DNA from: Athalassotoga saccharophila
GTDB lineage: Bacteria; Thermotogota; Thermotogae; Mesoaciditogales; Mesoaciditogaceae
NCBI RefSeq assembly: GCF_009936215.1
Contig: NZ_AP019551.1
Location: forward strand, 124,001 to 188,000
Reading direction: 5' to 3'
Length of the DNA stretch: 64,000 nucleotides
Positions 1 through 64,000 of this stretch are shown here, in pieces. The notes under the pieces were generated by a model. That model saw nothing but the letters and a program-made list of their open reading frames with translations. It was not told the DNA's origin and ran no database searches. Made by a program: the position numbers and the translations under genes. Numbering within the stretch: the first letter of the stretch is position 1; the number at the start of each line of letters is the position of its first letter.

Positions 1-1245
1 AACAAAACCGTCTCCCAAATTAGTTACGAGTTCTGGAAAGGTAGAGGTAAGAGATCCGAAATTGCTGTTTGCGATCCCCGGATTGGTTCCCGCTATCGTT
101 ATGAAGGTTATTCCGGGTGGAACGGTCATTTTGTTCAATCTCTGTAAAAAAGATGAATTGGGCGAAAGATCTTTTGCAAAAAAATTGAGACTGTAAAGGT
201 AAGAAATCGCCGTGCTAAGTATGTATTTGACGGAGTTAACAGACAGTCCGAATTCACGGCTTACAAATTCATCGCCGGCATTGTAAAGATTACTTATCGT
301 GTAAGCAGAAGCAAGATTTGTTCCATCATTTGGTGTATCGAAGAGTACAACTTTTTTAACATTTCCGGCAGAAGGATTTGATTCAACAGCGTAACGGGCT
401 ATCAACCCACCAATGCCTTGGGCAAAGATGTAGGTGTTTCCCTGAAGCGTCCCGAGAAGACTGGAAAGCAAATTACCAACGTACTGGGTATAACTGTCAT
501 ATCCAGAAGATCCAAAGTAAGATATCATCTGAGAGGTGAACGAAGAGTCACGATAGGTGGTCAATGGATAGGAAAAAAGATATACGTTGTAATTGGGAAA
601 GTCCTGGACCCAAAAATTGAATGAGAAATTTGGCAATATACCTGAAAAATTCGCGTTTTCTCCCGGAACAATGACAATGTTACTTTGAAGGTTTGAAATT
701 TTGTTAAGAGGTATAAGGCCGTAAGATACATTGTATGTTTTCAATCTCAGCGCTATTATGCCAGGGAAATAAGTCATGGCCGTTAGATATGGTTTACCAT
801 TTATCTCACTTATCTGGCCTCCATACAAACTCTGAACCGTTCCATCTTGGAAAACCTCAAAGGCCTCAAGATTGGACTGATTGAGGCCGAGATAATATTC
901 AGAGGGAATTGGAATCGAAATGATGACAGGCGATCTTGTCATTGAATTCGTGCCACTTTTCCATTTTAATACGTAAGGCGTCCCAACAAAACTCGATATG
1001 GCAGTAAGGGTAGTGTATTGAGTAGAATCTTTAGTGATGGGAGATGATATGGGATAATTTCCGGGATCAAAGGCTCCTTCTTGAAAAGATATCTCGACAC
1101 TTTCGACGTTTTTACTCTTTTGTGGCAAAGAAGAAATAGCAAAAACAATTACCAAAAAAACGATGATAACTCCTGCAACAGACGAAACGATGATCAATCT
1201 TTTTTTTGAAGAAAATAATTTTTTAAACAGATCAAAGATCTTCAC
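1..1245 (-). CDS. Membrane-anchored lipase/alpha-beta-hydrolase-fold protein, C-terminus outside window
   Basis: The frame stays open from a GTG at 1245 to the window edge (415 codons seen, no stop). Its GTG overlaps the TGA of the polyprenyl synthase gene (GTGA), and an AAGGAG lies about 8 bases upstream inside that gene. Residues 17-37 form one hydrophobic anchor after a basic start. The later part resembles PGAP1/triacylglycerol-lipase-like hydrolases: a nucleophile-elbow-like segment 'YIFAQGIGGLIARYAVES', then 'VVLFDTPNDGTNLAS', and 'GDGFV' at the cut end, where these lipases usually carry their acid region. The expected G-H-S-x-G-G reads A-Q-G-I-G-G, so the catalytic serine is Gly277 (codon at 415-417). 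It may therefore be a binding pseudoenzyme on the outer face of the cytoplasmic membrane. The fold call is by motif only; substrate unknown. Confidence 0.75.
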   Translation of the reverse strand, partial: MKIFDLFKKLFSSKKRLIIVSSVAGVIIVFLVIVFAISSLPQKSKNVESVEISFQEGAFDPGNYPISSPITKDSTQYTTLTAISSFVGTPYVLKWKSGTNSMTRSPVIISIPIPSEYYLGLNQSNLEAFEVFQDGTVQSLYGGQISEINGKPYLTAMTYFPGIIALRLKTYNVSYGLIPLNKISNLQSNIVIVPGENANFSGILPNFSFNFWVQDFPNYNVYLFSYPLTTYRDSSFTSQMISYFGSSGYDSYTQYVGNLLSSLLGTLQGNTYIFAQGIGGLIARYAVESNPSAGNVKKVVLFDTPNDGTNLASAYTISNLYNAGDEFVSREFGLSVNSVKYILSTAISYLYSLNFFAKDLSPNSSFLQRLNKMTVPPGITFITIAGTNPGIANSNFGSLTSTFPELVTNLGDGFV

Positions 1246-2021
1246 CCAAGGATCTCCTTTACAGTTTTGTAAAGATGCCCGTTCCCTATCTTCGAAAGAA
1301 TCTCTCCATGAAGATTATCGGCAAATTTTCTGGCTTCTTCAACGCCCATGACCTTTACGAGAGTGGCTTTGTTTTCCTCTACGTCCTTTCGTGGGGTTTT
1401 TCCAATCTGTTCAAATGTGGCCGTAAGGTCCATTATGTCATCGAGAATTTGAAAGTAGATACCAAAATTATATCCCGCCTCCGCGTAGGGAGTTGAATCC
1501 TCGCCTGCCATAAGAGATCCAAAAGAAAATGCAAAAGCAAAAAGAGCACCAGTCTTGCCTTTGTACATTTCAAGAACTTCTTCCTTAGACGGAAATTCAT
1601 GACTTTTTGCCATGAGTATATCCATCGTTTCACCATTTACAAGTTCTATGAGAGTTCTTGTGAAGGCCTTTATCACATCGTTGTTTTTAGATTCTGTACA
1701 CGTGTGCCCCGCTATCGAAAAAAGCAAATCTCCGGCCATTATCGCAATGTCTTCTCCGAATTTCACATGATTCGATGGCATCCCCCTTCTGTACGAGTCG
1801 TTATCGATTGCCGGCAGATCATCGTGAATCAAGGATCCAGCGTGCATCATTTCGGTAGCACACGCAACTTTCATCGCGATTTCTTCATCAACATCAAAAT
1901 CCCGGGCACTTGCAAGAACGAATTTGGGTCTTAAACGTTTTCCCGGCAATTTTAAAGTGTAGAGCGCTGCTTCTTCGAGCCGAGGCGACAAATTAAAACT
2001 TTTTACGATCTGCTCCATCAT
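1242..2021 (-). CDS. ispA: Polyprenyl (geranylgeranyl/farnesyl) diphosphate synthase
   Basis: This is a trans-prenyltransferase that condenses isopentenyl diphosphate with allylic diphosphates to make the C15-C20 precursors of quinones, carriers and lipids in the cytosol. The family landmarks are all present: 'GKRLRP' near the N-terminus, the first Asp-rich motif 'DDLPAIDND', and the second Asp-rich motif 'DDIMD' followed by 'IGKTPRKD'. I chose the ATG at 2021 because it lies just past the stop of the upstream gene and has AAGGAA nine bases before it. An in-frame ATG at 2066 would add 15 Lys-rich residues and overlap the upstream gene by 41 bases. The downstream hydrolase gene overlaps its stop, so the two are translationally coupled. 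Chain length of the product cannot be fixed from sequence alone. Confidence 0.9.
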   Translation of the reverse strand: MMEQIVKSFNLSPRLEEAALYTLKLPGKRLRPKFVLASARDFDVDEEIAMKVACATEMMHAGSLIHDDLPAIDNDSYRRGMPSNHVKFGEDIAIMAGDLLFSIAGHTCTESKNNDVIKAFTRTLIELVNGETMDILMAKSHEFPSKEEVLEMYKGKTGALFAFAFSFGSLMAGEDSTPYAEAGYNFGIYFQILDDIMDLTATFEQIGKTPRKDVEENKATLVKVMGVEEARKFADNLHGEILSKIGNGHLYKTVKEILG

Positions 2022-2025
2022 CAGG

Positions 2026-2547
2026 TCAATTTCCTTCGTGGCCTTCACCTTCGCCTTTCTCTTCATTTTCGAAATACTTCCTTATCTGATCTATATCTAA
2101 ATGTTCTACAAAATCCTTGAACTCTCTTTCTTCGGTCTGATCCTGATCTTCTATCCTTATGCCTCCCTCTGCTATTATCTTTTCAGTTGTAAAAATCGGT
2201 ATTGATTTCTTTGTGGCAAGTACAATTCCATCTGAAGGTCTGCAATCTATCTCTTTTTTTTGATCGTTCACTTTCAATATCAATTTTGCCTTGTAGGTGT
2301 TGTCTTCCAAAGAATCTATGAACAATTCTTGTGGAATGGCACCGAAACTCTCTATTATGTTTAACATCAGATCGTGGGTCAAAGGTCTTGGAAATTCGGC
2401 CTTTTGAAGGGCAAGAGAGAGCGCAAATGCCTCGCAAGATCCTATCCATATCGGAAGGACAAGGGAAGAATTCGGAATTTCGAGAATAACGACAGGTGTG
2501 TTGTTGCGCTTGTCAAATGCCAATCCTTTGACTTTTACTTCTTTCAT
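2026..2547 (-). CDS. DUF151 bifunctional nuclease-family protein
   Basis: The protein has 173 residues and matches the DUF151/BFN family over its first ~135 residues, with the family hallmarks 'LPIWIGSCEAFALSLALQ' and 'RPSDGIVLATK'. Characterised members (for example T. maritima TM0160 by structure, and plant BFNs by activity) are reported as small nucleases, but the physiological role in bacteria is unsettled. The tail after residue ~140 is very acidic and shows no UvrB/UvrC-type domain as some homologues have. The start ATG at 2547 has a very strong ribosome site (AAGGAGGTGAGG) and overlaps the upstream acyltransferase gene by 35 bases, so it belongs to the same transcript as plsC and the prenyl synthase. 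Confidence 0.85.
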   Translation of the reverse strand: MKEVKVKGLAFDKRNNTPVVILEIPNSSLVLPIWIGSCEAFALSLALQKAEFPRPLTHDLMLNIIESFGAIPQELFIDSLEDNTYKAKLILKVNDQKKEIDCRPSDGIVLATKKSIPIFTTEKIIAEGGIRIEDQDQTEEREFKDFVEHLDIDQIRKYFENEEKGEGEGHEGN

Positions 2548-3280
2548 TTACCTCACCTCCTTCGATTCTTTGTAACTCGGCCGTCATTTTATCCCTTAAA
2601 AAATCCGCGATCTCTTTTGATCCCATCTTTTCGATCTCTTCGAATTTTATAACCGGCATTATGGAAAGATATATATCGGCCCTTTTTATGTACATTGAAC
2701 CCTTTGGCATTGATCTTTCCGTTCCGGATATCACAATCGGTAGAATTGGGACTCTTGCCTTAGTTATGATCTTCATCGATCCTGCCTTGAACTCGTGTAT
2801 CTTTCTGTCTGTGCTTCTTGTTCCTTCGGGGAAAATCGCAATGACCTGGCCTTCTTCATGCATCCTTTTTATTACGTTCTCTATGGCATAAACGGCATCA
2901 CGGGGATTTTCTCTATCTATAAGTTCTCCTCCAAGGACTTTTAAAAACTTTCCAACTGTGAAAAAATTACCCAATTCCTTCTTGGCTATGAAGCCTGTGT
3001 GTGGATTTACGTATCCCTGAATTAGAGTTATATCTAACATACTTCTGTGATTTGCAACTATTATGTATGGGCCCTTTGGAGGTATATTTTCTTTTCCAAA
3101 GATGTGAACCTTACTTCCGGGAAAGGAAAAGGACCTTCTTCCCCATCTTCCAACGTGAAGATTTATGTATTTCTCTCTTTCTATGCCATTTCTCTTTTTA
3201 ACTCCTCTGACAAAGAAAGGAGCATAAGCCATATAAAATAAAAATGCAATCGCTGTAAAAAGATAACGGACAACTCCCAT
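2513..3280 (-). CDS. plsC: 1-acyl-sn-glycerol-3-phosphate acyltransferase (PlsC family)
   Basis: This membrane-bound acyltransferase makes phosphatidic acid from lysophosphatidic acid. The protein has 255 residues with a hydrophobic N-terminal segment (about 5-25). The acyltransferase motif I 'NHRSMLD' gives catalytic His78 and Asp83. Motif III 'FPEGTRS' (around 150-156) binds the glycerol phosphate. It is the first gene of a minus-strand operon with the DUF151 protein, the prenyl synthase and the lipase-fold protein. That grouping suggests a membrane-lipid theme, although only plsC and the prenyl synthase support it directly. Start at 3280 follows an AGGGTGA site. Other members of the family acylate lyso-lipids or glycolipids, so exact acceptor is inferred. 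Confidence 0.88.
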   Translation of the reverse strand: MGVVRYLFTAIAFLFYMAYAPFFVRGVKKRNGIEREKYINLHVGRWGRRSFSFPGSKVHIFGKENIPPKGPYIIVANHRSMLDITLIQGYVNPHTGFIAKKELGNFFTVGKFLKVLGGELIDRENPRDAVYAIENVIKRMHEEGQVIAIFPEGTRSTDRKIHEFKAGSMKIITKARVPILPIVISGTERSMPKGSMYIKRADIYLSIMPVIKFEEIEKMGSKEIADFLRDKMTAELQRIEGGEVNERSKSQRIGI

Positions 3281-3295
3281 TTTTTCACCCTTTCA

Positions 3296-3304
3296 ATTAT
3301 ACCA
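3296..3304 (-). promoter_or_regulatory. Extended -10 promoter for plsC operon
   Basis: On the minus strand TGG-TATAAT (hexamer 3301-3296) lies 15 bases before the plsC start codon. The upstream TG of an extended -10 is present, but no convincing -35 box is visible. The implied leader is very short, so the transcript may be nearly leaderless. Confidence 0.4.
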
Positions 3305-3361
3305 TGAAAATATACACATGCCTGCCGGTTTGGGCTTCAATTGAAATATGAAAATTCCATT

Positions 3362-3391
3362 TTACAAAAACAAACGGCAGGATAACCTGCC
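3362..3391 (-). terminator. Rho-independent terminator after speE
   Basis: Read on the minus strand, GGCAGG-TTAT-CCTGCC forms a six-pair GC-rich stem (3391-3376) followed by GTTTGTTTTTG. It lies 22 bases past the speE stop codon and ends the regulator-speD-speE transcript before the plsC promoter. Confidence 0.75.
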
Positions 3392-3413
3392 GGATAGATT
3401 GTTTAATTTGAAC

Positions 3414-4277
3414 TTATATCAAAGACATGAGTCTTTCAAGGAAAGAAGGAAGCACAAAGGCTGCGTCGTGAATTTTGCGATTGTAGTATATCAATGTTCC
3501 ATCAAGCGCTTTTATTCTCGATTCATCTCCTTTAAAAGAAGGATCGACATTTTTTGACGCGTAAACGAAGACCCAGAATCCGGAAGGATACATGGGCACA
3601 AAGGATATATAAGGTTTAACGATCGGAAAGGCTTTTTTTATTTCCCTAAAACATCTTTCCATCTCTTTGGAATCGTAGACTGGATTTTCGGCTTGAACTG
3701 AGATCACTCCGTCATCTTTAAGCGCTTCCCGGCAGGATGAATAAAACTCTTCGGTAAAAAGAGAATTGCCCGCTCCTTTGTACGGATCTGTCGAATCAAC
3801 TATTATGACATCATATTCATTCTTTTTCTTGGCGACAAAATTCTTTCCGTCTTCATTGTATATTGAAACGCTCGGATCCATAATTTTCGACGCCACAGAT
3901 GGAAAGTATTCCTTGCACGTTTTTATAACGTCAGGATCTATTTCCACGAGATCGACTCTTTTAACGGATCTGTGTTTTAATATCTCCCTCACCGTGCCGC
4001 CATCTCCTCCGCCAATGACAAGCACACTCTCAGGATTGGAATGCGAAAAGAGAGGAACGTGGGCAATCATCTCATGATACGTGAATTCCCATCTCTCGTT
4101 AAGTTGGACCATTCCATCCATGACAAGAACCTTTCCCAGATCCGGCGTTGAGAAAACATCTATCTTTTGGATGGGACTTTGTTTAGAAAAGTCAATCTTG
4201 CTCAGGCGATATTTTGTGCTTACATTTCCTCCGGCCACAAATTCTTCAAAAAAGAAGGGCAAATTTTCCTTAGCCAA
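3414..4277 (-). CDS. speE: Polyamine aminopropyltransferase (spermidine synthase)
   Basis: This enzyme transfers the aminopropyl group of decarboxylated S-adenosylmethionine to a diamine acceptor, giving spermidine or longer polyamines. The protein has 287 residues. The Rossmann methyltransferase-like core carries '[16 protein letters not shown]' for cofactor binding and '[12 protein letters not shown]' with the catalytic Asp. The tail '[12 protein letters not shown]' is typical of the family. It starts with TTG at 4277, overlapping the speD stop by eight bases, with GGAAGGTG eight bases ahead. It follows speD, which supplies its cofactor. Thermotogota aminopropyltransferases can make branched or long polyamines, so the acceptor is not certain. 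Confidence 0.93.
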
Positions 4278-4659
4278 CTTTTACACCTTCCAATCCTTCG
4301 ATTCCGATTTTGTCATATTCTCCTCTTTGGAGTTCTATAATGGATTCCCTTTGTGATTTCATGACACTTTTAAGATACTCAAAAGCCTTCCATGGATCGA
4401 CTGAATCTCCGCATGTGAATATATCAACGGCAGCATAACCGTATTCCGGCCACGTATGAATCGACAGATGAGATTCTGCGATTACAACCACTCCACTAAC
4501 TCCGTAAGGGTTGAATCGGTGAAAAGTGGAATTAACAATCGTAGAATTCGCCTTTCTTGCTGCCATTCTCATGTGTTCTTCGATGCCGGCTACATCGTCA
4601 AGAACAGATGGTTCACAACCGTAAAGTTCTATAAGTAGATGTCTTCCAAGAGCCTTCAT
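4270..4659 (-). CDS. speD: S-adenosylmethionine decarboxylase proenzyme (prokaryotic type 1B)
   Basis: This small (129-residue) pyruvoyl enzyme makes the aminopropyl donor for polyamine synthesis. The self-cleavage site is in '[12 protein letters not shown]': Ser63 would become the pyruvoyl group after cleavage behind Glu62. His68 and Cys83 ('DIFTCGD') are the processing and proton-donor residues, at the numbering I recall for the T. maritima enzyme. The start at 4659 has a strong AAAGGAGG site. It sits between the XRE-cupin regulator (16-base gap) and speE (eight-base overlap), a compact biosynthetic operon. Confidence 0.95.
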
Positions 4660-4675
4660 ATGCGGCGCGCCTCCT

Positions 4676-5209
4676 TTAATCTATAGTTATCCACAACAAA
4701 ATAGCCTTTTTTGACTTTGAAACATTTCTCAACTGGTGCTTTCTATCGGCTTTATAATAAAAACAATCTCCACTTTTCAATTTGAATCTCACATCATCGA
4801 GCCATAATTCAACGCTACCTTCTATAACGTATCCGAATTCTTCTCCTTGATGGTAATCTTCGGCAAGAGTTTCTCCTTCGGGCTTGATCACAACTATTTT
4901 TGGATCTATTTTTTTGTCCTCAACGCCGGGTATCAAAAGCATCGATTTTATACCTTCGGGTTCATCGTAAAGAGGTACTCTATCTTTTTTCGTGAAAACG
5001 ACTTTTGATGGAACCTCTTCCGCGAAGAATTGCCTCAAACTTATTCCCAAAACGTTAAGGATCTGTTCGAGAGTTGCTATGGAAGGTGAAGTCTTGTCCC
5101 TTTCAAGTAAAGAAATAAAACCCTTTGTAAGGTCTGCTCTCTCGGCAAGTTCTTCTTGAGTAAATCCTCTCGAAAGTCTTAGCCTTTTCAATTTTGCCCC
5201 TATTTCCAT
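4676..5209 (-). CDS. XRE-family regulator with C-terminal cupin domain
   Basis: Residues about 5-60 are a helix-turn-helix of the XRE/Cro type ('[19 protein letters not shown]', then '[14 protein letters not shown]'). Residues about 110-175 form a single cupin_2 barrel ('[17 protein letters not shown]', '[15 protein letters not shown]') that usually senses a small ligand. Proteins of this build include PuuR, the putrescine regulator. Placement as first gene of an operon with speD and speE makes polyamine- or S-adenosylmethionine-responsive autoregulation likely, but the ligand is inferred. Repeated GTTTAA elements lie around and downstream of its promoter. A small AGAGG site precedes the ATG. 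Confidence 0.88.
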
Positions 5210-5236
5210 AGAAAACCTCTTTAATGATGTGCTTTT

Positions 5237-5391
5237 GTTTAAAATATTAAACGCTAAAAAGCAATAAGGATCAAGAAAAAATGTTTAATTTATCTCAAAG
5301 AACTCTGTTTTATTTCGCACATGAATCTAATATAATTAAACAAATTGATTAGCAGCGTTAAACAGTATATCACTTTTATTTTTCAATGTCA
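5237..5391 (-). promoter_or_regulatory. Promoter with repeated GTTTAA operator-like elements for the speDE operon
   Basis: On the minus strand a -35 TTGACA (5391-5386), a 16-base spacer and a -10 TATACT (5369-5364) form a good sigma-A promoter. GTTTAA begins directly behind the -10 (5363-5358) and recurs at 5341-5336. Farther down the leader an inverted pair, GTTTAA-TATT-TTAAAC, spans 5252-5237, and TTAAAC lies at 5288-5283. Positions over the start region and leader fit repression by the XRE-cupin protein encoded next. That binding is inference. Confidence 0.6.
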
Positions 5392-5403
5392 ATAGTTTGG
5401 ATC

Positions 5404-5432
5404 AAAAAAAACCGCCCGTTCTTCCGGGCGGT
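5404..5432 (-). terminator. Strong Rho-independent terminator
   Basis: On the minus strand ACCGCCCG-GAAGAA-CGGGCGGT is followed by a run of T. It would end the transcript of the nuclease/membrane protein pair or of the candidate small RNA that starts inside the same gap. Confidence 0.85.
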
Positions 5433-5467
5433 GGTGAGGAGGAAGCACTCAGACGGTGACGTTAACT
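5404..5467 (-). ncRNA. Candidate small regulatory RNA with C-rich anti-Shine-Dalgarno segment
   Basis: The gap between the four-helix membrane protein and the speDE promoter contains a promoter-plus-terminator cassette with no reading frame of note. On the minus strand an extended -10, TGT-TATACT (hexamer 5479-5474), with a weak TTGAAA -35 at 5504-5499 (19-base spacer), predicts a start near 5467. The transcript would be about 64 nt and end in the GC-rich terminator. The single-stranded middle (about 5449-5429) reads CTTCCTCCTCACCACC, which can pair with GGAGG/GGTGAGG ribosome sites. This is how many Gram-positive C-rich sRNAs act. It could instead be only the 3' end of the upstream operon. 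Confidence 0.4.
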
Positions 5468-5535
5468 ATTAGAAGTATAACATATCCCATACCCTTGTTT
5501 TCAAAATATTCTCTAAAAATTCTTATTATCGTCAC

Positions 5536-5871
5536 TTACCATTTTTCCCAGAAATTGGGAGTGATAGTTTTCTTCAAAAGAATGTGAATTCCTATTCCTA
5601 TAAGGTAAGATGCTATCAAGGCCACAAAGGTTTGATTGAGAGAAAATCTGTAACCGAAGACTTGGAATATGCTCGTAAATAGAAAGACCGAGAATATTAT
5701 CCCGCCTATCCCTATAAAGTTTCTTTTCGTCAACTCTCTTATGCCTTCCACCGCAAAGAATATGGCAAATATTATCTCCACGATAAGGCGAAAGTTAAAA
5801 TTAAAAACCCCTATTATCGAAAGAAATAGAAATAGTCCGACTATCAAAAGAAAAAGCGCAAATGCCTTCAT
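5536..5871 (-). CDS. Small four-helix membrane protein
   Basis: I do not recognise this 111-residue protein. It is almost wholly hydrophobic, with four predicted membrane helices near residues 3-22, 28-45, 51-70 and 79-98, short loops, and a positively charged loop after helix 2 ('RELTKRN'). It resembles in build the membrane part of LiaF/LiaI-like envelope-stress proteins, but no motif proves this. The ATG at 5871 overlaps the stop of the nuclease gene (ATGA) and has AAGGAG six bases upstream. It is therefore translated with the nuclease, and a partner role such as a membrane platform is possible. Confidence 0.7.
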   Translation of the reverse strand: MKAFALFLLIVGLFLFLSIIGVFNFNFRLIVEIIFAIFFAVEGIRELTKRNFIGIGGIIFSVFLFTSIFQVFGYRFSLNQTFVALIASYLIGIGIHILLKKTITPNFWEKW

Positions 5872-6392
5872 ACTCTCTCCTTTACCCACCTCTTTGAAAG
5901 GCCCTTTCTTAAAGCCTCTCTTATATCGTCTCCATCCTTTAAAATAACACCCACAGCGTAAGCCTGCTTTTTTGCAGCCTTTGTAAAGTTAGATGTGGAA
6001 ACAACCACTGCATACTTAAGACGTGGAAAACCATTACTTTTCCAGTATTCCATGCCGGTAAATACTTCCTGAATCGCTTTGTTCGTTACTCCATTTGTGC
6101 AATTTTTGGCCTGCACCGCTATTTTACCATCGAGTATCAGATCAACGCCAAAATCGGATGCATTCGTGTTAGACGTTGGTTTTTTGACACTCCAGCCACT
6201 TTGAGAAAAAAAGGTTTCTAAAAACTTTTCGAATTCCGTTCCGTCGCCATTTCCCGCCACTATTTCAAACCATTCTCTTAACTTTCTCAAATTCCTACTT
6301 TTCTTGTAAGAATAAGAGATGATGTAGGCAAAGAGAATTACCACTACGAAAAGTATCAAAAACAAAATCGCGTAAAATACAAAGTTGTCCAA
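5868..6392 (-). CDS. Membrane-anchored Mrr-like restriction endonuclease-fold protein
   Basis: The protein has 174 residues. Residues 5-27 form one membrane helix followed by a basic stretch that should keep the rest in the cytoplasm. Residues about 47-165 match the Mrr_cat/PD-(D/E)xK fold: Glu55 in 'GTEFEKFLETFF', Asp84 in 'DFGVDLIL', Gln94-x-Lys96 in 'VQAK', then 'AIQEV'. All the residues expected for metal-dependent DNA cleavage (with the Q-x-K variant) are there. Such proteins can be methyl-directed restriction enzymes or housekeeping nucleases. No methylase lies beside it. The only partner is the co-translated four-helix membrane protein. Confidence 0.8.
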   Translation of the reverse strand: MDNFVFYAILFLILFVVVILFAYIISYSYKKSRNLRKLREWFEIVAGNGDGTEFEKFLETFFSQSGWSVKKPTSNTNASDFGVDLILDGKIAVQAKNCTNGVTNKAIQEVFTGMEYWKSNGFPRLKYAVVVSTSNFTKAAKKQAYAVGVILKDGDDIREALRKGLSKRWVKERV

Positions 6393-6407
6393 GGAAATGA
6401 CCTCTCT

Positions 6408-6439
6408 TTGGGAGTTAATCTTGCATTATGATATAATGC
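6408..6439 (+). promoter_or_regulatory. Promoter of the flagellar export operon, -10 inside a palindrome
   Basis: Upstream of fliQ an extended -10, TGA-TATAAT (hexamer 6432-6437), follows a modest -35 TTGGGA (6408-6413) at 18 bases. The -10 sits in a 17-base perfect inverted repeat, GCATTAT-GAT-ATAATGC (6423-6439). The same palindrome offers -10-like hexamers on the minus strand toward the nuclease gene, so it may be a shared divergent promoter or an operator. Confidence 0.55.
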
Positions 6440-6493
6440 TTTCGATAACCATTAACATTTTACCACAACTTGTTAAGAAAAAGGGGTGATCTT

Positions 6494-6760
6494 TTGACTG
6501 CCGATGTTTTTATGGATGTAGTGAAGCAGGGCATCTTTCTATTTTTGACAGTGGTAAGTCCGGCTCTTATAGTAAGCCTTGTGGTGGGACTTATAATAAG
6601 CATCTTTCAGGCGATAACCCAGATAAATGAACAGACCCTTACCTTCGTTCCAAAGATACTCGCTGTGTTTTTTACTATAGCCTTAACAGGTTCGTGGATG
6701 TTCCAGAAAGTCATAGATTACACGATCATGCTATGGACTCAGTATTTATCGATGATATGA
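6494..6760 (+). CDS. fliQ: Flagellar type III export gate protein FliQ
   Basis: FliQ is a two-helix membrane subunit of the FliPQR export gate. The protein has two long hydrophobic helices around the central conserved 'AITQINEQTLTFVPKI' motif. I chose the TTG at 6494 because AAGGGGTGA lies six bases upstream and the resulting 88 residues match the family length. An in-frame TTG at 6470 would add eight residues and swallow the ribosome site. It begins the export operon; fliP and fliO are not adjacent here, so that part of the gate is encoded elsewhere. Confidence 0.93.
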   Translation: MTADVFMDVVKQGIFLFLTVVSPALIVSLVVGLIISIFQAITQINEQTLTFVPKILAVFFTIALTGSWMFQKVIDYTIMLWTQYLSMI

Positions 6761-6764
6761 CTTT

Positions 6765-7538
6765 ATGAGTCTTGATCTGTTTTTTGAAACAAGATTTCTT
6801 GTCTGGATAATGATCCTGACAAGGCTTGCTGGTTTGTTTTTCTTTTCACCTTTTTTAGGCGCGTCCTTTATACCGAGAAGCGTCAAGATTTTGATAATCC
6901 TTGTTCTCTCATGGATATTGATGCCTTATTCGAGCGCCGTCGTTTATCTTTCAACACCCGTTGGCGTGATAGCGTGGATGATCTTTATCAATTTCACGAT
7001 AGGAATGGCAATAGGCCTTTTTGCAACGATCTTTTTCGATGCCGTTCAATTGGCAGGCCAGATTTATGGTTATCAAATAGGATTTGCAGTCGCCAACGTT
7101 CTCGATCCCCAAAGTGATCAACAGGTACCCATTCTTGGTCAATTGATGTATCTTATAGCCGCCTACCTTTTTGTTTCAATCGAAGGGCCTGGCATTTTGA
7201 TAAATGCCGTAACCTCTTCTCTTCAAATGATACCCGTCAACACGCTTTACCTTGGAACCTCTTTTGTACCAACCTTTTGGAAGGAGGTCGGCACCATTTT
7301 TTCCGTTGGAATGCAGATAGGCTTTCCCATAATAGCCTTTATGATAATGGTTACCCTATTGCTTGGAATCATGGCAAAGGTTATGCCACAAATGAACATA
7401 TTCATGGTCGGATTACCGCTTAACATACTTGTGGGACTTTTGATGTTTTCGGTTTTGATTCCTATATGGTTTACCGTCTTTGGAGATATTTTAAATCAAC
7501 TCTCGGCAAAGTTAATGGTTTTCATCTCGGAGATGTGA
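6765..7538 (+). CDS. fliR: Flagellar type III export gate protein FliR
   Basis: FliR is the single-copy subunit of the export gate and pairs with FlhB. The 257-residue protein has about six membrane helices. It carries the family motifs 'SFIPRSVKILI' near the N-terminus and 'VGLPLNILVGLLMF' near the C-terminus. It starts five bases after the fliQ stop and two bases before flhB, so the three gate genes are tightly coupled. Length and topology are normal. Confidence 0.94.
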   Translation: MSLDLFFETRFLVWIMILTRLAGLFFFSPFLGASFIPRSVKILIILVLSWILMPYSSAVVYLSTPVGVIAWMIFINFTIGMAIGLFATIFFDAVQLAGQIYGYQIGFAVANVLDPQSDQQVPILGQLMYLIAAYLFVSIEGPGILINAVTSSLQMIPVNTLYLGTSFVPTFWKEVGTIFSVGMQIGFPIIAFMIMVTLLLGIMAKVMPQMNIFMVGLPLNILVGLLMFSVLIPIWFTVFGDILNQLSAKLMVFISEM

Positions 7539-7539
7539 C

Positions 7540-8616
7540 ATGTACGTAGATCTTGGTCTCTTTGCAGATCCAGAAAAGACCGAACGGGCAACTCCTCATC
7601 GCAGGCAAAAGGCAAGAGAAGAAGGACAGGTCGCCCAATCTAAAGATCTTAATTCCGCCACGGCACTTTTAGCGGTATCGGCTGTCGTTTATTTCACTTT
7701 CAGTAAACTTTATTATCAATGGGGACACATTTTTTTTGTCTTTACAGATGCCTTTGGTACAGATGGAAACCTTTCCGTAACGCAGGCAATGGGATATTTA
7801 ACAGAGGCTTTTTCCATAGCACTCGGATGGCTCGCGTTAGTTATGGTGGCAGGCATTGTCGGAGCGGCAGTTCCATCTTTACTCCAGACAAGGTTTGCCT
7901 TTTCGATGAAGGCGATAATTCCAGATCTTAGTAAGTTGAACCCCATAGAGGGCATCAAAAGGATGTTTTCTCTGCGATCTGTCTTTGAATTCATCAAATC
8001 AATTGCCAAGATAGCGATAATAGGATACATCGGTTACATAACCATAATTGCCGGATGGAATCAATACCTTATGACCTCTCAGGAAAGCCTTTTAGATTCA
8101 TCTGTTATAATAGGTAATATGATCTTTCAGTTGATCATGAAGGTAGGTCTTGCGTTGCTTGTGATAGGAATTCTTGATATCTTCTATCAAAGATGGGAAT
8201 ACGAGAGATCCTTGAGAATGACGAAAAAAGAAGTAAAGGACGAAATGAAGGATTACGAAGGGAACCCGTTGGTAAAGAGAAAGCAACGCGAAAAGATGAT
8301 AATGATAGCAAGAAGCAGGATGATGCAAAATGTCAAAAACGCCGATGTGATAGTTACAAACCCTACACACATAGCCGTCGCGTTAGAGTACAAGGAAGAT
8401 ATGAACGCCCCAAAGGTTATAGCAAAGGGAGCGGGGGAGGTTGCCGAGAGGATAAAAGAAATAGGCTCAAAATATGGAATACCGATAATAGAAAATCCTC
8501 CTCTTGCCCGCGAACTTTTTAAAAGTGTTGAAATAGGAGATGAAATACCATCAAGGTTGTACAAAGCCGTTGCCGAGTTACTCGTTACAGTTTACAAAAT
8601 GAAGAACGCGGTGTGA
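7540..8616 (+). CDS. flhB: Flagellar export apparatus switch protein FlhB
   Basis: FlhB selects rod/hook versus filament substrates. The opening 'DPEKTERATPHRRQKAREEG' is the standard FlhB cytosolic head. Four membrane helices follow between about 40 and 215, and the cytosolic tail bears 'TNPTH', with autocleavage expected between Asn274 and Pro275. The ATG at 7540 has GGAG about eight bases ahead. At 358 residues the protein is complete. It lies in order between fliR and flhA. Confidence 0.95.
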   Translation: MYVDLGLFADPEKTERATPHRRQKAREEGQVAQSKDLNSATALLAVSAVVYFTFSKLYYQWGHIFFVFTDAFGTDGNLSVTQAMGYLTEAFSIALGWLALVMVAGIVGAAVPSLLQTRFAFSMKAIIPDLSKLNPIEGIKRMFSLRSVFEFIKSIAKIAIIGYIGYITIIAGWNQYLMTSQESLLDSSVIIGNMIFQLIMKVGLALLVIGILDIFYQRWEYERSLRMTKKEVKDEMKDYEGNPLVKRKQREKMIMIARSRMMQNVKNADVIVTNPTHIAVALEYKEDMNAPKVIAKGAGEVAERIKEIGSKYGIPIIENPPLARELFKSVEIGDEIPSRLYKAVAELLVTVYKMKNAV

Positions 8617-8617
8617 T

Positions 8618-10666
8618 ATGATATCGAGATACGGCGCATTTATCGTGGCAATAGGAGTACTTTTCATAGTACTTCTTATGATTTTGCCGTTAAATGGCTT
8701 TATGCTCGATCTTTTGCAGATAATAGATATAAGCATCTCCTCTATAGTTTTAATGGACGCGATGTTCATAAAAAGGGCCATAGATCTCTCTTCTTTCCCA
8801 ACGCTTGTGCTTGTGATGACCTTGTTCAGAATAGCGCTTAATGTCGCCGCGACAAGAATGATATTGCTTGATGGTAAAAACTTTCCCGGTCATGTGATAA
8901 TCGCTTTCGGAAATTTCGTTGTGGGCGGAAATTACATAGTCGGTATAGTTGTCTTCTTTATAATAGTTATAGTCCAGTACATCGTTATAACTCGCGGAAC
9001 TGAAAGAATTTCCGAAGTAGCGGCCCGCTTTACACTTGATGCCATGCCCGGAAAGCAGATGGCAATAGATGCAGATTACAATGCCGGTGTGATAACGGAG
9101 AGCGAAGCAAAGAAAAGAAGGGATGAGGTAAGAAGAGAGGCTGACTTTTACGGTGCGATGGATGGAGCATCTAAATTCGTGCGCGGAGATGCGATATCGA
9201 GCATAGTCATAGTCTTTATAAACATAATAGGTGGTCTTATAATAGGAATGCTTATGCAACACATGAGCATAACCGATGCGGCTCAGACGTATACTCTTCT
9301 TACGGTTGGAGACGGACTTGTTGAACAGATTCCTGCCCTTTTGATGTCTGTGGCGAGTGGAATAATAGTATCGAGAGCGGCCTCTACACACGCGCTTGGA
9401 GAAGACGTTATCAAAGAACTCGGATCTGAGCCAAGAATTTTGATAATCGTTGGCGTGATAATAGCCTTGCTCGGAATTTTTACTCCTCTTCCAAAATTCT
9501 CGACGATTTTAATAGGAAGCATCTTTATACTTTTTGGAATTTTTGCAAGAAATTCTATGCCTGCTCCCGAAAAAGAAACTGCGAGTGGGCCATCTATATC
9601 CACAACTAAAACATCCCCATCTTCGGATGTCAGCGATATAATAAATACGGATACGGCAGAAATAGAGATAGGCTACAGTCTTATCCCGCTTGCCGATAAG
9701 TTTCAGGGTGGCGATCTGCTTGACAGGGTAACGATGGTTAGAAAACAAATAGCGTACGAACTCGGCCTTATGGTAAGTCCGATTAGAGTAAGGGATAGCG
9801 TGCTTTTAAAACCAAACGAGTACGTGATAAAGATCTTAGGAGCTGAAGTCTCGAGATTCGAACTCTTTCCAAACAAATTGCTTGCAATAAATTCATCGAT
9901 GGTCGAGGCAAAGATAGAAGGAATTCAAACAAGAGAGCCTGCCTTTGGACTCGAGGCTTTCTGGATAAATGAAGATCAAAGAGAAAGGGCAAGAGGTCTT
10001 GGATATACCGTTGTCGATGCACCGAGCGTTTTTGCAACCCACCTTATGGAAGTTTTGAGAAGTCATGCATCGGAATTGCTTGGAAGGCGGGAGATGGAAC
10101 TTTTGTTAGAAGGCATGAGACAAAAAATTCCATCTCTTGTTAACGAATTGATCCCTTCGGTTATGAAGGAGTATACTGTTAGAAATGTCTTAAAGAAATT
10201 TCTAAAGGAAAGAATCTCGATAAGGAATCTACCCGTGATCTTTGAAGCGTTGCTCGAACATGGTGACAAGAGTAACAACGTGCCAGAACTTTATGCCATA
10301 GCAAGGATCGCCATGAAAAGGCAGATAACAGAATCTGTCAAATCGGAAGATGGATATATACATGCTATAACTTTGTCACAAAATCTTGAAGAAAAATTAA
10401 GTGAAACACTATCTATTTCGGGAGAAAATAAAGTTTTAAATGTTAATCCAGAATTGATGTCTAAAATAATAGACAAGATATCCCTTTCGATGAAAAAGGT
10501 CATGGAAAAGAGAAGTACGCCAGTTATACTCTGTTCTTCGTCGATACGTGAGGCTCTTTTCAATTACATCTCGAGAATTTTACCCAAAGTATCGGTAGTC
10601 GCTTACGAGGAAATCACAGATGATGCGAAATTGAAAATAGAAGATATGATAAACATCGGAGGTTAA
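8618..10666 (+). CDS. flhA: Flagellar export protein FlhA
   Basis: FlhA is the proton-channel and chaperone-docking component of the export apparatus. The 682-residue protein has an N-terminal part with about eight membrane helices, the cytoplasmic FHIPEP signature region between them ('RFTLDAMPGKQMAIDADYN', then 'ESEAKKRRDEVRREADFYGA'), and a soluble ~340-residue C-terminal domain starting near 345. No truncation is visible. It begins one base after the flhB stop and ends two bases before flhF. Confidence 0.96.
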   Translation: MISRYGAFIVAIGVLFIVLLMILPLNGFMLDLLQIIDISISSIVLMDAMFIKRAIDLSSFPTLVLVMTLFRIALNVAATRMILLDGKNFPGHVIIAFGNFVVGGNYIVGIVVFFIIVIVQYIVITRGTERISEVAARFTLDAMPGKQMAIDADYNAGVITESEAKKRRDEVRREADFYGAMDGASKFVRGDAISSIVIVFINIIGGLIIGMLMQHMSITDAAQTYTLLTVGDGLVEQIPALLMSVASGIIVSRAASTHALGEDVIKELGSEPRILIIVGVIIALLGIFTPLPKFSTILIGSIFILFGIFARNSMPAPEKETASGPSISTTKTSPSSDVSDIINTDTAEIEIGYSLIPLADKFQGGDLLDRVTMVRKQIAYELGLMVSPIRVRDSVLLKPNEYVIKILGAEVSRFELFPNKLLAINSSMVEAKIEGIQTREPAFGLEAFWINEDQRERARGLGYTVVDAPSVFATHLMEVLRSHASELLGRREMELLLEGMRQKIPSLVNELIPSVMKEYTVRNVLKKFLKERISIRNLPVIFEALLEHGDKSNNVPELYAIARIAMKRQITESVKSEDGYIHAITLSQNLEEKLSETLSISGENKVLNVNPELMSKIIDKISLSMKKVMEKRSTPVILCSSSIREALFNYISRILPKVSVVAYEEITDDAKLKIEDMINIGG

Positions 10667-10668
10667 AG

Positions 10669-11745
10669 ATGGAATTGAAGAAATACACCGCCCAGACTAT
10701 GGCAGAGGCGATGATAAAGATAAAGGAAGAACTTGGGGAAGACGCAATAATAGTCCAAACGAGAAAGATAAAGCGCGGAAGTTTTCTCGGCATAGGAGGG
10801 AAAACCTATGTCGAAGTGATGGCAATAAAAGATGATGAAAAGGTTGTGAGAGAGGAAAAAAGAATGCCATCTCAAAAAACGATCGAAGAAGAGATCGCGG
10901 AAATAAAAATGAGCATAAAGGGGGTCAGCGAGAAAATATCCGAAGTCAGGATGACAGGACTCTTTCCCGAGCCTTTCGAGAATTTGAGAATCCGTCTCAT
11001 AGAACTTGGAATGAATCCCTCCGAATCTTTTTCCATAGTAAGCGATTTGACTAAAAAGATGACGGTCGAAGACGCAAAAGACAAACAAAAGATAGAATTT
11101 GCGATTCGTCAATTGTTCGATAATTTCGTGAAAAGGCAAAAAGTGAATTTTTCATCGGGTCAGAAGGCCATTTTCATAGGGCCAACGGGCGTTGGAAAGA
11201 CCACAACTATAGCAAAGATCGCGGCAAAACTTGGCCTTAAAGATAAATTGCCCTTGCTAATATTGAGTTTTGACACGTACCGAATCTCTGCGGCCCAGCA
11301 AATGAAGACATATGCCGATATCATGCATATACCATTCGACGTTATCTACACACCGGATCAGGCCATGGAGATAATCTCTTCAACTCCAAACAGAATAATC
11401 CTTATCGACACGGCCGGAAGAAGTCAATTCGACGAACTTAAGATATCGGAGATAGAAACCTACGTAAAGACTATAAAGCCAGAATTTGTTTTTCTTGTTA
11501 TAGACGCAACAAAGAAAAGAATGGACGTGGAAGAGAATATAAAACATTTTTCGCCCATCGGAATAACACATGTAGTGCTTACCAAAATAGATGAAACCGT
11601 GTCCATTTTTGGACCGCTTATGGCGATCCGAGACTCAAAACCCGTTGCCTTTGTCACAAATGGTCAAAGTGTGCCGGGAGATATAATTTCTGCGGCAGAT
11701 TTCGACTTTGAAGATTTCATTGTGAAAGAGGTTGTTGGCCGGTGA
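10669..11745 (+). CDS. flhF: SRP-type GTPase FlhF
   Basis: FlhF sets the site and number of flagella. The 358-residue protein has a variable charged N-domain ('AMIKIKEELGEDAIIVQTRK' is its typical opening region) and an SRP-like NG domain. The P-loop 'GPTGVGKTTTIAKIA' begins near residue 171, followed by 'DTYRISAAQQ' and 'LIDTAGRS'. GGAGG lies seven bases before the ATG. Its stop overlaps the GTG of flhG, and the two proteins normally act together: FlhG stimulates FlhF GTP hydrolysis. Confidence 0.95.
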   Translation: MELKKYTAQTMAEAMIKIKEELGEDAIIVQTRKIKRGSFLGIGGKTYVEVMAIKDDEKVVREEKRMPSQKTIEEEIAEIKMSIKGVSEKISEVRMTGLFPEPFENLRIRLIELGMNPSESFSIVSDLTKKMTVEDAKDKQKIEFAIRQLFDNFVKRQKVNFSSGQKAIFIGPTGVGKTTTIAKIAAKLGLKDKLPLLILSFDTYRISAAQQMKTYADIMHIPFDVIYTPDQAMEIISSTPNRIILIDTAGRSQFDELKISEIETYVKTIKPEFVFLVIDATKKRMDVEENIKHFSPIGITHVVLTKIDETVSIFGPLMAIRDSKPVAFVTNGQSVPGDIISAADFDFEDFIVKEVVGR

Positions 11746-12581
11746 AGGATCAGGCTTCTGAATTGAGAGATCAGGTACATCTTGCGCGTATAATAACAAC
11801 CGTGTCAGGGAAGGGCGGAGTTGGGAAATCTTTGATGACCCTTAACCTTGCAGTTGCTCTTTCGAATATGGGAAAGAGGGTACTTGTCTTCGACATGGAT
11901 GTTGGGTTTGCGAATTTGAATATACTTGGAGGCATAGAATCCAGAAAAACATTGAAAGATTTCTTTGGAGGTCTTAAATTAAAAGATATTATAGAAAAAA
12001 CGAAATACGGATTCTGGCTTTTAAACAGTGGAAACAGCGCAAATGATTTTTACGCTTTTCAATTTGGAGAAAGAGAGAGGCTTTTCTCTGAATTTTACGA
12101 ATTCGTAAGTGATGTCGACTACATTCTTTTCGATACCGGCGCGGGATATTCAAAACTGTTAGACGACGTTTACACGGCCTCTGACGATTTTATCCTTGTC
12201 ATAACTCCAGAGCCTACGGCCATAATGGATGGATACACCTTTGTGAAATTGCTTTCGATGAAAAAGCCAGATGGAAGGTTCTTTTTAGTGGTTAACATGG
12301 TAAATGATCTTTCGGAAGGAAGAAATATAATAGAAAGGTTTGAAGACGTAGCACAGCGTTTTTCATCCTTGAGATTTGAAAAGGGATTTTCGATTCTCAA
12401 TGATTTGCAAGTTAAAAGATCTGTAAGAGAACAGACACCTTTTGTCATCTCTTACAAAAACATTCAGCCTTCCCTTGCGATCCTCGGCCTTTCTTCTTTT
12501 ATAAATGGTAAGGTAGATCAGGTCTCGGATAGAAGAACCTTTGTAGATAGAATAAAGAGTATATTCGGATTGAGGAGATAA
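11742..12581 (+). CDS. flhG: MinD-like ATPase FlhG (flagellar number regulator)
   Basis: FlhG belongs to the ParA/MinD P-loop ATPases and partners FlhF in limiting flagellar number. The deviant Walker A 'SGKGGVGKSLMTLNLA' (about residues 23-38) and 'VFDMDVGFANLNILGG' are textbook for the family. The tail ends in 'DRIKSIFGLRR', a plausible amphipathic membrane-targeting helix. It starts with GTG overlapping the flhF stop. The N-terminal 'ASELRDQVHLAR' contains the Gln/Arg activating segment common in FlhG. Confidence 0.93.
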   Translation: MKDQASELRDQVHLARIITTVSGKGGVGKSLMTLNLAVALSNMGKRVLVFDMDVGFANLNILGGIESRKTLKDFFGGLKLKDIIEKTKYGFWLLNSGNSANDFYAFQFGERERLFSEFYEFVSDVDYILFDTGAGYSKLLDDVYTASDDFILVITPEPTAIMDGYTFVKLLSMKKPDGRFFLVVNMVNDLSEGRNIIERFEDVAQRFSSLRFEKGFSILNDLQVKRSVREQTPFVISYKNIQPSLAILGLSSFINGKVDQVSDRRTFVDRIKSIFGLRR

Positions 12582-12582
12582 A

Positions 12583-13251
12583 ATGCCGTTCTTTTCGGAA
12601 GAGATAGGCATAGACAAGATAAAACCAGGGCTGCCTTTAAAGATAGAGATAAGTTCAACGCCGGAATTTTCAGGAGGAGAGTTCAAGTCCACCATTGCAG
12701 ATGTAGAAGGGGATATTATAAAGGCCGGTATGGCATCTTTGAAGGGAAGATTCATTCCCCTGCCTGTAGGGATGATAGCGAGATTGCTCGTGACAGATCA
12801 AAGTTCTATTTACGTGCTTTACGCCGTCGTCGTTGAAAATACCGAGGAAAATAAAATGCCAATAACCATATTCAAAATAAGAAGTAAAATAAGAAGGATA
12901 CAAAGAAGAAGGTTTTTAAGAATAGAATTTGTCACGAGAGGTACCCTTAAGGTCGCAGGAACAGCAGAAACCTTTGAATTCATGACAAAGGATGTAAGCG
13001 CCGGCGGGGCGAGGATTTTAACTCCCGCACGCATAGAAACGGGACAGATCGTCTCTTTGAATTTTAAACTCGATGAAGAACTCAACTTTGAAAATCTTCA
13101 GTCCCAGATCGTGCGAAGTGTTGAAAATGAATCATCAGAATTAAGGGAATACGGAGTTATGTTTTTGAATTTACCGGCCTCTGTCGAAGACAAAATAACA
13201 CGCTTCGTTTTTAAACTCGAATTGAAGTTAAAAGGAGGAAAAACAGATTGA
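12583..13251 (+). CDS. PilZ-domain c-di-GMP receptor, YcgR-like flagellar brake
   Basis: The 222-residue protein has an N-terminal beta-barrel domain like the YcgR N-domain (about residues 10-95) and a C-terminal PilZ domain (about 105-215). The c-di-GMP site is complete: the arginine cluster 'RRRFLRIEF' and 'DVSAGGARI'. In characterised bacteria such proteins bind c-di-GMP and slow or bias the flagellar motor. Position between flhG and cheC supports a motility role. The start is one base behind the flhG stop. Confidence 0.88.
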   Translation: MPFFSEEIGIDKIKPGLPLKIEISSTPEFSGGEFKSTIADVEGDIIKAGMASLKGRFIPLPVGMIARLLVTDQSSIYVLYAVVVENTEENKMPITIFKIRSKIRRIQRRRFLRIEFVTRGTLKVAGTAETFEFMTKDVSAGGARILTPARIETGQIVSLNFKLDEELNFENLQSQIVRSVENESSELREYGVMFLNLPASVEDKITRFVFKLELKLKGGKTD

Positions 13252-13865
13252 AGTGGAAAGATGTGGTTAATCCAATGCAAATGGATGTGCTAAAGGAAAT
13301 AGGAAATATAGGAGCCGGAAATGCGGCAACTTCTCTATCCACGATGATAAGCAAAGAGGTCGAGATAGATGTGCCAACCGTAAAACTCGTCGATCTTTCT
13401 GAGATTTATGAATATCTCAAAAATCCAGAAGAAATAGTTGCATCCACGATAGTCGGAATAAAGGGAGAAGCGCCCGGAAAGATGCTTATGAATTTCGACT
13501 CCGACTCGACCAAACATCTTATAGAACTGCTCACGGGACAACGTCCAGAAGATCTCACGAATATGAATGAGATGGAAAGATCTGTTATCTCGGAGATCGG
13601 AAATATAATATGCTCGACTTACGTTATATCTTTGTCGAATTTCACCTCGCTCTTCCTTGAAACAGAAGTTCCGATTCTTCTCGTGGACATGTTTGCTGCG
13701 ATAATCTCGGAAACATCTATAATGGCGTCTAAAGAATACGATGACGTTTTGATGATAGAAACGATTTTAAAGGTTCACAATGGCCAGAAATTGAATGGCT
13801 TTTTGACGATGTTCCCTGAACCCGGAAGTTTAGACGTGATCTTTAAAAAACTTGGCTTGAGTTGA
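13248..13865 (+). CDS. cheC: CheY-P phosphatase CheC
   Basis: CheC dephosphorylates CheY-P and is activated by binding CheD. Both active-site helices with the E-x2-N pattern are visible: 'LKEIGNIGAGNAATSLS' near residue 15 and 'SVISEIGNIICSTY' near 115, so this is a two-site CheC rather than a degenerate FliY/CheX type. TTG at 13248 overlaps the stop of the PilZ gene (TTGA) and has AAGGAGG about ten bases ahead. cheD follows six bases later. Confidence 0.93.
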   Translation: MKWKDVVNPMQMDVLKEIGNIGAGNAATSLSTMISKEVEIDVPTVKLVDLSEIYEYLKNPEEIVASTIVGIKGEAPGKMLMNFDSDSTKHLIELLTGQRPEDLTNMNEMERSVISEIGNIICSTYVISLSNFTSLFLETEVPILLVDMFAAIISETSIMASKEYDDVLMIETILKVHNGQKLNGFLTMFPEPGSLDVIFKKLGLS

Positions 13866-13871
13866 TAAAAG

Positions 13872-14351
13872 ATGGAAGAAAAGTTGATAATAGGTATAGG
13901 AGAATTCAAAGTTGCAAAAAATCCGGCTATTCTCGTAACTTTGGGACTTGGATCGTGCGTTGGCGTGTGTCTGAGAGATAAAAAATCCCATATCGGCGGG
14001 ATGATCCATGTTATGCTTCCAGAATTAAAAGATCAGGGTGGGAACCCAGGCAAGTACGCAGAACCCGGCATAAGGGTGATGGTAAATGAGATGGTCAAAA
14101 TGGGTGCAAATGTCAGAGACATGGAGGCCAAGATAGCCGGAGGTGCTTCTATGTTCGAATCAAAGGGCTTCGAGATAGGTAAAAAGAACGTAGACAAAAT
14201 AAAAGATGTCTTAAGGGATTTGGGAATAAGAATTTTGGCCGAAGACACAGGTGGAAATAGGGCAAGAAGTATAGAATACAAAATAGAAGATGGAACTTTG
14301 ATGATAAAAAAGGTTGGCGGGAAGGAAAGCATTGAAATCATCCAGATATAG
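13872..14351 (+). CDS. cheD: Chemoreceptor glutamine deamidase CheD
   Basis: CheD deamidates glutamines on chemoreceptors and regulates CheC. The 159-residue protein has the complete triad: Thr23 in 'ILVTLGLG', Cys29 in 'LGSCVGV' and His46 in 'GGMIHVMLP', all shifted two residues from my memory of the T. maritima enzyme numbering. 'AEDTGG' near the C-terminus is also conserved. It pairs with cheC just upstream. Confidence 0.95.
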   Translation: MEEKLIIGIGEFKVAKNPAILVTLGLGSCVGVCLRDKKSHIGGMIHVMLPELKDQGGNPGKYAEPGIRVMVNEMVKMGANVRDMEAKIAGGASMFESKGFEIGKKNVDKIKDVLRDLGIRILAEDTGGNRARSIEYKIEDGTLMIKKVGGKESIEIIQI

Positions 14352-14559
14352 GACCTTTTTTTATCTTTTTTTGATCTTTACCGTCTTTTTCTTTTTGATA
14401 AATATACTTGGAGGATGGGATATAATTGGATCGGCGATAAGATCTCTCATCTCGGCCGGAATCATTACTTTTTTGATTTACGTTGTTTACAAAGTGTTGT
14501 TAGAAAGAAAGGGTGGGTTGAAGGGACAACTTTTTGACAAGAAGGATTCAAAAAAGTAG
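14332..14559 (+). CDS. Small two-helix membrane protein in the flagellar operon
   Basis: I do not recognise a function. The 75-residue product from TTG 14332 has two membrane helices (about 8-25 and 35-55) and a basic, Lys-rich cytosolic tail. I chose this TTG because AAGGA lies five bases ahead; another TTG at 14314 is in frame. It overlaps the last 20 bases of cheD and sits eight bases before fliA, so it is certainly co-transcribed and probably real. A role at the flagellar base or in secretion is only suggested by position. Confidence 0.65.
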   Translation: MKSSRYRTFFYLFLIFTVFFFLINILGGWDIIGSAIRSLISAGIITFLIYVVYKVLLERKGGLKGQLFDKKDSKK

Positions 14560-14566
14560 GTGAATT

Positions 14567-15271
14567 ATGGCAAATTACCTCGATAAAGAAGAATTGGCGA
14601 GAGAGTTTTATCCTCTCGTGAGAAAGATAGCCTACGATCTTGTCCGATCTCTGCCTCCTTCGATCTCCGTCGATGATCTCATCCAGGAAGGGATTATAGG
14701 GTTCTTAAGTGCCATTGAAAAATTCGATCCTCAAAGGAATCTAAAGGTTTCAACTTACGTAACTTCAAGGATAAAGGGAGCGATGTTAGATTATCTGAGA
14801 TCGATGGACTGGATGCCGAGAACTCTTAGAAAACAGATGAAGGCCATAGAGAAAAAAAGGATTGAAAAATTGAATGAAGATCCGCAAAAAGCTCCCGAAG
14901 AGGTAAATTCAGAAATAGCAAGGGAACTCGGCATGGAAGTAAAAGATGTGGAGATGGTAGAAAGAGAAATATCGAGAGATCAGATATTATCGCTTGACAA
15001 GTACTTTTTTGAAGAGGAAGGAGAAGAGAATTTTTCTTCAGACGATGAAGGACCGGATAAGGCCTTTGAAAAACAAGAATTAAAAACCAAACTTGAAAAG
15101 GCAATTCGCAGTCTAAATGAGAGAGAGCAATTGATACTTTCTCTCTATTACGAAGAAGAATTGAATTTTAAAGAAATATCAAAGGTGCTCGACATAAGTG
15201 AATCGAGAGTGTGTCAGATCCATTCCACCGCTCTTTCGAAGATCAAAGAAATGATCAAGGAGTGGGTATGA
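14567..15271 (+). CDS. fliA: Flagellar RNA polymerase sigma-28 factor FliA
   Basis: FliA directs transcription of late flagellar and chemotaxis genes. The 234-residue protein shows region 2 ('SVDDLIQEGIIGFLSAIEKF', 'KVSTYVTSRIKGAMLDYLR', 'MDWMPRTLRKQ'), region 3, and region 4 with the helix-turn-helix 'NFKEISKVLDISESRVCQIH'. There is an acidic linker (about 145-165, 'EEEGEENFSSDDEG') between regions 3 and 4 that is longer than usual. It stands near the end of the operon, as in other Thermotogota. Confidence 0.95.
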   Translation: MANYLDKEELAREFYPLVRKIAYDLVRSLPPSISVDDLIQEGIIGFLSAIEKFDPQRNLKVSTYVTSRIKGAMLDYLRSMDWMPRTLRKQMKAIEKKRIEKLNEDPQKAPEEVNSEIARELGMEVKDVEMVEREISRDQILSLDKYFFEEEGEENFSSDDEGPDKAFEKQELKTKLEKAIRSLNEREQLILSLYYEEELNFKEISKVLDISESRVCQIHSTALSKIKEMIKEWV

Positions 15272-15568
15272 ATGTTAAGACCTATAGACCTTCAGGTTGT
15301 GATAGTAAAAAGCGTTGATAACGCTCAAAACACGAATTATGCCCAGCAATCGATCATCGTTTCCCAGCAGGTTGTTTCGATGGAAAATGAGGTTAAGAAT
15401 GACAGAAATGCAAAGCGCGTAACTGCACGCGAAAGATACGGCAATGATCCTTCCAAAAGTGCCACAGACGCTCAACAGAATGGTAAAGATATCGAAAATA
15501 AAAAGGATAAGATCGGTGAAAAGATCAGCGACCCTTACAGGGGAAAGGTGATAGATATACGCCTGTAA
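15272..15568 (+). CDS. Small hydrophilic protein downstream of fliA
   Basis: The 98-residue product directly follows the fliA stop (GTATGAATG). It is hydrophilic, rich in Gln, Asn and charged residues, with 'LRPIDLQVVIVKSVDNAQ' at the start and 'DPYRGKVIDIRL' at the end and a low-complexity middle. I do not recognise a domain. Many Firmicutes and Thermotogota have a short, Gln-rich, poorly conserved protein at this place in the flagellar operon. By position it may be the counterpart. Function unknown. Confidence 0.65.
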   Translation: MLRPIDLQVVIVKSVDNAQNTNYAQQSIIVSQQVVSMENEVKNDRNAKRVTARERYGNDPSKSATDAQQNGKDIENKKDKIGEKISDPYRGKVIDIRL

Positions 15569-15579
15569 AAGTTGAAGAA

Positions 15580-18500
15580 TTGGAATCTCTTTCTCAAAAC
15601 CTCTCCATAAAGGGAGATAGGATAAATTTTTACTCTTCCGGTACATTAGGCCTTCTCTCTGTAGTCATGAAAATCCAAAAAATCAATATGGGCGCTCTCG
15701 TCGTTTTGCCAAATCATAGAGAGGTAAGATCATTTCACTCGAACCTTTCAGAGGCAGGAATAGAGAGTTTGATACTTTCGGATTTAAATCTTTTGCCTCT
15801 CGAGAGTGCTGAGCCTATGAAAGACGATCTTGCGACGAGAGTGGAAGCACTTTACGGAATCATTTCTGGCAAGATAGTAATAGCAGATATCATGGCAGTT
15901 TTAAAGAAAACATCTCCGGCCGAATTCATAAAGAATGGTCTTAGGCTTTCGACGGGAGGCTCTATACCTTTTGATATCACAAAAATGCTTTTTGAATTGG
16001 GATACACGCGCACTCTTACTGTAAGAAGTGTCGGAGAATTCGCAATAAGGGGAAATATAATAGACATCTTCTCGCCCGTTGAAGGCCCCATAAGAATCGA
16101 TACCTTTGACAGAGATATAGAATCGATAAGGATATTCGATCCACAAACGCAAATAAGCGTGAAAAATATCGAATCGGTAACGATATATCCGGCAACGGAA
16201 TTTAGGCACGATGAAGAGAGTTTCGAGATCGCCAAAAAAAGACTTGAAGGATATCCCCAGTTGATTGAAAATTTTCAAAGTCTTTACGGCATGGTAGGCC
16301 TTTTCTGGAAGGACTCCCAATGTGCTCTTGATCTTGTCCCTCCAGATGAATATCTCGTCATCTATGAAGTGGAAGAATGTAAAAAATATTTTGAGGATTA
16401 CGAGAGGGAATTGAAGGATATATACGGCGATCTCAGACTTGTAAAGTCATTTGCATATTCGGATATAGAAAGAATCGATGGAAATAAAAAGATCATCTAC
16501 GTCTCTTTAAATCCTCTCAAAATACCGCTCGATAACGTTGTCGAGTTCAAGGCAGGAATGGCTCCTTACAGTGTCGAACATGTATCTTCTCAAAATGCTT
16601 ACGATTACATTCAGGAAATAGAAATCAATGAACCTGTTGTGCATGAAGACCACGGAATAGGAATATACCGCGGCACAGAGATCATTGAAGATACTGATGG
16701 AATGCATGAATACCTCAAAATAGAGTACAAAAATGGTGCCATTCTTTACACGCCAATAGAAAAATTCACAAAGATAAGCAAATACGTAGGATCTAACTTT
16801 GTACTCTCAGACATAAATGGAAAAGAATGGAAAAGTTTGAAAGAAAAGGCCCGAAAGGACATAGAGGATCAGGTAAGAGAATTGATAGAACTTTACGCAA
16901 TGCGAGAAGAATCGAAGGGATTTTCATTCATGCCCCAGACCGAACTCGAAGAGGCCTTTTCAAAGAGTTTTGGCTATATCGAAACTCCAGACCAGATGAA
17001 GGCCATTCAGGAAGTTTTCGAAGACATGGAATCGCCAAGGCCCATGGATAGGCTCGTTTGTGGCGATTCCGGCTTTGGAAAGACAGAGGTTGCAATGAGG
17101 GCCGCCTTTAGGGCCGTCGCCAACGGAAAACAGGTTGTTCTCCTTGCACCGACTATGATCTTGGCAAAGCAACACTTCGAGAATTTCAAGAAAAGGATGG
17201 AGCCTTTTGGAATAAAGGTCGATTTGATCTATTCACAGACGGCGGAATCGGAAAAAAAGAAAACGATAGAGTCAATCGCGAATGGAAAATCAGATATCGT
17301 AATAGGCACTCATGCACTCCTTTCAAAAAAGATATCTTTCAAAGACATAGGTCTTCTCATAATAGACGAGGAACAAAGATTTGGAGCAAGGCAGAAAGAA
17401 CATCTTAAATCCTTGAAATTGAACGTTGACGTGCTTACCCTTTCGGCAACACCTATCCCGCGCACGCTCTACATGGCACTTTCAGGCATAAAGGCCATCT
17501 CGGTCATAAGCACGCCACCCATCGGAAGGGTACCGCCACGCATTTACATAACGAGATGGAATGAGAAGATAGTCACAATGGCCATTTTAAAAGAGATAAA
17601 TCGTGGCGGACAGGTTTTCTACATTCACAACAGAATCGAAGATATGGAAAAAATAGTCGAAAAACTCAAAAAAATGCTTCCTTCCGTAACGATAGCGACT
17701 GTCCACGGAAAGATGACCAAGCGTGAATTCGAAGAGACCGTTAATGGCTTCTACGCTGGCAAGATAGACATGTTAGTTTCCACAAGTGTCGTTGAAAATG
17801 GTGTGGACGTTCCAAATGCAAACACTCTCATAGTGGATGATGTGGAAAGATACGGTATGGCACAACTTTACCAGATAAAAGGCAGGGTTGGAAGATCCTC
17901 AAAAAAATCTTACATATATTTCATGTACACAAAAGAACCGGGAGAGACGGTCATGAAAAGGCTAAAAGCGATAGAGGAGTTCAACGAATTTGGAAGTTCT
18001 CTAAACCTTGCTTTAAAAGATCTCGAAATAAGAGGGAGCGGAGAGGTGCTCGGGTTAAAACAACATGGTCATATAGACGCAATAGGACTTCAGATGTATA
18101 AAGAGATACTCGAAGAAACTATAAAGAAGATGAGAGGAGAAAAGGTCGAAAACAGAAATTGCGATCCGGACATATCGCTTCCATCTTCGATCTTGCCCCA
18201 GAACTACATCGAGGACACGATAGAGAGGATGAAGATATACAGAAGACTTGCTTCGGCAAAAAGCGTTGAGGAGGTAGATCAAATAGAAGATGAGGTTGTA
18301 GATAGGTTTGGAAAATTTCCAGATCATGTCCAAAATCTCTTTATTCATTCAAAAATCAAGGCAATCCTGTGCGATCTCAAAATAACAAAGGTGAACTCGA
18401 ATGGCGGAGATGTGGAAATAATCTTTGGTGATAAAGAGAGTTTGATGAATTTTTCTAAATTTGCCAAGACCTATTCTTTAAATCTTCAAAAAAATGGTAT

Positions 18501-18600
18501 GATATTAACCGGTGTCATAAAAAATGGAAAGATCGAAAAACTTTTGAATTTACTCATTGAATATAAAAAACACCTTGAACAGAAGGAAGGAGTTGCTTGA
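15580..18600 (+). CDS. mfd: Transcription-repair coupling factor Mfd
   Basis: Mfd removes RNA polymerase stalled at DNA damage and recruits UvrA. The 1006-residue protein has an N-terminal UvrB-like part, the RNA-polymerase-interacting segment starting 'VVHEDHGIGIYRGTE' (about 353), a RecG-like translocase, and a TRCF C-terminal domain. The Walker A reads 'GDSGFGKTEVA' (from 495) where most Mfd have GDVGFGKT; the Walker B box is 'IDEEQRF' (Asp596). It is about 150 residues shorter than the E. coli protein, mainly in the N-terminal part, as in other Thermotogota. The only reasonable start is TTG 15580 with a weak site. It follows the flagellar genes without a terminator. Confidence 0.93.
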   Translation: MESLSQNLSIKGDRINFYSSGTLGLLSVVMKIQKINMGALVVLPNHREVRSFHSNLSEAGIESLILSDLNLLPLESAEPMKDDLATRVEALYGIISGKIVIADIMAVLKKTSPAEFIKNGLRLSTGGSIPFDITKMLFELGYTRTLTVRSVGEFAIRGNIIDIFSPVEGPIRIDTFDRDIESIRIFDPQTQISVKNIESVTIYPATEFRHDEESFEIAKKRLEGYPQLIENFQSLYGMVGLFWKDSQCALDLVPPDEYLVIYEVEECKKYFEDYERELKDIYGDLRLVKSFAYSDIERIDGNKKIIYVSLNPLKIPLDNVVEFKAGMAPYSVEHVSSQNAYDYIQEIEINEPVVHEDHGIGIYRGTEIIEDTDGMHEYLKIEYKNGAILYTPIEKFTKISKYVGSNFVLSDINGKEWKSLKEKARKDIEDQVRELIELYAMREESKGFSFMPQTELEEAFSKSFGYIETPDQMKAIQEVFEDMESPRPMDRLVCGDSGFGKTEVAMRAAFRAVANGKQVVLLAPTMILAKQHFENFKKRMEPFGIKVDLIYSQTAESEKKKTIESIANGKSDIVIGTHALLSKKISFKDIGLLIIDEEQRFGARQKEHLKSLKLNVDVLTLSATPIPRTLYMALSGIKAISVISTPPIGRVPPRIYITRWNEKIVTMAILKEINRGGQVFYIHNRIEDMEKIVEKLKKMLPSVTIATVHGKMTKREFEETVNGFYAGKIDMLVSTSVVENGVDVPNANTLIVDDVERYGMAQLYQIKGRVGRSSKKSYIYFMYTKEPGETVMKRLKAIEEFNEFGSSLNLALKDLEIRGSGEVLGLKQHGHIDAIGLQMYKEILEETIKKMRGEKVENRNCDPDISLPSSILPQNYIEDTIERMKIYRRLASAKSVEEVDQIEDEVVDRFGKFPDHVQNLFIHSKIKAILCDLKITKVNSNGGDVEIIFGDKESLMNFSKFAKTYSLNLQKNGMILTGVIKNGKIEKLLNLLIEYKKHLEQKEGVA

Positions 18601-18604
18601 AAAG

Positions 18605-20617
18605 ATGGATTGGATGAGAAAACACACGGCCGTCGTTATCTGGGTAATAGTCGCGGCTTTTGGAGTTGGAGTTGTGTGGTGGAGCGTAGGGGCTTACATA
18701 GGAGGGCAGGGATCGGTCCAGAGTGCGAGTCAGGCCCCATCTCCTTCGCAGGCAATAGCGCTCGTGACAAAGAATGGAACGCCCCTTTCATACCAGTACT
18801 GGATAATGCCAACGGATTTCAACAATTACATGCAAAATGTAAACAACAATTACAAGAACACCTACGGGCAGGATCCAGATCCTCTCTTTGTCGAGCCACA
18901 ACTCGAGTTAAATGCCATAAATACCCTTGTGGATCAGAAAATCATCGATTATTTCGCCAAGCAAAGCAATATAAGTGTTTCGAAATCAGATGTGGATAAT
19001 CAGGTTAACTCAATAGTAAATCAATACAAAAATAATCCACAGGTTTTGAATTACATAAATCAACAATATGGATCTCTTCAAAATTTTGAAAATTACATAA
19101 GACCGCAGGTAGAGGAAAATCTAATAACTCAAAGGGTCATGTCCTTGGTTGTGAACGTAACGCAAAATGATGTTAAAAATTATTACGAAACGAACAAAGC
19201 GACAATAGAAAACACCTACGATCAGGTCAAAATTGCCCATATATCTCTTTCCTCTCAGGCTACGGCACAAAAGGTTGCGAGTCTTATAAAATCTGGATCC
19301 TTAACGTTTACAGAGGCCGCCAAAAAATACTCCCTCGATACCACAACATCGGCAAGCGGTGGAGAGGTTGGATGGCTTACAAGGCAACAGGTACAATCTG
19401 CACTCGGTAGCGGTATTTTCAGTGCCACCCCGGGATCGGTCATCGGCCCTATTCAGACTAATTACAGTTGGGAGATCGTAAAGGTCGAGGCCAAAAAACT
19501 GTACGACAATTTCGATTCTATCGTTCAGGCGACGAGTATCTACAACACACTTGTAAATGACGTCAAACAACAAAAATTCAACGAATGGCTTGCAAATTAC
19601 AAAAATCAGAACAAATTTTCATACCAACTTGAAGGACAGGTACTTCCTTACTTTAAAGAATATTACTCTATACCCGCAACAGATACCTCAAGGCTCGAAC
19701 AATTCATTCAAAATATGAAATCGTACATATATCCTTCAAATCAGGCAACGGTCAATACTTCTGTTGATCCAAGACTTCTCGCACTCTTTGTAACAGCACT
19801 TGAACAGTACAAATCGGATCTGAGTACGCAATATGCTCCTGTCTTAAGTTATCATGCCAACAAGGGAAGTTTCCCTGCAACGTACGTTGGGGTTCCCGTT
19901 GATGTCCTTCAAAAGCAACTTAACGAAGTCCAGAACAGCCTTAACACTGCCACAGGTACAAAGTTCACAAAGTTATTCAACGAACAGACAGATCTTCAGA
20001 CGGCAATAAATTTCAACAAAGCCGTTCAAGCACTCAACAAAGAAGGATACACCACAGATGATCAGATAAGTGCCCAGTACGACAAATACACAAACCTTAT
20101 TTCTCAAATAAACGATCAACTTAAACAGGTACTTACCGCAATATATCAACTTGTTCCGTATTCGACAGTGGCAGTCTCAAAACTCTACAGCCTCGATCCT
20201 TCGAACCAACAGGTTGCCTTAAGTTATTTCCAGAACCAATATAACCTTCTAAAGCCCATAATTTCCAACCCGCAGACCTACCAGATGTACGCGTCCCAGA
20301 TAAATCCGATGTTCTCCTACGTTGTATCTGGACTTCAAAGTCTGTCTTACACGGCACAATCGACATCCATAAAGCAGGGAGCCTTGGTTACTCTTATAAG
20401 CATTGCGCAGGATCTCAACAGTCCACAACAAGAATTGACATATCTAAAACAGTTAAAGGCAGTCAATCCTAATTATCAGGGAATCGATCAGGTCATCGCC
20501 CAAGTTGAAAGCATGATAACGCCAAAATCAACTTCGACGAAATCTGCCACAGTTTCTTCGGCTTCTCCTGTTGCGACGAATTTAATTCCTTCTCCTCAGG
20601 CAACCCAGTTTAAATAG
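18605..20617 (+). CDS. Membrane-anchored parvulin-type peptidyl-prolyl isomerase/chaperone with long extension
   Basis: The 671-codon frame (from ATG 18605) has one membrane helix (about residues 8-30), so the bulk lies outside the cytoplasmic membrane. A SurA_N-like helical region (about 50-190) precedes a parvulin domain (about 195-300; 'VKIAHISLS', 'SASGGEVGWLTRQQVQ', 'PGSVIGPIQTNYSWEIVKVE'). Members act as SurA/PrsA-type foldases for exported proteins. The remaining ~350 residues are Gln/Asn/Tyr/Ser-rich and helical, with no domain I recognise. A frame start at 18557 inside mfd exists, but the mfd stop at 18600 and GGAG before 18605 favour the later ATG. Confidence 0.82.
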   Translation: MDWMRKHTAVVIWVIVAAFGVGVVWWSVGAYIGGQGSVQSASQAPSPSQAIALVTKNGTPLSYQYWIMPTDFNNYMQNVNNNYKNTYGQDPDPLFVEPQLELNAINTLVDQKIIDYFAKQSNISVSKSDVDNQVNSIVNQYKNNPQVLNYINQQYGSLQNFENYIRPQVEENLITQRVMSLVVNVTQNDVKNYYETNKATIENTYDQVKIAHISLSSQATAQKVASLIKSGSLTFTEAAKKYSLDTTTSASGGEVGWLTRQQVQSALGSGIFSATPGSVIGPIQTNYSWEIVKVEAKKLYDNFDSIVQATSIYNTLVNDVKQQKFNEWLANYKNQNKFSYQLEGQVLPYFKEYYSIPATDTSRLEQFIQNMKSYIYPSNQATVNTSVDPRLLALFVTALEQYKSDLSTQYAPVLSYHANKGSFPATYVGVPVDVLQKQLNEVQNSLNTATGTKFTKLFNEQTDLQTAINFNKAVQALNKEGYTTDDQISAQYDKYTNLISQINDQLKQVLTAIYQLVPYSTVAVSKLYSLDPSNQQVALSYFQNQYNLLKPIISNPQTYQMYASQINPMFSYVVSGLQSLSYTAQSTSIKQGALVTLISIAQDLNSPQQELTYLKQLKAVNPNYQGIDQVIAQVESMITPKSTSTKSATVSSASPVATNLIPSPQATQFK

Positions 20618-20626
20618 ACAAATACG

Positions 20627-22987
<2,361 letters not shown>

Positions 22988-23083
22988 GATAACCTCCCGT
23001 CAATTACATCTCCGCACTATTTTATCACTAAACCTTTTTCGGTTAAAATATATTTGATGGCAAAGATAAAGAGATGTGATCGC

Positions 23084-23926
23084 ATGATAACAACAATTCA
23101 AATGGAACTTTCAAAAATTTCAAAGATAAAGATAGGCCCTTCCGCCACCATTTACATGGCCGAAAATGCTTTTGAATACGCGAAAAATCCGGTCTTTGTA
23201 ACAGACAAGATCGTGCTTGGAAATTGTTCAAAAGTTCTAATAGGGGACAACGTCAAAGATGTGATAATAAACGTGGATCAAAATCCGGTAATAGAACATT
23301 ACGGTGAGATTTTACACGTTAGCAGTGGCCTTAAGGTGGACTATCTTATGGAATACCTTTTGAAGCATGAAATTGGAGGGCCACAATACCTTGCAGGAAT
23401 TCCAGCAACGATTGGGGGGCTTATCTGGATGAACGGAGGAGCCTTTGGCCATCATATATGGGAGGACATTCTTTACATAAGGGCCATAGATCTCAACGGT
23501 AGAATAATCTTTTTGAATCGAGAAAATGTCAAATTTTCTTACAGATACAGCGATCTTAAATCTTTCGGGGTGAAATTCATAGTCGATGCTTTTTTAAGGA
23601 TCCACAAAATGTCTTATTCTGAAATTTCGAAAGAGATCTCAGAAAAGATAGAGTACAGAAAAGTCCATCACCCAGTTGATTATCCATCACTTGGAAGTAC
23701 CTTCAAAAATTCCCCAGATATGCTTGCGTGGAAGGTAATACAAGAAATTGGTCTCGTGAACTACAGAATAGGGGATGCGAAATTTTCTGAAAAACATCCG
23801 AATTTCATAGTTAATCTTGGGGATGCAACTTTCACAGATGTAAAAACTCTTGTCGAGTGTGCGATGGAAAGATCACTTAAAAAATTGAATCTAAAAATAT
23901 CTCCAGAAATAATTTTTATCGAGTGA
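23084..23926 (+). CDS. murB: UDP-N-acetylenolpyruvoylglucosamine reductase
   Basis: MurB reduces the enolpyruvyl group to make UDP-N-acetylmuramate for peptidoglycan. FAD-binding features are 'LAGIPATIGGLIWMNGGAFG' and 'YRYSDL'. The catalytic serine region is 'PSLGSTFKNS', and 'SEKHPNFIVNLG' near the end carries the conserved region of the C-terminal domain. There is no extended Tyr loop, as in type II MurB. The start is uncertain: ATGs at 23057 and 23084 and TTG at 23054 are in frame. A TAAAAT -10 at 23044 puts the transcript start close to 23057, so I prefer 23084. Confidence 0.9.
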   Translation: MITTIQMELSKISKIKIGPSATIYMAENAFEYAKNPVFVTDKIVLGNCSKVLIGDNVKDVIINVDQNPVIEHYGEILHVSSGLKVDYLMEYLLKHEIGGPQYLAGIPATIGGLIWMNGGAFGHHIWEDILYIRAIDLNGRIIFLNRENVKFSYRYSDLKSFGVKFIVDAFLRIHKMSYSEISKEISEKIEYRKVHHPVDYPSLGSTFKNSPDMLAWKVIQEIGLVNYRIGDAKFSEKHPNFIVNLGDATFTDVKTLVECAMERSLKKLNLKISPEIIFIE

Positions 23927-23929
23927 CAT

Positions 23930-23958
23930 ATTCTCACCACTTATAGAAATGGGAGAAT
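23930..23958 (+). terminator. Weak hairpin after murB
   Basis: ATTCTC-A-CCA pairs with TGG-G-GAGAAT around an AT-rich loop just past the murB stop. There is no clear T-run, so termination is doubtful. The rest of 23959-24097 is AT-rich and I see no gene in it. Confidence 0.3.
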
Positions 23959-24097
23959 TATTGCTTAGATGGGCATTAAATTCCTTAAAAATCCTTTAAA
24001 TTATCTAAAATTGGCGGATTAATTCTCGAATAGGTGATTAAAGAATATAATCTTGTCTTTGGTTAGATTTTCTTCAATTTTCTATATGTTTTGTTGC

Positions 24098-24130
24098 TTG
24101 AAGATAAATTAGTTTATTGCTACAATAAAT
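24098..24130 (+). promoter_or_regulatory. Promoter of the uronate/xylan operon with operator palindrome
   Basis: -35 TTGAAG (24098-24103), a 17-base spacer and -10 TACAAT (24121-24126). The -10 lies inside a perfect inverted repeat TTTATTG-CTA-CAATAAA (24113-24129). The same repeat, with one central base changed, overlaps the -10 of the promoter at 37534-37561 in the same island. A repressor bound here would block polymerase. The ROK protein encoded at 45340 is the natural candidate. Confidence 0.7.
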
Positions 24131-24156
24131 TATGTACCATTTTCATTTACGGAATC

Positions 24157-24792
24157 ATGAATAAGGGGATGAAAATTATCGAAATTAAAAATAAGATCAA
24201 GGGAAAGATAATAGCAGTAATAAGGGCAAACACCCCCGAGATGGCCGAAGAAATGGCCGAAACGGTTTTAAAAAACGGAATAGAGATCGTCGAAATAACC
24301 TTTACAGTTAACGGAGCAGTCGAAGTCATTAAAAATTTGAGAAAAAATTTTCCTGATTTTGTGATCGGTGCCGGTACTGTTACACGGTTAGATGAGGCCA
24401 GATCCGCTCTGAAGGCAGGAGCGCAGTTCATCGTCTCGCCCTGCGTTATCGAAGAAGTCGGAGAATTTTGCAAGACAGAAAATATCTTTTGCTCTTTGGG
24501 TGCACAGACGCCGACAGAAGTTTACAAAGCATACCTTCATGGCGGAGATATCGTCAAATTATTCCCGGGAGAACTTTTTAATCCATCGATTATAAAAATA
24601 CTTCACGGCCCATTTCCTTACATAGATTTTATGCCCACAGGCGGGATAAACAAGGAAAACGCAAAAACATGGCTTGACAGCGGCGCATTCGCACTTGGTG
24701 TCGGAGGATACCTCACAGGCGGCATTGGCATGGGGAATCTTGACTTGCTTGGTGTGAGAGTCAGAGAACTTTTAGAAAGCGTCAAAGGTTGA
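24157..24792 (+). CDS. eda: 2-keto-3-deoxy-6-phosphogluconate (KDPG/KHG) aldolase
   Basis: This cytosolic aldolase splits KDPG to pyruvate and glyceraldehyde 3-phosphate, the last step of hexuronate breakdown. Conserved parts include 'IVEITFTV' (catalytic Glu), 'GAGTVTRLDEAR', 'FIVSPC' and 'VKLFPGELFNP' with the Schiff-base Lys; 'MPTGGIN' binds phosphate. At about 210 residues it is full length. ATG 24157 or ATG 24169 may be the start; the AAGGGG is too close to the second. The transcript start predicted from the promoter is near 24133. Confidence 0.93.
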   Translation: MNKGMKIIEIKNKIKGKIIAVIRANTPEMAEEMAETVLKNGIEIVEITFTVNGAVEVIKNLRKNFPDFVIGAGTVTRLDEARSALKAGAQFIVSPCVIEEVGEFCKTENIFCSLGAQTPTEVYKAYLHGGDIVKLFPGELFNPSIIKILHGPFPYIDFMPTGGINKENAKTWLDSGAFALGVGGYLTGGIGMGNLDLLGVRVRELLESVKG

Positions 24793-24796
24793 GTAT

Positions 24797-25732
24797 ATGG
24801 CAGACGTTGTAACTTTTGGAGAGCCGATGGTGCTTTTGGCAGGAGACAGAGACAAAATCTACGATTCAAATCATTTCACAAAATACATCGCAGGGTCCGA
24901 ACTTAACGTTTCCGTAGGACTTGCAAGGCTCGGACATGACGTGATTTACGCTACCAAACTCGGTGAAGATCCATTTGGAAGATACATATACGATTTTATC
25001 AAAAAAGAGGGTATAAATCCCTCTTACATCAAATTTGATTCTTCCAATCTTACTGGCCTTATGTTCAAAAGCAAAAAAGAAAATGGTGATCCCGAGATCT
25101 TTTATTTCAGAAAGCACTCGGCAGCCTCATTCATGGATCAAAAAGATCTTGAGTTTGTAAAGTTATTGAATCCAAAATTCATTCACCTTACAGGTATAAC
25201 CCTTGGGCTATCAACGAACACACGAAATGCTTTTAATTTTCTTTTGAAGATTGCAAAGGGGAAAAATGTACCCGTCATCTTCGATCCAAATTTGCGTCCT
25301 CAACTTTGGAAAGACAAAGATGAAATGGCAAAGATTATAAATGATGCAGCCTTCTCAAGCGATATTTTTTTGCCCGGCTTAAAAGAGGCCGAGATTCTGA
25401 CAGGACTTTTAGATCCAAAAATGATAGGTCATTTCTACATTGAAAAGGGAGTAAAAATCGTTATTATCAAAATGGGAGAGAAAGGCGCATTTGTAATTTC
25501 AAAAGATGAATCTTACGACGTTCCCGCTTTTCACGTTAAGGTCGTTGACACGGTCGGAGCCGGAGATGGATTTGATGTCGGAATAATAAGTGGCCTTTTG
25601 GATGGCATCTCACTTAGAGAAGCAATTGTGAGGGCTAATGCAATAGGTGCGATGCAGGTTATGACGCCCGGAGACAACGACGGATTACCTAATCGTGCAA
25701 AGCTTGAAGAATTTCTGAGAGGTGCAAGATGA
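24797..25732 (+). CDS. kdgK: 2-keto-3-deoxygluconate kinase (PfkB family)
   Basis: KdgK phosphorylates KDG to KDPG, feeding the aldolase encoded just before it. The 311-residue ribokinase-fold protein has 'AGSELNVSVGLARLG' near the start and 'DTVGAGDGFDVGIISG' near 252-267 with the catalytic Asp. 'FDPNLRPQLW' in the middle is typical of KDG kinases. Four bases separate it from eda and its TGA overlaps the ATG of uxuA. Confidence 0.93.
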   Translation: MADVVTFGEPMVLLAGDRDKIYDSNHFTKYIAGSELNVSVGLARLGHDVIYATKLGEDPFGRYIYDFIKKEGINPSYIKFDSSNLTGLMFKSKKENGDPEIFYFRKHSAASFMDQKDLEFVKLLNPKFIHLTGITLGLSTNTRNAFNFLLKIAKGKNVPVIFDPNLRPQLWKDKDEMAKIINDAAFSSDIFLPGLKEAEILTGLLDPKMIGHFYIEKGVKIVIIKMGEKGAFVISKDESYDVPAFHVKVVDTVGAGDGFDVGIISGLLDGISLREAIVRANAIGAMQVMTPGDNDGLPNRAKLEEFLRGAR

Positions 25733-26799
25733 AAATTGTATTTAGATGGTTTGGATCCGACGATAGAATAACACTTGACCAGATAAAACAAATTCCCGGA
25801 ATATACGGTGTGGTAAGTGCTATCTACGATGTGCCGGTAGGAGAAGTGTGGCCTTTTGATAAGATAAAGAGATTAAAGAAACAGATAGAAAATTCTGGGC
25901 TGAAATTTGAAGTAGTTGAGAGCGTTAACGTTCATGAAGACATAAAACTTGGCCTTCCTTCAAGGGACAGATACATCCAAAATTACAAAACCACGATAGA
26001 AAATTTGAGTAAAATCGGAATAAAGGTCGTATGTTACAACTTCATGCCTGTCTTTGATTGGACAAGAACAGATCTGAATTTCAAACTTGAGGATGGCTCA
26101 AATGTACTCTTTTACGATGACGATAAAATAAAAAATTTAGACCCCGCCAGACTCGTTGAAGAGATGGAAAAGCATAGCGGTGGATTCTCTTTGCCCGGAT
26201 GGGAACCATACAGACTAAAGGATTTGAAAAAACTGTTTGATCTGTACAAAGATATGACCGAAGAAAGACTTTTTAAAAATCTCAAATATTTCCTTGAACA
26301 GATAATTCCTACGTGCGAAAAATGTGATGTAAATATGGCAATTCATCCGGACGATCCACCGTGGTCAGTTTTTGGTCTTCCAAGGATAGTAAAAAATTAC
26401 GATGACCTTAAAAGAATAACGGATGCCGTCAAAAGCAAGTACAACGGCATTACATTGTGTACAGGCTCGCTTGGTACAAATCCCAAAAATGATCTTGTCA
26501 GGATGATAAAAGATTTCAAAGAAAGAATCCATTTCGTACATGCAAGAAATGTGAAAATCCTGTCCGAAAAGAAATTTCACGAAACTGCGCATCTTTCTTC
26601 GTCTGGATCGATAGACCTTTTTAAAATAATGAAATCTTTGCATGAAATAAATTTCGATGGATATATCCGTCCGGATCACGGAAGAATGATATGGAACGAA
26701 ACTGGAAGGCCAGGTTATGGACTTTACGACAGAGCACTTGGTATAGCGTATATCAACGGATTGAATGAGGCGATAGAAAAAGGATGTGATACGAATTGA
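25729..26799 (+). CDS. uxuA: Mannonate dehydratase
   Basis: UxuA dehydrates D-mannonate to KDG in the glucuronate pathway. The opening 'FRWFGSDDRITLDQIKQIPG' and 'VGEVWPFDKI' are diagnostic. 'IHPDDPPWSVFGLPRI', 'FVHARNVK' and 'YIRPDHGRMIW' contain the metal ligands and catalytic residues. The 356-residue length is normal. ATGA overlap with kdgK and TTGA overlap with the following reductase show one translation unit. The substrate chain in this island starts from glucuronic acid released by the GH67 enzyme. Confidence 0.96.
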   Translation: MKIVFRWFGSDDRITLDQIKQIPGIYGVVSAIYDVPVGEVWPFDKIKRLKKQIENSGLKFEVVESVNVHEDIKLGLPSRDRYIQNYKTTIENLSKIGIKVVCYNFMPVFDWTRTDLNFKLEDGSNVLFYDDDKIKNLDPARLVEEMEKHSGGFSLPGWEPYRLKDLKKLFDLYKDMTEERLFKNLKYFLEQIIPTCEKCDVNMAIHPDDPPWSVFGLPRIVKNYDDLKRITDAVKSKYNGITLCTGSLGTNPKNDLVRMIKDFKERIHFVHARNVKILSEKKFHETAHLSSSGSIDLFKIMKSLHEINFDGYIRPDHGRMIWNETGRPGYGLYDRALGIAYINGLNEAIEKGCDTN

Positions 26800-27626
26800 A
26801 GACAAACTTAAAAGATAAGATTGCAGTAATAACAGGTGGAGGAGGAGTCATAGGATCGGTCTTTTCGAAGGCTCTTGCGGTCGAAGGAGTAAAGGTTGCT
26901 ATCCTGAACAGAACACTTGAAAAAGCACAAAAAGTAGCGGATGAAATAAACAAAGATGGCGGGACGGCCATCGCGATAAAGTGCGATGTGTTGAATGAGA
27001 GAGAAGTCATAGATGCGAAAGATAAAGTTTTGGAAATTTACAAAGGATGCGATATTCTGATCAATTGCGCAGGTGGAAATAACCCAAAGGCTATAACGTC
27101 GAAAGAATTTTTTGAAATTTCGGATATCGGTAAAACAACCTTTTTTGATTTTGACATGAAGGATTTTGAATCTGTCTTAAATCTCAATTTCATGGGCACT
27201 GTTATACCTATAAAAATCTTCACAAAAGAGATGGCAAATAGAAAAGGCGCAACGATTGTCAATATTTCCTCGATGAGCGCTTACGTTCCTATGACGAAAG
27301 TGCCGGCATACAGCGCGGCAAAGGCAGCGATAAATAACTTTACCCAATGGCTCGCCGTCTATTTGGCCAATGTCGGAATAAGGGTAAATGCCATGGCTCC
27401 AGGATTTCTCTTAACCGAACAGAATAGAGATCTGCTCACAAATAAAGACGGAACACCTACTGAAAGATTGAAGAAGGTTATTGCAAATACTCCCATGCGA
27501 CGACTTGGAGACCCACAAGAACTCGTCGGAACGTTGATATGGCTTTGTGATGAAAATTTGTCAGGTTTCGTTACGGGTATAACTGTGCCTGTAGATGGAG
27601 GTTTTATGGCTTATTCAGGAGTTTGA
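26796..27626 (+). CDS. SDR-family fructuronate reductase (mannonate oxidoreductase, YjmF-like)
   Basis: The 276-residue short-chain dehydrogenase has the nucleotide-binding 'TGGGGVIGSVFSKALA', 'NCAGGN', and the catalytic Ser-Tyr-Lys in 'NISSMSAYVPM' and 'PAYSAAKAA'. Between uxuA and the xylanase it most likely reduces fructuronate to mannonate, as the unrelated UxuB does in T. maritima and as the SDR YjmF does in Bacillus. The pathway order supports this, but SDR specificity cannot be read from motifs. It starts with TTG overlapping uxuA. Confidence 0.82.
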   Translation: MKTNLKDKIAVITGGGGVIGSVFSKALAVEGVKVAILNRTLEKAQKVADEINKDGGTAIAIKCDVLNEREVIDAKDKVLEIYKGCDILINCAGGNNPKAITSKEFFEISDIGKTTFFDFDMKDFESVLNLNFMGTVIPIKIFTKEMANRKGATIVNISSMSAYVPMTKVPAYSAAKAAINNFTQWLAVYLANVGIRVNAMAPGFLLTEQNRDLLTNKDGTPTERLKKVIANTPMRRLGDPQELVGTLIWLCDENLSGFVTGITVPVDGGFMAYSGV

Positions 27627-27638
27627 GGAGGTGGTAAT

Positions 27639-30296
27639 GTGGGTAAGATCAGGAAATTGATCGTTGTGAGTGTAAGTCTATTACTTGCAATGATGGTATT
27701 AGGTATGACTGGAAATGTCATTGTCAATTCTTCCTTCGAAAGCGGCAGTACATGGGGCTGGTCTCCATTCGGAAGTGCAACGCTGATCGCAACTTCAACG
27801 AATCCCCACAGTGGCGAATATTGCCTTTACACGGCGGGCAGAACGCAGAGTTGGATGGGGCCGAGTTATAACCTTTTTGGGTTGATCTCACCGGGAGAAA
27901 CTTACAAAATCGATTTCTGGGTGAGGTATGACGAGGGGCCTCAATCGGCACAATTCAAAGCGACAGTCAAAACATCTTCGAATAACGGTGCGTCTGACTA
28001 CATTCAGGCAACGAATCCAACTTCTGTCCAGAAAAATGTATGGACAGAAATATCAGGAGAGTTTTCTATCCCGAACGGAGATTATTCAGGCATCGTCGTG
28101 TACATTGAATCTCCTGGTTCGACGCCGAGTTTTTATCTCGACGATTTTACGATTACAGGAGAAATTTCACAATCAAGTCAAAATATTCTCAACAATCAAA
28201 GAACACAATTTGAAGTCGCAACAACACCTGTAAGCGAGTATTTAAAATCGATCCCTTCTTTGTATGAAAGCCTTTCCAAATATTTCCCAGTAGGGGTTGC
28301 CGTAGAACCATCACAACTTTTGCCATCAAACCCGCACTCGCAGATTGTCGCGAAGGAATTCAACATGCTTGTTCCAGAAAATGTCATGAAACCGGAATTC
28401 ATCGAACCGAAGCCGGGAGATTTTACCTTTGAGAACGCGGATGCCATAGTTGATTACGCGATATCCCATAACATGACGATGCGCGGGCACAATTTTATAT
28501 GGTATCAGGAGACTCCAAACTGGTTTTTCGAAGATCCATCCAACCCTTCGAAGCCCGCTTCAAGGACGCTTTTGCTCGAGCGCATGAAAGCACTTATCAC
28601 AACGACGATGAAGCATTTCGAAGACAAATATGGATCGAAAAATCCAATCAAATACTGGGACATAGTGAATGAACCCCTCAACGACAACGGGACTCTAAGA
28701 GAAACACCGTGGCTAAAGATAATAGGACCGGATTATATCGCAAAGGCTTTCGAATATGCGCATGAAGCGGATCCGAACATAAAACTTTTCGTCAACGATT
28801 ACGGACTTGAAAATGACGGTGTAAAGGCACAGGCCATGTACGAACTTGTTAAAAAACTAAAAGATGAAGGAGTTCCGATAGACGGTATAGGCATAGAATG
28901 CCATATAAACATAAACACTAATTTAGACAAACTCAAAGATGTCATACAAAAATTCGCATCTTTGGGGGTTGAAGTTCAATTCACCGAAATAGACATGTCG
29001 ACGCTCGGCGATACTTCCAAGTCAGCCCTTTTGCAACAGGCAAGACAGTACAGAAAACTTTTTACCATCCTTGAAGAAGAACATAAATACATAACGGCCG
29101 TCGTATTCTGGGGTATCTCCGATGATGTTTCATGGCTCGGATCTCAAAACGCACCTTTACTCTTTAACACTTCTCTCCAGCCGAAGCCCGCATTTTGGGC
29201 TATCGTGGATCCTCAAAAGGCACCCATGAATATAGTGAATACGCAAATTCTGAATACTCCCGAAGGAACTCCATCAAGCACGGACTGGTCAAAATCTCTC
29301 GACTTCAAGATACAGCCATTTACAAATGTCGATACTTTTATCAAAGGTGTTGGAGCAACAGCAAAGATCAAAACTTTGTGGAATAAAGATGCTCTCTACA
29401 TACTTGCGAATGTATCGGATACGACGCCATCGTCGAGAGACAACGTCGAATTCTTCATTGGAAACAGATCTTACAGATTCTTCAGAGGAAACTTCATCGG
29501 CAGAAATGCAGAAGAAACAAATTATGCAACCGGGTATGACATACAGTTGACACTTCCTTTAGATGAAATCGGCTTAAATGGGAAGATTGGAAATCACATT
29601 GGATTCGATGTAAGGGTTAACGACTATGACAATTCGAGTTTAAAGTCTGTCACAGCATGGAATGATTACGCAAATGATAAAGAAGATCCGGCACACTACG
29701 GTCAGTTAATGCTTTCAGAAAAATCGCAGGTATCCTATTCCATTTACGGGACTCCGGCGGGAATATCCGATCCGTTATGGAATGAAGCGCAGGTCATAAA
29801 AGTTGATAAATTCATCAAAGGCGACTCCGGAGCCACAGCAACGGTCAGAACTTTGTGGGATAACAGGTACCTTTACGTACTTGCAAATGTATGGGAAAAG
29901 GATTTGAACGCTTCAAATTTACTTCCTTACAGACAGGATTCCGTTGAAATTTTTGTCGATCGGCACAATTACAAAACGTCTTATTACACAGACGGAGACG
30001 GCCAGTACAGAGTGAATTTCGAAAATGCCCAGAGCTTTGGACCGAGTACGGATTCTTCTGGATTTGAATCCTTTGCAACCAAAACGGCAACAGGCTACAT
30101 TGTGGAGATGAAGATACCTTTGAAAATAATACCCAAAGTCGGAGACGTGATAGGCTTCGATGCATTAATCAACGTTGCCGGTCCGGGAAATGACAGCCCG
30201 AGAAAGGCAATCATCATCTGGTCGGGATACGCGAACACGCTTTACGAAGAGACACAAAGTTTTGGAAATTTAATGCTTGTAAAGCAATTACCTTAA
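27639..30296 (+). CDS. Secreted modular endo-1,4-beta-xylanase (CBM22-GH10-CBM9-CBM9)
   Basis: The 885-residue protein begins with a signal peptide (about 1-25). Residues 27-180 are a CBM4/9/22-type binding module. Residues about 209-520 are the GH10 barrel, with the acid/base Glu345 in 'WDIVNEPL' and the nucleophile Glu450 in 'VQFTEIDM'. Two CBM9-like modules follow (about 530-690 and 697-885). T. maritima XynA has two N-terminal CBM22 modules; here only one is present. No SLH or sortase anchor is seen. It starts at GTG 27639 with GAGGAGGTGG just ahead. It would cut xylan outside the cell and feed the binding proteins encoded downstream. Confidence 0.95.
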   Translation: MGKIRKLIVVSVSLLLAMMVLGMTGNVIVNSSFESGSTWGWSPFGSATLIATSTNPHSGEYCLYTAGRTQSWMGPSYNLFGLISPGETYKIDFWVRYDEGPQSAQFKATVKTSSNNGASDYIQATNPTSVQKNVWTEISGEFSIPNGDYSGIVVYIESPGSTPSFYLDDFTITGEISQSSQNILNNQRTQFEVATTPVSEYLKSIPSLYESLSKYFPVGVAVEPSQLLPSNPHSQIVAKEFNMLVPENVMKPEFIEPKPGDFTFENADAIVDYAISHNMTMRGHNFIWYQETPNWFFEDPSNPSKPASRTLLLERMKALITTTMKHFEDKYGSKNPIKYWDIVNEPLNDNGTLRETPWLKIIGPDYIAKAFEYAHEADPNIKLFVNDYGLENDGVKAQAMYELVKKLKDEGVPIDGIGIECHININTNLDKLKDVIQKFASLGVEVQFTEIDMSTLGDTSKSALLQQARQYRKLFTILEEEHKYITAVVFWGISDDVSWLGSQNAPLLFNTSLQPKPAFWAIVDPQKAPMNIVNTQILNTPEGTPSSTDWSKSLDFKIQPFTNVDTFIKGVGATAKIKTLWNKDALYILANVSDTTPSSRDNVEFFIGNRSYRFFRGNFIGRNAEETNYATGYDIQLTLPLDEIGLNGKIGNHIGFDVRVNDYDNSSLKSVTAWNDYANDKEDPAHYGQLMLSEKSQVSYSIYGTPAGISDPLWNEAQVIKVDKFIKGDSGATATVRTLWDNRYLYVLANVWEKDLNASNLLPYRQDSVEIFVDRHNYKTSYYTDGDGQYRVNFENAQSFGPSTDSSGFESFATKTATGYIVEMKIPLKIIPKVGDVIGFDALINVAGPGNDSPRKAIIIWSGYANTLYEETQSFGNLMLVKQLP

Positions 30297-30312
30297 ATAA
30301 GGAGGTCATTTT

Positions 30313-32013
30313 ATGAAGTTCAAATTTTTAATCCTCATGGTAGCCTTGATAGGCATCTTGAGTATCGGCTTTGCGGATGTTTCTTATCCGTATCTTACCC
30401 AGTACGGCCCTGCGATTGTCAACTGGGGAAGTAACGTAAAATACGGAGGAACACTGAAAATAATACTCGCCTATGGTCCTCTTCAGTACAGCCTTAATCC
30501 GTTTACGGGAAGTGGATCTACCTTACCAACAAATTTAATTTACGAGTCGTTATTCTATATTGACATGAGCGGAAAAATAACGAACTTTCTCGGCACATCC
30601 TATAAATGGATGAACAACAACACAGAATTGGATGTCACAATCCGCCAGGGTGTCAAATGGTCAGACGGAGTCCCATTCACACCACAGGATGTGGTCTTCA
30701 CATTCAATTATCTAAAGGCCAATCCCGCAATAGATTTGAATGGTATCTGGGCACCTTCGAATGACCTTGTCAGTGTAACGGCAAGTGGAGATACAGTTAT
30801 CTTCAAACTTTCTAAGCCTAACATGTCGATCTTCCAATATATTGCCGGAGAACCAATAGTACCCGAACATATATGGGCAAATATTTCAGATCCTTCCAAA
30901 TACACAAATCAAAATCCTGTGGGGACAGGGCCATTCCTTTTCAAGAGTTTTGATCAGCCAACGAATACGGTAACGTATATCAAGAATCCTAATTATTGGA
31001 TGGAAGGAAGACCGTATATTGACAGCATAGTTTACACTTCTGTTGATTCCAACAATGCATGTACTCTTTCACTTATAAGACATGAATATGACATATCCAA
31101 CCTTTACATTCCAGACGTTATGAAAACCTACGTTTCACACGATCCAGCAAATAACAAATATTGGTGGCCGGTTGTTGGAAACAATTATCTCGATTTGAAT
31201 ACCACAAAGTATCCATTCAATATCCCAGATTTCAGAAAGGCTATTTCCATAGCGATAAATAGAAAATTTGTTTTAGACAGTTTGTATTTTGGCACTTTTG
31301 AAGAATTCGATAATCCAACTCTCATAACCTATCCGCTTCGCTCATGGCTTGATCCAACTTTGACACCACTTGCTTCATCGCTTGTTGAATATAATCCGCA
31401 GAAGGCTCAAGAATTACTCGCATCAATAGGATTCAAGAAAAATGATCAAGGATTGTTAGTAGGACCGGATGGAAAAGTGCTACCATCGTTTACACTTAAT
31501 GTAGTTTCAGGATGGACTGACTGGATACAGGGAGCACAAATAGTAGCCAAAGAACTTGGATCAATAGGACTGCAGGTCAATGTGTCCCAACAATCATTTG
31601 GACAATATTACTCTTCTTTGCAAACAGGGACATTTGATATGGCGATAACATGGCTCGATCCGGGAACAAATCCTTATAACGCATATTATTTTGCTTTTAG
31701 TCCAAATCAGACTGCACCAATAGGTCAAAATGCCGCTTCTAACTTTTCAAGATATACAAATCCACTCATAACAGATGCTCTTGATGTTTTCAATTCAACA
31801 TCTGATCCGAGAATACAAAGACAGGCTATATATGCAATAGAAAGAATAGTCCTTGACGATATGCCATCAATTGCTCTGCTACCAGTTCCAATGTGGGACG
31901 TTTATCAAACAACAACTTTGACAGGTTTCCCAAACGATCAATATCCTTATTATCTTGCAGGATCTGTACAGGTAAATCTTGAGATACCGGCATTGAATAT
32001 CCATCTTAAATAA
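30313..32013 (+). CDS. ABC transporter substrate-binding protein 1 (SBP_bac_5 family, oligosaccharide/oligopeptide type)
   Basis: The 566-residue exported protein has a signal peptide ('ALIGILSIGFADV', cleavage after about residue 21) with no lipobox Cys. The family 5 fold is clear: 'YGGTLKII', 'GVKWSDGVPFTPQDVVFTF', and 'NPVGTGPFLFKSF'. In Thermotogota such Dpp/Opp-like proteins often bind sugar oligomers. The xylan context here points to xylo-oligosaccharides. It is one of three close paralogues in the island and shares a 243-base identical block with the second. No permease or ATPase gene is nearby. A hairpin follows its stop. Confidence 0.92.
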   Translation: MKFKFLILMVALIGILSIGFADVSYPYLTQYGPAIVNWGSNVKYGGTLKIILAYGPLQYSLNPFTGSGSTLPTNLIYESLFYIDMSGKITNFLGTSYKWMNNNTELDVTIRQGVKWSDGVPFTPQDVVFTFNYLKANPAIDLNGIWAPSNDLVSVTASGDTVIFKLSKPNMSIFQYIAGEPIVPEHIWANISDPSKYTNQNPVGTGPFLFKSFDQPTNTVTYIKNPNYWMEGRPYIDSIVYTSVDSNNACTLSLIRHEYDISNLYIPDVMKTYVSHDPANNKYWWPVVGNNYLDLNTTKYPFNIPDFRKAISIAINRKFVLDSLYFGTFEEFDNPTLITYPLRSWLDPTLTPLASSLVEYNPQKAQELLASIGFKKNDQGLLVGPDGKVLPSFTLNVVSGWTDWIQGAQIVAKELGSIGLQVNVSQQSFGQYYSSLQTGTFDMAITWLDPGTNPYNAYYFAFSPNQTAPIGQNAASNFSRYTNPLITDALDVFNSTSDPRIQRQAIYAIERIVLDDMPSIALLPVPMWDVYQTTTLTGFPNDQYPYYLAGSVQVNLEIPALNIHLK

Positions 32014-32015
32014 TT

Positions 32016-32040
32016 AAGAGGGGGCACTAACCCCTCTTTT
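32016..32040 (+). terminator. Hairpin after substrate-binding protein 1
   Basis: AAGAGGGG-loop-CCCCTCTT (32016-32038) follows the stop codon, with TTAT behind and the ribosome site of the next gene about 10 bases on. It is likely a partial terminator or a 3'-end stabiliser that raises the binding protein over downstream enzymes. Two similar hairpins follow the other binding-protein genes. Confidence 0.6.
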
Positions 32041-32053
32041 ATGGAGGAAAAGA

Positions 32054-33010
32054 GTGGAGATAGGAAATACTTTTATATGTTCGATAAAAGACGATAAAAA
32101 AGCGATAATTACCTTTACTTTTGATGATGCACTTTATAAGCCCGCCATATTCTTTAGTTCTGAACTTTCAAAAAGAGGCCTAAAAGGCACATTTGCAATA
32201 ACAACAAACTTCGTTCGTGACTCTAATGGGAATGATGTCAACGGCACCTGGGAACAGTGGATAAATTTGATAAATGCCTCTAAATTCGATGTGGCAAATC
32301 ATTCCAAAAGCCATTTAGATCTGACCAAATTAACACCTGAAGAACTTGAAGAAGAGATAAATCACGCGAGAAAGATTTTGATCTCAAAATTCAAAGGGCA
32401 AAAAGTCTTGTGCATGGTAAATCCTTTTAACGCAACGAATGATGTCGTTGACAAAAAAATTTCTGAATTTCATTATGCGGCAAGAAATGGAATTGAAGGA
32501 TACAATTCTATCTCTCCACCAGATAAAGAATGGCTAAGGCTAAACTATAAAGGGATTTATCACGACACCTCTGCCACTGAAATGAAAAAATGGATAGATG
32601 AGTCTATAAAGAATAATCTATGGCTTATAGAGATGATTCACGGAGTAAATGGCATAGGATGGGAAGCAGCTCCAGATAATGTCTTTCGGGATCATTTTGA
32701 CTATGTATCAAGTAAAAAAGAAGAAATCTGGAATGCAACCTTTGAAGAGGCAACTATGTACATCAGAGAAGTTCAGAGCACATCTATAAATCTCAAAATC
32801 GAAGATCGGAAAGTAAATGTAAAATTGAAAAATAATCTACAACCTTATTTTGATTACCCTTTGACTTTAAAAACCATCGTTCCAAATGAAGATATAAAAT
32901 TAACCTCAAATGGAAGGTATATACCTTTTAACATTAAAAGGGAAGAAAACAGGATCTTTGTGTATTACGAAGCAATTCCAAAACGTGATGATATTTCAAT
33001 TTTGTTTTAG
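32054..33010 (+). CDS. Polysaccharide deacetylase-like protein (CE4/NodB domain)
   Basis: The 318-residue protein has a NodB-like domain (about 17-235): the metal and catalytic Asp pair in 'TFTFDDALY' (Asp24/25) and 'NHSKSHLDL' (His83, His87). Other CE4 motifs are weak ('MVNPFNATN', 'IEMIHGVNG'). A small beta-rich C-terminal part (about 240-318) is not recognised. It has no signal peptide, so it would act in the cytosol. That fits removal of acetyl groups from imported xylo-oligomers. The start is GTG 32054 with GGAGG ahead. The specific substrate is inferred from context. Confidence 0.78.
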   Translation: MEIGNTFICSIKDDKKAIITFTFDDALYKPAIFFSSELSKRGLKGTFAITTNFVRDSNGNDVNGTWEQWINLINASKFDVANHSKSHLDLTKLTPEELEEEINHARKILISKFKGQKVLCMVNPFNATNDVVDKKISEFHYAARNGIEGYNSISPPDKEWLRLNYKGIYHDTSATEMKKWIDESIKNNLWLIEMIHGVNGIGWEAAPDNVFRDHFDYVSSKKEEIWNATFEEATMYIREVQSTSINLKIEDRKVNVKLKNNLQPYFDYPLTLKTIVPNEDIKLTSNGRYIPFNIKREENRIFVYYEAIPKRDDISILF

Positions 33011-33025
33011 AAAGGAGTGAAGTTT

Positions 33026-34723
33026 ATGAAGTTCAAATTTTTAATCTTCATGATAGCCTTAATAGGCATCTTGAGTATCGGCTTTGCGGATGTTTCTTAT
33101 CCGTATCTTACCCAGTACGGCCCTGCGATTGTCAACTGGGGCCCAAATGTAAAGTATGGAGGAACACTGAATTGGCTTTATGGTGCCAACATTACAATTA
33201 CTCAAAATTTCAACCCATTCATTAAAGGGAATTTGCCTGTATCTTTGATCTATGAGCCATTATTCTACGTTGATATGAGCGGAAAAATAACGAACTTTCT
33301 CGGCACATCCTATAAATGGATGAACAACAACACAGAATTGGATGTCACAATCCGCCAGGGTGTCAAATGGTCAGACGGAGTCCCATTCACACCACAGGAT
33401 GTGGTCTTCACATTCAATTATCTAAAGGCCAATCCCGCAATAGATTTGAATGGTATCTGGGCACCTTCGAATGACCTTGTCAGTGTAACGGCAAGTGGAG
33501 ATACAGTTATCTTCAAATTTTCACGTCCGAATATACCATTTTTCAATATAATTGCCGGAGAACCAATAGTACCCGAACATATATGGGCAAATATTTCAGA
33601 TCCTTCCAAATACACAAATCCAAATCCTGTGGGGACAGGACCATTTGTTTTGAAAGATTTTAACGCTGCTATTGGAACTGTGATCTTTACAAAGAACCCA
33701 AATTACTGGATGACTGGAAGGCCTTACATCGATCAAATTAAGTGGCAAGTTTTGACATCTAACACAACCGGACTTATGGCCTTTTTGAGGCATGATTTTG
33801 ATATAGGCTTAGGTTATGTTCCCAATGTGAAAGAGGTTTACGTTAACAAAGATCCTGAAGTCAACAAATATTGGTGGCCAGTCGTCGGGAACAATGCTTT
33901 GTATCTCAACGATGCCAAATATCCATTCAATATTCCTGACTTTAGGAAAGCAATATCGATGAGCTTAAACAGATCTTACATTTTAGATCACTTATATTTT
34001 GGAGATTTTCAAAATTACGATAATCCAACTCTCATAACCTATCCACTTCGTTCATGGCTTGATCCCACTTTGACAGAACTTGCTTCTTCACTTATCACTT
34101 ACAATCCCCAAAAGGCCCAAGAACTACTTGCATCGATAGGATTCAAGAAAAATGATCAGGGCCTTTTGACAGATCCAAACGGGAAAGTGCTTCCAACATA
34201 TACGTTAACGGTGGTCGCCGGGTGGCCAGATTGGATACAAGGAGCACAAATAGTTTCTGAAGAGTTAAAAGCAATAGGACTTCAAGTGATTGTCAATCAA
34301 GAATCTTACGGGCAATATTATTCTTCCTTGCAAACTGGAAATTTTGACATGGCAATTTCTTGGCTTGATGTAGGACCAACACCTTATAACGCATATTATT
34401 ACGCTTTCAGTCAGACACAGACGGCACCGATAGGTCAGGTTGCATCTACGAATTTTTCAAGATACACTAATCCTTTAATAACGAGTGCCTTACAGATATT
34501 TAGCACTACAACAGATCCAACTCTTCAAAGGCAAGCAATATACACAATAGAGCGCATTGTCCTTGATGATATGCCGATGATCGCACTTTTACCAGTCCCG
34601 ATGTGGGATACTTACACAACTTACAGATTTACAGGTTTCCCCGATGATCAATATCCTTACTACATTCAGGGAAGTCTTTCCACGGACGAAGAGATTGTCG
34701 CTTTAAATGTCCATTTGAAATGA
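33026..34723 (+). CDS. ABC transporter substrate-binding protein 2 (SBP_bac_5 family)
   Basis: It is a 565-residue paralogue of the protein encoded at 30313 with the same signal peptide and opening ('SYPYLTQYGPAIVNWG'). Bases 33275-33517 are identical to 30565-30807, and 33551-33620 to 30841-30910, while the flanks have diverged, which points to recent gene conversion. The ligand-facing middle (about residues 215-300) is clearly different from paralogues 1 and 3. I prefer ATG 33026 with AAGGAG eight bases ahead over an in-frame GTG at 33017. A palindromic hairpin follows the stop. Confidence 0.92.
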   Translation: MKFKFLIFMIALIGILSIGFADVSYPYLTQYGPAIVNWGPNVKYGGTLNWLYGANITITQNFNPFIKGNLPVSLIYEPLFYVDMSGKITNFLGTSYKWMNNNTELDVTIRQGVKWSDGVPFTPQDVVFTFNYLKANPAIDLNGIWAPSNDLVSVTASGDTVIFKFSRPNIPFFNIIAGEPIVPEHIWANISDPSKYTNPNPVGTGPFVLKDFNAAIGTVIFTKNPNYWMTGRPYIDQIKWQVLTSNTTGLMAFLRHDFDIGLGYVPNVKEVYVNKDPEVNKYWWPVVGNNALYLNDAKYPFNIPDFRKAISMSLNRSYILDHLYFGDFQNYDNPTLITYPLRSWLDPTLTELASSLITYNPQKAQELLASIGFKKNDQGLLTDPNGKVLPTYTLTVVAGWPDWIQGAQIVSEELKAIGLQVIVNQESYGQYYSSLQTGNFDMAISWLDVGPTPYNAYYYAFSQTQTAPIGQVASTNFSRYTNPLITSALQIFSTTTDPTLQRQAIYTIERIVLDDMPMIALLPVPMWDTYTTYRFTGFPDDQYPYYIQGSLSTDEEIVALNVHLK

Positions 34724-34727
34724 TAAA

Positions 34728-34753
34728 ATGGGGAAGGGAATTCCCTTCCCCAT
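34728..34753 (+). terminator. Hairpin after substrate-binding protein 2
   Basis: A 26-base perfect palindrome of ATGGGGAAGGGAA and its complement lies four bases past the stop. No T-run follows, so it may be more a 3'-end protecting structure than a full terminator. It separates the binding-protein gene from the esterase gene. Confidence 0.6.
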
Positions 34754-34775
34754 ATCTTTGAATGGAGGATACATC

Positions 34776-35411
34776 ATGTTAAAAAATGGAGATGTTGTTT
34801 TGTTTCAAGGTGACAGCATAACGGACTACATGAGAAAAAGAGAGGATCCAGATGATCTTGGAAATGGATACCCATTTTTTGTGTCTGCTCTGTGGAGCAT
34901 AGAACACCCTGACATGAATGTCAAATTTTTGAACAGGGGCGTAAGTGGAGACAGGGTTAGAGATTTGAAAAGCAGATGGATCAAAGATTGTATTGAACTC
35001 AAGCCCACCGTGGTCTCAATTTTGATAGGGATAAATGACACGTGGAGAAGATTTGACAGTGATGATCCAACATCTGTTGAAGATTTTGAAAGGGATTACA
35101 GATTCATCCTTGACAAGGTTAAGGAGATCGGATCTAAAATCGTAATTCTTGAGCCATATTTAGTTGAGTCTGTTAAAAGTGAAAGAACTCCCAACAAAGA
35201 AGCGTGGAGGATTGATCTCGATCCCAAAATTCACGTTGTAAGGAAAGTCGCGCTTGAATACAAAGCCATCTTTATTCCCCTTGATGGGATAATGACCGGA
35301 TATTGTTCTTCAAAAGATCCGTTATTTTGGTCATACGACGGTGTCCATCCAACAGTTAACGGTAGCGTTTTGATCGCAAAGAAATGGATTGAATACGTCG
35401 AACGTTTTTGA
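34776..35411 (+). CDS. SGNH-hydrolase acetylxylan esterase (Axe2-like)
   Basis: The 211-residue protein carries the SGNH blocks: nucleophile Ser14 in 'FQGDSITDYM', Gly in 'RGVSGDRVRDLKSRW', Asn in 'IGINDTWR', and the Asp188-x2-His191 pair in 'SYDGVHPT'. The pattern and length closely follow Geobacillus Axe2, an intracellular esterase that deacetylates xylo-oligosaccharides. It has no signal peptide. I chose ATG 34776 because GGAGG precedes it. An upstream in-frame ATG at 34728 lies inside the hairpin and is rejected. The next gene, GH67, works on the same oligomers. Confidence 0.9.
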   Translation: MLKNGDVVLFQGDSITDYMRKREDPDDLGNGYPFFVSALWSIEHPDMNVKFLNRGVSGDRVRDLKSRWIKDCIELKPTVVSILIGINDTWRRFDSDDPTSVEDFERDYRFILDKVKEIGSKIVILEPYLVESVKSERTPNKEAWRIDLDPKIHVVRKVALEYKAIFIPLDGIMTGYCSSKDPLFWSYDGVHPTVNGSVLIAKKWIEYVERF

Positions 35412-35421
35412 GGAGTAAAAA

Positions 35422-37464
35422 ATGGAGATCGAGAATGGTTATAAATGCTGGTTAAGGTACAAAAATGTCGAAGATCAAAGCGTACTTTCTTCTTACAGGC
35501 CATTTTGCCGGAATATTACCGTTACGAAGACATCTGATATCATTAACTACGCTTTAGATGAACTTATTGACGGTATTTCCTCTATGTGTTCGATTGTTCC
35601 GACTGTTACAGATGAATTCGTCGAGGAAGCAGGATTGGTCATTGGGACTGACAGATCAAAGATCATCGATATAGTCGGTAAAGAGGCTTTTGAATCACTT
35701 GATAGGGAAGGTTACATGATCAAGACAGTTAAATCGAAAATAGCGATCGCCGGCAAGAGTGATCTTGGAATCTTATACGGCGTATTTCATTTTTTAAGAA
35801 TTTTGCAATCCGAAAAGTCTATAACCAATCTTGATATCTTTGAAAATCCGCAAAACAAAATTCGCATGATAGATCACTGGGACAATTTGGATGGAACGAT
35901 AGAGAGAGGATACGCGGGAAATTCTATCTTTTACAAAGACAACAAAGTCTCATTCGATCAAAGACGAATAAAGGATTACGCAAGACTTTTGTCCTCCATT
36001 GGCATAAATGCGATCTCTTTGAACAATGTCAACGTTCGTGAGAATGAGATGAGACTAATAACGAAAACATATCTTACGGATGTGGCAAAAATAGCCGATA
36101 TTTTTAGAAATTATGGAATAAAGATATTTTTAAGCGTTAATTTTGCAAGTCCAACTTACGTCGGAAAACTTCTTACCTCCGATCCTTTGGATTTTTCAGT
36201 CAAAGATTGGTGGAAGGGAAAGGTAAGAGAAATATACGAATATATTCCAGACTTCGGAGGTTTTATCGTAAAGGCCGACTCGGAATACACCTCTGGTCCA
36301 TTTGCCTACGGCAGAACTCACGCAGACGGCGCCAACACGATTGCACAGGCACTCGGACAGTTTGGAAGTCTTTTGATATGGCGCGCATTTGTCTATAAAA
36401 TGCAGGATTGGCGCGACAGAAAAACAGACAGGGCAAAGGCCGCTTACGAATTTTTCAAACCTCTCGATGGAAAATTTCTCGACAACGTCATTCTCCAGAT
36501 AAAGAACGGACCTATGGATTTTCAAGTAAGAGAACCTGTGTCTCCTTTGTTCGGTGCCATGGAGAGTACAAATCAAATGCTTGAATTGCAGATAACCCAA
36601 GAGTATACCGGCCACCAGATAGATCTTTGCTATCTTGTGCCTCAATGGAAGGAGGTATTTGACTTCGACACTTACGCGGCCGGAAGAGGATCAAAGGTTT
36701 CAAATGTGGTAAGTGGAAAAACTTTCAAAAGACCCTACGGCGGGGTCGCCGGAGTTTCAAATGTTGGAGACGATCCAAACTGGACGGGTCATCCTCTCGC
36801 CCAGGCAAATCTTTACGGATTTGGGAGACTTGCGTGGAATCCGAACCTTTCATCCGAAGATATAACAAATGAATGGACTAAACTTACTTTCGGAAACAAT
36901 CCGGAAGTTGTCAAAACGATCTCTGAAATGCTTTTGTCATCGTGGAGAATTTACGAAAGTTATACGTCTCCGCTCGGAGTCGGATGGATGGTAAATCCGG
37001 GCATACATTACGGCCCAAATGTCGATGGGTACGAATATTCAAAATGGGGCACATACCATTACGCAGATCATGAAGGCATCGGAGTGGACAGGACAAAAGC
37101 GACAGGAACAGATTTTATCAGCCAGTACAGACCTCAAGTGGCCGAAATTTACGAATCTCTCGAAAAATGTCCCGATGAACTTTTGCTTTTTTTCCACCAT
37201 GTGCCATACACCCACAGGTTGAAATCCGGTAAAACAATTATCCAGCATATCTACGATTCCCACTTTGACGGAGTCGAAAAGGTTATCGAAATGAAGGAAA
37301 AGTGGATTGGTTTAAAGGATCATGTTGACCAAATCATTTTTAATGAAGTGCTTGAAAGATTTGAACTTCAACTTAAGAATGCAATAGAATGGTGTGACGT
37401 CATCAACTCCTATTTTTGGAGAAAATCAGGAATTAAAGACGAATTTGGAAGAAAAATCTATTAA
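35422..37464 (+). CDS. aguA: Alpha-glucuronidase, GH67
   Basis: This cytosolic enzyme removes (4-O-methyl-)glucuronic acid from the non-reducing end of aldouronic xylo-oligosaccharides. The 680-residue protein aligns by its motifs through the full length: '[19 protein letters not shown]', '[13 protein letters not shown]' with the acid Glu288, '[11 protein letters not shown]', and '[20 protein letters not shown]'. No signal peptide. The released glucuronate would enter the eda-kdgK-uxuA route at the start of the island. Confidence 0.96.
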
Positions 37465-37533
37465 AATCTTACCTGTTTCTCTTTATCTCATTTGATTTCA
37501 TGAATACTTGAAATAACGATATCTTTTGTTATT

Positions 37534-37565
37534 TTGATTTTAGATAGTTTATTGATACAATAAAT
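37534..37565 (+). promoter_or_regulatory. Internal promoter with the same operator palindrome
   Basis: -35 TTGATT (37534-37539), a 16-base spacer and -10 TACAAT (37556-37561). TTTATTG-ATA-CAATAAA (37548-37564) overlaps the -10, matching the element at 24113-24129 except at one central base. It would drive the third binding-protein gene and the genes behind it under the same control as the head of the island. Confidence 0.7.
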
Positions 37566-37596
37566 TGGTGCAATTTCAAAATAAGGAGGGAGTTAC

Positions 37597-39300
37597 ATGG
37601 GTAAAGTTAAGTTTTTTGTCCTGCTCATAGCCTTAATAGGCATAATGAGCATCGGATTTGCAGACGTTTCATATCCGTACCTAACTCAGTACGGACCGGC
37701 AATCGTCAACTGGGGAAGTAACGTCAAATACGGGGGAACTCTTAAGATAATCCTTCCAAACGGTCCTCTCCAGTATAGCCTTAACCCATTCATGGGAAAC
37801 AACTCGACACTTCCGACATCCTTCATCTACGAATCACTCTTTTTCATAAACCTTACAGGTGACGTTACTAACATGCTCGGCACATCATACAAATGGACAG
37901 ACAACAACACAGAATTGGATGTCACAATCCGCCAGGGTGTCAAATGGTCAGACGGAGTTCCATTTACACCACAGGATGTGGTCTTCACATTCAATTATCT
38001 AAAGGCCAATCCGAGTATAGACCTTAACGGTATATGGTCATCTGCGAATGATCTTGTCAGTGTAACGGCGAGTGGAGATACAGTCATCTTCAAACTTTCA
38101 CAACCCAACATGGCGCTCTTCCAGTATTTGGTTGGAGAGCCAATAATACCCGAGCATATATGGGCAAATATTTCAGATCCTGCCAAATACACAAACCCGA
38201 ATCCAGTCGGTACCGGTCCATTCCTCTTCAAGAGTTTTGACCAGCCTGCGAACACAGTTACGTACGTGAAGAATCCGAATTACTGGATGACCGGCAGGCC
38301 ATATCTCGACAGTGTGGTAGTTACATCCGTCAACTCGAACGATACATGCACACTCGCGCTCATAAAACACGAATATGACATGTCAAACCTCTACATACCC
38401 GGAGTTGAACAGACTTACATCTCGAAAGACCCGTCTAACAACAAGATATGGTGGCCGATACTCGGGAACAATCATTTGATATTCAACGATGCGAAATACC
38501 CATTCAACATACCGGACTTCAGGAAAGCGATCTCGATGGCGATAAACAGGAACTTCATACTGACAAGTCTGTACGGGCCGCAATTCTCACAGTACAACAA
38601 TCCGACACTGATAACCTATCCGCTTCGTTCATGGTTAGATCCGACCCTGACATCTTTGGCATCCTCGTTAGTTGCGTACAATCCGAAGGCGGCGCAGGAT
38701 TTGCTGGCATCGATAGGGTTTAAGAAGAACGCGCAGGGTCTATTGACCGGTCCGGATGGGAAGGTACTGCCGACATTCACACTGAGCGTTGTTACTGGAT
38801 GGACAGACTGGGTGCAGGCAGAGGCGATAATAGCGCAGGAATTAAAAGAGATAGGGCTTCAGGTTAACCCGGTCCAGCAATCCTTTGGTCAGTATTATTC
38901 GTCCTTACAGACAGGGACATTTGACATGTCGATAACATGGCTTAACCTTGGGATAAATCCATACACTCCATATTACTTTGCATTCAGTCCGACACAGACG
39001 GCACCGATAGGGCAGGTGGCATCTTCTAACTTCTCAAGATACACGAATCCTTTGATAACAGATGCGTTGCAGGTATTCAACACGACATCTGACCAGAGAT
39101 TGCAAAGGCAGGCGATATACACGATAGAGAGGATAGTGTTAGACGATCTGCCAGTTGCTGCGCTTCTGCCAGTTCCGATGTGGGACGTGTACCAGACGAG
39201 CACGCTTGCGGGATTCCCGGATGACCAATATCCTTACTACATGGTAGGGTCTATTCAGGTTGCTCCGGAAATACTCGCCTTGAATATACACCTGAAATGA
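37597..39300 (+). CDS. ABC transporter substrate-binding protein 3 (SBP_bac_5 family)
   Basis: A 567-residue paralogue of the two binding proteins upstream, with its own regulated promoter and an AAGGAGGG site. Signal peptide and core motifs are the same. It shares a ~58-base identical run (about 37901-37958) with the others, but its second half uses many more G/C-ending codons (gcg, ctg, ccg, aag), unlike the AT-rich wobble of copies 1 and 2. That may reflect high expression or a different history. A terminator-like hairpin follows. Confidence 0.92.
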   Translation: MGKVKFFVLLIALIGIMSIGFADVSYPYLTQYGPAIVNWGSNVKYGGTLKIILPNGPLQYSLNPFMGNNSTLPTSFIYESLFFINLTGDVTNMLGTSYKWTDNNTELDVTIRQGVKWSDGVPFTPQDVVFTFNYLKANPSIDLNGIWSSANDLVSVTASGDTVIFKLSQPNMALFQYLVGEPIIPEHIWANISDPAKYTNPNPVGTGPFLFKSFDQPANTVTYVKNPNYWMTGRPYLDSVVVTSVNSNDTCTLALIKHEYDMSNLYIPGVEQTYISKDPSNNKIWWPILGNNHLIFNDAKYPFNIPDFRKAISMAINRNFILTSLYGPQFSQYNNPTLITYPLRSWLDPTLTSLASSLVAYNPKAAQDLLASIGFKKNAQGLLTGPDGKVLPTFTLSVVTGWTDWVQAEAIIAQELKEIGLQVNPVQQSFGQYYSSLQTGTFDMSITWLNLGINPYTPYYFAFSPTQTAPIGQVASSNFSRYTNPLITDALQVFNTTSDQRLQRQAIYTIERIVLDDLPVAALLPVPMWDVYQTSTLAGFPDDQYPYYMVGSIQVAPEILALNIHLK

Positions 39301-39306
39301 ATCGAT

Positions 39307-39330
39307 GGGGGGGTCCTCCCCCCAATTTTT
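39307..39330 (+). terminator. Hairpin after substrate-binding protein 3
   Basis: GGGGGG-TCCT-CCCCCC followed by AATTTTT lies seven bases behind the stop. It looks like an intrinsic terminator, though the GH31 gene starts 15 bases later without a new promoter I can see, so read-through is expected. Confidence 0.7.
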
Positions 39331-39345
39331 AAACGAGGTGTTTCG

Positions 39346-41658
39346 ATGAAATTCACAGATGGAAACTGGCTTGTAAAAAAGGGAATTTCGATATACGGAT
39401 CTTCACAGGTTGTCGATGTCAAAAATTCAGATAAAGAGATCTTTGTCTATGTCACAACATTTCATGTCAGAAACAGGGGGGACACTCTCGGTGGCCCGAT
39501 GATAACTTTAAGGATATCTTCACCGGTCGAAGATGTTATCCGAATTCAGGCTTATCATTTTAAAGGTAACATACACCATGGACCTGATTTTTTTATCAAA
39601 GATGACAATTTAAAAGTTCATTTTGATGAAAACAACGAATTTATAACTGTAAAAAGCGGCGATTCATCTTTGAAGATAAACAAGAATGATTTTCAGATGG
39701 ATTTCATCCATAAAGAGAGGCACTTGACTAAAAGCGGTTATAAAAGCCTTGCTTATATAACCTCTGAAAGCGGAGAAAGATTCATGAGAGAACAACTTGA
39801 TCTCGACGTTGGTGAATACGTCTATGGGCTGGGAGAAAGATTTACCAACTTCGTAAAAAACGGACAGGTTATCGATATGTGGAATGCCGATGCCGGCACA
39901 AACAGCGAACAATCTTACAAGAATATCCCATTCTACCTTACGAATAAAAAGTATGGAGTCTTTGTTAACAATCCGGGTATGATATCCTACGAAATAGCAT
40001 CCGAGAGAGTTTCAAAAGTTCAATTCAGTGTTAACGGAGAAAGTATTGATTATCTGCTAATTGTCGGAGAATCGATAAAGGAAGTTTTGGAAAAATACAC
40101 ATACCTTACAGGTAAGCCCGCATTGCCGCCGGCATGGTCCTTTGGATTGTGGCTGACAACCTCTTTCACAACTGATTACAATGAAGAGACTGCAACAAAA
40201 TTCGTGGACGGAATGTTAGAAAGAGATATTCCCCTTAAGGTTTTTCACTTTGATTGTTTTTGGATGAAAGAGTTTCAATGGACAGATCTCGAATGGGACA
40301 GGAATCAATTTCGAGATCCCGAAGGAATGTTAAAAAGGTTTAAGGATAAGGGATTAAAAATAAGTGTTTGGATAAACCCCTACATAGCACAGAAGTCAAA
40401 GTTATTCGATGAAGCAATGCAAAATGGCTATCTGTTGAAAAGTCCAAATGGCAGTGTATGGCAGTCGGACATGTGGCAGCCCGGGATGGGCATAATCGAC
40501 TTCACAAATCCAGACGCTAAAAAATGGTTTTCAGAAAAGTTGAAGGAATTGATCGAAATGGGAGTTGACTGTTTTAAAACAGATTTCGGTGAAAGAATTC
40601 CAACAGATGTCGTGTATTACGATAATTCAGATCCCGAAAGAATGCATAATTACTACACTTACCTTTACAATAAAACGGTTTTTGAAGCGACAAAAGAGAA
40701 GAAAGGTGAAGACGCGTTAGTTTTCGCAAGATCGGCGACGGCCGGAAGCCAGAAATTCCCGGTCCACTGGGGAGGAGATTGTTCAGCGACTTACGAATCG
40801 ATGGCCGAAAGTTTGCGCGGAGGATTGTCTTTAGGGCTTTGCGGTTTTGGTTTCTGGAGTCACGATATAGCAGGCTTTGAAAGCAGATCAACGCCCGATC
40901 TTTACAAAAGATGGACGGCTTTTGGATTACTCTCTTCCCATAGTAGGCTTCACGGAAACAACGCTTACAAGGTGCCATGGCTTTACGATGAAGAATCAGT
41001 CGATGTTTTAAGATTTTTTTCAAAGTTAAAAAACAAGTTGATGCCTTACATCTATTCCAAGGCCGTTGAAGCGTCAAGAAAAGGGATTCCTGTAATGAGG
41101 CCGATGATGGTCGAATTCGATGATCCTACCTGTCTTTTCCTTGATAAACAGTACATGATCGGAGATGCCTTGCTTGTTGCGCCGATCTTTTCAGAAGATG
41201 GTACGGTAACCTATTATTTGCCCAAAGGAAGATGGATGAATTTTATAACCAAAGAGATAATTGACGGCGGAAGATGGAAGAATGAAAAACATGGATACAT
41301 GAGCCTTCCTTTGATGATGAGGGAAAATACGATAATCGCAACGGGCAATGTTGATTCGAGACCTGATTACGATTATGCAGACAACGTTACATTCCATCTT
41401 TTCGGAATAAATGAAACTTTCTCCGAGATTTACGACACGAATGGAAATCTCGAGACTCAAATAAAAGCAAAGAGAAAAGGTCAATTAATGGATATAGAGG
41501 TAAAGAAGAAAAATGAAGATAAAAAATGGAATATCCTAATCTACGAAAAAGTAAGATCTGTAATCAACGGAGATTTGAAAAAAGAAGATTTTGGATACAG
41601 GATAATACCCAAGGGAGAAAATATAAAATTAGAACTGGAAGGTGAAATCAATGGGTGA
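39346..41658 (+). CDS. Alpha-xylosidase, GH31 (YicI-like)
   Basis: The 770-residue cytosolic enzyme has the GH31 barrel with nucleophile Asp413 in 'KTDFGERIPTDV' and acid/base Asp478 in 'HWGGDCSATYESMAESLRGG'; 'GFGFWSHDIAGFES' follows. These motifs are nearly those of E. coli YicI, the alpha-xylosidase group, rather than alpha-glucosidases. It would release alpha-linked xylose, for example from xyloglucan oligomers, so the island may handle more than glucuronoxylan. It overlaps the GH3 start. Confidence 0.9.
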   Translation: MKFTDGNWLVKKGISIYGSSQVVDVKNSDKEIFVYVTTFHVRNRGDTLGGPMITLRISSPVEDVIRIQAYHFKGNIHHGPDFFIKDDNLKVHFDENNEFITVKSGDSSLKINKNDFQMDFIHKERHLTKSGYKSLAYITSESGERFMREQLDLDVGEYVYGLGERFTNFVKNGQVIDMWNADAGTNSEQSYKNIPFYLTNKKYGVFVNNPGMISYEIASERVSKVQFSVNGESIDYLLIVGESIKEVLEKYTYLTGKPALPPAWSFGLWLTTSFTTDYNEETATKFVDGMLERDIPLKVFHFDCFWMKEFQWTDLEWDRNQFRDPEGMLKRFKDKGLKISVWINPYIAQKSKLFDEAMQNGYLLKSPNGSVWQSDMWQPGMGIIDFTNPDAKKWFSEKLKELIEMGVDCFKTDFGERIPTDVVYYDNSDPERMHNYYTYLYNKTVFEATKEKKGEDALVFARSATAGSQKFPVHWGGDCSATYESMAESLRGGLSLGLCGFGFWSHDIAGFESRSTPDLYKRWTAFGLLSSHSRLHGNNAYKVPWLYDEESVDVLRFFSKLKNKLMPYIYSKAVEASRKGIPVMRPMMVEFDDPTCLFLDKQYMIGDALLVAPIFSEDGTVTYYLPKGRWMNFITKEIIDGGRWKNEKHGYMSLPLMMRENTIIATGNVDSRPDYDYADNVTFHLFGINETFSEIYDTNGNLETQIKAKRKGQLMDIEVKKKNEDKKWNILIYEKVRSVINGDLKKEDFGYRIIPKGENIKLELEGEING

Positions 41659-43960
41659 GATCGAAGAAATACTTTCAAAAATGTCCTTAGACGAGAAGAT
41701 AGCCCAAATCGGATCGGTATGGGTCCATGAACTTTTCAACGAAGATGGGGAACTGTCTCACAAAAAGATGGAAGAACTTTTGTCAAATGGAATTGGCCAG
41801 ATAACACGCGTTGGCGGATCATCAGGTCTTCCCCCAGACAAAAGTGTGAAGGTATCAAATCAAATTCAAAAATTTTTAGTTGAAGAGACCCGTCTTGGAA
41901 TTCCAGCAATTGTTCACGAGGAATGTTTAAACGGATACATGGCGAAAGGTGCTACCGTCTTTCCACAGATGATAGGGATTGCAAGTTCTTGGAATCCACA
42001 AATAGTTCACGAAATCGCAAATGTCATAAGACAACAAATGAGATCCGTTGGAGCACATGAAGGGCTTGCACCTCTTTTGGATGTTTCGAGAGACCCAAGG
42101 TGGGGAAGGATCGAAGAAACATTCGGTGAAGATGTCTACCTTGTTTCTGTATTCGCAGATAATTACATAAAAGCACTCCAAAAAAACATGAAAAACGGTG
42201 TTATGGCAACCGCAAAACATTTCGTCGCATATGCCATGTCCGAAGGTGGCCTGAACTGCGCGCCGGTTCACCTTGGCGAAAGAGAATTGAGAGAGGTCTT
42301 TCTTAAGACCTTTGAAATAGCGGTCAAAGATGCCAAAGTTGGATCTATAATGAACGCCTACAACGAGATAGATGGTGTACCATGTGCGGCCTCTAAATAT
42401 CTTCTGACAGACATTCTCAGAAGGGAATGGAAATTCGATGGCATAGTCGTTTCCGATTATTCCGCAATCGATATGATCGAAAATTACCACAGGATTGCCA
42501 AAGACAAAATTGAGGCAGCCTTCATGGCTTTAAATGCGGGCATAGATGTCGAACTGCCGACAAGAAAGTATTACAGCGATACATTGAAAAAAGGGGTTGA
42601 ATCCGGCCAGATTCCAGAATCTTTGATCGATAGATCTGTAAAACGCGTCCTGAATGCGAAGTTGAAACTTGGACTCTTTGAAAAACCATTTGTAACTGAG
42701 AAGAATGTTTTTGCATTTTTTGACACCGACGCCAATCGTGCCATTGCTTTAAAAGCCGCAAGAGAATCCATCGTTTTGTTGAAAAATGATGGTATACTCC
42801 CGCTCAAGAATCTACATTCCATAGCCGTAGTGGGACCAAATGCGGCAAATGGCAGAAATATGTTAAGTGACTACTCGTACCCGTCTCACATAGAAGCCTT
42901 TGTGAATAACGAAGTGCCGGACGTTATCCCGACTTCAAAATATCTCAAATCGACGGAAGGAAATGTAAAGATAGTGTCAATTTTAGACGGAATAAAAGAA
43001 AAAGCGAATGGGAAAATCGATGTGAAATACGCGCGTGGCTGCGATAATTTAGATCCTTCTAAGGATGGTTTTGAAGAGGCGATAAGGATCGCGCGGGAAT
43101 CAGACATTGTCATTGCCGTTGTAGGAGATAGATCCGGTCTTTCACTTTCTGCAACGACGGGCGAGAGCAGAGATAGATCCACGCTCGATCTGCCCGGAGT
43201 TCAGGAAGAATTGGTTGAAGAACTTTACAAAACCGGTAAACCCCTCGTTGTAATCCTCGTAAATGGACGTCCATTTTCAATAAAGTGGATCGCAGATCAC
43301 GCAAGTGCGATAGTCGAATCATGGCTTCCCGGCGAAGAGGGAGGACATGCAGTTGCAGACGTTTTGTTTGGAGATTACAATCCATCCGGCAAATTGCCCG
43401 TTTCATTCCCAAGAAATGTAGGACAAATTCCCATCTACTATTCTCATAAGCCAACGGGAGGAAGATCTAACTGGCACGGTGATTACGTTGAAGAAAGTAC
43501 AAAACCGCTCTTTCCATTTGGGTTTGGATTGAGTTACACGAAGTTCGAATATTCAGATCTCAGAATAGATCCTTCGGTCGTGAATCTCGAAAAATCGATA
43601 AATGTAAGTTTCAAGATAAAGAATACAGGCAAGGTTGCCGGAGACGAAGTTGCACAGTTGTATATCAACGATAAAGTTGCAAGTATCACAAGACCTGTAA
43701 AGGAATTGAAAGGCTTTGCGAAAATTCATCTCGAGGCAGGAGAAGAAAAATCTGTTACCTTCGAACTGCCAATCGATCTTCTCGCCTTTTACGATTCAAA
43801 GATGAATCTCACCGTGGAGGCCGGAGAATTTGAATTCATGATTGGCAGTTCTTCTGAAGACATACGGTTAAGAGGAAGTGTGGAATTGAAATCCAATGTT
43901 AAAGTAAGCAAAAAAAGGCCAAAGTTCTTTTCAACAGTAATCGAAGGAGGAAAAATATGA
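41651..43960 (+). CDS. Beta-xylosidase/beta-glucosidase, GH3
   Basis: The enzyme trims xylo-oligosaccharides to xylose. The 769-residue protein has the GH3 N-terminal barrel ('[20 protein letters not shown]', nucleophile Asp269 in '[11 protein letters not shown]'), the alpha/beta sandwich ('[12 protein letters not shown]', '[15 protein letters not shown]') and a C-terminal fibronectin III-like domain ('[14 protein letters not shown]'). No signal peptide, so cytosolic. I prefer ATG 41651, which overlaps the GH31 stop with AAGGTGA ahead, over GTG 41642. Xylosidase versus glucosidase is decided by context here. Confidence 0.92.
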
Positions 43961-45273
43961 AAGAGTATTTCAAAGGGATAAGCAAGATAAAATACGAAAA
44001 AGGTTCAGATCCGATGACTTTTCGTTATTACAATCCATCCGAAAAGTTGGGCGACAAGACGATGGAGGAACATTTAAGATTTGCCGTCGCGTACTGGCAC
44101 ACATTCGGCCATACAGGTGCAGACATGTTCGGATCGGCAGTCAACAAAAGACCGTGGTTTGAATATTCCGATCCGCTTGACGCATCTTTGGCGAAAGCAG
44201 ATGCGGCATTTGAATTCATGTCGAAATTAGGCGTGAAATACTTTTGTGCCCACGACAGAGACCTTTATCCCGAACAGGAGACATTGAGAAAGACAAATGA
44301 AGGACTCGACAAGGTAATCGATCACATAAAGGGCCTTATGAAGGGGACCGGTATAAAGATGCTATGGGGGACTGCGAATCTTTTTTCTCATCCGAGATAT
44401 GTCCACGGTGCGGCCTCATCGTGCAACGCGAATGCATTTGCCTTTGCCGGTGCTCAGGTAAAGAAGATGCTTGAAATAACGAAAGAATTGGGAGGAGAAA
44501 ATTACGTCTTTTGGGGAGGACGCGAAGGATACGACACGCTTTTGAACACGGACATGAAATTAGAAAGGGATAACATGGCAAGGTTTTACAGGATGGCAAT
44601 AGATTACGCGAAGGAAATAGGATTCAAAGGGCAATTTTTGATAGAGCCAAAGCCGAAAGAGCCGACAAAGCACCAGTACGATTTCGACGTCCAGACAGCG
44701 CTCGAATTCTTGAGGGCATATGGATTAGATGGATATTTCAAATTCAACATAGAGGCAAACCACGCGACACTCGCAACGCACACATTCCAGCATGAGTTAA
44801 GGGTTGCAAGGATAAGCGGGAAGATGGGGAGTATAGACGCGAATATGGGAGACATGTTACTTGGATGGGACACAGACCAGTTTCCGACGAATGTCTACGA
44901 TACGACACTTGCGATGTATGAAGTACTCAAGAACGGAGGGATAGCGCCCGGAGGACTGAATTTTGACGCACACGTAAGACGCGGATCTTTCGAAGATCGG
45001 GATCTTTTCTACGCGCACATTGCCGGGATGGATGCCTTTGCCCTCGGACTTAGGATAGCGAAAGATCTGTTAGACGATAAGGTATTCGAGAAGTTTATAG
45101 AAGAAAGGTACTCGAGTTATAATAATGGTATAGGGGCGAAAATAGTTTCACAAAAAGTGACGCTTAAAGATCTCGAAGAGTACGTACTCGACATGAAAGA
45201 TGCGGGCAATGTTTCATCGAGACAGGAAATGCTTGAGAATATTTTGAACAGATACATGTTCAAAAAACAATGA
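43957..45273 (+). CDS. xylA: Xylose isomerase
   Basis: XylA converts xylose to xylulose. The 438-residue class II enzyme has '[14 protein letters not shown]', the catalytic His in 'YFCAHDRDL', and the metal ligands in '[16 protein letters not shown]', '[11 protein letters not shown]', '[20 protein letters not shown]' and '[10 protein letters not shown]'. ATGA overlap with the GH3 gene. Its last third uses G/C-ending codons more than its neighbours. The end of the gene is followed by 66 bases without a clear terminator before the ROK gene. Confidence 0.97.
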
Positions 45274-45339
45274 TGCGTGATCCGTAAACAGTGAGACTAA
45301 AAAGATCAGAAATCAAATTGAAAAATCGGAGGAAAGAAT

Positions 45340-46524
45340 TTGGAAATAAGGACGATGAATTCAGAGAGTATGGGCCGGTCCAATAGACTGGCCATCTTAG
45401 ATCTGATAAGAAAGTATCCCGGCATAAGCAGGAGAGATCTCGTTGAAATGACCGGCCTTAATCCGAGTACGGTCACAAACATAGTCTTTGATCTGATGGA
45501 AAATGGTTTCGTAGAAGAGGGAGGAAAGAATGCCTCCAATAAACCTGGGAAAAGAAGGGTTAATTTGCTCCCGTCAAAGAATGCCGCAAGCGCCATATTG
45601 ATAAAAATAGGCGTTGAAAATACCCAGATAGGACTTGGATACCTTAACAACGATTTCGAAAGGGTGGATGAATTTTCGACACCCTCTTGTGTCGATACTT
45701 TTTTAAAAGAAACTGGCAGAAGAGTAGAAAAGATTCTCAAAAATTCTGGAGAAAAGATAAAGGGAATATCCATTTCCGTCCCGGGTATAGTTGACAAGAA
45801 TGAAATCTCCATGAAAATACTTCCCCACCTTGGATGGAAAGACATAAAGATGAAAGAAGAGATGGAAAGGATTCTTGGAGAAATAAAGATTCCGATCTAC
45901 CTTGAAAACGAGGCAAAACTTTCCTTGATGGCCGAGATGTATTTCAACGATGCCATTCAAAAGATGGTAAATGGTGTATACATATACATTTCACAGGGAG
46001 TCGGAGGTGCATTGCTCATAAACGGAGAGATCTTTCTGGGTACTTCCTTCACGGCCGGAGAGGTCGGTCATATGAGCATCAACGCGGATGGGCCAACATG
46101 TCATTGTGGAAACAACGGATGCTGGGAAGAATACATCTCTATAGACACCATCGTCCAAAAGTACAACTCTCAAAAACAATTAAAAGGATCTAACTTCAAA
46201 GCCCAGTTCGAAGATCTCATTTCAAGAAGTGAACATGACAGACTTGCCGATGAGGTACTGAATGAAATGATGTATTATCTCTCGATTGGGATCGTGAACA
46301 TAGTGAATATCTTAAACCCTCAATTTGTCATGATAGGAGGAATGGGAGAGAAGATCCCCAAAAGGTATATCCAGATCGTCAGAAATGAGGTCAGTAAAAA
46401 AGCGCTTGGTAGCGCGACAAAAGATCTTTTAATATTGACATCCTCGATGGATATGATCCAGTCAGCACTCATGGGGTGTACACTTATGGCAATGAATGAA
46501 TTCTCGAAGGGGGCTTTTTTGTGA
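45340..46524 (+). CDS. xylR: ROK-family transcriptional repressor (XylR-like)
   Basis: The 394-residue protein has an N-terminal winged helix ('YPGISRRDLVEMTGLNPSTV') and a ROK sugar-kinase-like domain with the zinc motif 'CHCGNNGCWEEY' and 'YISQGVGGALLINGEIFLG'. ROK proteins with such a head are sugar-responsive repressors. Placement between xylA and xylB makes xylose the likely inducer and the palindrome at 24113 and 37548 its likely site. Start TTG 45340 has GGAGG nine bases ahead; ATG 45355 is an alternative. xylB overlaps its stop. Confidence 0.88.
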   Translation: MEIRTMNSESMGRSNRLAILDLIRKYPGISRRDLVEMTGLNPSTVTNIVFDLMENGFVEEGGKNASNKPGKRRVNLLPSKNAASAILIKIGVENTQIGLGYLNNDFERVDEFSTPSCVDTFLKETGRRVEKILKNSGEKIKGISISVPGIVDKNEISMKILPHLGWKDIKMKEEMERILGEIKIPIYLENEAKLSLMAEMYFNDAIQKMVNGVYIYISQGVGGALLINGEIFLGTSFTAGEVGHMSINADGPTCHCGNNGCWEEYISIDTIVQKYNSQKQLKGSNFKAQFEDLISRSEHDRLADEVLNEMMYYLSIGIVNIVNILNPQFVMIGGMGEKIPKRYIQIVRNEVSKKALGSATKDLLILTSSMDMIQSALMGCTLMAMNEFSKGAFL

Positions 46525-47978
46525 ATTATCTTGGCATAGACGTTGGAACGACGGGAATAAAGGGTCTTGTGGTAGAAGAAAATGGTCAAATTCTCGATAG
46601 ATTTAATTTTCCTCTGACTGTGAATATCGTAAAACCCGGATGGTCTGAACAAAATCCTATGGATTGGTGGAAGGGCGTACTTGAGATTTTGAAAAAGGCC
46701 GCAAAGTACAAAATAAATTCAATAGGCCTGTCCGGTCAGATGCATAGCCTTGTAACTTTAGACAAAGATGGAAAGGTTGTAAGACCCGCAATACTTTGGA
46801 ACGATCAAAGAACCACAAAAGAATGTCAGGAGGCAACGCAAATTCTTGGTGGAGAAAGAAATGTCATATCGGAGGTCGGCAATCCGATTTTAGAGGGGTT
46901 TACCCTTGGAAAAATATTGTGGATAAAGAAAAACGAGCCTGAAAATTTCAAAAAAATAAGGTACATTATGATGCCAAAAGATTACATAGCGTACATGCTG
47001 ACCGGAAAGATTGGCACCGAATGGTCTGACGCGTCCGGGACGGCCTTTTACGATGTGAGATCGAGAAAATGGAATTCAAGGGTTCTAAAAACTCTCGAAA
47101 TAAATGAAGAACTTTTACCGTCCATTTCTAAATCTTACGATCTTCGTGGATTTCTTGAAAAATCTAAAGAATTTGGGTGGGAAAATGTAAAGGTCGTGGC
47201 CGGAGGCGCCGACAATGCGGTCTCCGCCCTTGGAATAGGCGTTTTCAGACCGGGAGATTGTATGGTCAGCGTCGGTACATCTGGAACGGTATTAGGAGTT
47301 ACGTCATCAAAAGATCCAGACTCTGAAGGCAAATTGCATTATTTCAATCACGTTGTGGACAATTTTTCTTATTACATGGGTGTCATGCTTTCTGCGACAA
47401 GTTCATTTGACTGGGCAAGAAGGATAGTCGCATCTGATGATAGCCTCGAAAAGATAGAGGAGATGGTAAAGGGTTCTAAACCCGGATCGAATGGGCTTAT
47501 CTTTTTGCCATATTTGAACGGAGAAAGAACGCCACATCGCGATCCACACGCAAGAGGTGTCATCTTTGGCATATCTTTGATCTCACAAAAATCTGATATT
47601 CTAAGATCGGTAATAGAAGGAATAACATTTGGGCTTAGAGATTCATTTGAACTTGTCAAAAAGCGGGTTGATGTCAAAAGTGCGAAGATAACGGGAGGAG
47701 GATCGAACAATCTCGAATGGGTTAGAATCATAGCATCGAATTTCAAAGTTCCGGTAGAAATTCCCGAAATAAACGAAGGTGGTGCTTACGGCGCCGCTAT
47801 GCTTGCCGCAGTCGGAGACGGTAAAGATTTCGATGAGGTTTCGAAATGGATAAAGATAAAAAAGACCATCGAGCCTGAAAAATCTTGGACTGAATTTTAC
47901 GATTCGTGGTATTACGAATATAAAGGGCTATACAACGATTTAAAGGAAAGGTTTAAAGAAACAGATCACCAATCATGA
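46521..47978 (+). CDS. xylB: Xylulokinase
   Basis: XylB phosphorylates xylulose to xylulose 5-phosphate for the pentose phosphate route. The 485-residue FGGY kinase opens 'LGIDVGTTGIKGLVVEENG', has 'GLSGQMHSLV' and 'WNDQRT', 'VAGGADNAVSALGIG', and the C-terminal ATP-binding 'ITGGGSNNLEWVRIIA'. GTG 46521 overlaps the xylR stop, with AAGGGGG ahead. It closes the xylan island. Confidence 0.96.
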   Translation: MNYLGIDVGTTGIKGLVVEENGQILDRFNFPLTVNIVKPGWSEQNPMDWWKGVLEILKKAAKYKINSIGLSGQMHSLVTLDKDGKVVRPAILWNDQRTTKECQEATQILGGERNVISEVGNPILEGFTLGKILWIKKNEPENFKKIRYIMMPKDYIAYMLTGKIGTEWSDASGTAFYDVRSRKWNSRVLKTLEINEELLPSISKSYDLRGFLEKSKEFGWENVKVVAGGADNAVSALGIGVFRPGDCMVSVGTSGTVLGVTSSKDPDSEGKLHYFNHVVDNFSYYMGVMLSATSSFDWARRIVASDDSLEKIEEMVKGSKPGSNGLIFLPYLNGERTPHRDPHARGVIFGISLISQKSDILRSVIEGITFGLRDSFELVKKRVDVKSAKITGGGSNNLEWVRIIASNFKVPVEIPEINEGGAYGAAMLAAVGDGKDFDEVSKWIKIKKTIEPEKSWTEFYDSWYYEYKGLYNDLKERFKETDHQS

Positions 47979-47993
47979 TCACAAAGAAAGATG

Positions 47994-48023
47994 ATGACAA
48001 CAATTCAATTTTAGTGATATAAT
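47994..48023 (+). promoter_or_regulatory. Promoter of the membrane pyrophosphatase gene
   Basis: ATGACA (47994-47999), an 18-base spacer and an extended -10, TGA-TATAAT (48018-48023). It marks hppA as a separate unit from the xylan island, although no terminator is seen behind xylB. Confidence 0.6.
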
Positions 48024-48066
48024 TTTCACAAATGAAGGGGGGTCCATCTGATCGCTCAAAAGGGAG

Positions 48067-50346
48067 ATGGTCTTCTTGTTTGGAATTCCTGAAATAACTA
48101 CCTTCGAAGTAGTGTCGATCTGGGGAATTTTGATTATCGCCATCATAGCCTTACTCTACGCGTTAATCCTCAGGAATCAGATCATCAAAGAAGACAAAGG
48201 ACCCAAAGAGATGCAAAACATCTGGGAAGGCATAAGAAGTGGAGCAAATGCTTATCTCAGAAAGCAATTCAGATCCATTCTTCCCCTTATCGTCATCCTT
48301 GCAGTCGTACTTTTCCTTTCGGTTTATTTTGTCCCACCCAGTTCGGCCGCACTTATAAGATTTAAAGGAATGACGGACGCTGAGATCAATTTGATAGTCG
48401 GAATCGGACGTGCCCTTGCCTTTGTAATGGGAGCATTCTTTTCTTTAGCCGTGGGTCAGTTGGGAATGCGCATGGCAGTTCAAGGCAGCGTTCGCGTGGC
48501 CGCCGCTTCGAAGAAGGGACTAAATTACGCTTTAAAACTTGCCTACAGGGATGGGACTATAACCGGAATGCTTACGAACGGCCTCGGACTTCTGGGATGT
48601 ATAATAATTTTTATGATCTTTGGAATTGATTCTCCCGACGTGCTTTTAGGGTTCGGACTTGGCGGGACTCTACTTGCGCTCTTTATGAGAGTGGGAGGCG
48701 GCATATACACAAAGGCTGCGGATGTTGGAGCAGACCTTGTTGGTAAGGTAGAGGTTGGGGTTCCCGAGGACGATCCGAGAAATGCCGCCGTCATAGCAGA
48801 TCTTGTTGGAGACAACGTCGGAGACTGCGCTGGAATGGCCGCAGACATCTTTGAATCTTACGAGGTTACGATAGTTGCCGCGTTAATACTCGGCGTGGCC
48901 CTTTACCTTTCGACCAAACAGATAATGTGGGTACTCTTCCCGCTATTCGTAAGGGGAATAGGAGTTATCTCATCGATAATAGGGACATACCTTGTAGGAG
49001 TTGGAAAAGAGAAAAACGCGATGACCTCGATAAACAGAGGCTTTTACGTCTCGGCCGTTATATCCGTTATAGGCTTTGCCCTTGTTGCTATATTTTACAT
49101 GCATGAATGGAGAGCCTTTTTCTCTGTAAGCGCCGGAATACTTCTTGCACTTGCACTAAACGAAATAACCAAGTATTTTACGGATACACGTTACAGACCC
49201 GTCAAAGACATAGCATCTGCCTCAAGAACAGGCGCGGCCACACTCATATTGAGGGGCCTTGTCGTTGGTTATGAGGCAACGGTCTGGCAGATACTCGCGA
49301 TAGCCGGTGCGATAATAGCGGCTGTCGGGATTTACTGGGGTCAGGGCTTCACCTTTACCCTTTACGGGGTCGCAATGACGGGAATAGGAATGCTCACGTT
49401 GACTGGAAATTACTTGGGAATGGATTCATTTGGGCCTATATCAGACAACGCAAATGGCCTTGGAGAGATGTCAGATATGGACAAAGAATCAAGACAGAAT
49501 TTGGCAGACCTTGATGCCGTTGGAAACACCACAAAGGCAATAACAAAGGGTGTTGCCATAGGTTCTGCAGTCATAGCGGCCGTCTCCCTATTTGGATCCT
49601 TCCTCACAAGCATAGCCCTTGTTCAGACCCAGATGGGAGTTCCTTCAAACCAGACAATCCTTGCAAAGGGAATAGACGTTTCTTCACCGATAGTCTTCGT
49701 CGGTCTTTTGATAGGCGGCGCGATTCCGTGGCTCTTTTCCTCTCTGATGATAAATGCCGTCGCCAAAGCGGCAGGTGCAATGGTCGAGGAGGTAAGGAGG
49801 CAATTCAAAATTCCGGGTTTGATGGAAGGAAAGGTCAAGCCTGATTACGAAAAACCGGTTGAAATAAGCACCGCGGCCGCCCAAAGAGAGTTGATAACTC
49901 TTGCTACCTTTGTAATACTTACACCGGTTGTGGTTGGCCTTGTACTTGGAGAAGAATCGCTCGGAGGATTTCTTGCCGGAGCAATTCTTTCGAGCCAATT
50001 GCTTGCCGTCTTTATGGCAACATCTGGAGGTGCATGGGATAATTCGAAAAAGACGATTGAAGATGGAATTTACGGAGGAAAGGGATCTGAGGCACATAAG
50101 GCATCCGTAGTCGGCGACACGGTTGGAGATCCTCTCAAAGATACCGCAGGTCCGGCCCTTAACCCGATGATGAAGGTCATAAACCTTGTAGCACTGATAA
50201 TTGCACCTATAATAATAAGAGTCTCGGCTACCAATCCGATAGCGATAACAATAGGAATTCTTTCCGTAATCGCGATAATAGTATCCGTGATGTATTCGGT
50301 CCAAGGAGGATTTAAAAGGAAAAAGGTTGGAGAGGCGAATTTCTAA
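48067..50346 (+). CDS. hppA: K+-independent membrane-bound proton-translocating pyrophosphatase
   Basis: This integral membrane pump (759 residues, about 16 helices) couples pyrophosphate hydrolysis to ion export. The pyrophosphate/Mg motifs are complete: 'DVGADLVGKVE', 'DNVGDCAGMAADIFESYE' and 'GDTVGDPLKDTAGPALN'. The monovalent-cation signature reads 'GNTTKAITKG', with Lys490 and Thr493 where K+-dependent enzymes have Ala and Gly. This predicts a K+-independent pump, a class that is so far proton-specific. T. maritima instead has a K+-dependent Na+ pump. The exact start (ATG 48067 or TTG 48076) is unsure. Confidence 0.94.
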   Translation: MVFLFGIPEITTFEVVSIWGILIIAIIALLYALILRNQIIKEDKGPKEMQNIWEGIRSGANAYLRKQFRSILPLIVILAVVLFLSVYFVPPSSAALIRFKGMTDAEINLIVGIGRALAFVMGAFFSLAVGQLGMRMAVQGSVRVAAASKKGLNYALKLAYRDGTITGMLTNGLGLLGCIIIFMIFGIDSPDVLLGFGLGGTLLALFMRVGGGIYTKAADVGADLVGKVEVGVPEDDPRNAAVIADLVGDNVGDCAGMAADIFESYEVTIVAALILGVALYLSTKQIMWVLFPLFVRGIGVISSIIGTYLVGVGKEKNAMTSINRGFYVSAVISVIGFALVAIFYMHEWRAFFSVSAGILLALALNEITKYFTDTRYRPVKDIASASRTGAATLILRGLVVGYEATVWQILAIAGAIIAAVGIYWGQGFTFTLYGVAMTGIGMLTLTGNYLGMDSFGPISDNANGLGEMSDMDKESRQNLADLDAVGNTTKAITKGVAIGSAVIAAVSLFGSFLTSIALVQTQMGVPSNQTILAKGIDVSSPIVFVGLLIGGAIPWLFSSLMINAVAKAAGAMVEEVRRQFKIPGLMEGKVKPDYEKPVEISTAAAQRELITLATFVILTPVVVGLVLGEESLGGFLAGAILSSQLLAVFMATSGGAWDNSKKTIEDGIYGGKGSEAHKASVVGDTVGDPLKDTAGPALNPMMKVINLVALIIAPIIIRVSATNPIAITIGILSVIAIIVSVMYSVQGGFKRKKVGEANF

Positions 50347-50348
50347 TT

Positions 50349-50380
50349 TTGAAACAACGGTCGAAAGACCGTTGTTTCAA
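50349..50380 (+). terminator. Perfect hairpin after hppA
   Basis: A 14-pair stem TTGAAACAACGGTC/GACCGTTGTTTCAA closed by a GAAA tetraloop follows the hppA stop. There is no T-run, so termination would be inefficient without other factors. The promoter of the next gene begins nine bases on. Confidence 0.55.
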
Positions 50381-50388
50381 ATTCAATG

Positions 50389-50441
50389 TTGACAATTTTG
50401 AATTTTAGTGGTATCATGTAAATGAAAACGATTATTGTTTT
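50389..50441 (+). promoter_or_regulatory. Promoter and Fur/PerR-type palindrome before the oxygen-defence operon
   Basis: -35 TTGACA (50389-50394), a 17-base spacer and an extended -10 TGG-TATCAT (hexamer 50412-50417). Behind it lies AAAACGATTATTGTTTT (50425-50441), an imperfect 17-base palindrome (15 of 17 positions symmetric, counting the odd centre as free) of the AT-rich type bound by Fur-family repressors. Its place at the transcript start fits autorepression. Confidence 0.65.
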
Positions 50442-50452
50442 TGAAAGGAGAT

Positions 50453-50905
50453 ATGAAATTGGAAAAGTCTCAAATGAGGCTTACTTATCAAAGAAAGATA
50501 ATACTTGAAGAACTCAAAAATCTTGGCAATCATCCAACGGTCGATGAAGTCTACCTTGCAGTCAAAAAAAGATTACCGAGAATAAGCATGAGTACCGTGT
50601 ACAGAAGTTTAGAAGTGTTATCCAAAAATGGATTTATAAAAAAGTTAGAGCCTATTGATACGCAAAAAAGGTTCGATGATAACGTTGGTGTCCATTACCA
50701 TTTTTACTGTCTTAACTGTGGAAAGATAAAGGATGCCCCGCTCCACGAAAGCGAATCGAAAGAGATAGAAGAGGCAATAAAATCCATTGAAAAAGTGATA
50801 GAAAAGAGAGGATACAAGGTGAACGGGTATACTCTCGAATTCTGGGGAAAGTGCGATCATTGTGAGGGTGGTGAGTCATATGGCGGCGAGAAAAGTAAAA
50901 AATGA
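50453..50905 (+). CDS. Fur-family metalloregulator (Fur/PerR type)
   Basis: The ~150-residue protein has the winged helix ('MRLTYQRKIILEEL', 'ISMSTVYRSLEVLSKNGFI') and the dimer domain with the regulatory metal site 'HYHFYCLNCGKI' and a structural zinc site of two CxxC pairs ('CLNC', 'CDHC'). Context with flavodiiron protein, ferritin and superoxide reductase favours a peroxide/iron-sensing role. At the place of the PerR Asp that decides peroxide sensing I read Glu, as in Fur, in a by-eye alignment. Start is ATG 50453 or TTG 50459; the second has a better-spaced AAGGAG. Confidence 0.88.
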   Translation: MKLEKSQMRLTYQRKIILEELKNLGNHPTVDEVYLAVKKRLPRISMSTVYRSLEVLSKNGFIKKLEPIDTQKRFDDNVGVHYHFYCLNCGKIKDAPLHESESKEIEEAIKSIEKVIEKRGYKVNGYTLEFWGKCDHCEGGESYGGEKSKK

Positions 50906-52067
50906 TGTCTTTTACGTTGGCGTCCAAGATTGGGACAGAGAACTTTTTGACGAATTAATACCTCTTAACGAAGGCACTTCTTACAATTCTTACCTCATAA
51001 AGGGAAGCCAGAAAAATGCCCTCATAGATACCGTAGATCCTTCTAAAAAAGACCTTTTCATAGAGAATATAAAAAGTCTCGGCCTCACAAGAATAGATTA
51101 CGTGATCTCTCAACATGCAGAGCAGGATCATTCCGGATCAATTCCCAAGGTACTCGAACTTTATCCGGAAGCAAAAGTCGTCACAAACCAAAAGTGTAAA
51201 GAATTTTTGAAATCTTTGCTTTTAATAGATGATTCAAAATTCATAACGATAAATGATGGTGATGAACTTTCCCTCGGCGATAAAACTCTCAAATTCCTTT
51301 TCACTCCATGGGTTCACTGGCCCGAGACGATGTCCACATACCTAAAGGAAGATAAGATACTCTTTACCTGTGACTTTTTCGGGTCTCACGTTGCATCGAC
51401 AGAACTCTTTGTAGGTCAAAAGAAAGATAGAGTTATAGAGGGTGCAAAAAGGTATTACGCCGAAATCATGATGCCATTTCGTTCTTCTATAAGATCGAAT
51501 ATAAAAAAAGTAGAAGAGATGAAGATAGATTTAATAGCACCAAGCCACGGTCAGATTTACGATCAACCAGACCTTATAATAAACGCTTACAAAGATTGGA
51601 TCTCGGATAACGTTGAAAATAAAGTCACTGTACTTTATCTATCGATGCATGGAAGCACCCAAAAGATGATAGAAAGACTCATTGACGATCTTACGAAATT
51701 CGATATCGTTGTTGAACCCTTTAATCTAACGAAAATGGACGTGGGGAAGTTGGCAATATCTTTAGTCGACTCTGCGACGGCAGTTGTGGCAACGCCTACG
51801 ATGCTTGTCGGAGTTCATCCGAACGTGGCATACGCTATGTATCTTTTCAACGCTTTAAGGCCAAAAACGAAATTCGTAGCGATTGTAAACTCTTACAGTT
51901 GGGGCGGACAGGCCATCGAGCAGATCAAAGGGATACTTTCTTCTTTCAAAGGTGAACTCCTGTCCCCTGTTACAGTTAACGGGTATCCAAAAGCAGAGGA
52001 TATGAAGGCAATAGATAGCCTTGCAGAAAGTATTTTCAAAAAGCATAAAGAAATAGGAATAGCATAA
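50880..52067 (+). CDS. Flavodiiron protein (oxygen/nitric oxide reductase)
   Basis: The 395-residue protein joins a metallo-beta-lactamase-like diiron domain to a flavodoxin domain. Diiron ligands: His79, Glu81, Asp83, His84 in 'SQHAEQDHSGS', His146 in 'PWVHWPET', Asp165 in 'FTCDFFGSH', and a later His in 'PSHGQIYD'. The flavodoxin part starts 'VLYLSMHGSTQKMIERL' (about 253). It reduces O2 to water in anaerobes such as T. maritima; NO reduction is also possible. No fused rubredoxin or flavin reductase domain. The ATG at 50880 overlaps the regulator gene by 26 bases. Confidence 0.93.
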   Translation: MAARKVKNDVFYVGVQDWDRELFDELIPLNEGTSYNSYLIKGSQKNALIDTVDPSKKDLFIENIKSLGLTRIDYVISQHAEQDHSGSIPKVLELYPEAKVVTNQKCKEFLKSLLLIDDSKFITINDGDELSLGDKTLKFLFTPWVHWPETMSTYLKEDKILFTCDFFGSHVASTELFVGQKKDRVIEGAKRYYAEIMMPFRSSIRSNIKKVEEMKIDLIAPSHGQIYDQPDLIINAYKDWISDNVENKVTVLYLSMHGSTQKMIERLIDDLTKFDIVVEPFNLTKMDVGKLAISLVDSATAVVATPTMLVGVHPNVAYAMYLFNALRPKTKFVAIVNSYSWGGQAIEQIKGILSSFKGELLSPVTVNGYPKAEDMKAIDSLAESIFKKHKEIGIA

Positions 52068-52080
52068 GAGGAGGGATTTT

Positions 52081-52575
52081 ATGATCAGCAAGCAAATCGA
52101 ACAGGTCTTAAACGATCAGATAAACGCCGAATTTTATTCTTCGTATCTTTACATGGCAATGGCCGCTTACTTTAGATCTACAAAGTTGAATGGATTTGCA
52201 ACGTGGATGGAAAAGCAGGCAAAGGAAGAAGAAGAACACGCTCTCAAGATATACGAATATTTAAACAAAAGAAATGGAAGGGTTTATTTTAAATCTATAA
52301 AGGAACCTCCATTCGAGTGGAAATCACCTTTGGACGTTTTCGAGGCGACATACGTTCACGAACAGGAAGTTACAAAATCGATAGAAAGGATAGTCTCTTT
52401 GGCAGACGGAGAAAAGGATTACGCAACTTCTTCATTCTTGCAATGGTTTGTCGATGAGCAGGTAGAAGAAGAGTATTCGGTTTTGCAGATTCTTGAAAGA
52501 TTGAGAATGATAAAGGACTCCAATCAGGGTCTTTTGATGTTAGATGCAGAACTTGGAAAGAGAAACGAAGATTGA
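52081..52575 (+). CDS. ftn: Non-haem ferritin
   Basis: Ferritin stores iron and oxidises Fe2+ with O2 or peroxide. The 164-residue four-helix protein keeps the ferroxidase ligands: Glu in 'INAEFYSSYLYMAM', Glu and His in 'KEEEEHALKIYEYL', a later Glu in 'VHEQEVTKSIERI', and Gln in 'FLQWFVDEQVEEE'. AGAGGAGGG precedes the ATG. It is third in the oxygen-defence operon, matching iron sequestration with oxygen removal. Confidence 0.94.
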   Translation: MISKQIEQVLNDQINAEFYSSYLYMAMAAYFRSTKLNGFATWMEKQAKEEEEHALKIYEYLNKRNGRVYFKSIKEPPFEWKSPLDVFEATYVHEQEVTKSIERIVSLADGEKDYATSSFLQWFVDEQVEEEYSVLQILERLRMIKDSNQGLLMLDAELGKRNED

Positions 52576-52593
52576 ACAAAGGGGTGATCTGTA

Positions 52594-52989
52594 ATGGCAA
52601 GTTTAAAAGAAGTTATAATGTCGGATGATTTCAAAAAGGAAAAACACGTACCGGTCATAGAAGCACCGGCACACGTTAAGAAAGGCGAAAAAGTAAAGGT
52701 AAATGTCAGCGTTGGAAAGGAAATTCCACATCCAAATACTACCGAGCATCATATCGCATGGATAGAGGTTTATTTCCTGCCATCTGGAGAGAAATATCCT
52801 TACGTTATAGGAAAATACGAATTTCAGGCTCACGGTGCATCAACGCAGGGTCCAAATACAAGTACCATATATTCAGATCCGGAAGTTACGATATCTTTCA
52901 AAACAGAAAAATCCGGAACTATAATAGCCTACTCCCATTGCAACATTCACGGTTTATGGTCAAGTCAGGTTGATTTGAAGGTCGAATGA
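52594..52989 (+). CDS. Superoxide reductase (neelaredoxin, one-iron type)
   Basis: The enzyme reduces superoxide to peroxide. The 131-residue protein has the single Fe(His)4Cys centre: 'EKHVPVIE' (Glu, Lys, His), 'HPNTTEHHIAWIEV' (His ligands) and 'YSHCNIHGLW' (Cys and His). The N-terminal desulforedoxin domain of two-iron enzymes is absent. AAAGGGGTGA precedes the ATG. It is last in the regulator-flavodiiron-ferritin operon. Confidence 0.95.
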   Translation: MASLKEVIMSDDFKKEKHVPVIEAPAHVKKGEKVKVNVSVGKEIPHPNTTEHHIAWIEVYFLPSGEKYPYVIGKYEFQAHGASTQGPNTSTIYSDPEVTISFKTEKSGTIIAYSHCNIHGLWSSQVDLKVE

Positions 52990-53003
52990 AATTGTTTTGA
53001 TCG

Positions 53004-53039
53004 ATCAAAAGAGATGGACAGATGTCCATCTCTTTTGAT
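53004..53039 (+). terminator. Terminator after superoxide reductase gene
   Basis: A 16-pair stem ATCAAAAGAGATGGAC/GTCCATCTCTTTTGAT around AGAT. The downstream arm carries CTTTT but no extra T-run. TATACT just behind it (53038-53043) could be the -10 of the next gene. Confidence 0.6.
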
Positions 53040-53071
53040 ATACTATCAAAAATTCATCGATAGGAGGTAAA

Positions 53072-53854
53072 ATGCTTAAAAAGGATCTTTTAGAATCTCT
53101 TTATGCAAGATACAACAAATACGAATACATTCATCCGGATCCTCTCGAATTTTTATATAATTATCCAGATATAAGGGACAGAGAAATAGTAGGCCTTATC
53201 GCCGCCTCCCTTGCCTATGGAAGGGTTTCACAAATTTTAAAAGATGTCTCCTTTGTACTCGATAAAATGGAAAGGCCTTACGAATTCATAATGAATTCGG
53301 ATCGCGAATATTTTGAAAATAAATTCGAAGGTTTTATCCACAGATACACCGATGTGAAAGAGTTAACACAATTTCTCATGAATCTAAAATCAATTTTGCA
53401 AAGATTCGGATCTATTCACGATGCCTTTAAGAGTGGAATGAAAATTAAGGATGAAAATGTGATTCCGGCACTTTCGAATTTCATAAGGCTGATAGTTCCA
53501 GACGGAAAGAAAAATACCCTTGTTCCTTCGGCAGAATGCAAAAGCCCTTGCAAGAGATTGAATCTTTTTTTGAGATGGATGGTAAGACACGATGAAGTGG
53601 ATCCGGGAGGATGGGACGATATTCCTCCTTCAAAGTTGATCGTACCTTTAGACACGCACATGCACCATATCTCTCTCGTCTTGGGCTTAACATCACGAAA
53701 ACAGGCAGACATGAAAGCGGCATATGAAATAACGGAAAACTTCAAGGCTATATCTCCAGAAGATCCGGTCAAATACGATTTTTGCCTGACAAGACTTGGA
53801 ATAAGAGACGATACCGATATGAATGCCTTTTTTAAGGAGTACGAAAATGCTTAG
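53072..53854 (+). CDS. TIGR02757 (DUF2400) family protein
   Basis: The 260-residue protein matches a widespread family of unknown function. Characteristic parts are 'DREIVGLIAASLAYGRVSQI', 'GWDDIPPSKLIVPLDTHMHH' and 'YDFCLTRLGI' at the end. 'PCKRLNLFLRWMVRHD' recalls the DNA-glycosylase-like HhH fold that has been suggested for it. No signal or membrane segment. AGGAGG precedes the ATG. The DUF554 gene overlaps its last eight bases. Confidence 0.85.
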   Translation: MLKKDLLESLYARYNKYEYIHPDPLEFLYNYPDIRDREIVGLIAASLAYGRVSQILKDVSFVLDKMERPYEFIMNSDREYFENKFEGFIHRYTDVKELTQFLMNLKSILQRFGSIHDAFKSGMKIKDENVIPALSNFIRLIVPDGKKNTLVPSAECKSPCKRLNLFLRWMVRHDEVDPGGWDDIPPSKLIVPLDTHMHHISLVLGLTSRKQADMKAAYEITENFKAISPEDPVKYDFCLTRLGIRDDTDMNAFFKEYENA

Positions 53855-54527
53855 TTTGGGCGTTATCGTCAACACTTTAACGGTTATTGGTGGAACTTTG
53901 ATAGGAATACCGCTCGGGAATAAACTCAAAGAAAAGCACAAATCTGTCTTTTTCATCTCCATAGGCATACTGACTATTTTAATAGGTGTAAGTATGGGTC
54001 TTAAAACCGAAAATTTTCTCGTGGTCCTTGGCAGCCTTGTGATAGGAGGACTAATAGGAGAAATCGTCGGGATAGAGGATAAAATTTCAAACCTTTCAAA
54101 AAAATTCTCAAAGAGAGATTCGAATTTTGCGACCGGTTTTATATCCACGACCGTGCTCTTCGTTGTAGGCCCAATGACGATCCTTGGATGTGTTAATTCT
54201 GGACTTACTGGAAACAACGAGATTTTGTACGTTAAATCGATAATGGATGGAATAAGTTCTATAGCCTTTGCTTCCGTTTACGGAATAGGGGTTCTTATGT
54301 CTGCTGGAAGTGTCTTTGTGATAGAGGGTGGCCTTGCACTGCTCGCGTCTTTCTTTCAATTTTTGACATTGCCGGCCTACTTGAACGACTTCACCGGCAC
54401 GGGCGGGGCCATGATGCTGATGATAGGCTTGAGAATATTGAATGTAAAAGAAATAAAGGTTGGCAATTTCCTGCCAGCCCTTATCGTAGCCCCTCTAATA
54501 GATTTTTTCATCGTCTTATTTCACTGA
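53847..54527 (+). CDS. DUF554 membrane protein
   Basis: The 226-residue protein has about seven membrane helices and the DUF554 signatures 'LGVIVNTLTVIGGTLIG' at the start, 'FVVGPMTILGCVNSGL' and 'MDGISSIAFASVYGIGV' in the middle, and 'MLMIGLRIL' near the end. Related proteins (YqgA) are of unknown function, possibly transporters. ATG 53847 has AAGGAG ahead and overlaps the previous gene. Its stop overlaps by 12 bases the stop of the converging RseB-like gene. Confidence 0.88.
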   Translation: MLSLGVIVNTLTVIGGTLIGIPLGNKLKEKHKSVFFISIGILTILIGVSMGLKTENFLVVLGSLVIGGLIGEIVGIEDKISNLSKKFSKRDSNFATGFISTTVLFVVGPMTILGCVNSGLTGNNEILYVKSIMDGISSIAFASVYGIGVLMSAGSVFVIEGGLALLASFFQFLTLPAYLNDFTGTGGAMMLMIGLRILNVKEIKVGNFLPALIVAPLIDFFIVLFH

Positions 54528-55403
54528 CGAAAACAACTTGGATGCCCACGCTTTCAGAGTATCTATATTCCCGTTTGTCGCCATCACAACGTAGAGGTCT
54601 TTGTATTTGACCGCCATCGAGTTGTACCCTTGAGATTTGAACTGACTTACGAGTGGATCTGGAGAAACTCTCGAATTCACTTGGAAGAGATAACAAACAA
54701 CGTTGTTTTGTGGAGGTATTATCCCGCTTACTATGGTAAAATCAACGCCATTTAGTTTGAGAGACATTATGTTGGCATTTGTGAGATTTGATATTATTTT
54801 CCAGACAACCGATTCAATCGTGTCCGGCGTTGCTTCGCTGTGAATTTTAAATGATTTCAAAACGCTTTGGAAGTATTCTGAAGATACAGGGATTACCTGC
54901 GTGTATATCATCGAAATCGAATTTTTGTCCCTTTGTACTTTCATGAATCTGATTATCAGATTTCCCTTAGAAAGAATGGCAATGTAAGTTGAAGTAGGCG
55001 TTATCAAGTTCACCTGTATAGAAGGCTCTCCTTGATAAATCACATTTTGAGTGGATATTATCGTAGTCGTTGTGGCCGAAGAAAGTAATTCCATGAACTT
55101 CTGCTCTATATCTGAAATTGGCACCGGAGAAGGTCTCATCTCATTACCTTCGATTATATAGGTATCACCATTTATCATTGCCCATTCGAATGGCATTGGT
55201 GCTATAACGTTTACTATCTCATTTCTACCATCACGCAAAACATTTTCATATCTGACCCTTGAATTTTGTCCTTCTTCAATGACGATTCTCTGACCCTGGA
55301 TGATCTGCGAAGCGTAAGAAGTGATAAAGGTATTTATAAATGAAGAACCAAAGGTATATGAAACAAAGATCAAAAAGATGAATGGATAAACTAAAACCCT
55401 CAA
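54516..55403 (-). CDS. Exported RseB/LolA-like protein of the ECF sigma operon
   Basis: The 295-residue protein has a signal peptide (about 1-19). Residues 25-200 resemble the LolA/RseB beta-sheet fold ('GQRIVIEEGQNSRVRYENVL', 'DTYIIEGNEMRPSPVP', 'SKGNLIIRFMKVQRD'). The C-terminal ~80 residues form another small domain. As third gene after an ECF sigma factor and an anti-sigma factor it may be the periplasmic modulator of the anti-sigma factor, like RseB/MucB. The fold is a by-eye call. It starts with TTG overlapping the anti-sigma stop (TTGA). Confidence 0.7.
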   Translation of the reverse strand: MRVLVYPFIFLIFVSYTFGSSFINTFITSYASQIIQGQRIVIEEGQNSRVRYENVLRDGRNEIVNVIAPMPFEWAMINGDTYIIEGNEMRPSPVPISDIEQKFMELLSSATTTTIISTQNVIYQGEPSIQVNLITPTSTYIAILSKGNLIIRFMKVQRDKNSISMIYTQVIPVSSEYFQSVLKSFKIHSEATPDTIESVVWKIISNLTNANIMSLKLNGVDFTIVSGIIPPQNNVVCYLFQVNSRVSPDPLVSQFKSQGYNSMAVKYKDLYVVMATNGNIDTLKAWASKLFSSVK

Positions 55404-55846
55404 AATTGATCACTCACATACTTTATCTTTAAAAGGTAATCAAGGCTCGAATTACTCTGGGCATAGGTAAGAGTTGTACCGGGTTCCGACTTCAAAAGTG
55501 AGATTCCAGCAGAGGCCGCTTTATCGTAAGCGAAGTTGGAATTGACGGCCGGATTAAAGACGTAAAAGGCTAAAATCACCGATACGGCGACAGCGGCAGT
55601 TGGAACTCCGAAGATCAGTCCCTTTTTGATCTTCTCTTTTCTTTGTATCCTTGAAACTATCTTTTCCTCAAGTGCTTTTGAAGGTTTGAAGGTGTAAAGA
55701 AGTTTAACACCGTCTTTTATCTTTTGATAATTTTGGACAAAGACTCTACAACTCACACATACTTTGAGATGTTCTTCAAATTGAGCCTTCTCTTCCTGAC
55801 TAAGTTCTTCATTTATAAACTTTTCCCTGAACTCCTCACACTTCAT
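55400..55846 (-). CDS. Membrane anti-sigma factor with zinc-finger (zf-HC2) domain
   Basis: The 148-residue protein has a cytosolic anti-sigma domain with 'MKCEEFREKFI' and the H-x3-C-x2-C motif 'EHLKVCVSC', one membrane helix (about 77-97) and a short exported tail ending 'LLKIKYVSDQF'. It should hold the adjacent ECF sigma factor inactive and release it on envelope stress. The ATG overlaps the sigma gene end by 11 bases, with GGAGAG ahead. Confidence 0.9.
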   Translation of the reverse strand: MKCEEFREKFINEELSQEEKAQFEEHLKVCVSCRVFVQNYQKIKDGVKLLYTFKPSKALEEKIVSRIQRKEKIKKGLIFGVPTAAVAVSVILAFYVFNPAVNSNFAYDKAASAGISLLKSEPGTTLTYAQSNSSLDYLLKIKYVSDQF

Positions 55847-56429
55847 CGTTAATCTCTCCTTCGATGCCCAATTTACTCTCTAATATATTCTTAAGCCTTT
55901 CCCGAGCATAGTGAAGTCTACTTTTAACAGTACCAACGGGTTTATCCATTATCTCTGCTATCTGTTCATAACTCATGCCTTCTATTTCCCTTAAATTTAT
56001 GAGAAGTTTGTCCTCTTTTGAAAGAGAATCTATCGCTTTCGATATCTCTTCGGCCGAAAGAGTTTTCATGAGTTCATCAGACGGCATTGAATCATCTACA
56101 GGTTCTCTTATGTTGTTCTTGGTATCTTCATCTTCCTGCTCTCCAAAATTTGTAAGAATCTCTCTTCGCCTTTGCTTCTTTCCAAGCATATCCTTACACA
56201 CGTTAACGGTGATCCTGTAAACCCACGTCGAAAGCGAAGAATCTCCGCGAAATTTTTTTATGTTCTTGTAAATTTTGATGAAGACTTCCTGTACAACATC
56301 TTCAACATCATCAACGCCCAAATAAGATCGAGCGATTCCACCTATTTTTTCAGCATACTCTCTGTACAATTCACTGTATGCGTTAGAGTCAGAACGCTTT
56401 AAACCTTCTATAAGTTTTTGTTCTTCCAA
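55836..56429 (-). CDS. ECF-family RNA polymerase sigma factor (RpoE/SigW type)
   Basis: The 197-residue protein has region 2 ('AYSELYREYAEKI', 'VEDVVQEVFIKIYKNI', 'SLSTWVYRITVNVCKDML') and region 4 ('LLINLREIEGMSYEQIAEIM', 'VGTVKSRLHYARERL'). The linker between them is acidic and about 45 residues. With the membrane anti-sigma factor and RseB-like gene it forms a complete envelope-stress switch. Start TTG 56429 with AGGAGAGG ahead. No clear self-type ECF promoter was identified upstream. Confidence 0.93.
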   Translation of the reverse strand: MEEQKLIEGLKRSDSNAYSELYREYAEKIGGIARSYLGVDDVEDVVQEVFIKIYKNIKKFRGDSSLSTWVYRITVNVCKDMLGKKQRRREILTNFGEQEDEDTKNNIREPVDDSMPSDELMKTLSAEEISKAIDSLSKEDKLLINLREIEGMSYEQIAEIMDKPVGTVKSRLHYARERLKNILESKLGIEGEINDEV

Positions 56430-56477
56430 ATTTTAAATCCCTCTCCTAATTTTAGACATAAAAAAATAAAGATATGT

Positions 56478-56511
56478 TCAAAAACAAAAGATCTCCGTTA
56501 ACCGGAGATCT
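56478..56511 (-). terminator. Terminator after rpsT
   Basis: On the minus strand AGATCTCCG-GTTAA-CGGAGATCT followed by TTTGTTTTTG, 17 bases past the rpsT stop. It separates rpsT from the sigma operon. Confidence 0.85.
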
Positions 56512-56527
56512 TCTTCTACTTAAAAGA

Positions 56528-56809
56528 TCACTTTTGAGCAGTTTGAACTTGAGCCTGAAAAGATCTCACTTTCTTGACAAGTCTTGACTTTCTTCTTGCG
56601 GCCTGTTTTTTGTGAATGGCTCCAACCTTTGCCGCCTTATCGATCTTCGAAAAGGCCTCACTCAAACTTTGAGAGACGTCCTCTCCTTTTTGCGCAAGTA
56701 AAAGAACCTTTTTGACAGCCGTTCTGAACTGTGATTTTCTTATCTGATTTTGCAGATGCCTTTTTTCAGACTTTTTTATGTTCTTTATGGCCGACTTTAT
56801 ATTTGCCAT
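56528..56809 (-). CDS. rpsT: 30S ribosomal protein S20
   Basis: S20 is a helical protein bound to 16S rRNA. The 93-residue, very basic product has the family opening 'ANIKSAIKNIKKSEKRHLQN' and 'GAIHKKQAARRKSRLVKKV' near the end. The ATG has AAGGAGG ahead. It is a single-gene transcript with its own promoter and terminator. Confidence 0.96.
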   Translation of the reverse strand: MANIKSAIKNIKKSEKRHLQNQIRKSQFRTAVKKVLLLAQKGEDVSQSLSEAFSKIDKAAKVGAIHKKQAARRKSRLVKKVRSFQAQVQTAQK

Positions 56810-56831
56810 TTAAACCTCCTTACAAAAAATT

Positions 56832-56892
56832 ACAGAATCAACCTTCATTCTGTCCGCTTTCCGAGTATATCATATATCATTTAAAAATTCAA
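56832..56892 (-). promoter_or_regulatory. rpsT promoter and leader hairpin
   Basis: -35 TTGAAT (56892-56887), 17-base spacer, -10 TATACT (56869-56864). In the leader ACAGAAT-loop-ATTCTGT (56853-56832) forms a seven-pair hairpin 20 bases before the start codon. It might take part in ribosomal-protein feedback, but that is not shown. Confidence 0.55.
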
Positions 56893-56949
56893 TATAGTGT
56901 TTTTAAGGACATAAAAACAAAATGACCATGCAAGAGGAAAAGCAGAGAA

Positions 56950-56974
56950 ATAAAACCCCGCCATACGGCGGGGT
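56950..56974 (-). terminator. Terminator after 5'-nucleotidase gene
   Basis: On the minus strand ACCCCGCC-GTAT-GGCGGGGT followed by TTTATTTC, just behind the stop codon. A typical GC-rich intrinsic terminator. Confidence 0.9.
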
Positions 56975-56977
56975 AGT

Positions 56978-58549
56978 TCATTTAACTTCTGTCCAGCGTG
57001 GCGTAAATGGATAAGACTCTATCGGGCTTATGTGCTCGATATACTCTTTCACGACATCTGCAAGCACATACCCCGTGTTGTACTGCTGGGCATTTTTAAG
57101 CATCGAATAGTTATCTCCACCATTTGCCATGTAATCATTCGTTGCAACCGTGTAAATCGCATCTGGATCTATGGGTTTGCCATCAAGCAATATGTTCTCG
57201 ACTCCATTTGGTGTTACGGTGTAGGTTAATCCCCATTCGTTCAATCTCGCACCGGTGTCCTCCGGATGGTAAACACCTCCCCATTGAATCGCCTTTAGCA
57301 GATCGGAGCCCTTTATTTTCAAAATCACAACTGTGTTTCCAAAAGGAAGTACCGTCAAAACGGTTTTATATGTTATCGTTCCGGCCGGAATCGGAGCGCG
57401 AATTCCTCCACCATTCATCAAAACGGCCTGAACTCCCATGTCTTTGAACTTCCATGCAACGGCGTCAGTTATGAGATGTCCGATAAGTGTATCGGCCTTT
57501 CGCGTGCTGTCCTTTTCATTTGCAAAGTTCACCTTCGAGTATCCAATGGGTTCATTTAATTTTCCAGATCCGACTATTTGATAAGCGGTAAGGAGATCCT
57601 GAATGGCTTCATTTGGCTTTATATCTTTGGAGACAGTTATGAGTTTGTAAGTATAGGTTGCAACATGTCCATTTTCAACTATGAGATCGAGACGCGCTAT
57701 GTATTTTGAGTAAGATCCTGCCTGAACTATTAAAGTGCCGTTAACGTTGAAAGGAGATGTTACAGCGGTATGGCTATGGCCGTCAAAGATCGCCGCTATC
57801 CCGCTAACACTTTGAGCAAGAGAGACGCTTCCGCCGTAAGGGTTATTTGGAGGATCCAATTTTTCGGCAGTTTCAACTGCACCGGGAGTTCCGGCAACGG
57901 TCTGTTCACTGTATCCGAAAATCCCGAGATGCGTAAGGGCGATGACTATTCCATCCGGTCCTACCATTTTTTGAAGCATCGGAACATATTTTTGTGCGAC
58001 CTCATCGGGGGAGAGGAAGTCATATCCCTTTACATATTCGGGATTTCCAATATACTCTGTCGTCTTAGTAGTTAATCCAAGAATGGCAACCTTCAAATCC
58101 GGAAAATTTTCGATAAGATACGGCTGACCAACTGTCTTATCGGTACCTTTGTAAACTATATTCGCAGACAAAAATGGAAAATCTGCCCATGCCATCTGTC
58201 TTGAGAGTACCGACCAGGGGTGATCGAATTCATGGTTCCCTATTGTCATGGCGTTAAGGCCCATCATATCGAGAGCGAGTATATCTGGCCTTGCGTAGAG
58301 CATATCCGATTCGGGAACTCCTGTGTTAACGTCACCTGCATGAAGGAAAAGGAAGTCCCATCCATTGGCTTGAGCCTCGGATCTCACTTGGTTGACGATC
58401 GTCGCTATGGCCGCAAATCCCCCGTAATTGCCGTAAGGCCACGCGTGTCCGTGAGTATCGTTAATCTCAAGGACGACAAGATGAGCAGAAAAACCTATGA
58501 TGGCAATCAGAAGTGTAAAAGCCATCAAGGCCACAAAACTTCTTTTCAT
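56978..58549 (-). CDS. Secreted 5'-nucleotidase/2',3'-cyclic phosphodiesterase (UshA family)
   Basis: The 523-residue protein has a signal peptide (about 1-21) and then the metallophosphatase domain: 'LEINDTHGHAW', 'FLHAGDVNTG', 'TIGNHEFDHP', 'TKTTEYIGN', 'IFDGHSHTA'. The C-terminal 5'-nucleotidase domain (about 320-520) has 'NGGGIRAPIPAG' and 'TNDYMANGGDNYSM', which form the substrate pocket. It would dephosphorylate nucleotides in the periplasm for nucleoside or phosphate uptake. No lipobox. AAGGAGG lies nine bases before the ATG. Confidence 0.94.
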   Translation of the reverse strand: MKRSFVALMAFTLLIAIIGFSAHLVVLEINDTHGHAWPYGNYGGFAAIATIVNQVRSEAQANGWDFLFLHAGDVNTGVPESDMLYARPDILALDMMGLNAMTIGNHEFDHPWSVLSRQMAWADFPFLSANIVYKGTDKTVGQPYLIENFPDLKVAILGLTTKTTEYIGNPEYVKGYDFLSPDEVAQKYVPMLQKMVGPDGIVIALTHLGIFGYSEQTVAGTPGAVETAEKLDPPNNPYGGSVSLAQSVSGIAAIFDGHSHTAVTSPFNVNGTLIVQAGSYSKYIARLDLIVENGHVATYTYKLITVSKDIKPNEAIQDLLTAYQIVGSGKLNEPIGYSKVNFANEKDSTRKADTLIGHLITDAVAWKFKDMGVQAVLMNGGGIRAPIPAGTITYKTVLTVLPFGNTVVILKIKGSDLLKAIQWGGVYHPEDTGARLNEWGLTYTVTPNGVENILLDGKPIDPDAIYTVATNDYMANGGDNYSMLKNAQQYNTGYVLADVVKEYIEHISPIESYPFTPRWTEVK

Positions 58550-58690
58550 AATCCCCGACCTCCTTAATTTTCTTTAAAATATCTTACCACAAAATTTTAA
58601 ATAATGTGAATGAAGAGGTAGGGCGTATCGTGTGGCGTGATCCGATAGTGTATACTTGTATTAAATTCAACTGCGTAAAGGAGGTTTAAA

Positions 58691-59098
58691 ATGAATTTCG
58701 AGAAAATCGAAATAGGGCAAAACTTCGAAAGCGATATGATTATAACCGATGAGATGGTAAAAGAATTTGCAAGAATAACCGGAGACAACAATCCTTTGCA
58801 TTTAGATGAAGAATTCGCCAAAAAAACTCAATTCGGAAGAAGAATAGCCCATGGAATGCTCATCGCATCTTTGATATCGAAGGTTTTAGGCAGAGACTTC
58901 CCCGGTCCCGGAACTGTTTATGTCTCTCAGTTTATCCAGTTTAGAAAACCGGTCTACATAGGGGAAACCGTTAAAATAAAAATAGAAGTAAAGGACAAAA
59001 AAATTGAAAAGAAGCGTTTGATTTTAAATACAACGGTTATGGTTAAAGACAGGATCGTTATAACAGGTGAAGCAGAAGTTTACCTTCCAGATCAATGA
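58691..59098 (+). CDS. MaoC-like hot-dog hydratase ((R)-enoyl-CoA hydratase type)
   Basis: The 135-residue hot-dog protein carries the hydratase 2 motif with the catalytic Asp and His in 'ITGDNNPLHLD' and 'RRIAHGMLIASLISKVLG'. Single-domain proteins of this kind (PhaJ, FabZ-like MaoC) hydrate trans-2-enoyl thioesters. Its pathway here is unknown; neighbours give no hint. GGAGG precedes the ATG, and a TATACT at 58651-58656 may be its -10 without a clear -35. Confidence 0.85.
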   Translation: MNFEKIEIGQNFESDMIITDEMVKEFARITGDNNPLHLDEEFAKKTQFGRRIAHGMLIASLISKVLGRDFPGPGTVYVSQFIQFRKPVYIGETVKIKIEVKDKKIEKKRLILNTTVMVKDRIVITGEAEVYLPDQ

Positions 59099-59167
59099 TT
59101 CAGAATTTAAAGTTTGTTCGGTATATAGTATAATAAACATAAAGAAATATTTGAAAGGGGCTTTAAG

Positions 59168-60154
59168 ATGAGAATACTCAGCGGCATGAGACCGACCGGA
59201 CATCTACATATAGGAAATCTTCTCGGAGCACTTGATAACTGGGTTAGGCTTCAAAATGAAGGAAATGAGACGTATTTTTTCGTCGCAGATTGGCACATGC
59301 TCACGACAGGTTACAAAGATACTTCAACGCTTTCTCAAATGACTAAAGTTTTAGTCATAGAATATCTGTCTGCGGGAATAGATCCGCAAAAGAGTGTCAT
59401 CTTCGTTCAGTCAGCGATCAAAGGCCATGCGGAATTATTTTTGATCCTTTCGATGATAACGCCGCTCGGAAGACTCGAAAGGATCCCAACGTACAAAGAA
59501 CAATTAAGAGAATTGTCTGATAGGGAAATAACAACCTTCGGATTTTTAGGATATCCTGTTCTTATGGCCTCTGATATACTCATATACGATGCTGACGGAG
59601 TACCTGTTGGAGAGGATCAGACTTACCACCTCGAATTCACGCGTGAGATCGCAGAGAAGTTCAACTCTCTTTACGGAGAAACTCTTAAAATTCCGAAAGC
59701 CCTTTTTTCACAGGTACCAAAATTGTTAGGGACAGACGGAAGAAAGATGTCTAAAAGTTATGGAAATGTCATAAACATCGATTCCAACTTAAAGGAATTG
59801 AAGGATAAAATAATGCCAATGCCAACAGATCCTGCAAGAATTCATAGGTACGATCCTGGCACACCGGAAAAGTGTAACGTATGGCATTACCATCTTGCCT
59901 TTAACACGCCGAAAGAAAAATTGGATTATATTCACGAAGGATGTACAAAGGCTACAATAGGATGCATTGAATGCAAGAAGATTTTAATAGAAAGCATGGC
60001 AAATAAACTCGGCCCCATATGGGAAAAGATCGCCTATTACAAAGCACATGAGAATGAAGTCGAAGACATAATAAATGATGGAAATGAAAAGGCCAGAAAA
60101 AGTGCGGAAGAAACGATGAAAAAGGTCAGAAAGGCCCTAAATCTTTCTTTTTGA
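59168..60154 (+). CDS. trpS: Tryptophanyl-tRNA synthetase with Fe-S cluster motif
   Basis: TrpS charges tRNA-Trp. The 328-residue class I synthetase has HIGH-type 'TGHLHIGNLLGAL' and KMSKS 'GRKMSKSYGN'. The C-terminal domain contains Cys236, Cys259, Cys266 and Cys269, that is C-x22-C-x6-C-x2-C, the [4Fe-4S] motif described in the T. maritima enzyme near the anticodon-binding part. AAAGGGG lies ahead of the ATG. scpA follows eight bases later. Confidence 0.96.
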   Translation: MRILSGMRPTGHLHIGNLLGALDNWVRLQNEGNETYFFVADWHMLTTGYKDTSTLSQMTKVLVIEYLSAGIDPQKSVIFVQSAIKGHAELFLILSMITPLGRLERIPTYKEQLRELSDREITTFGFLGYPVLMASDILIYDADGVPVGEDQTYHLEFTREIAEKFNSLYGETLKIPKALFSQVPKLLGTDGRKMSKSYGNVINIDSNLKELKDKIMPMPTDPARIHRYDPGTPEKCNVWHYHLAFNTPKEKLDYIHEGCTKATIGCIECKKILIESMANKLGPIWEKIAYYKAHENEVEDIINDGNEKARKSAEETMKKVRKALNLSF

Positions 60155-60162
60155 GGTGATAG

Positions 60163-60837
60163 ATGGAGGTAAAGACGGGTCAATTTGAGGGTTCTCTCGA
60201 TCTTTTACTCTTTCTTGTGAAAAAGCATAAGATGAATCCTCTCGATCTTAAAATATCCGAAATAACCGATGAATTTGTCTCCTATGTCAAAGAAATGGAT
60301 AAGGTTGACATAGAGAGTGCCTCGGACTTTATACTGATGGCCTCAACGCTTATGGAGATAAAATCGAGAATGCTTTTGAATCCTTCAAAGGAAGTTGTCG
60401 AAAAGCAATCGGAGATCGCAAAGCAACTTTACGAATATTCGCTGGTAAAGAACGCGATGGAAAAAATAGAAAGGCTTTACAATTTACACTCGATGGAATA
60501 CGATATTTCTATAATTCCTGAATTCGTAAAAGAAGTTCCAGAGACTTTGCCAGATGAATTCATCAAGATCATCAACAGCGTAAAAAACGAGATTAATCTC
60601 AGGAAAAGAGTCTACAGGATAACGCGCGATCTTTATTCTTTCTCGAAGAAAATGGAAGCAATCAAAGCGCTTATCTCAAAACGCAGGAAGATGAAATTAG
60701 GCGAAATAATCGAGATGTCCAAAGACAGACTCGAGGCCGTCGTTACTTTTGTAACGATTCTCGAACTTTTAAGACTGAAATTCATAATCATAGATTCGGA
60801 ATCATCGGTGATGATAAATGAAGAATACGATGGCTGA
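60163..60837 (+). CDS. scpA: Chromosome segregation and condensation protein ScpA
   Basis: ScpA is the kleisin of the SMC-ScpAB condensin. The 224-residue protein has the kleisin N-domain ('FEGSLDLLLFLVKKHKMNPL', 'DFILMASTLMEIKSRMLL') and the C-terminal winged helix ('AVVTFVTILELLRLKFI'). It overlaps scpB by 20 bases and follows trpS in the same transcript. Confidence 0.94.
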   Translation: MEVKTGQFEGSLDLLLFLVKKHKMNPLDLKISEITDEFVSYVKEMDKVDIESASDFILMASTLMEIKSRMLLNPSKEVVEKQSEIAKQLYEYSLVKNAMEKIERLYNLHSMEYDISIIPEFVKEVPETLPDEFIKIINSVKNEINLRKRVYRITRDLYSFSKKMEAIKALISKRRKMKLGEIIEMSKDRLEAVVTFVTILELLRLKFIIIDSESSVMINEEYDG

Positions 60838-61366
60838 AATAGAAGCACTGATCATGAGCGGACGTGGACTTACAGTTCAGGAATTGATCAAGTTAACGGG
60901 GAAAACGAGAAATGAAGTGCTCGAAAGCATTGACAAAATAGAAGAAGAATACTCGAAAGAAATCCATGGCGTTGAATTGAAAAATGTGGCCGGAAGATAT
61001 TCTTTTTTTACCAAGGCCGATTATGCCGAGAGTATTTCAAAGATAAAAAAGAGATCTGTAAGCGAATTGACTAATTCTCAAATGCAGGTGCTTGCGATAA
61101 TAGCGTACAATCAACCTTTAACTTTGAAGGAGATAGAAAGGTTTCGTGGAAGTAGTTGTGCAAACCAGACAAAAGAATTGATCTCGCTTGGACTTGTGAG
61201 AAGGGTACGTGACAGATCAAAAAAAGGCAACCCATTCATGTATGTTACGACGGAAAATTTTTTGAAGATTCTTGGGATATCGGATATATCGAAGTTAAAG
61301 GAGGGCTTGATTGAGGATACAAAAGTATCTCAGGATGTGCGGAATAACCTCGAGGAGGAAGGCTGA
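60818..61366 (+). CDS. scpB: Chromosome segregation and condensation protein ScpB
   Basis: ScpB dimers bind ScpA in the SMC complex. The 182-residue protein has two winged-helix domains ('EALIMSGRGLTVQELIKLTG', then 'NSQMQVLAIIAYNQPLTLKE' and 'SLGLVRRVRDRSKKGNPFMY'). The start may be ATG 60818 or ATG 60830. Its C-terminal tail overlaps the next gene by 56 bases, an unusually long overlap. Confidence 0.93.
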   Translation: MKNTMAEIEALIMSGRGLTVQELIKLTGKTRNEVLESIDKIEEEYSKEIHGVELKNVAGRYSFFTKADYAESISKIKKRSVSELTNSQMQVLAIIAYNQPLTLKEIERFRGSSCANQTKELISLGLVRRVRDRSKKGNPFMYVTTENFLKILGISDISKLKEGLIEDTKVSQDVRNNLEEEG

Positions 61367-62018
61367 AGAACTTGTGATAAATGGGAAAGTGAGCGTAAAC
61401 GGTAACACTATACACGACTTTGTTTCTGTAAATGAAACGGATGACGTAAGGGTAGAAGGAAAAAGTGTCAAGATAAGAGAAAAAGTCTATTACATTTTTA
61501 ACAAACCTGCCGGATACTTAACGACAAAAAATGATCCGCAGGGAAGAAAGACGATCTTTGACATATTGAAAATTGAGCCGGACATCTTCCCGGTCGGAAG
61601 ATTGGACGCGGACACCGAAGGACTTTTGATTTTGACGAATGACGGGGATATGGCCCAAAAGTTATTACATCCACGCTTTGAAGTGCCGAGAAATTACGAA
61701 TTGATCGTGGAATCAAAGGTTGAAGACGAAGAATTAAAAAAACTCGAAGAAGGCATAACGCTTCCTTACGGATACAAGGCAAGAATGAAGGCAAAGATCT
61801 TAAGATACGATGGATCGAAGACTTACCTAAGAGTTTCAATAAGCGAAGGTAGGAAGCGTGAAATAAGGAGAACTTTTAAATTCATTGGTCATCCTGTTAT
61901 TTATTTGAAGAGAGTTTCATTTGGTCCTTTCAATATCGGAGATCTTCCCCGTGGAAGTTTTAGAAAATTGACCGAAAAAGAGTTAAGAGAATTGAGAGAG
62001 TATGTAAATAGAAAATGA
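61311..62018 (+). CDS. rluB: Pseudouridine synthase RluB/RsuA family
   Basis: The 235-residue enzyme isomerises uridine in rRNA (23S or 16S). An S4 domain (about 1-60; 'RIQKYLRMCGITSRRKAEEL') precedes the catalytic domain with the Asp in 'PVGRLDADTEGLLILTNDG'; 'ISEGRKREIRRTFKFIGHPV' is also conserved. TTG 61311 has AAGGAGG ahead, inside scpB. The scpA-scpB-rluB order is common in bacteria. Confidence 0.93.
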   Translation: MRIQKYLRMCGITSRRKAEELVINGKVSVNGNTIHDFVSVNETDDVRVEGKSVKIREKVYYIFNKPAGYLTTKNDPQGRKTIFDILKIEPDIFPVGRLDADTEGLLILTNDGDMAQKLLHPRFEVPRNYELIVESKVEDEELKKLEEGITLPYGYKARMKAKILRYDGSKTYLRVSISEGRKREIRRTFKFIGHPVIYLKRVSFGPFNIGDLPRGSFRKLTEKELRELREYVNRK

Positions 62019-62037
62019 GACCCAACCGGGTCTCATT
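62014..62037 (+). terminator. Hairpin after rluB
   Basis: AATGAGACCC-AACC-GGGTCTCATT, a ten-pair perfect stem that includes the rluB stop region. No T-run follows on the plus strand. The remaining 130 bases to the next gene hold a G-rich stretch (62051-62065) and no gene I can see. Confidence 0.6.
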
Positions 62038-62170
62038 ACAAAAACTGTTGAGGGGGGATAGGGGGTATCCACTGTCAGATACATCATACCACAGTCATTG
62101 TTTCTTTTAGGTTATTTAACGAACAAAATGTTGTAAAAAAATATAGTTTCTTGGAAAGGAGAGTTATCCT

Positions 62171-64000
62171 ATGAAAAAAAGATTTTTAGTTTTTTTAATC
62201 CTTTTAAGCGCGCTTTGCATTTCGGTAGCCTTTTCGATGACGGTCGATCAAAATGGCATCAATATGCTTATTGGCGCTCAAAACAGTATTCAACTGTACA
62301 AAGAATACGGAGACGTGAGTGGCCTAAATCAAGCCATTGCGCAGATAAATTTGTTCCTTTCGCAGTATACACAGCCGGCCCAATACATAGGTCAGGCGTA
62401 CGAAACTCTCGGAGATGCTTATTTTCTTTTGAACAATTATTCTCAAGCCGTGAATGCCTACGGTATGGCGATAAAGTATCTAACGATCGGATCGCCGGAT
62501 TATAACTACTCCGTCTATTCTTTAGCCTACTCTTACATGGACAGTGGAGATTACTCAAATGCGCTCAAATATTTTTCGATGCTTTACAATACATCTTATT
62601 CAGATGAGGCAAAGGTGCTCACTGGAGGAATATATTTCAATCTCGGTCAGTACGATCAGGCTACATCTGTTCTAAACACAGTCCAGACAAACAAATGGAA
62701 GGCATGGGCTTATTATTACATGGGAAGGATATATTTCAACATCGGAAATTATTCAAAGGCGATAACTTTGCTTGGAAGTGTACCGCAATATTCGCAGGAT
62801 TTAAATGTCATCGAACCTTCGATATATTACCAATCTTATGCCTACCTGAATAGTGGAGACATTCAAAATGCTATAAAGGTGGCCCAAAATGCCATCAACA
62901 CATATCCTCCCACAACATGGACATTTGATCTTTACATGATACTCGGCCAGTCCTATTACGAAAATGGACAGTACAAAGAGGCGATAAAGAGTTTTGAAAG
63001 TGCCCAAAATCTTAACACATCATCGATGTACGAGGCGATAAGTGCAAAAGCGTGGGCCGAATATAAACTCGGTGATTATTCGGACGCGATATCTGACTGG
63101 GAAAATGTACTTAACAACGCTAAAAATATACAACTCGCCTTTAACGCCGGAATAAATGCCGGAAGTACATTAAGAGAGAATAAAGATTTTACCAATGCAA
63201 TAAAACTTTACGATCAAATGGAGTCAAAGTTTCCATCTTACACAGACAATATAAACCTTGAAAAGGGAAAGACTTATTTAGAGAGTGGAGATTACCAAAA
63301 AGCAACATCCATATTCACAACTCTATCGAAATTGTCCGGTGCCATAAGAGACTCTGCAATATATTGGCTTGCTTACACCTACAGCCTTCAGAACAACTAC
63401 ACGCTTGCGATATCCACCCTTTCGAATTTAATTCAGAGTGCCCAGAGTTCTGACACAAGGGCAAAGTCTTACATGCTTGAAGGAGATATCTATGCAAAGG
63501 CTCTTCAGTACGATAATGCCATAACAGCGTACAAAAATGCAATGAACTTCGGAAGTCAAACTACCAAATTGACTGCCGGATACAATCTTGGCCTTATGTA
63601 TTACAACAACGAAGATTACAACAATGCCATAAAGCAATTCACATACGTTATAAACAACAGAACTGTGGATCCAAATCTTGCCCTCAACGCCGCTTATTAC
63701 CTGAGTCAGTGCTATGTGAACACAAAGGATTACAATTCCGCAATAGCAACGTATGATTGGATAACAAAATACGACTTTCAGAATCTCTACAGATCATCTA
63801 TATACGTCCTTAAAGCGATCGCGATGGGAAAACTCGGTCTTTACTCTCAGATACCTTCCTATGTGGACTCAGTCTTAAACAACTATCCAAACATCTCAAC
63901 AAAAGACGATCTGCTTTATTACAAAGCAAACGCTTACATGAAGACGAACAACTTTTCACAGGCCTTTGAAATAGCAAAATCGCTTTCGAGCCAAAACATG
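62171..64000 (+). CDS. Exported TPR-repeat protein, C-terminus outside window
   Basis: The frame runs from ATG 62171 (AAGGAG ahead) to the window end without a stop (610 codons). A signal peptide (about 1-22, 'FLILLSALCISVAFS') is followed by many tetratricopeptide repeats with the usual A-Y-Y-x-G-x-x-Y-x-x-x-x-Y-x-x-A-I pattern, for example 'GDYSNALKYFSMLY', 'GNYSKAITLLG' and 'GQYKEAIKSFESA'. Asn and Tyr are frequent. Such proteins act as protein-binding scaffolds in the periplasm or under the toga. The true function is unknown and may depend on the missing part. Confidence 0.85.
   Translation, partial: MKKRFLVFLILLSALCISVAFSMTVDQNGINMLIGAQNSIQLYKEYGDVSGLNQAIAQINLFLSQYTQPAQYIGQAYETLGDAYFLLNNYSQAVNAYGMAIKYLTIGSPDYNYSVYSLAYSYMDSGDYSNALKYFSMLYNTSYSDEAKVLTGGIYFNLGQYDQATSVLNTVQTNKWKAWAYYYMGRIYFNIGNYSKAITLLGSVPQYSQDLNVIEPSIYYQSYAYLNSGDIQNAIKVAQNAINTYPPTTWTFDLYMILGQSYYENGQYKEAIKSFESAQNLNTSSMYEAISAKAWAEYKLGDYSDAISDWENVLNNAKNIQLAFNAGINAGSTLRENKDFTNAIKLYDQMESKFPSYTDNINLEKGKTYLESGDYQKATSIFTTLSKLSGAIRDSAIYWLAYTYSLQNNYTLAISTLSNLIQSAQSSDTRAKSYMLEGDIYAKALQYDNAITAYKNAMNFGSQTTKLTAGYNLGLMYYNNEDYNNAIKQFTYVINNRTVDPNLALNAAYYLSQCYVNTKDYNSAIATYDWITKYDFQNLYRSSIYVLKAIAMGKLGLYSQIPSYVDSVLNNYPNISTKDDLLYYKANAYMKTNNFSQAFEIAKSLSSQNM

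Follow-up and report, generated by a model that had tools for sequence, protein, structure and literature searches.

XylR-type operators predicted before the xylose and glucuronate genes of Athalassotoga saccharophila

Two runs of genes in Athalassotoga saccharophila, a heat-loving Mesoaciditoga-type bacterium, start from promoters whose -10 boxes lie within almost the same palindrome. From sequence comparison, we consider it very likely that both palindromes serve as operators for a xylose-responsive repressor of the ROK family, XylR, whose gene lies at 45340-46524 within the second run. The regulon would be ordinary in kind, the XylR (ROK) type being already known; the new point is a XylR-type operator before glucuronate genes. 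The window that we analyzed is a stretch of 64,000 nucleotides, positions 124,001 to 188,000 of contig NZ_AP019551.1, and feature coordinates refer to it.

The two operons and the ROK protein

The tight same-strand spacing suggests that each run forms one operon and, judged by their domain content, operons 1 and 2 together constitute a glucuronoxylan and xylose pathway. Operon 1 comprises the following features.

24098-24126, + strand: promoter 1, TTGAAG at 24098-24103, 17 bp, TACAAT at 24121-24126; the -10 box is inside operator 1
24109-24133, no strand: predicted operator 1, 25 bp, in the XylR register TTAGTTTATTG-CTA-CAATAAATTAT; perfect core 24113-24129
24169-24792, + strand: eda/kdgA, KDPG aldolase, first gene of operon 1 (PF01081, TIGR01182); ATG at 24169 after AAGGGG
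24797-25732, + strand: kdgK-type PfkB sugar kinase (PF00294; best NCBIfam match KDG/KDGal kinase, below cut-off)
25729-26799, + strand: uxuA, mannonate dehydratase (PF03786, TIGR00695)
26796-27626, + strand: D-mannonate oxidoreductase, uxuB function, SDR (NF006132)
27639-30296, + strand: xyn10, GH10 xylanase with CBM4_9 and CBM9 domains (PF00331, PF02018, PF06452)
30313-32013 and 33017-34723, + strand: two SBP_bac_5 solute-binding proteins (domain matches)
32054-33010, + strand: polysaccharide deacetylase (domain match)
34728-35411, + strand: GDSL esterase (domain match)
35422-37464, + strand: GH67 alpha-glucuronidase, last gene of operon 1 (PF03648/PF07488/PF07477)

Neither uxuA nor GH67 was found in the other nine genomes of the family (ten examined, including A. 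saccharophila). A perfect 13-bp inverted repeat, ATGGGGAAGGGAATTCCCTTCCCCATA, occupies 34728-34754, and its start coincides with the first ATG of the GDSL esterase frame, where a hairpin would hide the start codon, or the true start would lie downstream.

Operon 2 follows on the same strand.

37534-37561, + strand: promoter 2, TTGATT at 37534-37539, 16 bp, TACAAT at 37556-37561; the -10 box is inside operator 2
37544-37568, no strand: predicted operator 2, ATAGTTTATTG-ATA-CAATAAATTGG; perfect core 37548-37564
37597-39300, + strand: SBP_bac_5 solute-binding protein, first gene of operon 2 (PF00496)
39346-41658, + strand: GH31 glycosidase (domain match)
41642-43960, + strand: GH3 glycosidase (domain match)
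43957-45273, + strand: xylA, xylose isomerase (TIGR02630, 690 bits)
45340-46524, + strand: ROK-family regulator, the proposed XylR, with an N-terminal winged HTH and a ROK domain (PF00480, PF13412)
46521-47978, + strand: xylB, xylulokinase (TIGR01312, 539 bits)

The binding-protein gene of operon 2 (37583-39310) has a second copy, L081 (G000:C1:4759-6488), with 99.7% DNA identity and 100% protein identity. This copy adjoins a LacI regulator and a GH16 gene and appears to have arisen recently, either by duplication or by gene conversion. The identity between the two copies stops just short of operator 2, on its downstream side, so that L081 is without the operator.

The ROK domain of the protein at 45340-46524 matches PF00480 with an E value of 2e-45, above the cut-off, and residues 15-59 match the winged HTH PF13412, the feature that separates ROK regulators from kinases. 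The protein carries the zinc motif CHCGNNGC (CHCGNNGCWEEY; ROK pattern CxCGxxGC), all positions of which are invariant in four congeners, and its best PDB relatives are the ROK regulators Lmo0178 (5f7p/q/r) and Mlc. Its best match in T. maritima is XylR (TM0110), at 37% identity over the full length; TM0110 is about equally close (36%) to another ROK protein of A. saccharophila, and the tree order is weakly supported. We have assigned the name XylR on gene context and operator type. Two further ROK genes, G000:C1:1321729 and G000:C2:39768, lie on different contigs, score equally and are almost identical in sequence; they represent another recent duplication.

The promoter palindromes and their conservation

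The earlier note had described TTTATTG-CTA-CAATAAA at 24113-24129 and TTTATTG-ATA-CAATAAA at 37548-37564, each covering a TACAAT with a -35 box 16-17 bp upstream; sequences, coordinates, overlap and spacing were all verified. The block common to both sites is wider than this 17-mer, reading TAGTTTATTG-N-TACAATAAATT over 22 bp with one variable base. Operator 1 lies about 40 bp from the ATG of eda (24169) and operator 2 about 33 bp from that of the solute-binding protein (37597). The -35-like hexamers TTGAAG and TTGATT score 9/12 each and TG precedes the -10 box in both promoters, while the promoter-like scores of the two, taken alone, are near the shuffle level.

Among the perfect 7-3-7 palindromes in the window, TTTATTG is the sole arm that occurs twice. 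A repeated 7-3-7 arm of any sequence arose in 2 of 200 Markov-1 random windows, an estimate that leaves out the placement of both copies at the two operon promoters. The very low chance claimed in the earlier note holds, with the sites less independent than it had supposed owing to their overlap with the promoter consensus. A genome-wide scan returned these two matches at one mismatch or fewer and no third in the 2.04-Mb genome (reversed control, 0). At two mismatches, the reversed control gave as many matches as the motif itself, which is therefore not scattered over unrelated genes; these two-mismatch matches (for example G000:C1:618282, 1144379 and 1203840) were not accepted as sites. Over the 33 bp that precede the shared core, promoters 1 and 2 are identical at 19 positions (p about 0.004), which suggests that promoter 1 may be derived from promoter 2.

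Counterparts of the ROK protein in three congeners (G001-G003) are 90, 68 and 67% identical, each adjoining xylA and xylB with the order xylA-ROK-xylB kept. The operator was seen in one of these three close genomes, G003, whose ROK protein is 67% identical: TTTATTGATACAATGAA stands at the same position in the promoter of the orthologous operon (binding protein, GH3, xylA, ROK, xylB), and the site as a 25-mer is ATAGTTTATTG-ATA-CAATGAATTTA. The operon start of G001 lies beyond a contig end, and G002 is without a visible site. The nearest binding-protein gene of G002, almost a duplicate of the one that opens operon 2, keeps TATACAATGAATTT and has apparently lost the left arm. This copy, L083 (G002:C39, near 2480-2527), retains the -10 box and right arm, the left arm having seemingly gone through a deletion of about 11 bp. 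The gene sits on a 4.5-kb contig with a different neighbor and so may belong to another locus; it and the xyl operon are on separate contigs (C39 and C30), the link between which was not assembled.

Relation to XylR operators and to other regulators

Two T. maritima sites, whose positions upstream of xylA and xylR are our own assignments, were used for comparison. The xylA site is a block, ATAATTGATTGATAGAAAAAATTTA, conserved with small variations before xylA in seven Thermotogota genomes of one genus, and the second is a palindrome, TTAATTATATG-CAG-GAAATAATTTA, before the xylR-like ROK gene of G085, which we take to be T. maritima MSB8. The published XylR operators of B. subtilis (TTAGTTTGTTTGGGCAACAAACTAA; PMC12034463) and Caldicellulosiruptor (TTAGTTTGTTTAATAAACAAACTAA; at xylA, TTAGTTTGTTT-AAT-AAACAAACTAA; PMC12285236) have an 11-3-11 form, a geometry that the window sites share. 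Plain identity between the window sites and the Bacillus/Caldicellulosiruptor operators is 15-18 of 25 bases, which for the Bacillus operator is not significant alone, so we used symmetric weight matrices, built from two sites each, with permutation controls. The scan covered the window (63,976 positions) and selected loci.

The comparison yielded a match to XylR: the matrix of the assigned T. maritima sites ranks operator 1 first and operator 2 fifth among the 63,976 window positions, and the Bacillus/Caldicellulosiruptor matrix ranks them first and third. When half-site positions were permuted with composition and symmetry kept, the joint p values were about 0.003 and 0.005 (range about 0.003-0.007). 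For matrices this small, the ranks point to specific recognition of XylR type, and suggest that the XylR half-site is recognizable from Firmicutes to Thermotogota. Conserved palindromes of 25-27 bp also precede the genes of other ROK regulators in the family (L027, L028, L029, L030; L031/L032; L022/L024/L025), TTTATTCTTTC-ATA-GAAAGAATAAA being one example, and are probably autoregulatory operators.

A different sugar repressor, either a LacI-family protein or another ROK paralogue, might bind both sites while the ROK protein of 45340 controls something else, and we regard this as unlikely. The genome holds six genes with a ROK domain and ten of the LacI family, but none of the LacI genes was located in the xylan island. 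A precedent exists in Caldicellulosiruptor, where xylan and uxu genes are under XynR, a LacI protein (PMC8579813), but its operators are CG-centered (PMC12285236), whereas all three sites described here, that of G003 included, have an odd 3-bp center, NTA, in place of the even palindrome with central CG of LacI-type operators. A ROK paralogue from the same genus is disfavored as the binder, since it has a distinct operator, TTTATTCTTTC-ATA-GAAAGAATAAA, that is conserved upstream of the paralogue's gene within the genus, and the matrix of that operator ranks operators 1 and 2 only 98th and 994th in the window.

Because operon 1 begins with glucuronate genes, a uronate-responsive regulator of the GntR (UxaR/UxuR type) or IclR (KdgR) family was also considered, and appears only about half as probable. 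One point in favor of a GntR regulator is the likeness of the TTG...CAA half-sites to those of FadR-type proteins in that family. UxaR (GntR) governs the kdgAK-uxuBA operon of T. maritima, where KdgR (IclR) sites also occur at two xylan loci (PMC3750489). Against this, operator 2 precedes xylose genes rather than uronate genes, and the IclR C-terminal domain PF01614 had no match in the A. saccharophila genome while positive in eight control genomes, including T. maritima. There was likewise no long candidate for an FCD-type (FadR/UxuR) protein among the four GntR matches in the genome: the longest true one is of UTRA type, beside anhydro-N-acetylmuramate kinase, one is DeoR-like, and the remaining two frames, of 141 and 156 aa, are too short for an FCD domain. 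The genome is estimated to be 91.6% complete, so a GntR or IclR gene may have been missed. For binding by another regulator, such as a GntR or LacI protein, which the earlier note named as an outcome that would overturn its reading, neither an FCD-type GntR candidate in the genome nor a LacI-like center in the sites was found.

Least probable of all is that the shared sequence is mere promoter consensus, or the leftover of a promoter duplication, with no regulator bound: the right arm is the -10 box and the upstream identity of 19/33 would allow common promoter descent, but the left arm, which a promoter does not need, is identical in both sites and in G003, and no other promoter carries the motif at one mismatch or fewer, and it matches XylR operators.

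Proposed regulation and comparison with known systems

The reading of the earlier note, that one repressor, the ROK protein at 45340, acts on both operons, is supported by the xylA-xylB context, the G003 site and the match to XylR-type matrices. We infer binding, repression and induction by xylose as follows. Without xylose, a XylR dimer would span the 3-bp center, each of its two winged helices sitting on an 11-bp half-site (NTARTTTATTG), and would cover the -10 box such that RNA polymerase could open neither promoter. Xylose freed from xylan would bind to the ROK domain, causing XylR to leave the DNA and operons 1 and 2 to be expressed together. Since xylR lies inside operon 2, XylR would also control itself. 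The six predicted sites of T. maritima XylR were validated in vitro, where the protein reacts to xylose at 0.02 mM and to glucose at higher concentration (PMC3750489). The XylR sites of Caldicellulosiruptor either fall within 5' UTRs or overlap promoter elements (PMC8579813).

We tentatively offer, as a history that is possible rather than probable, that the accessory glucuronoxylan operon (eda-kdgK-uxuA-uxuB-xyn10-GH67) joined the resident XylR control by acquiring a copied xyl promoter-operator, with UxaR/KdgR control being replaced. If so, xylose alone would turn on glucuronate catabolism in the A. saccharophila lineage. For Mesoaciditogales, an order lying deep in Thermotogota, our literature search returned no study on how xylan use is regulated; the sites provide a concrete operator for it, and the ROK protein a candidate regulator.

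The closest known system is the XylR regulon of T. maritima (TM0110), a 37% identical ROK repressor from the same phylum, which controls xylA, xylB, xylan hydrolases and xylan-oligosaccharide uptake (PMC3750489). The 25-bp half-site pattern is similar, and the T. maritima xylA site is identical to operator 2 at 19 of 25 bases; the left and right half-sites end in G or C in Thermotoga, whereas both end in G in A. saccharophila. A further difference is that T. maritima places kdgAK-uxuBA under UxaR and also has KdgR sites at two xylan loci, whereas A. saccharophila has one operator type before both xylose and glucuronate genes. XylR of Bacillus and Caldicellulosiruptor, from another phylum, shares the 11-3-11 palindrome and the TTAGTTTnTT half-site, despite the limited base identity given above, and the Bacillus repressor gene is also linked to xylA/xylB. 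XynR of C. bescii joins xylan degradation and aguX-uxuBA under one repressor, as we propose here, but is a LacI protein with a CG-centered operator and not a ROK protein (PMC8579813, PMC12285236). Glucuronate genes answer to UxaR in Thermotoga and to XynR in Caldicellulosiruptor, and the XylR-type operator of A. saccharophila would represent a third way of tying glucuronate catabolism to xylan breakdown.
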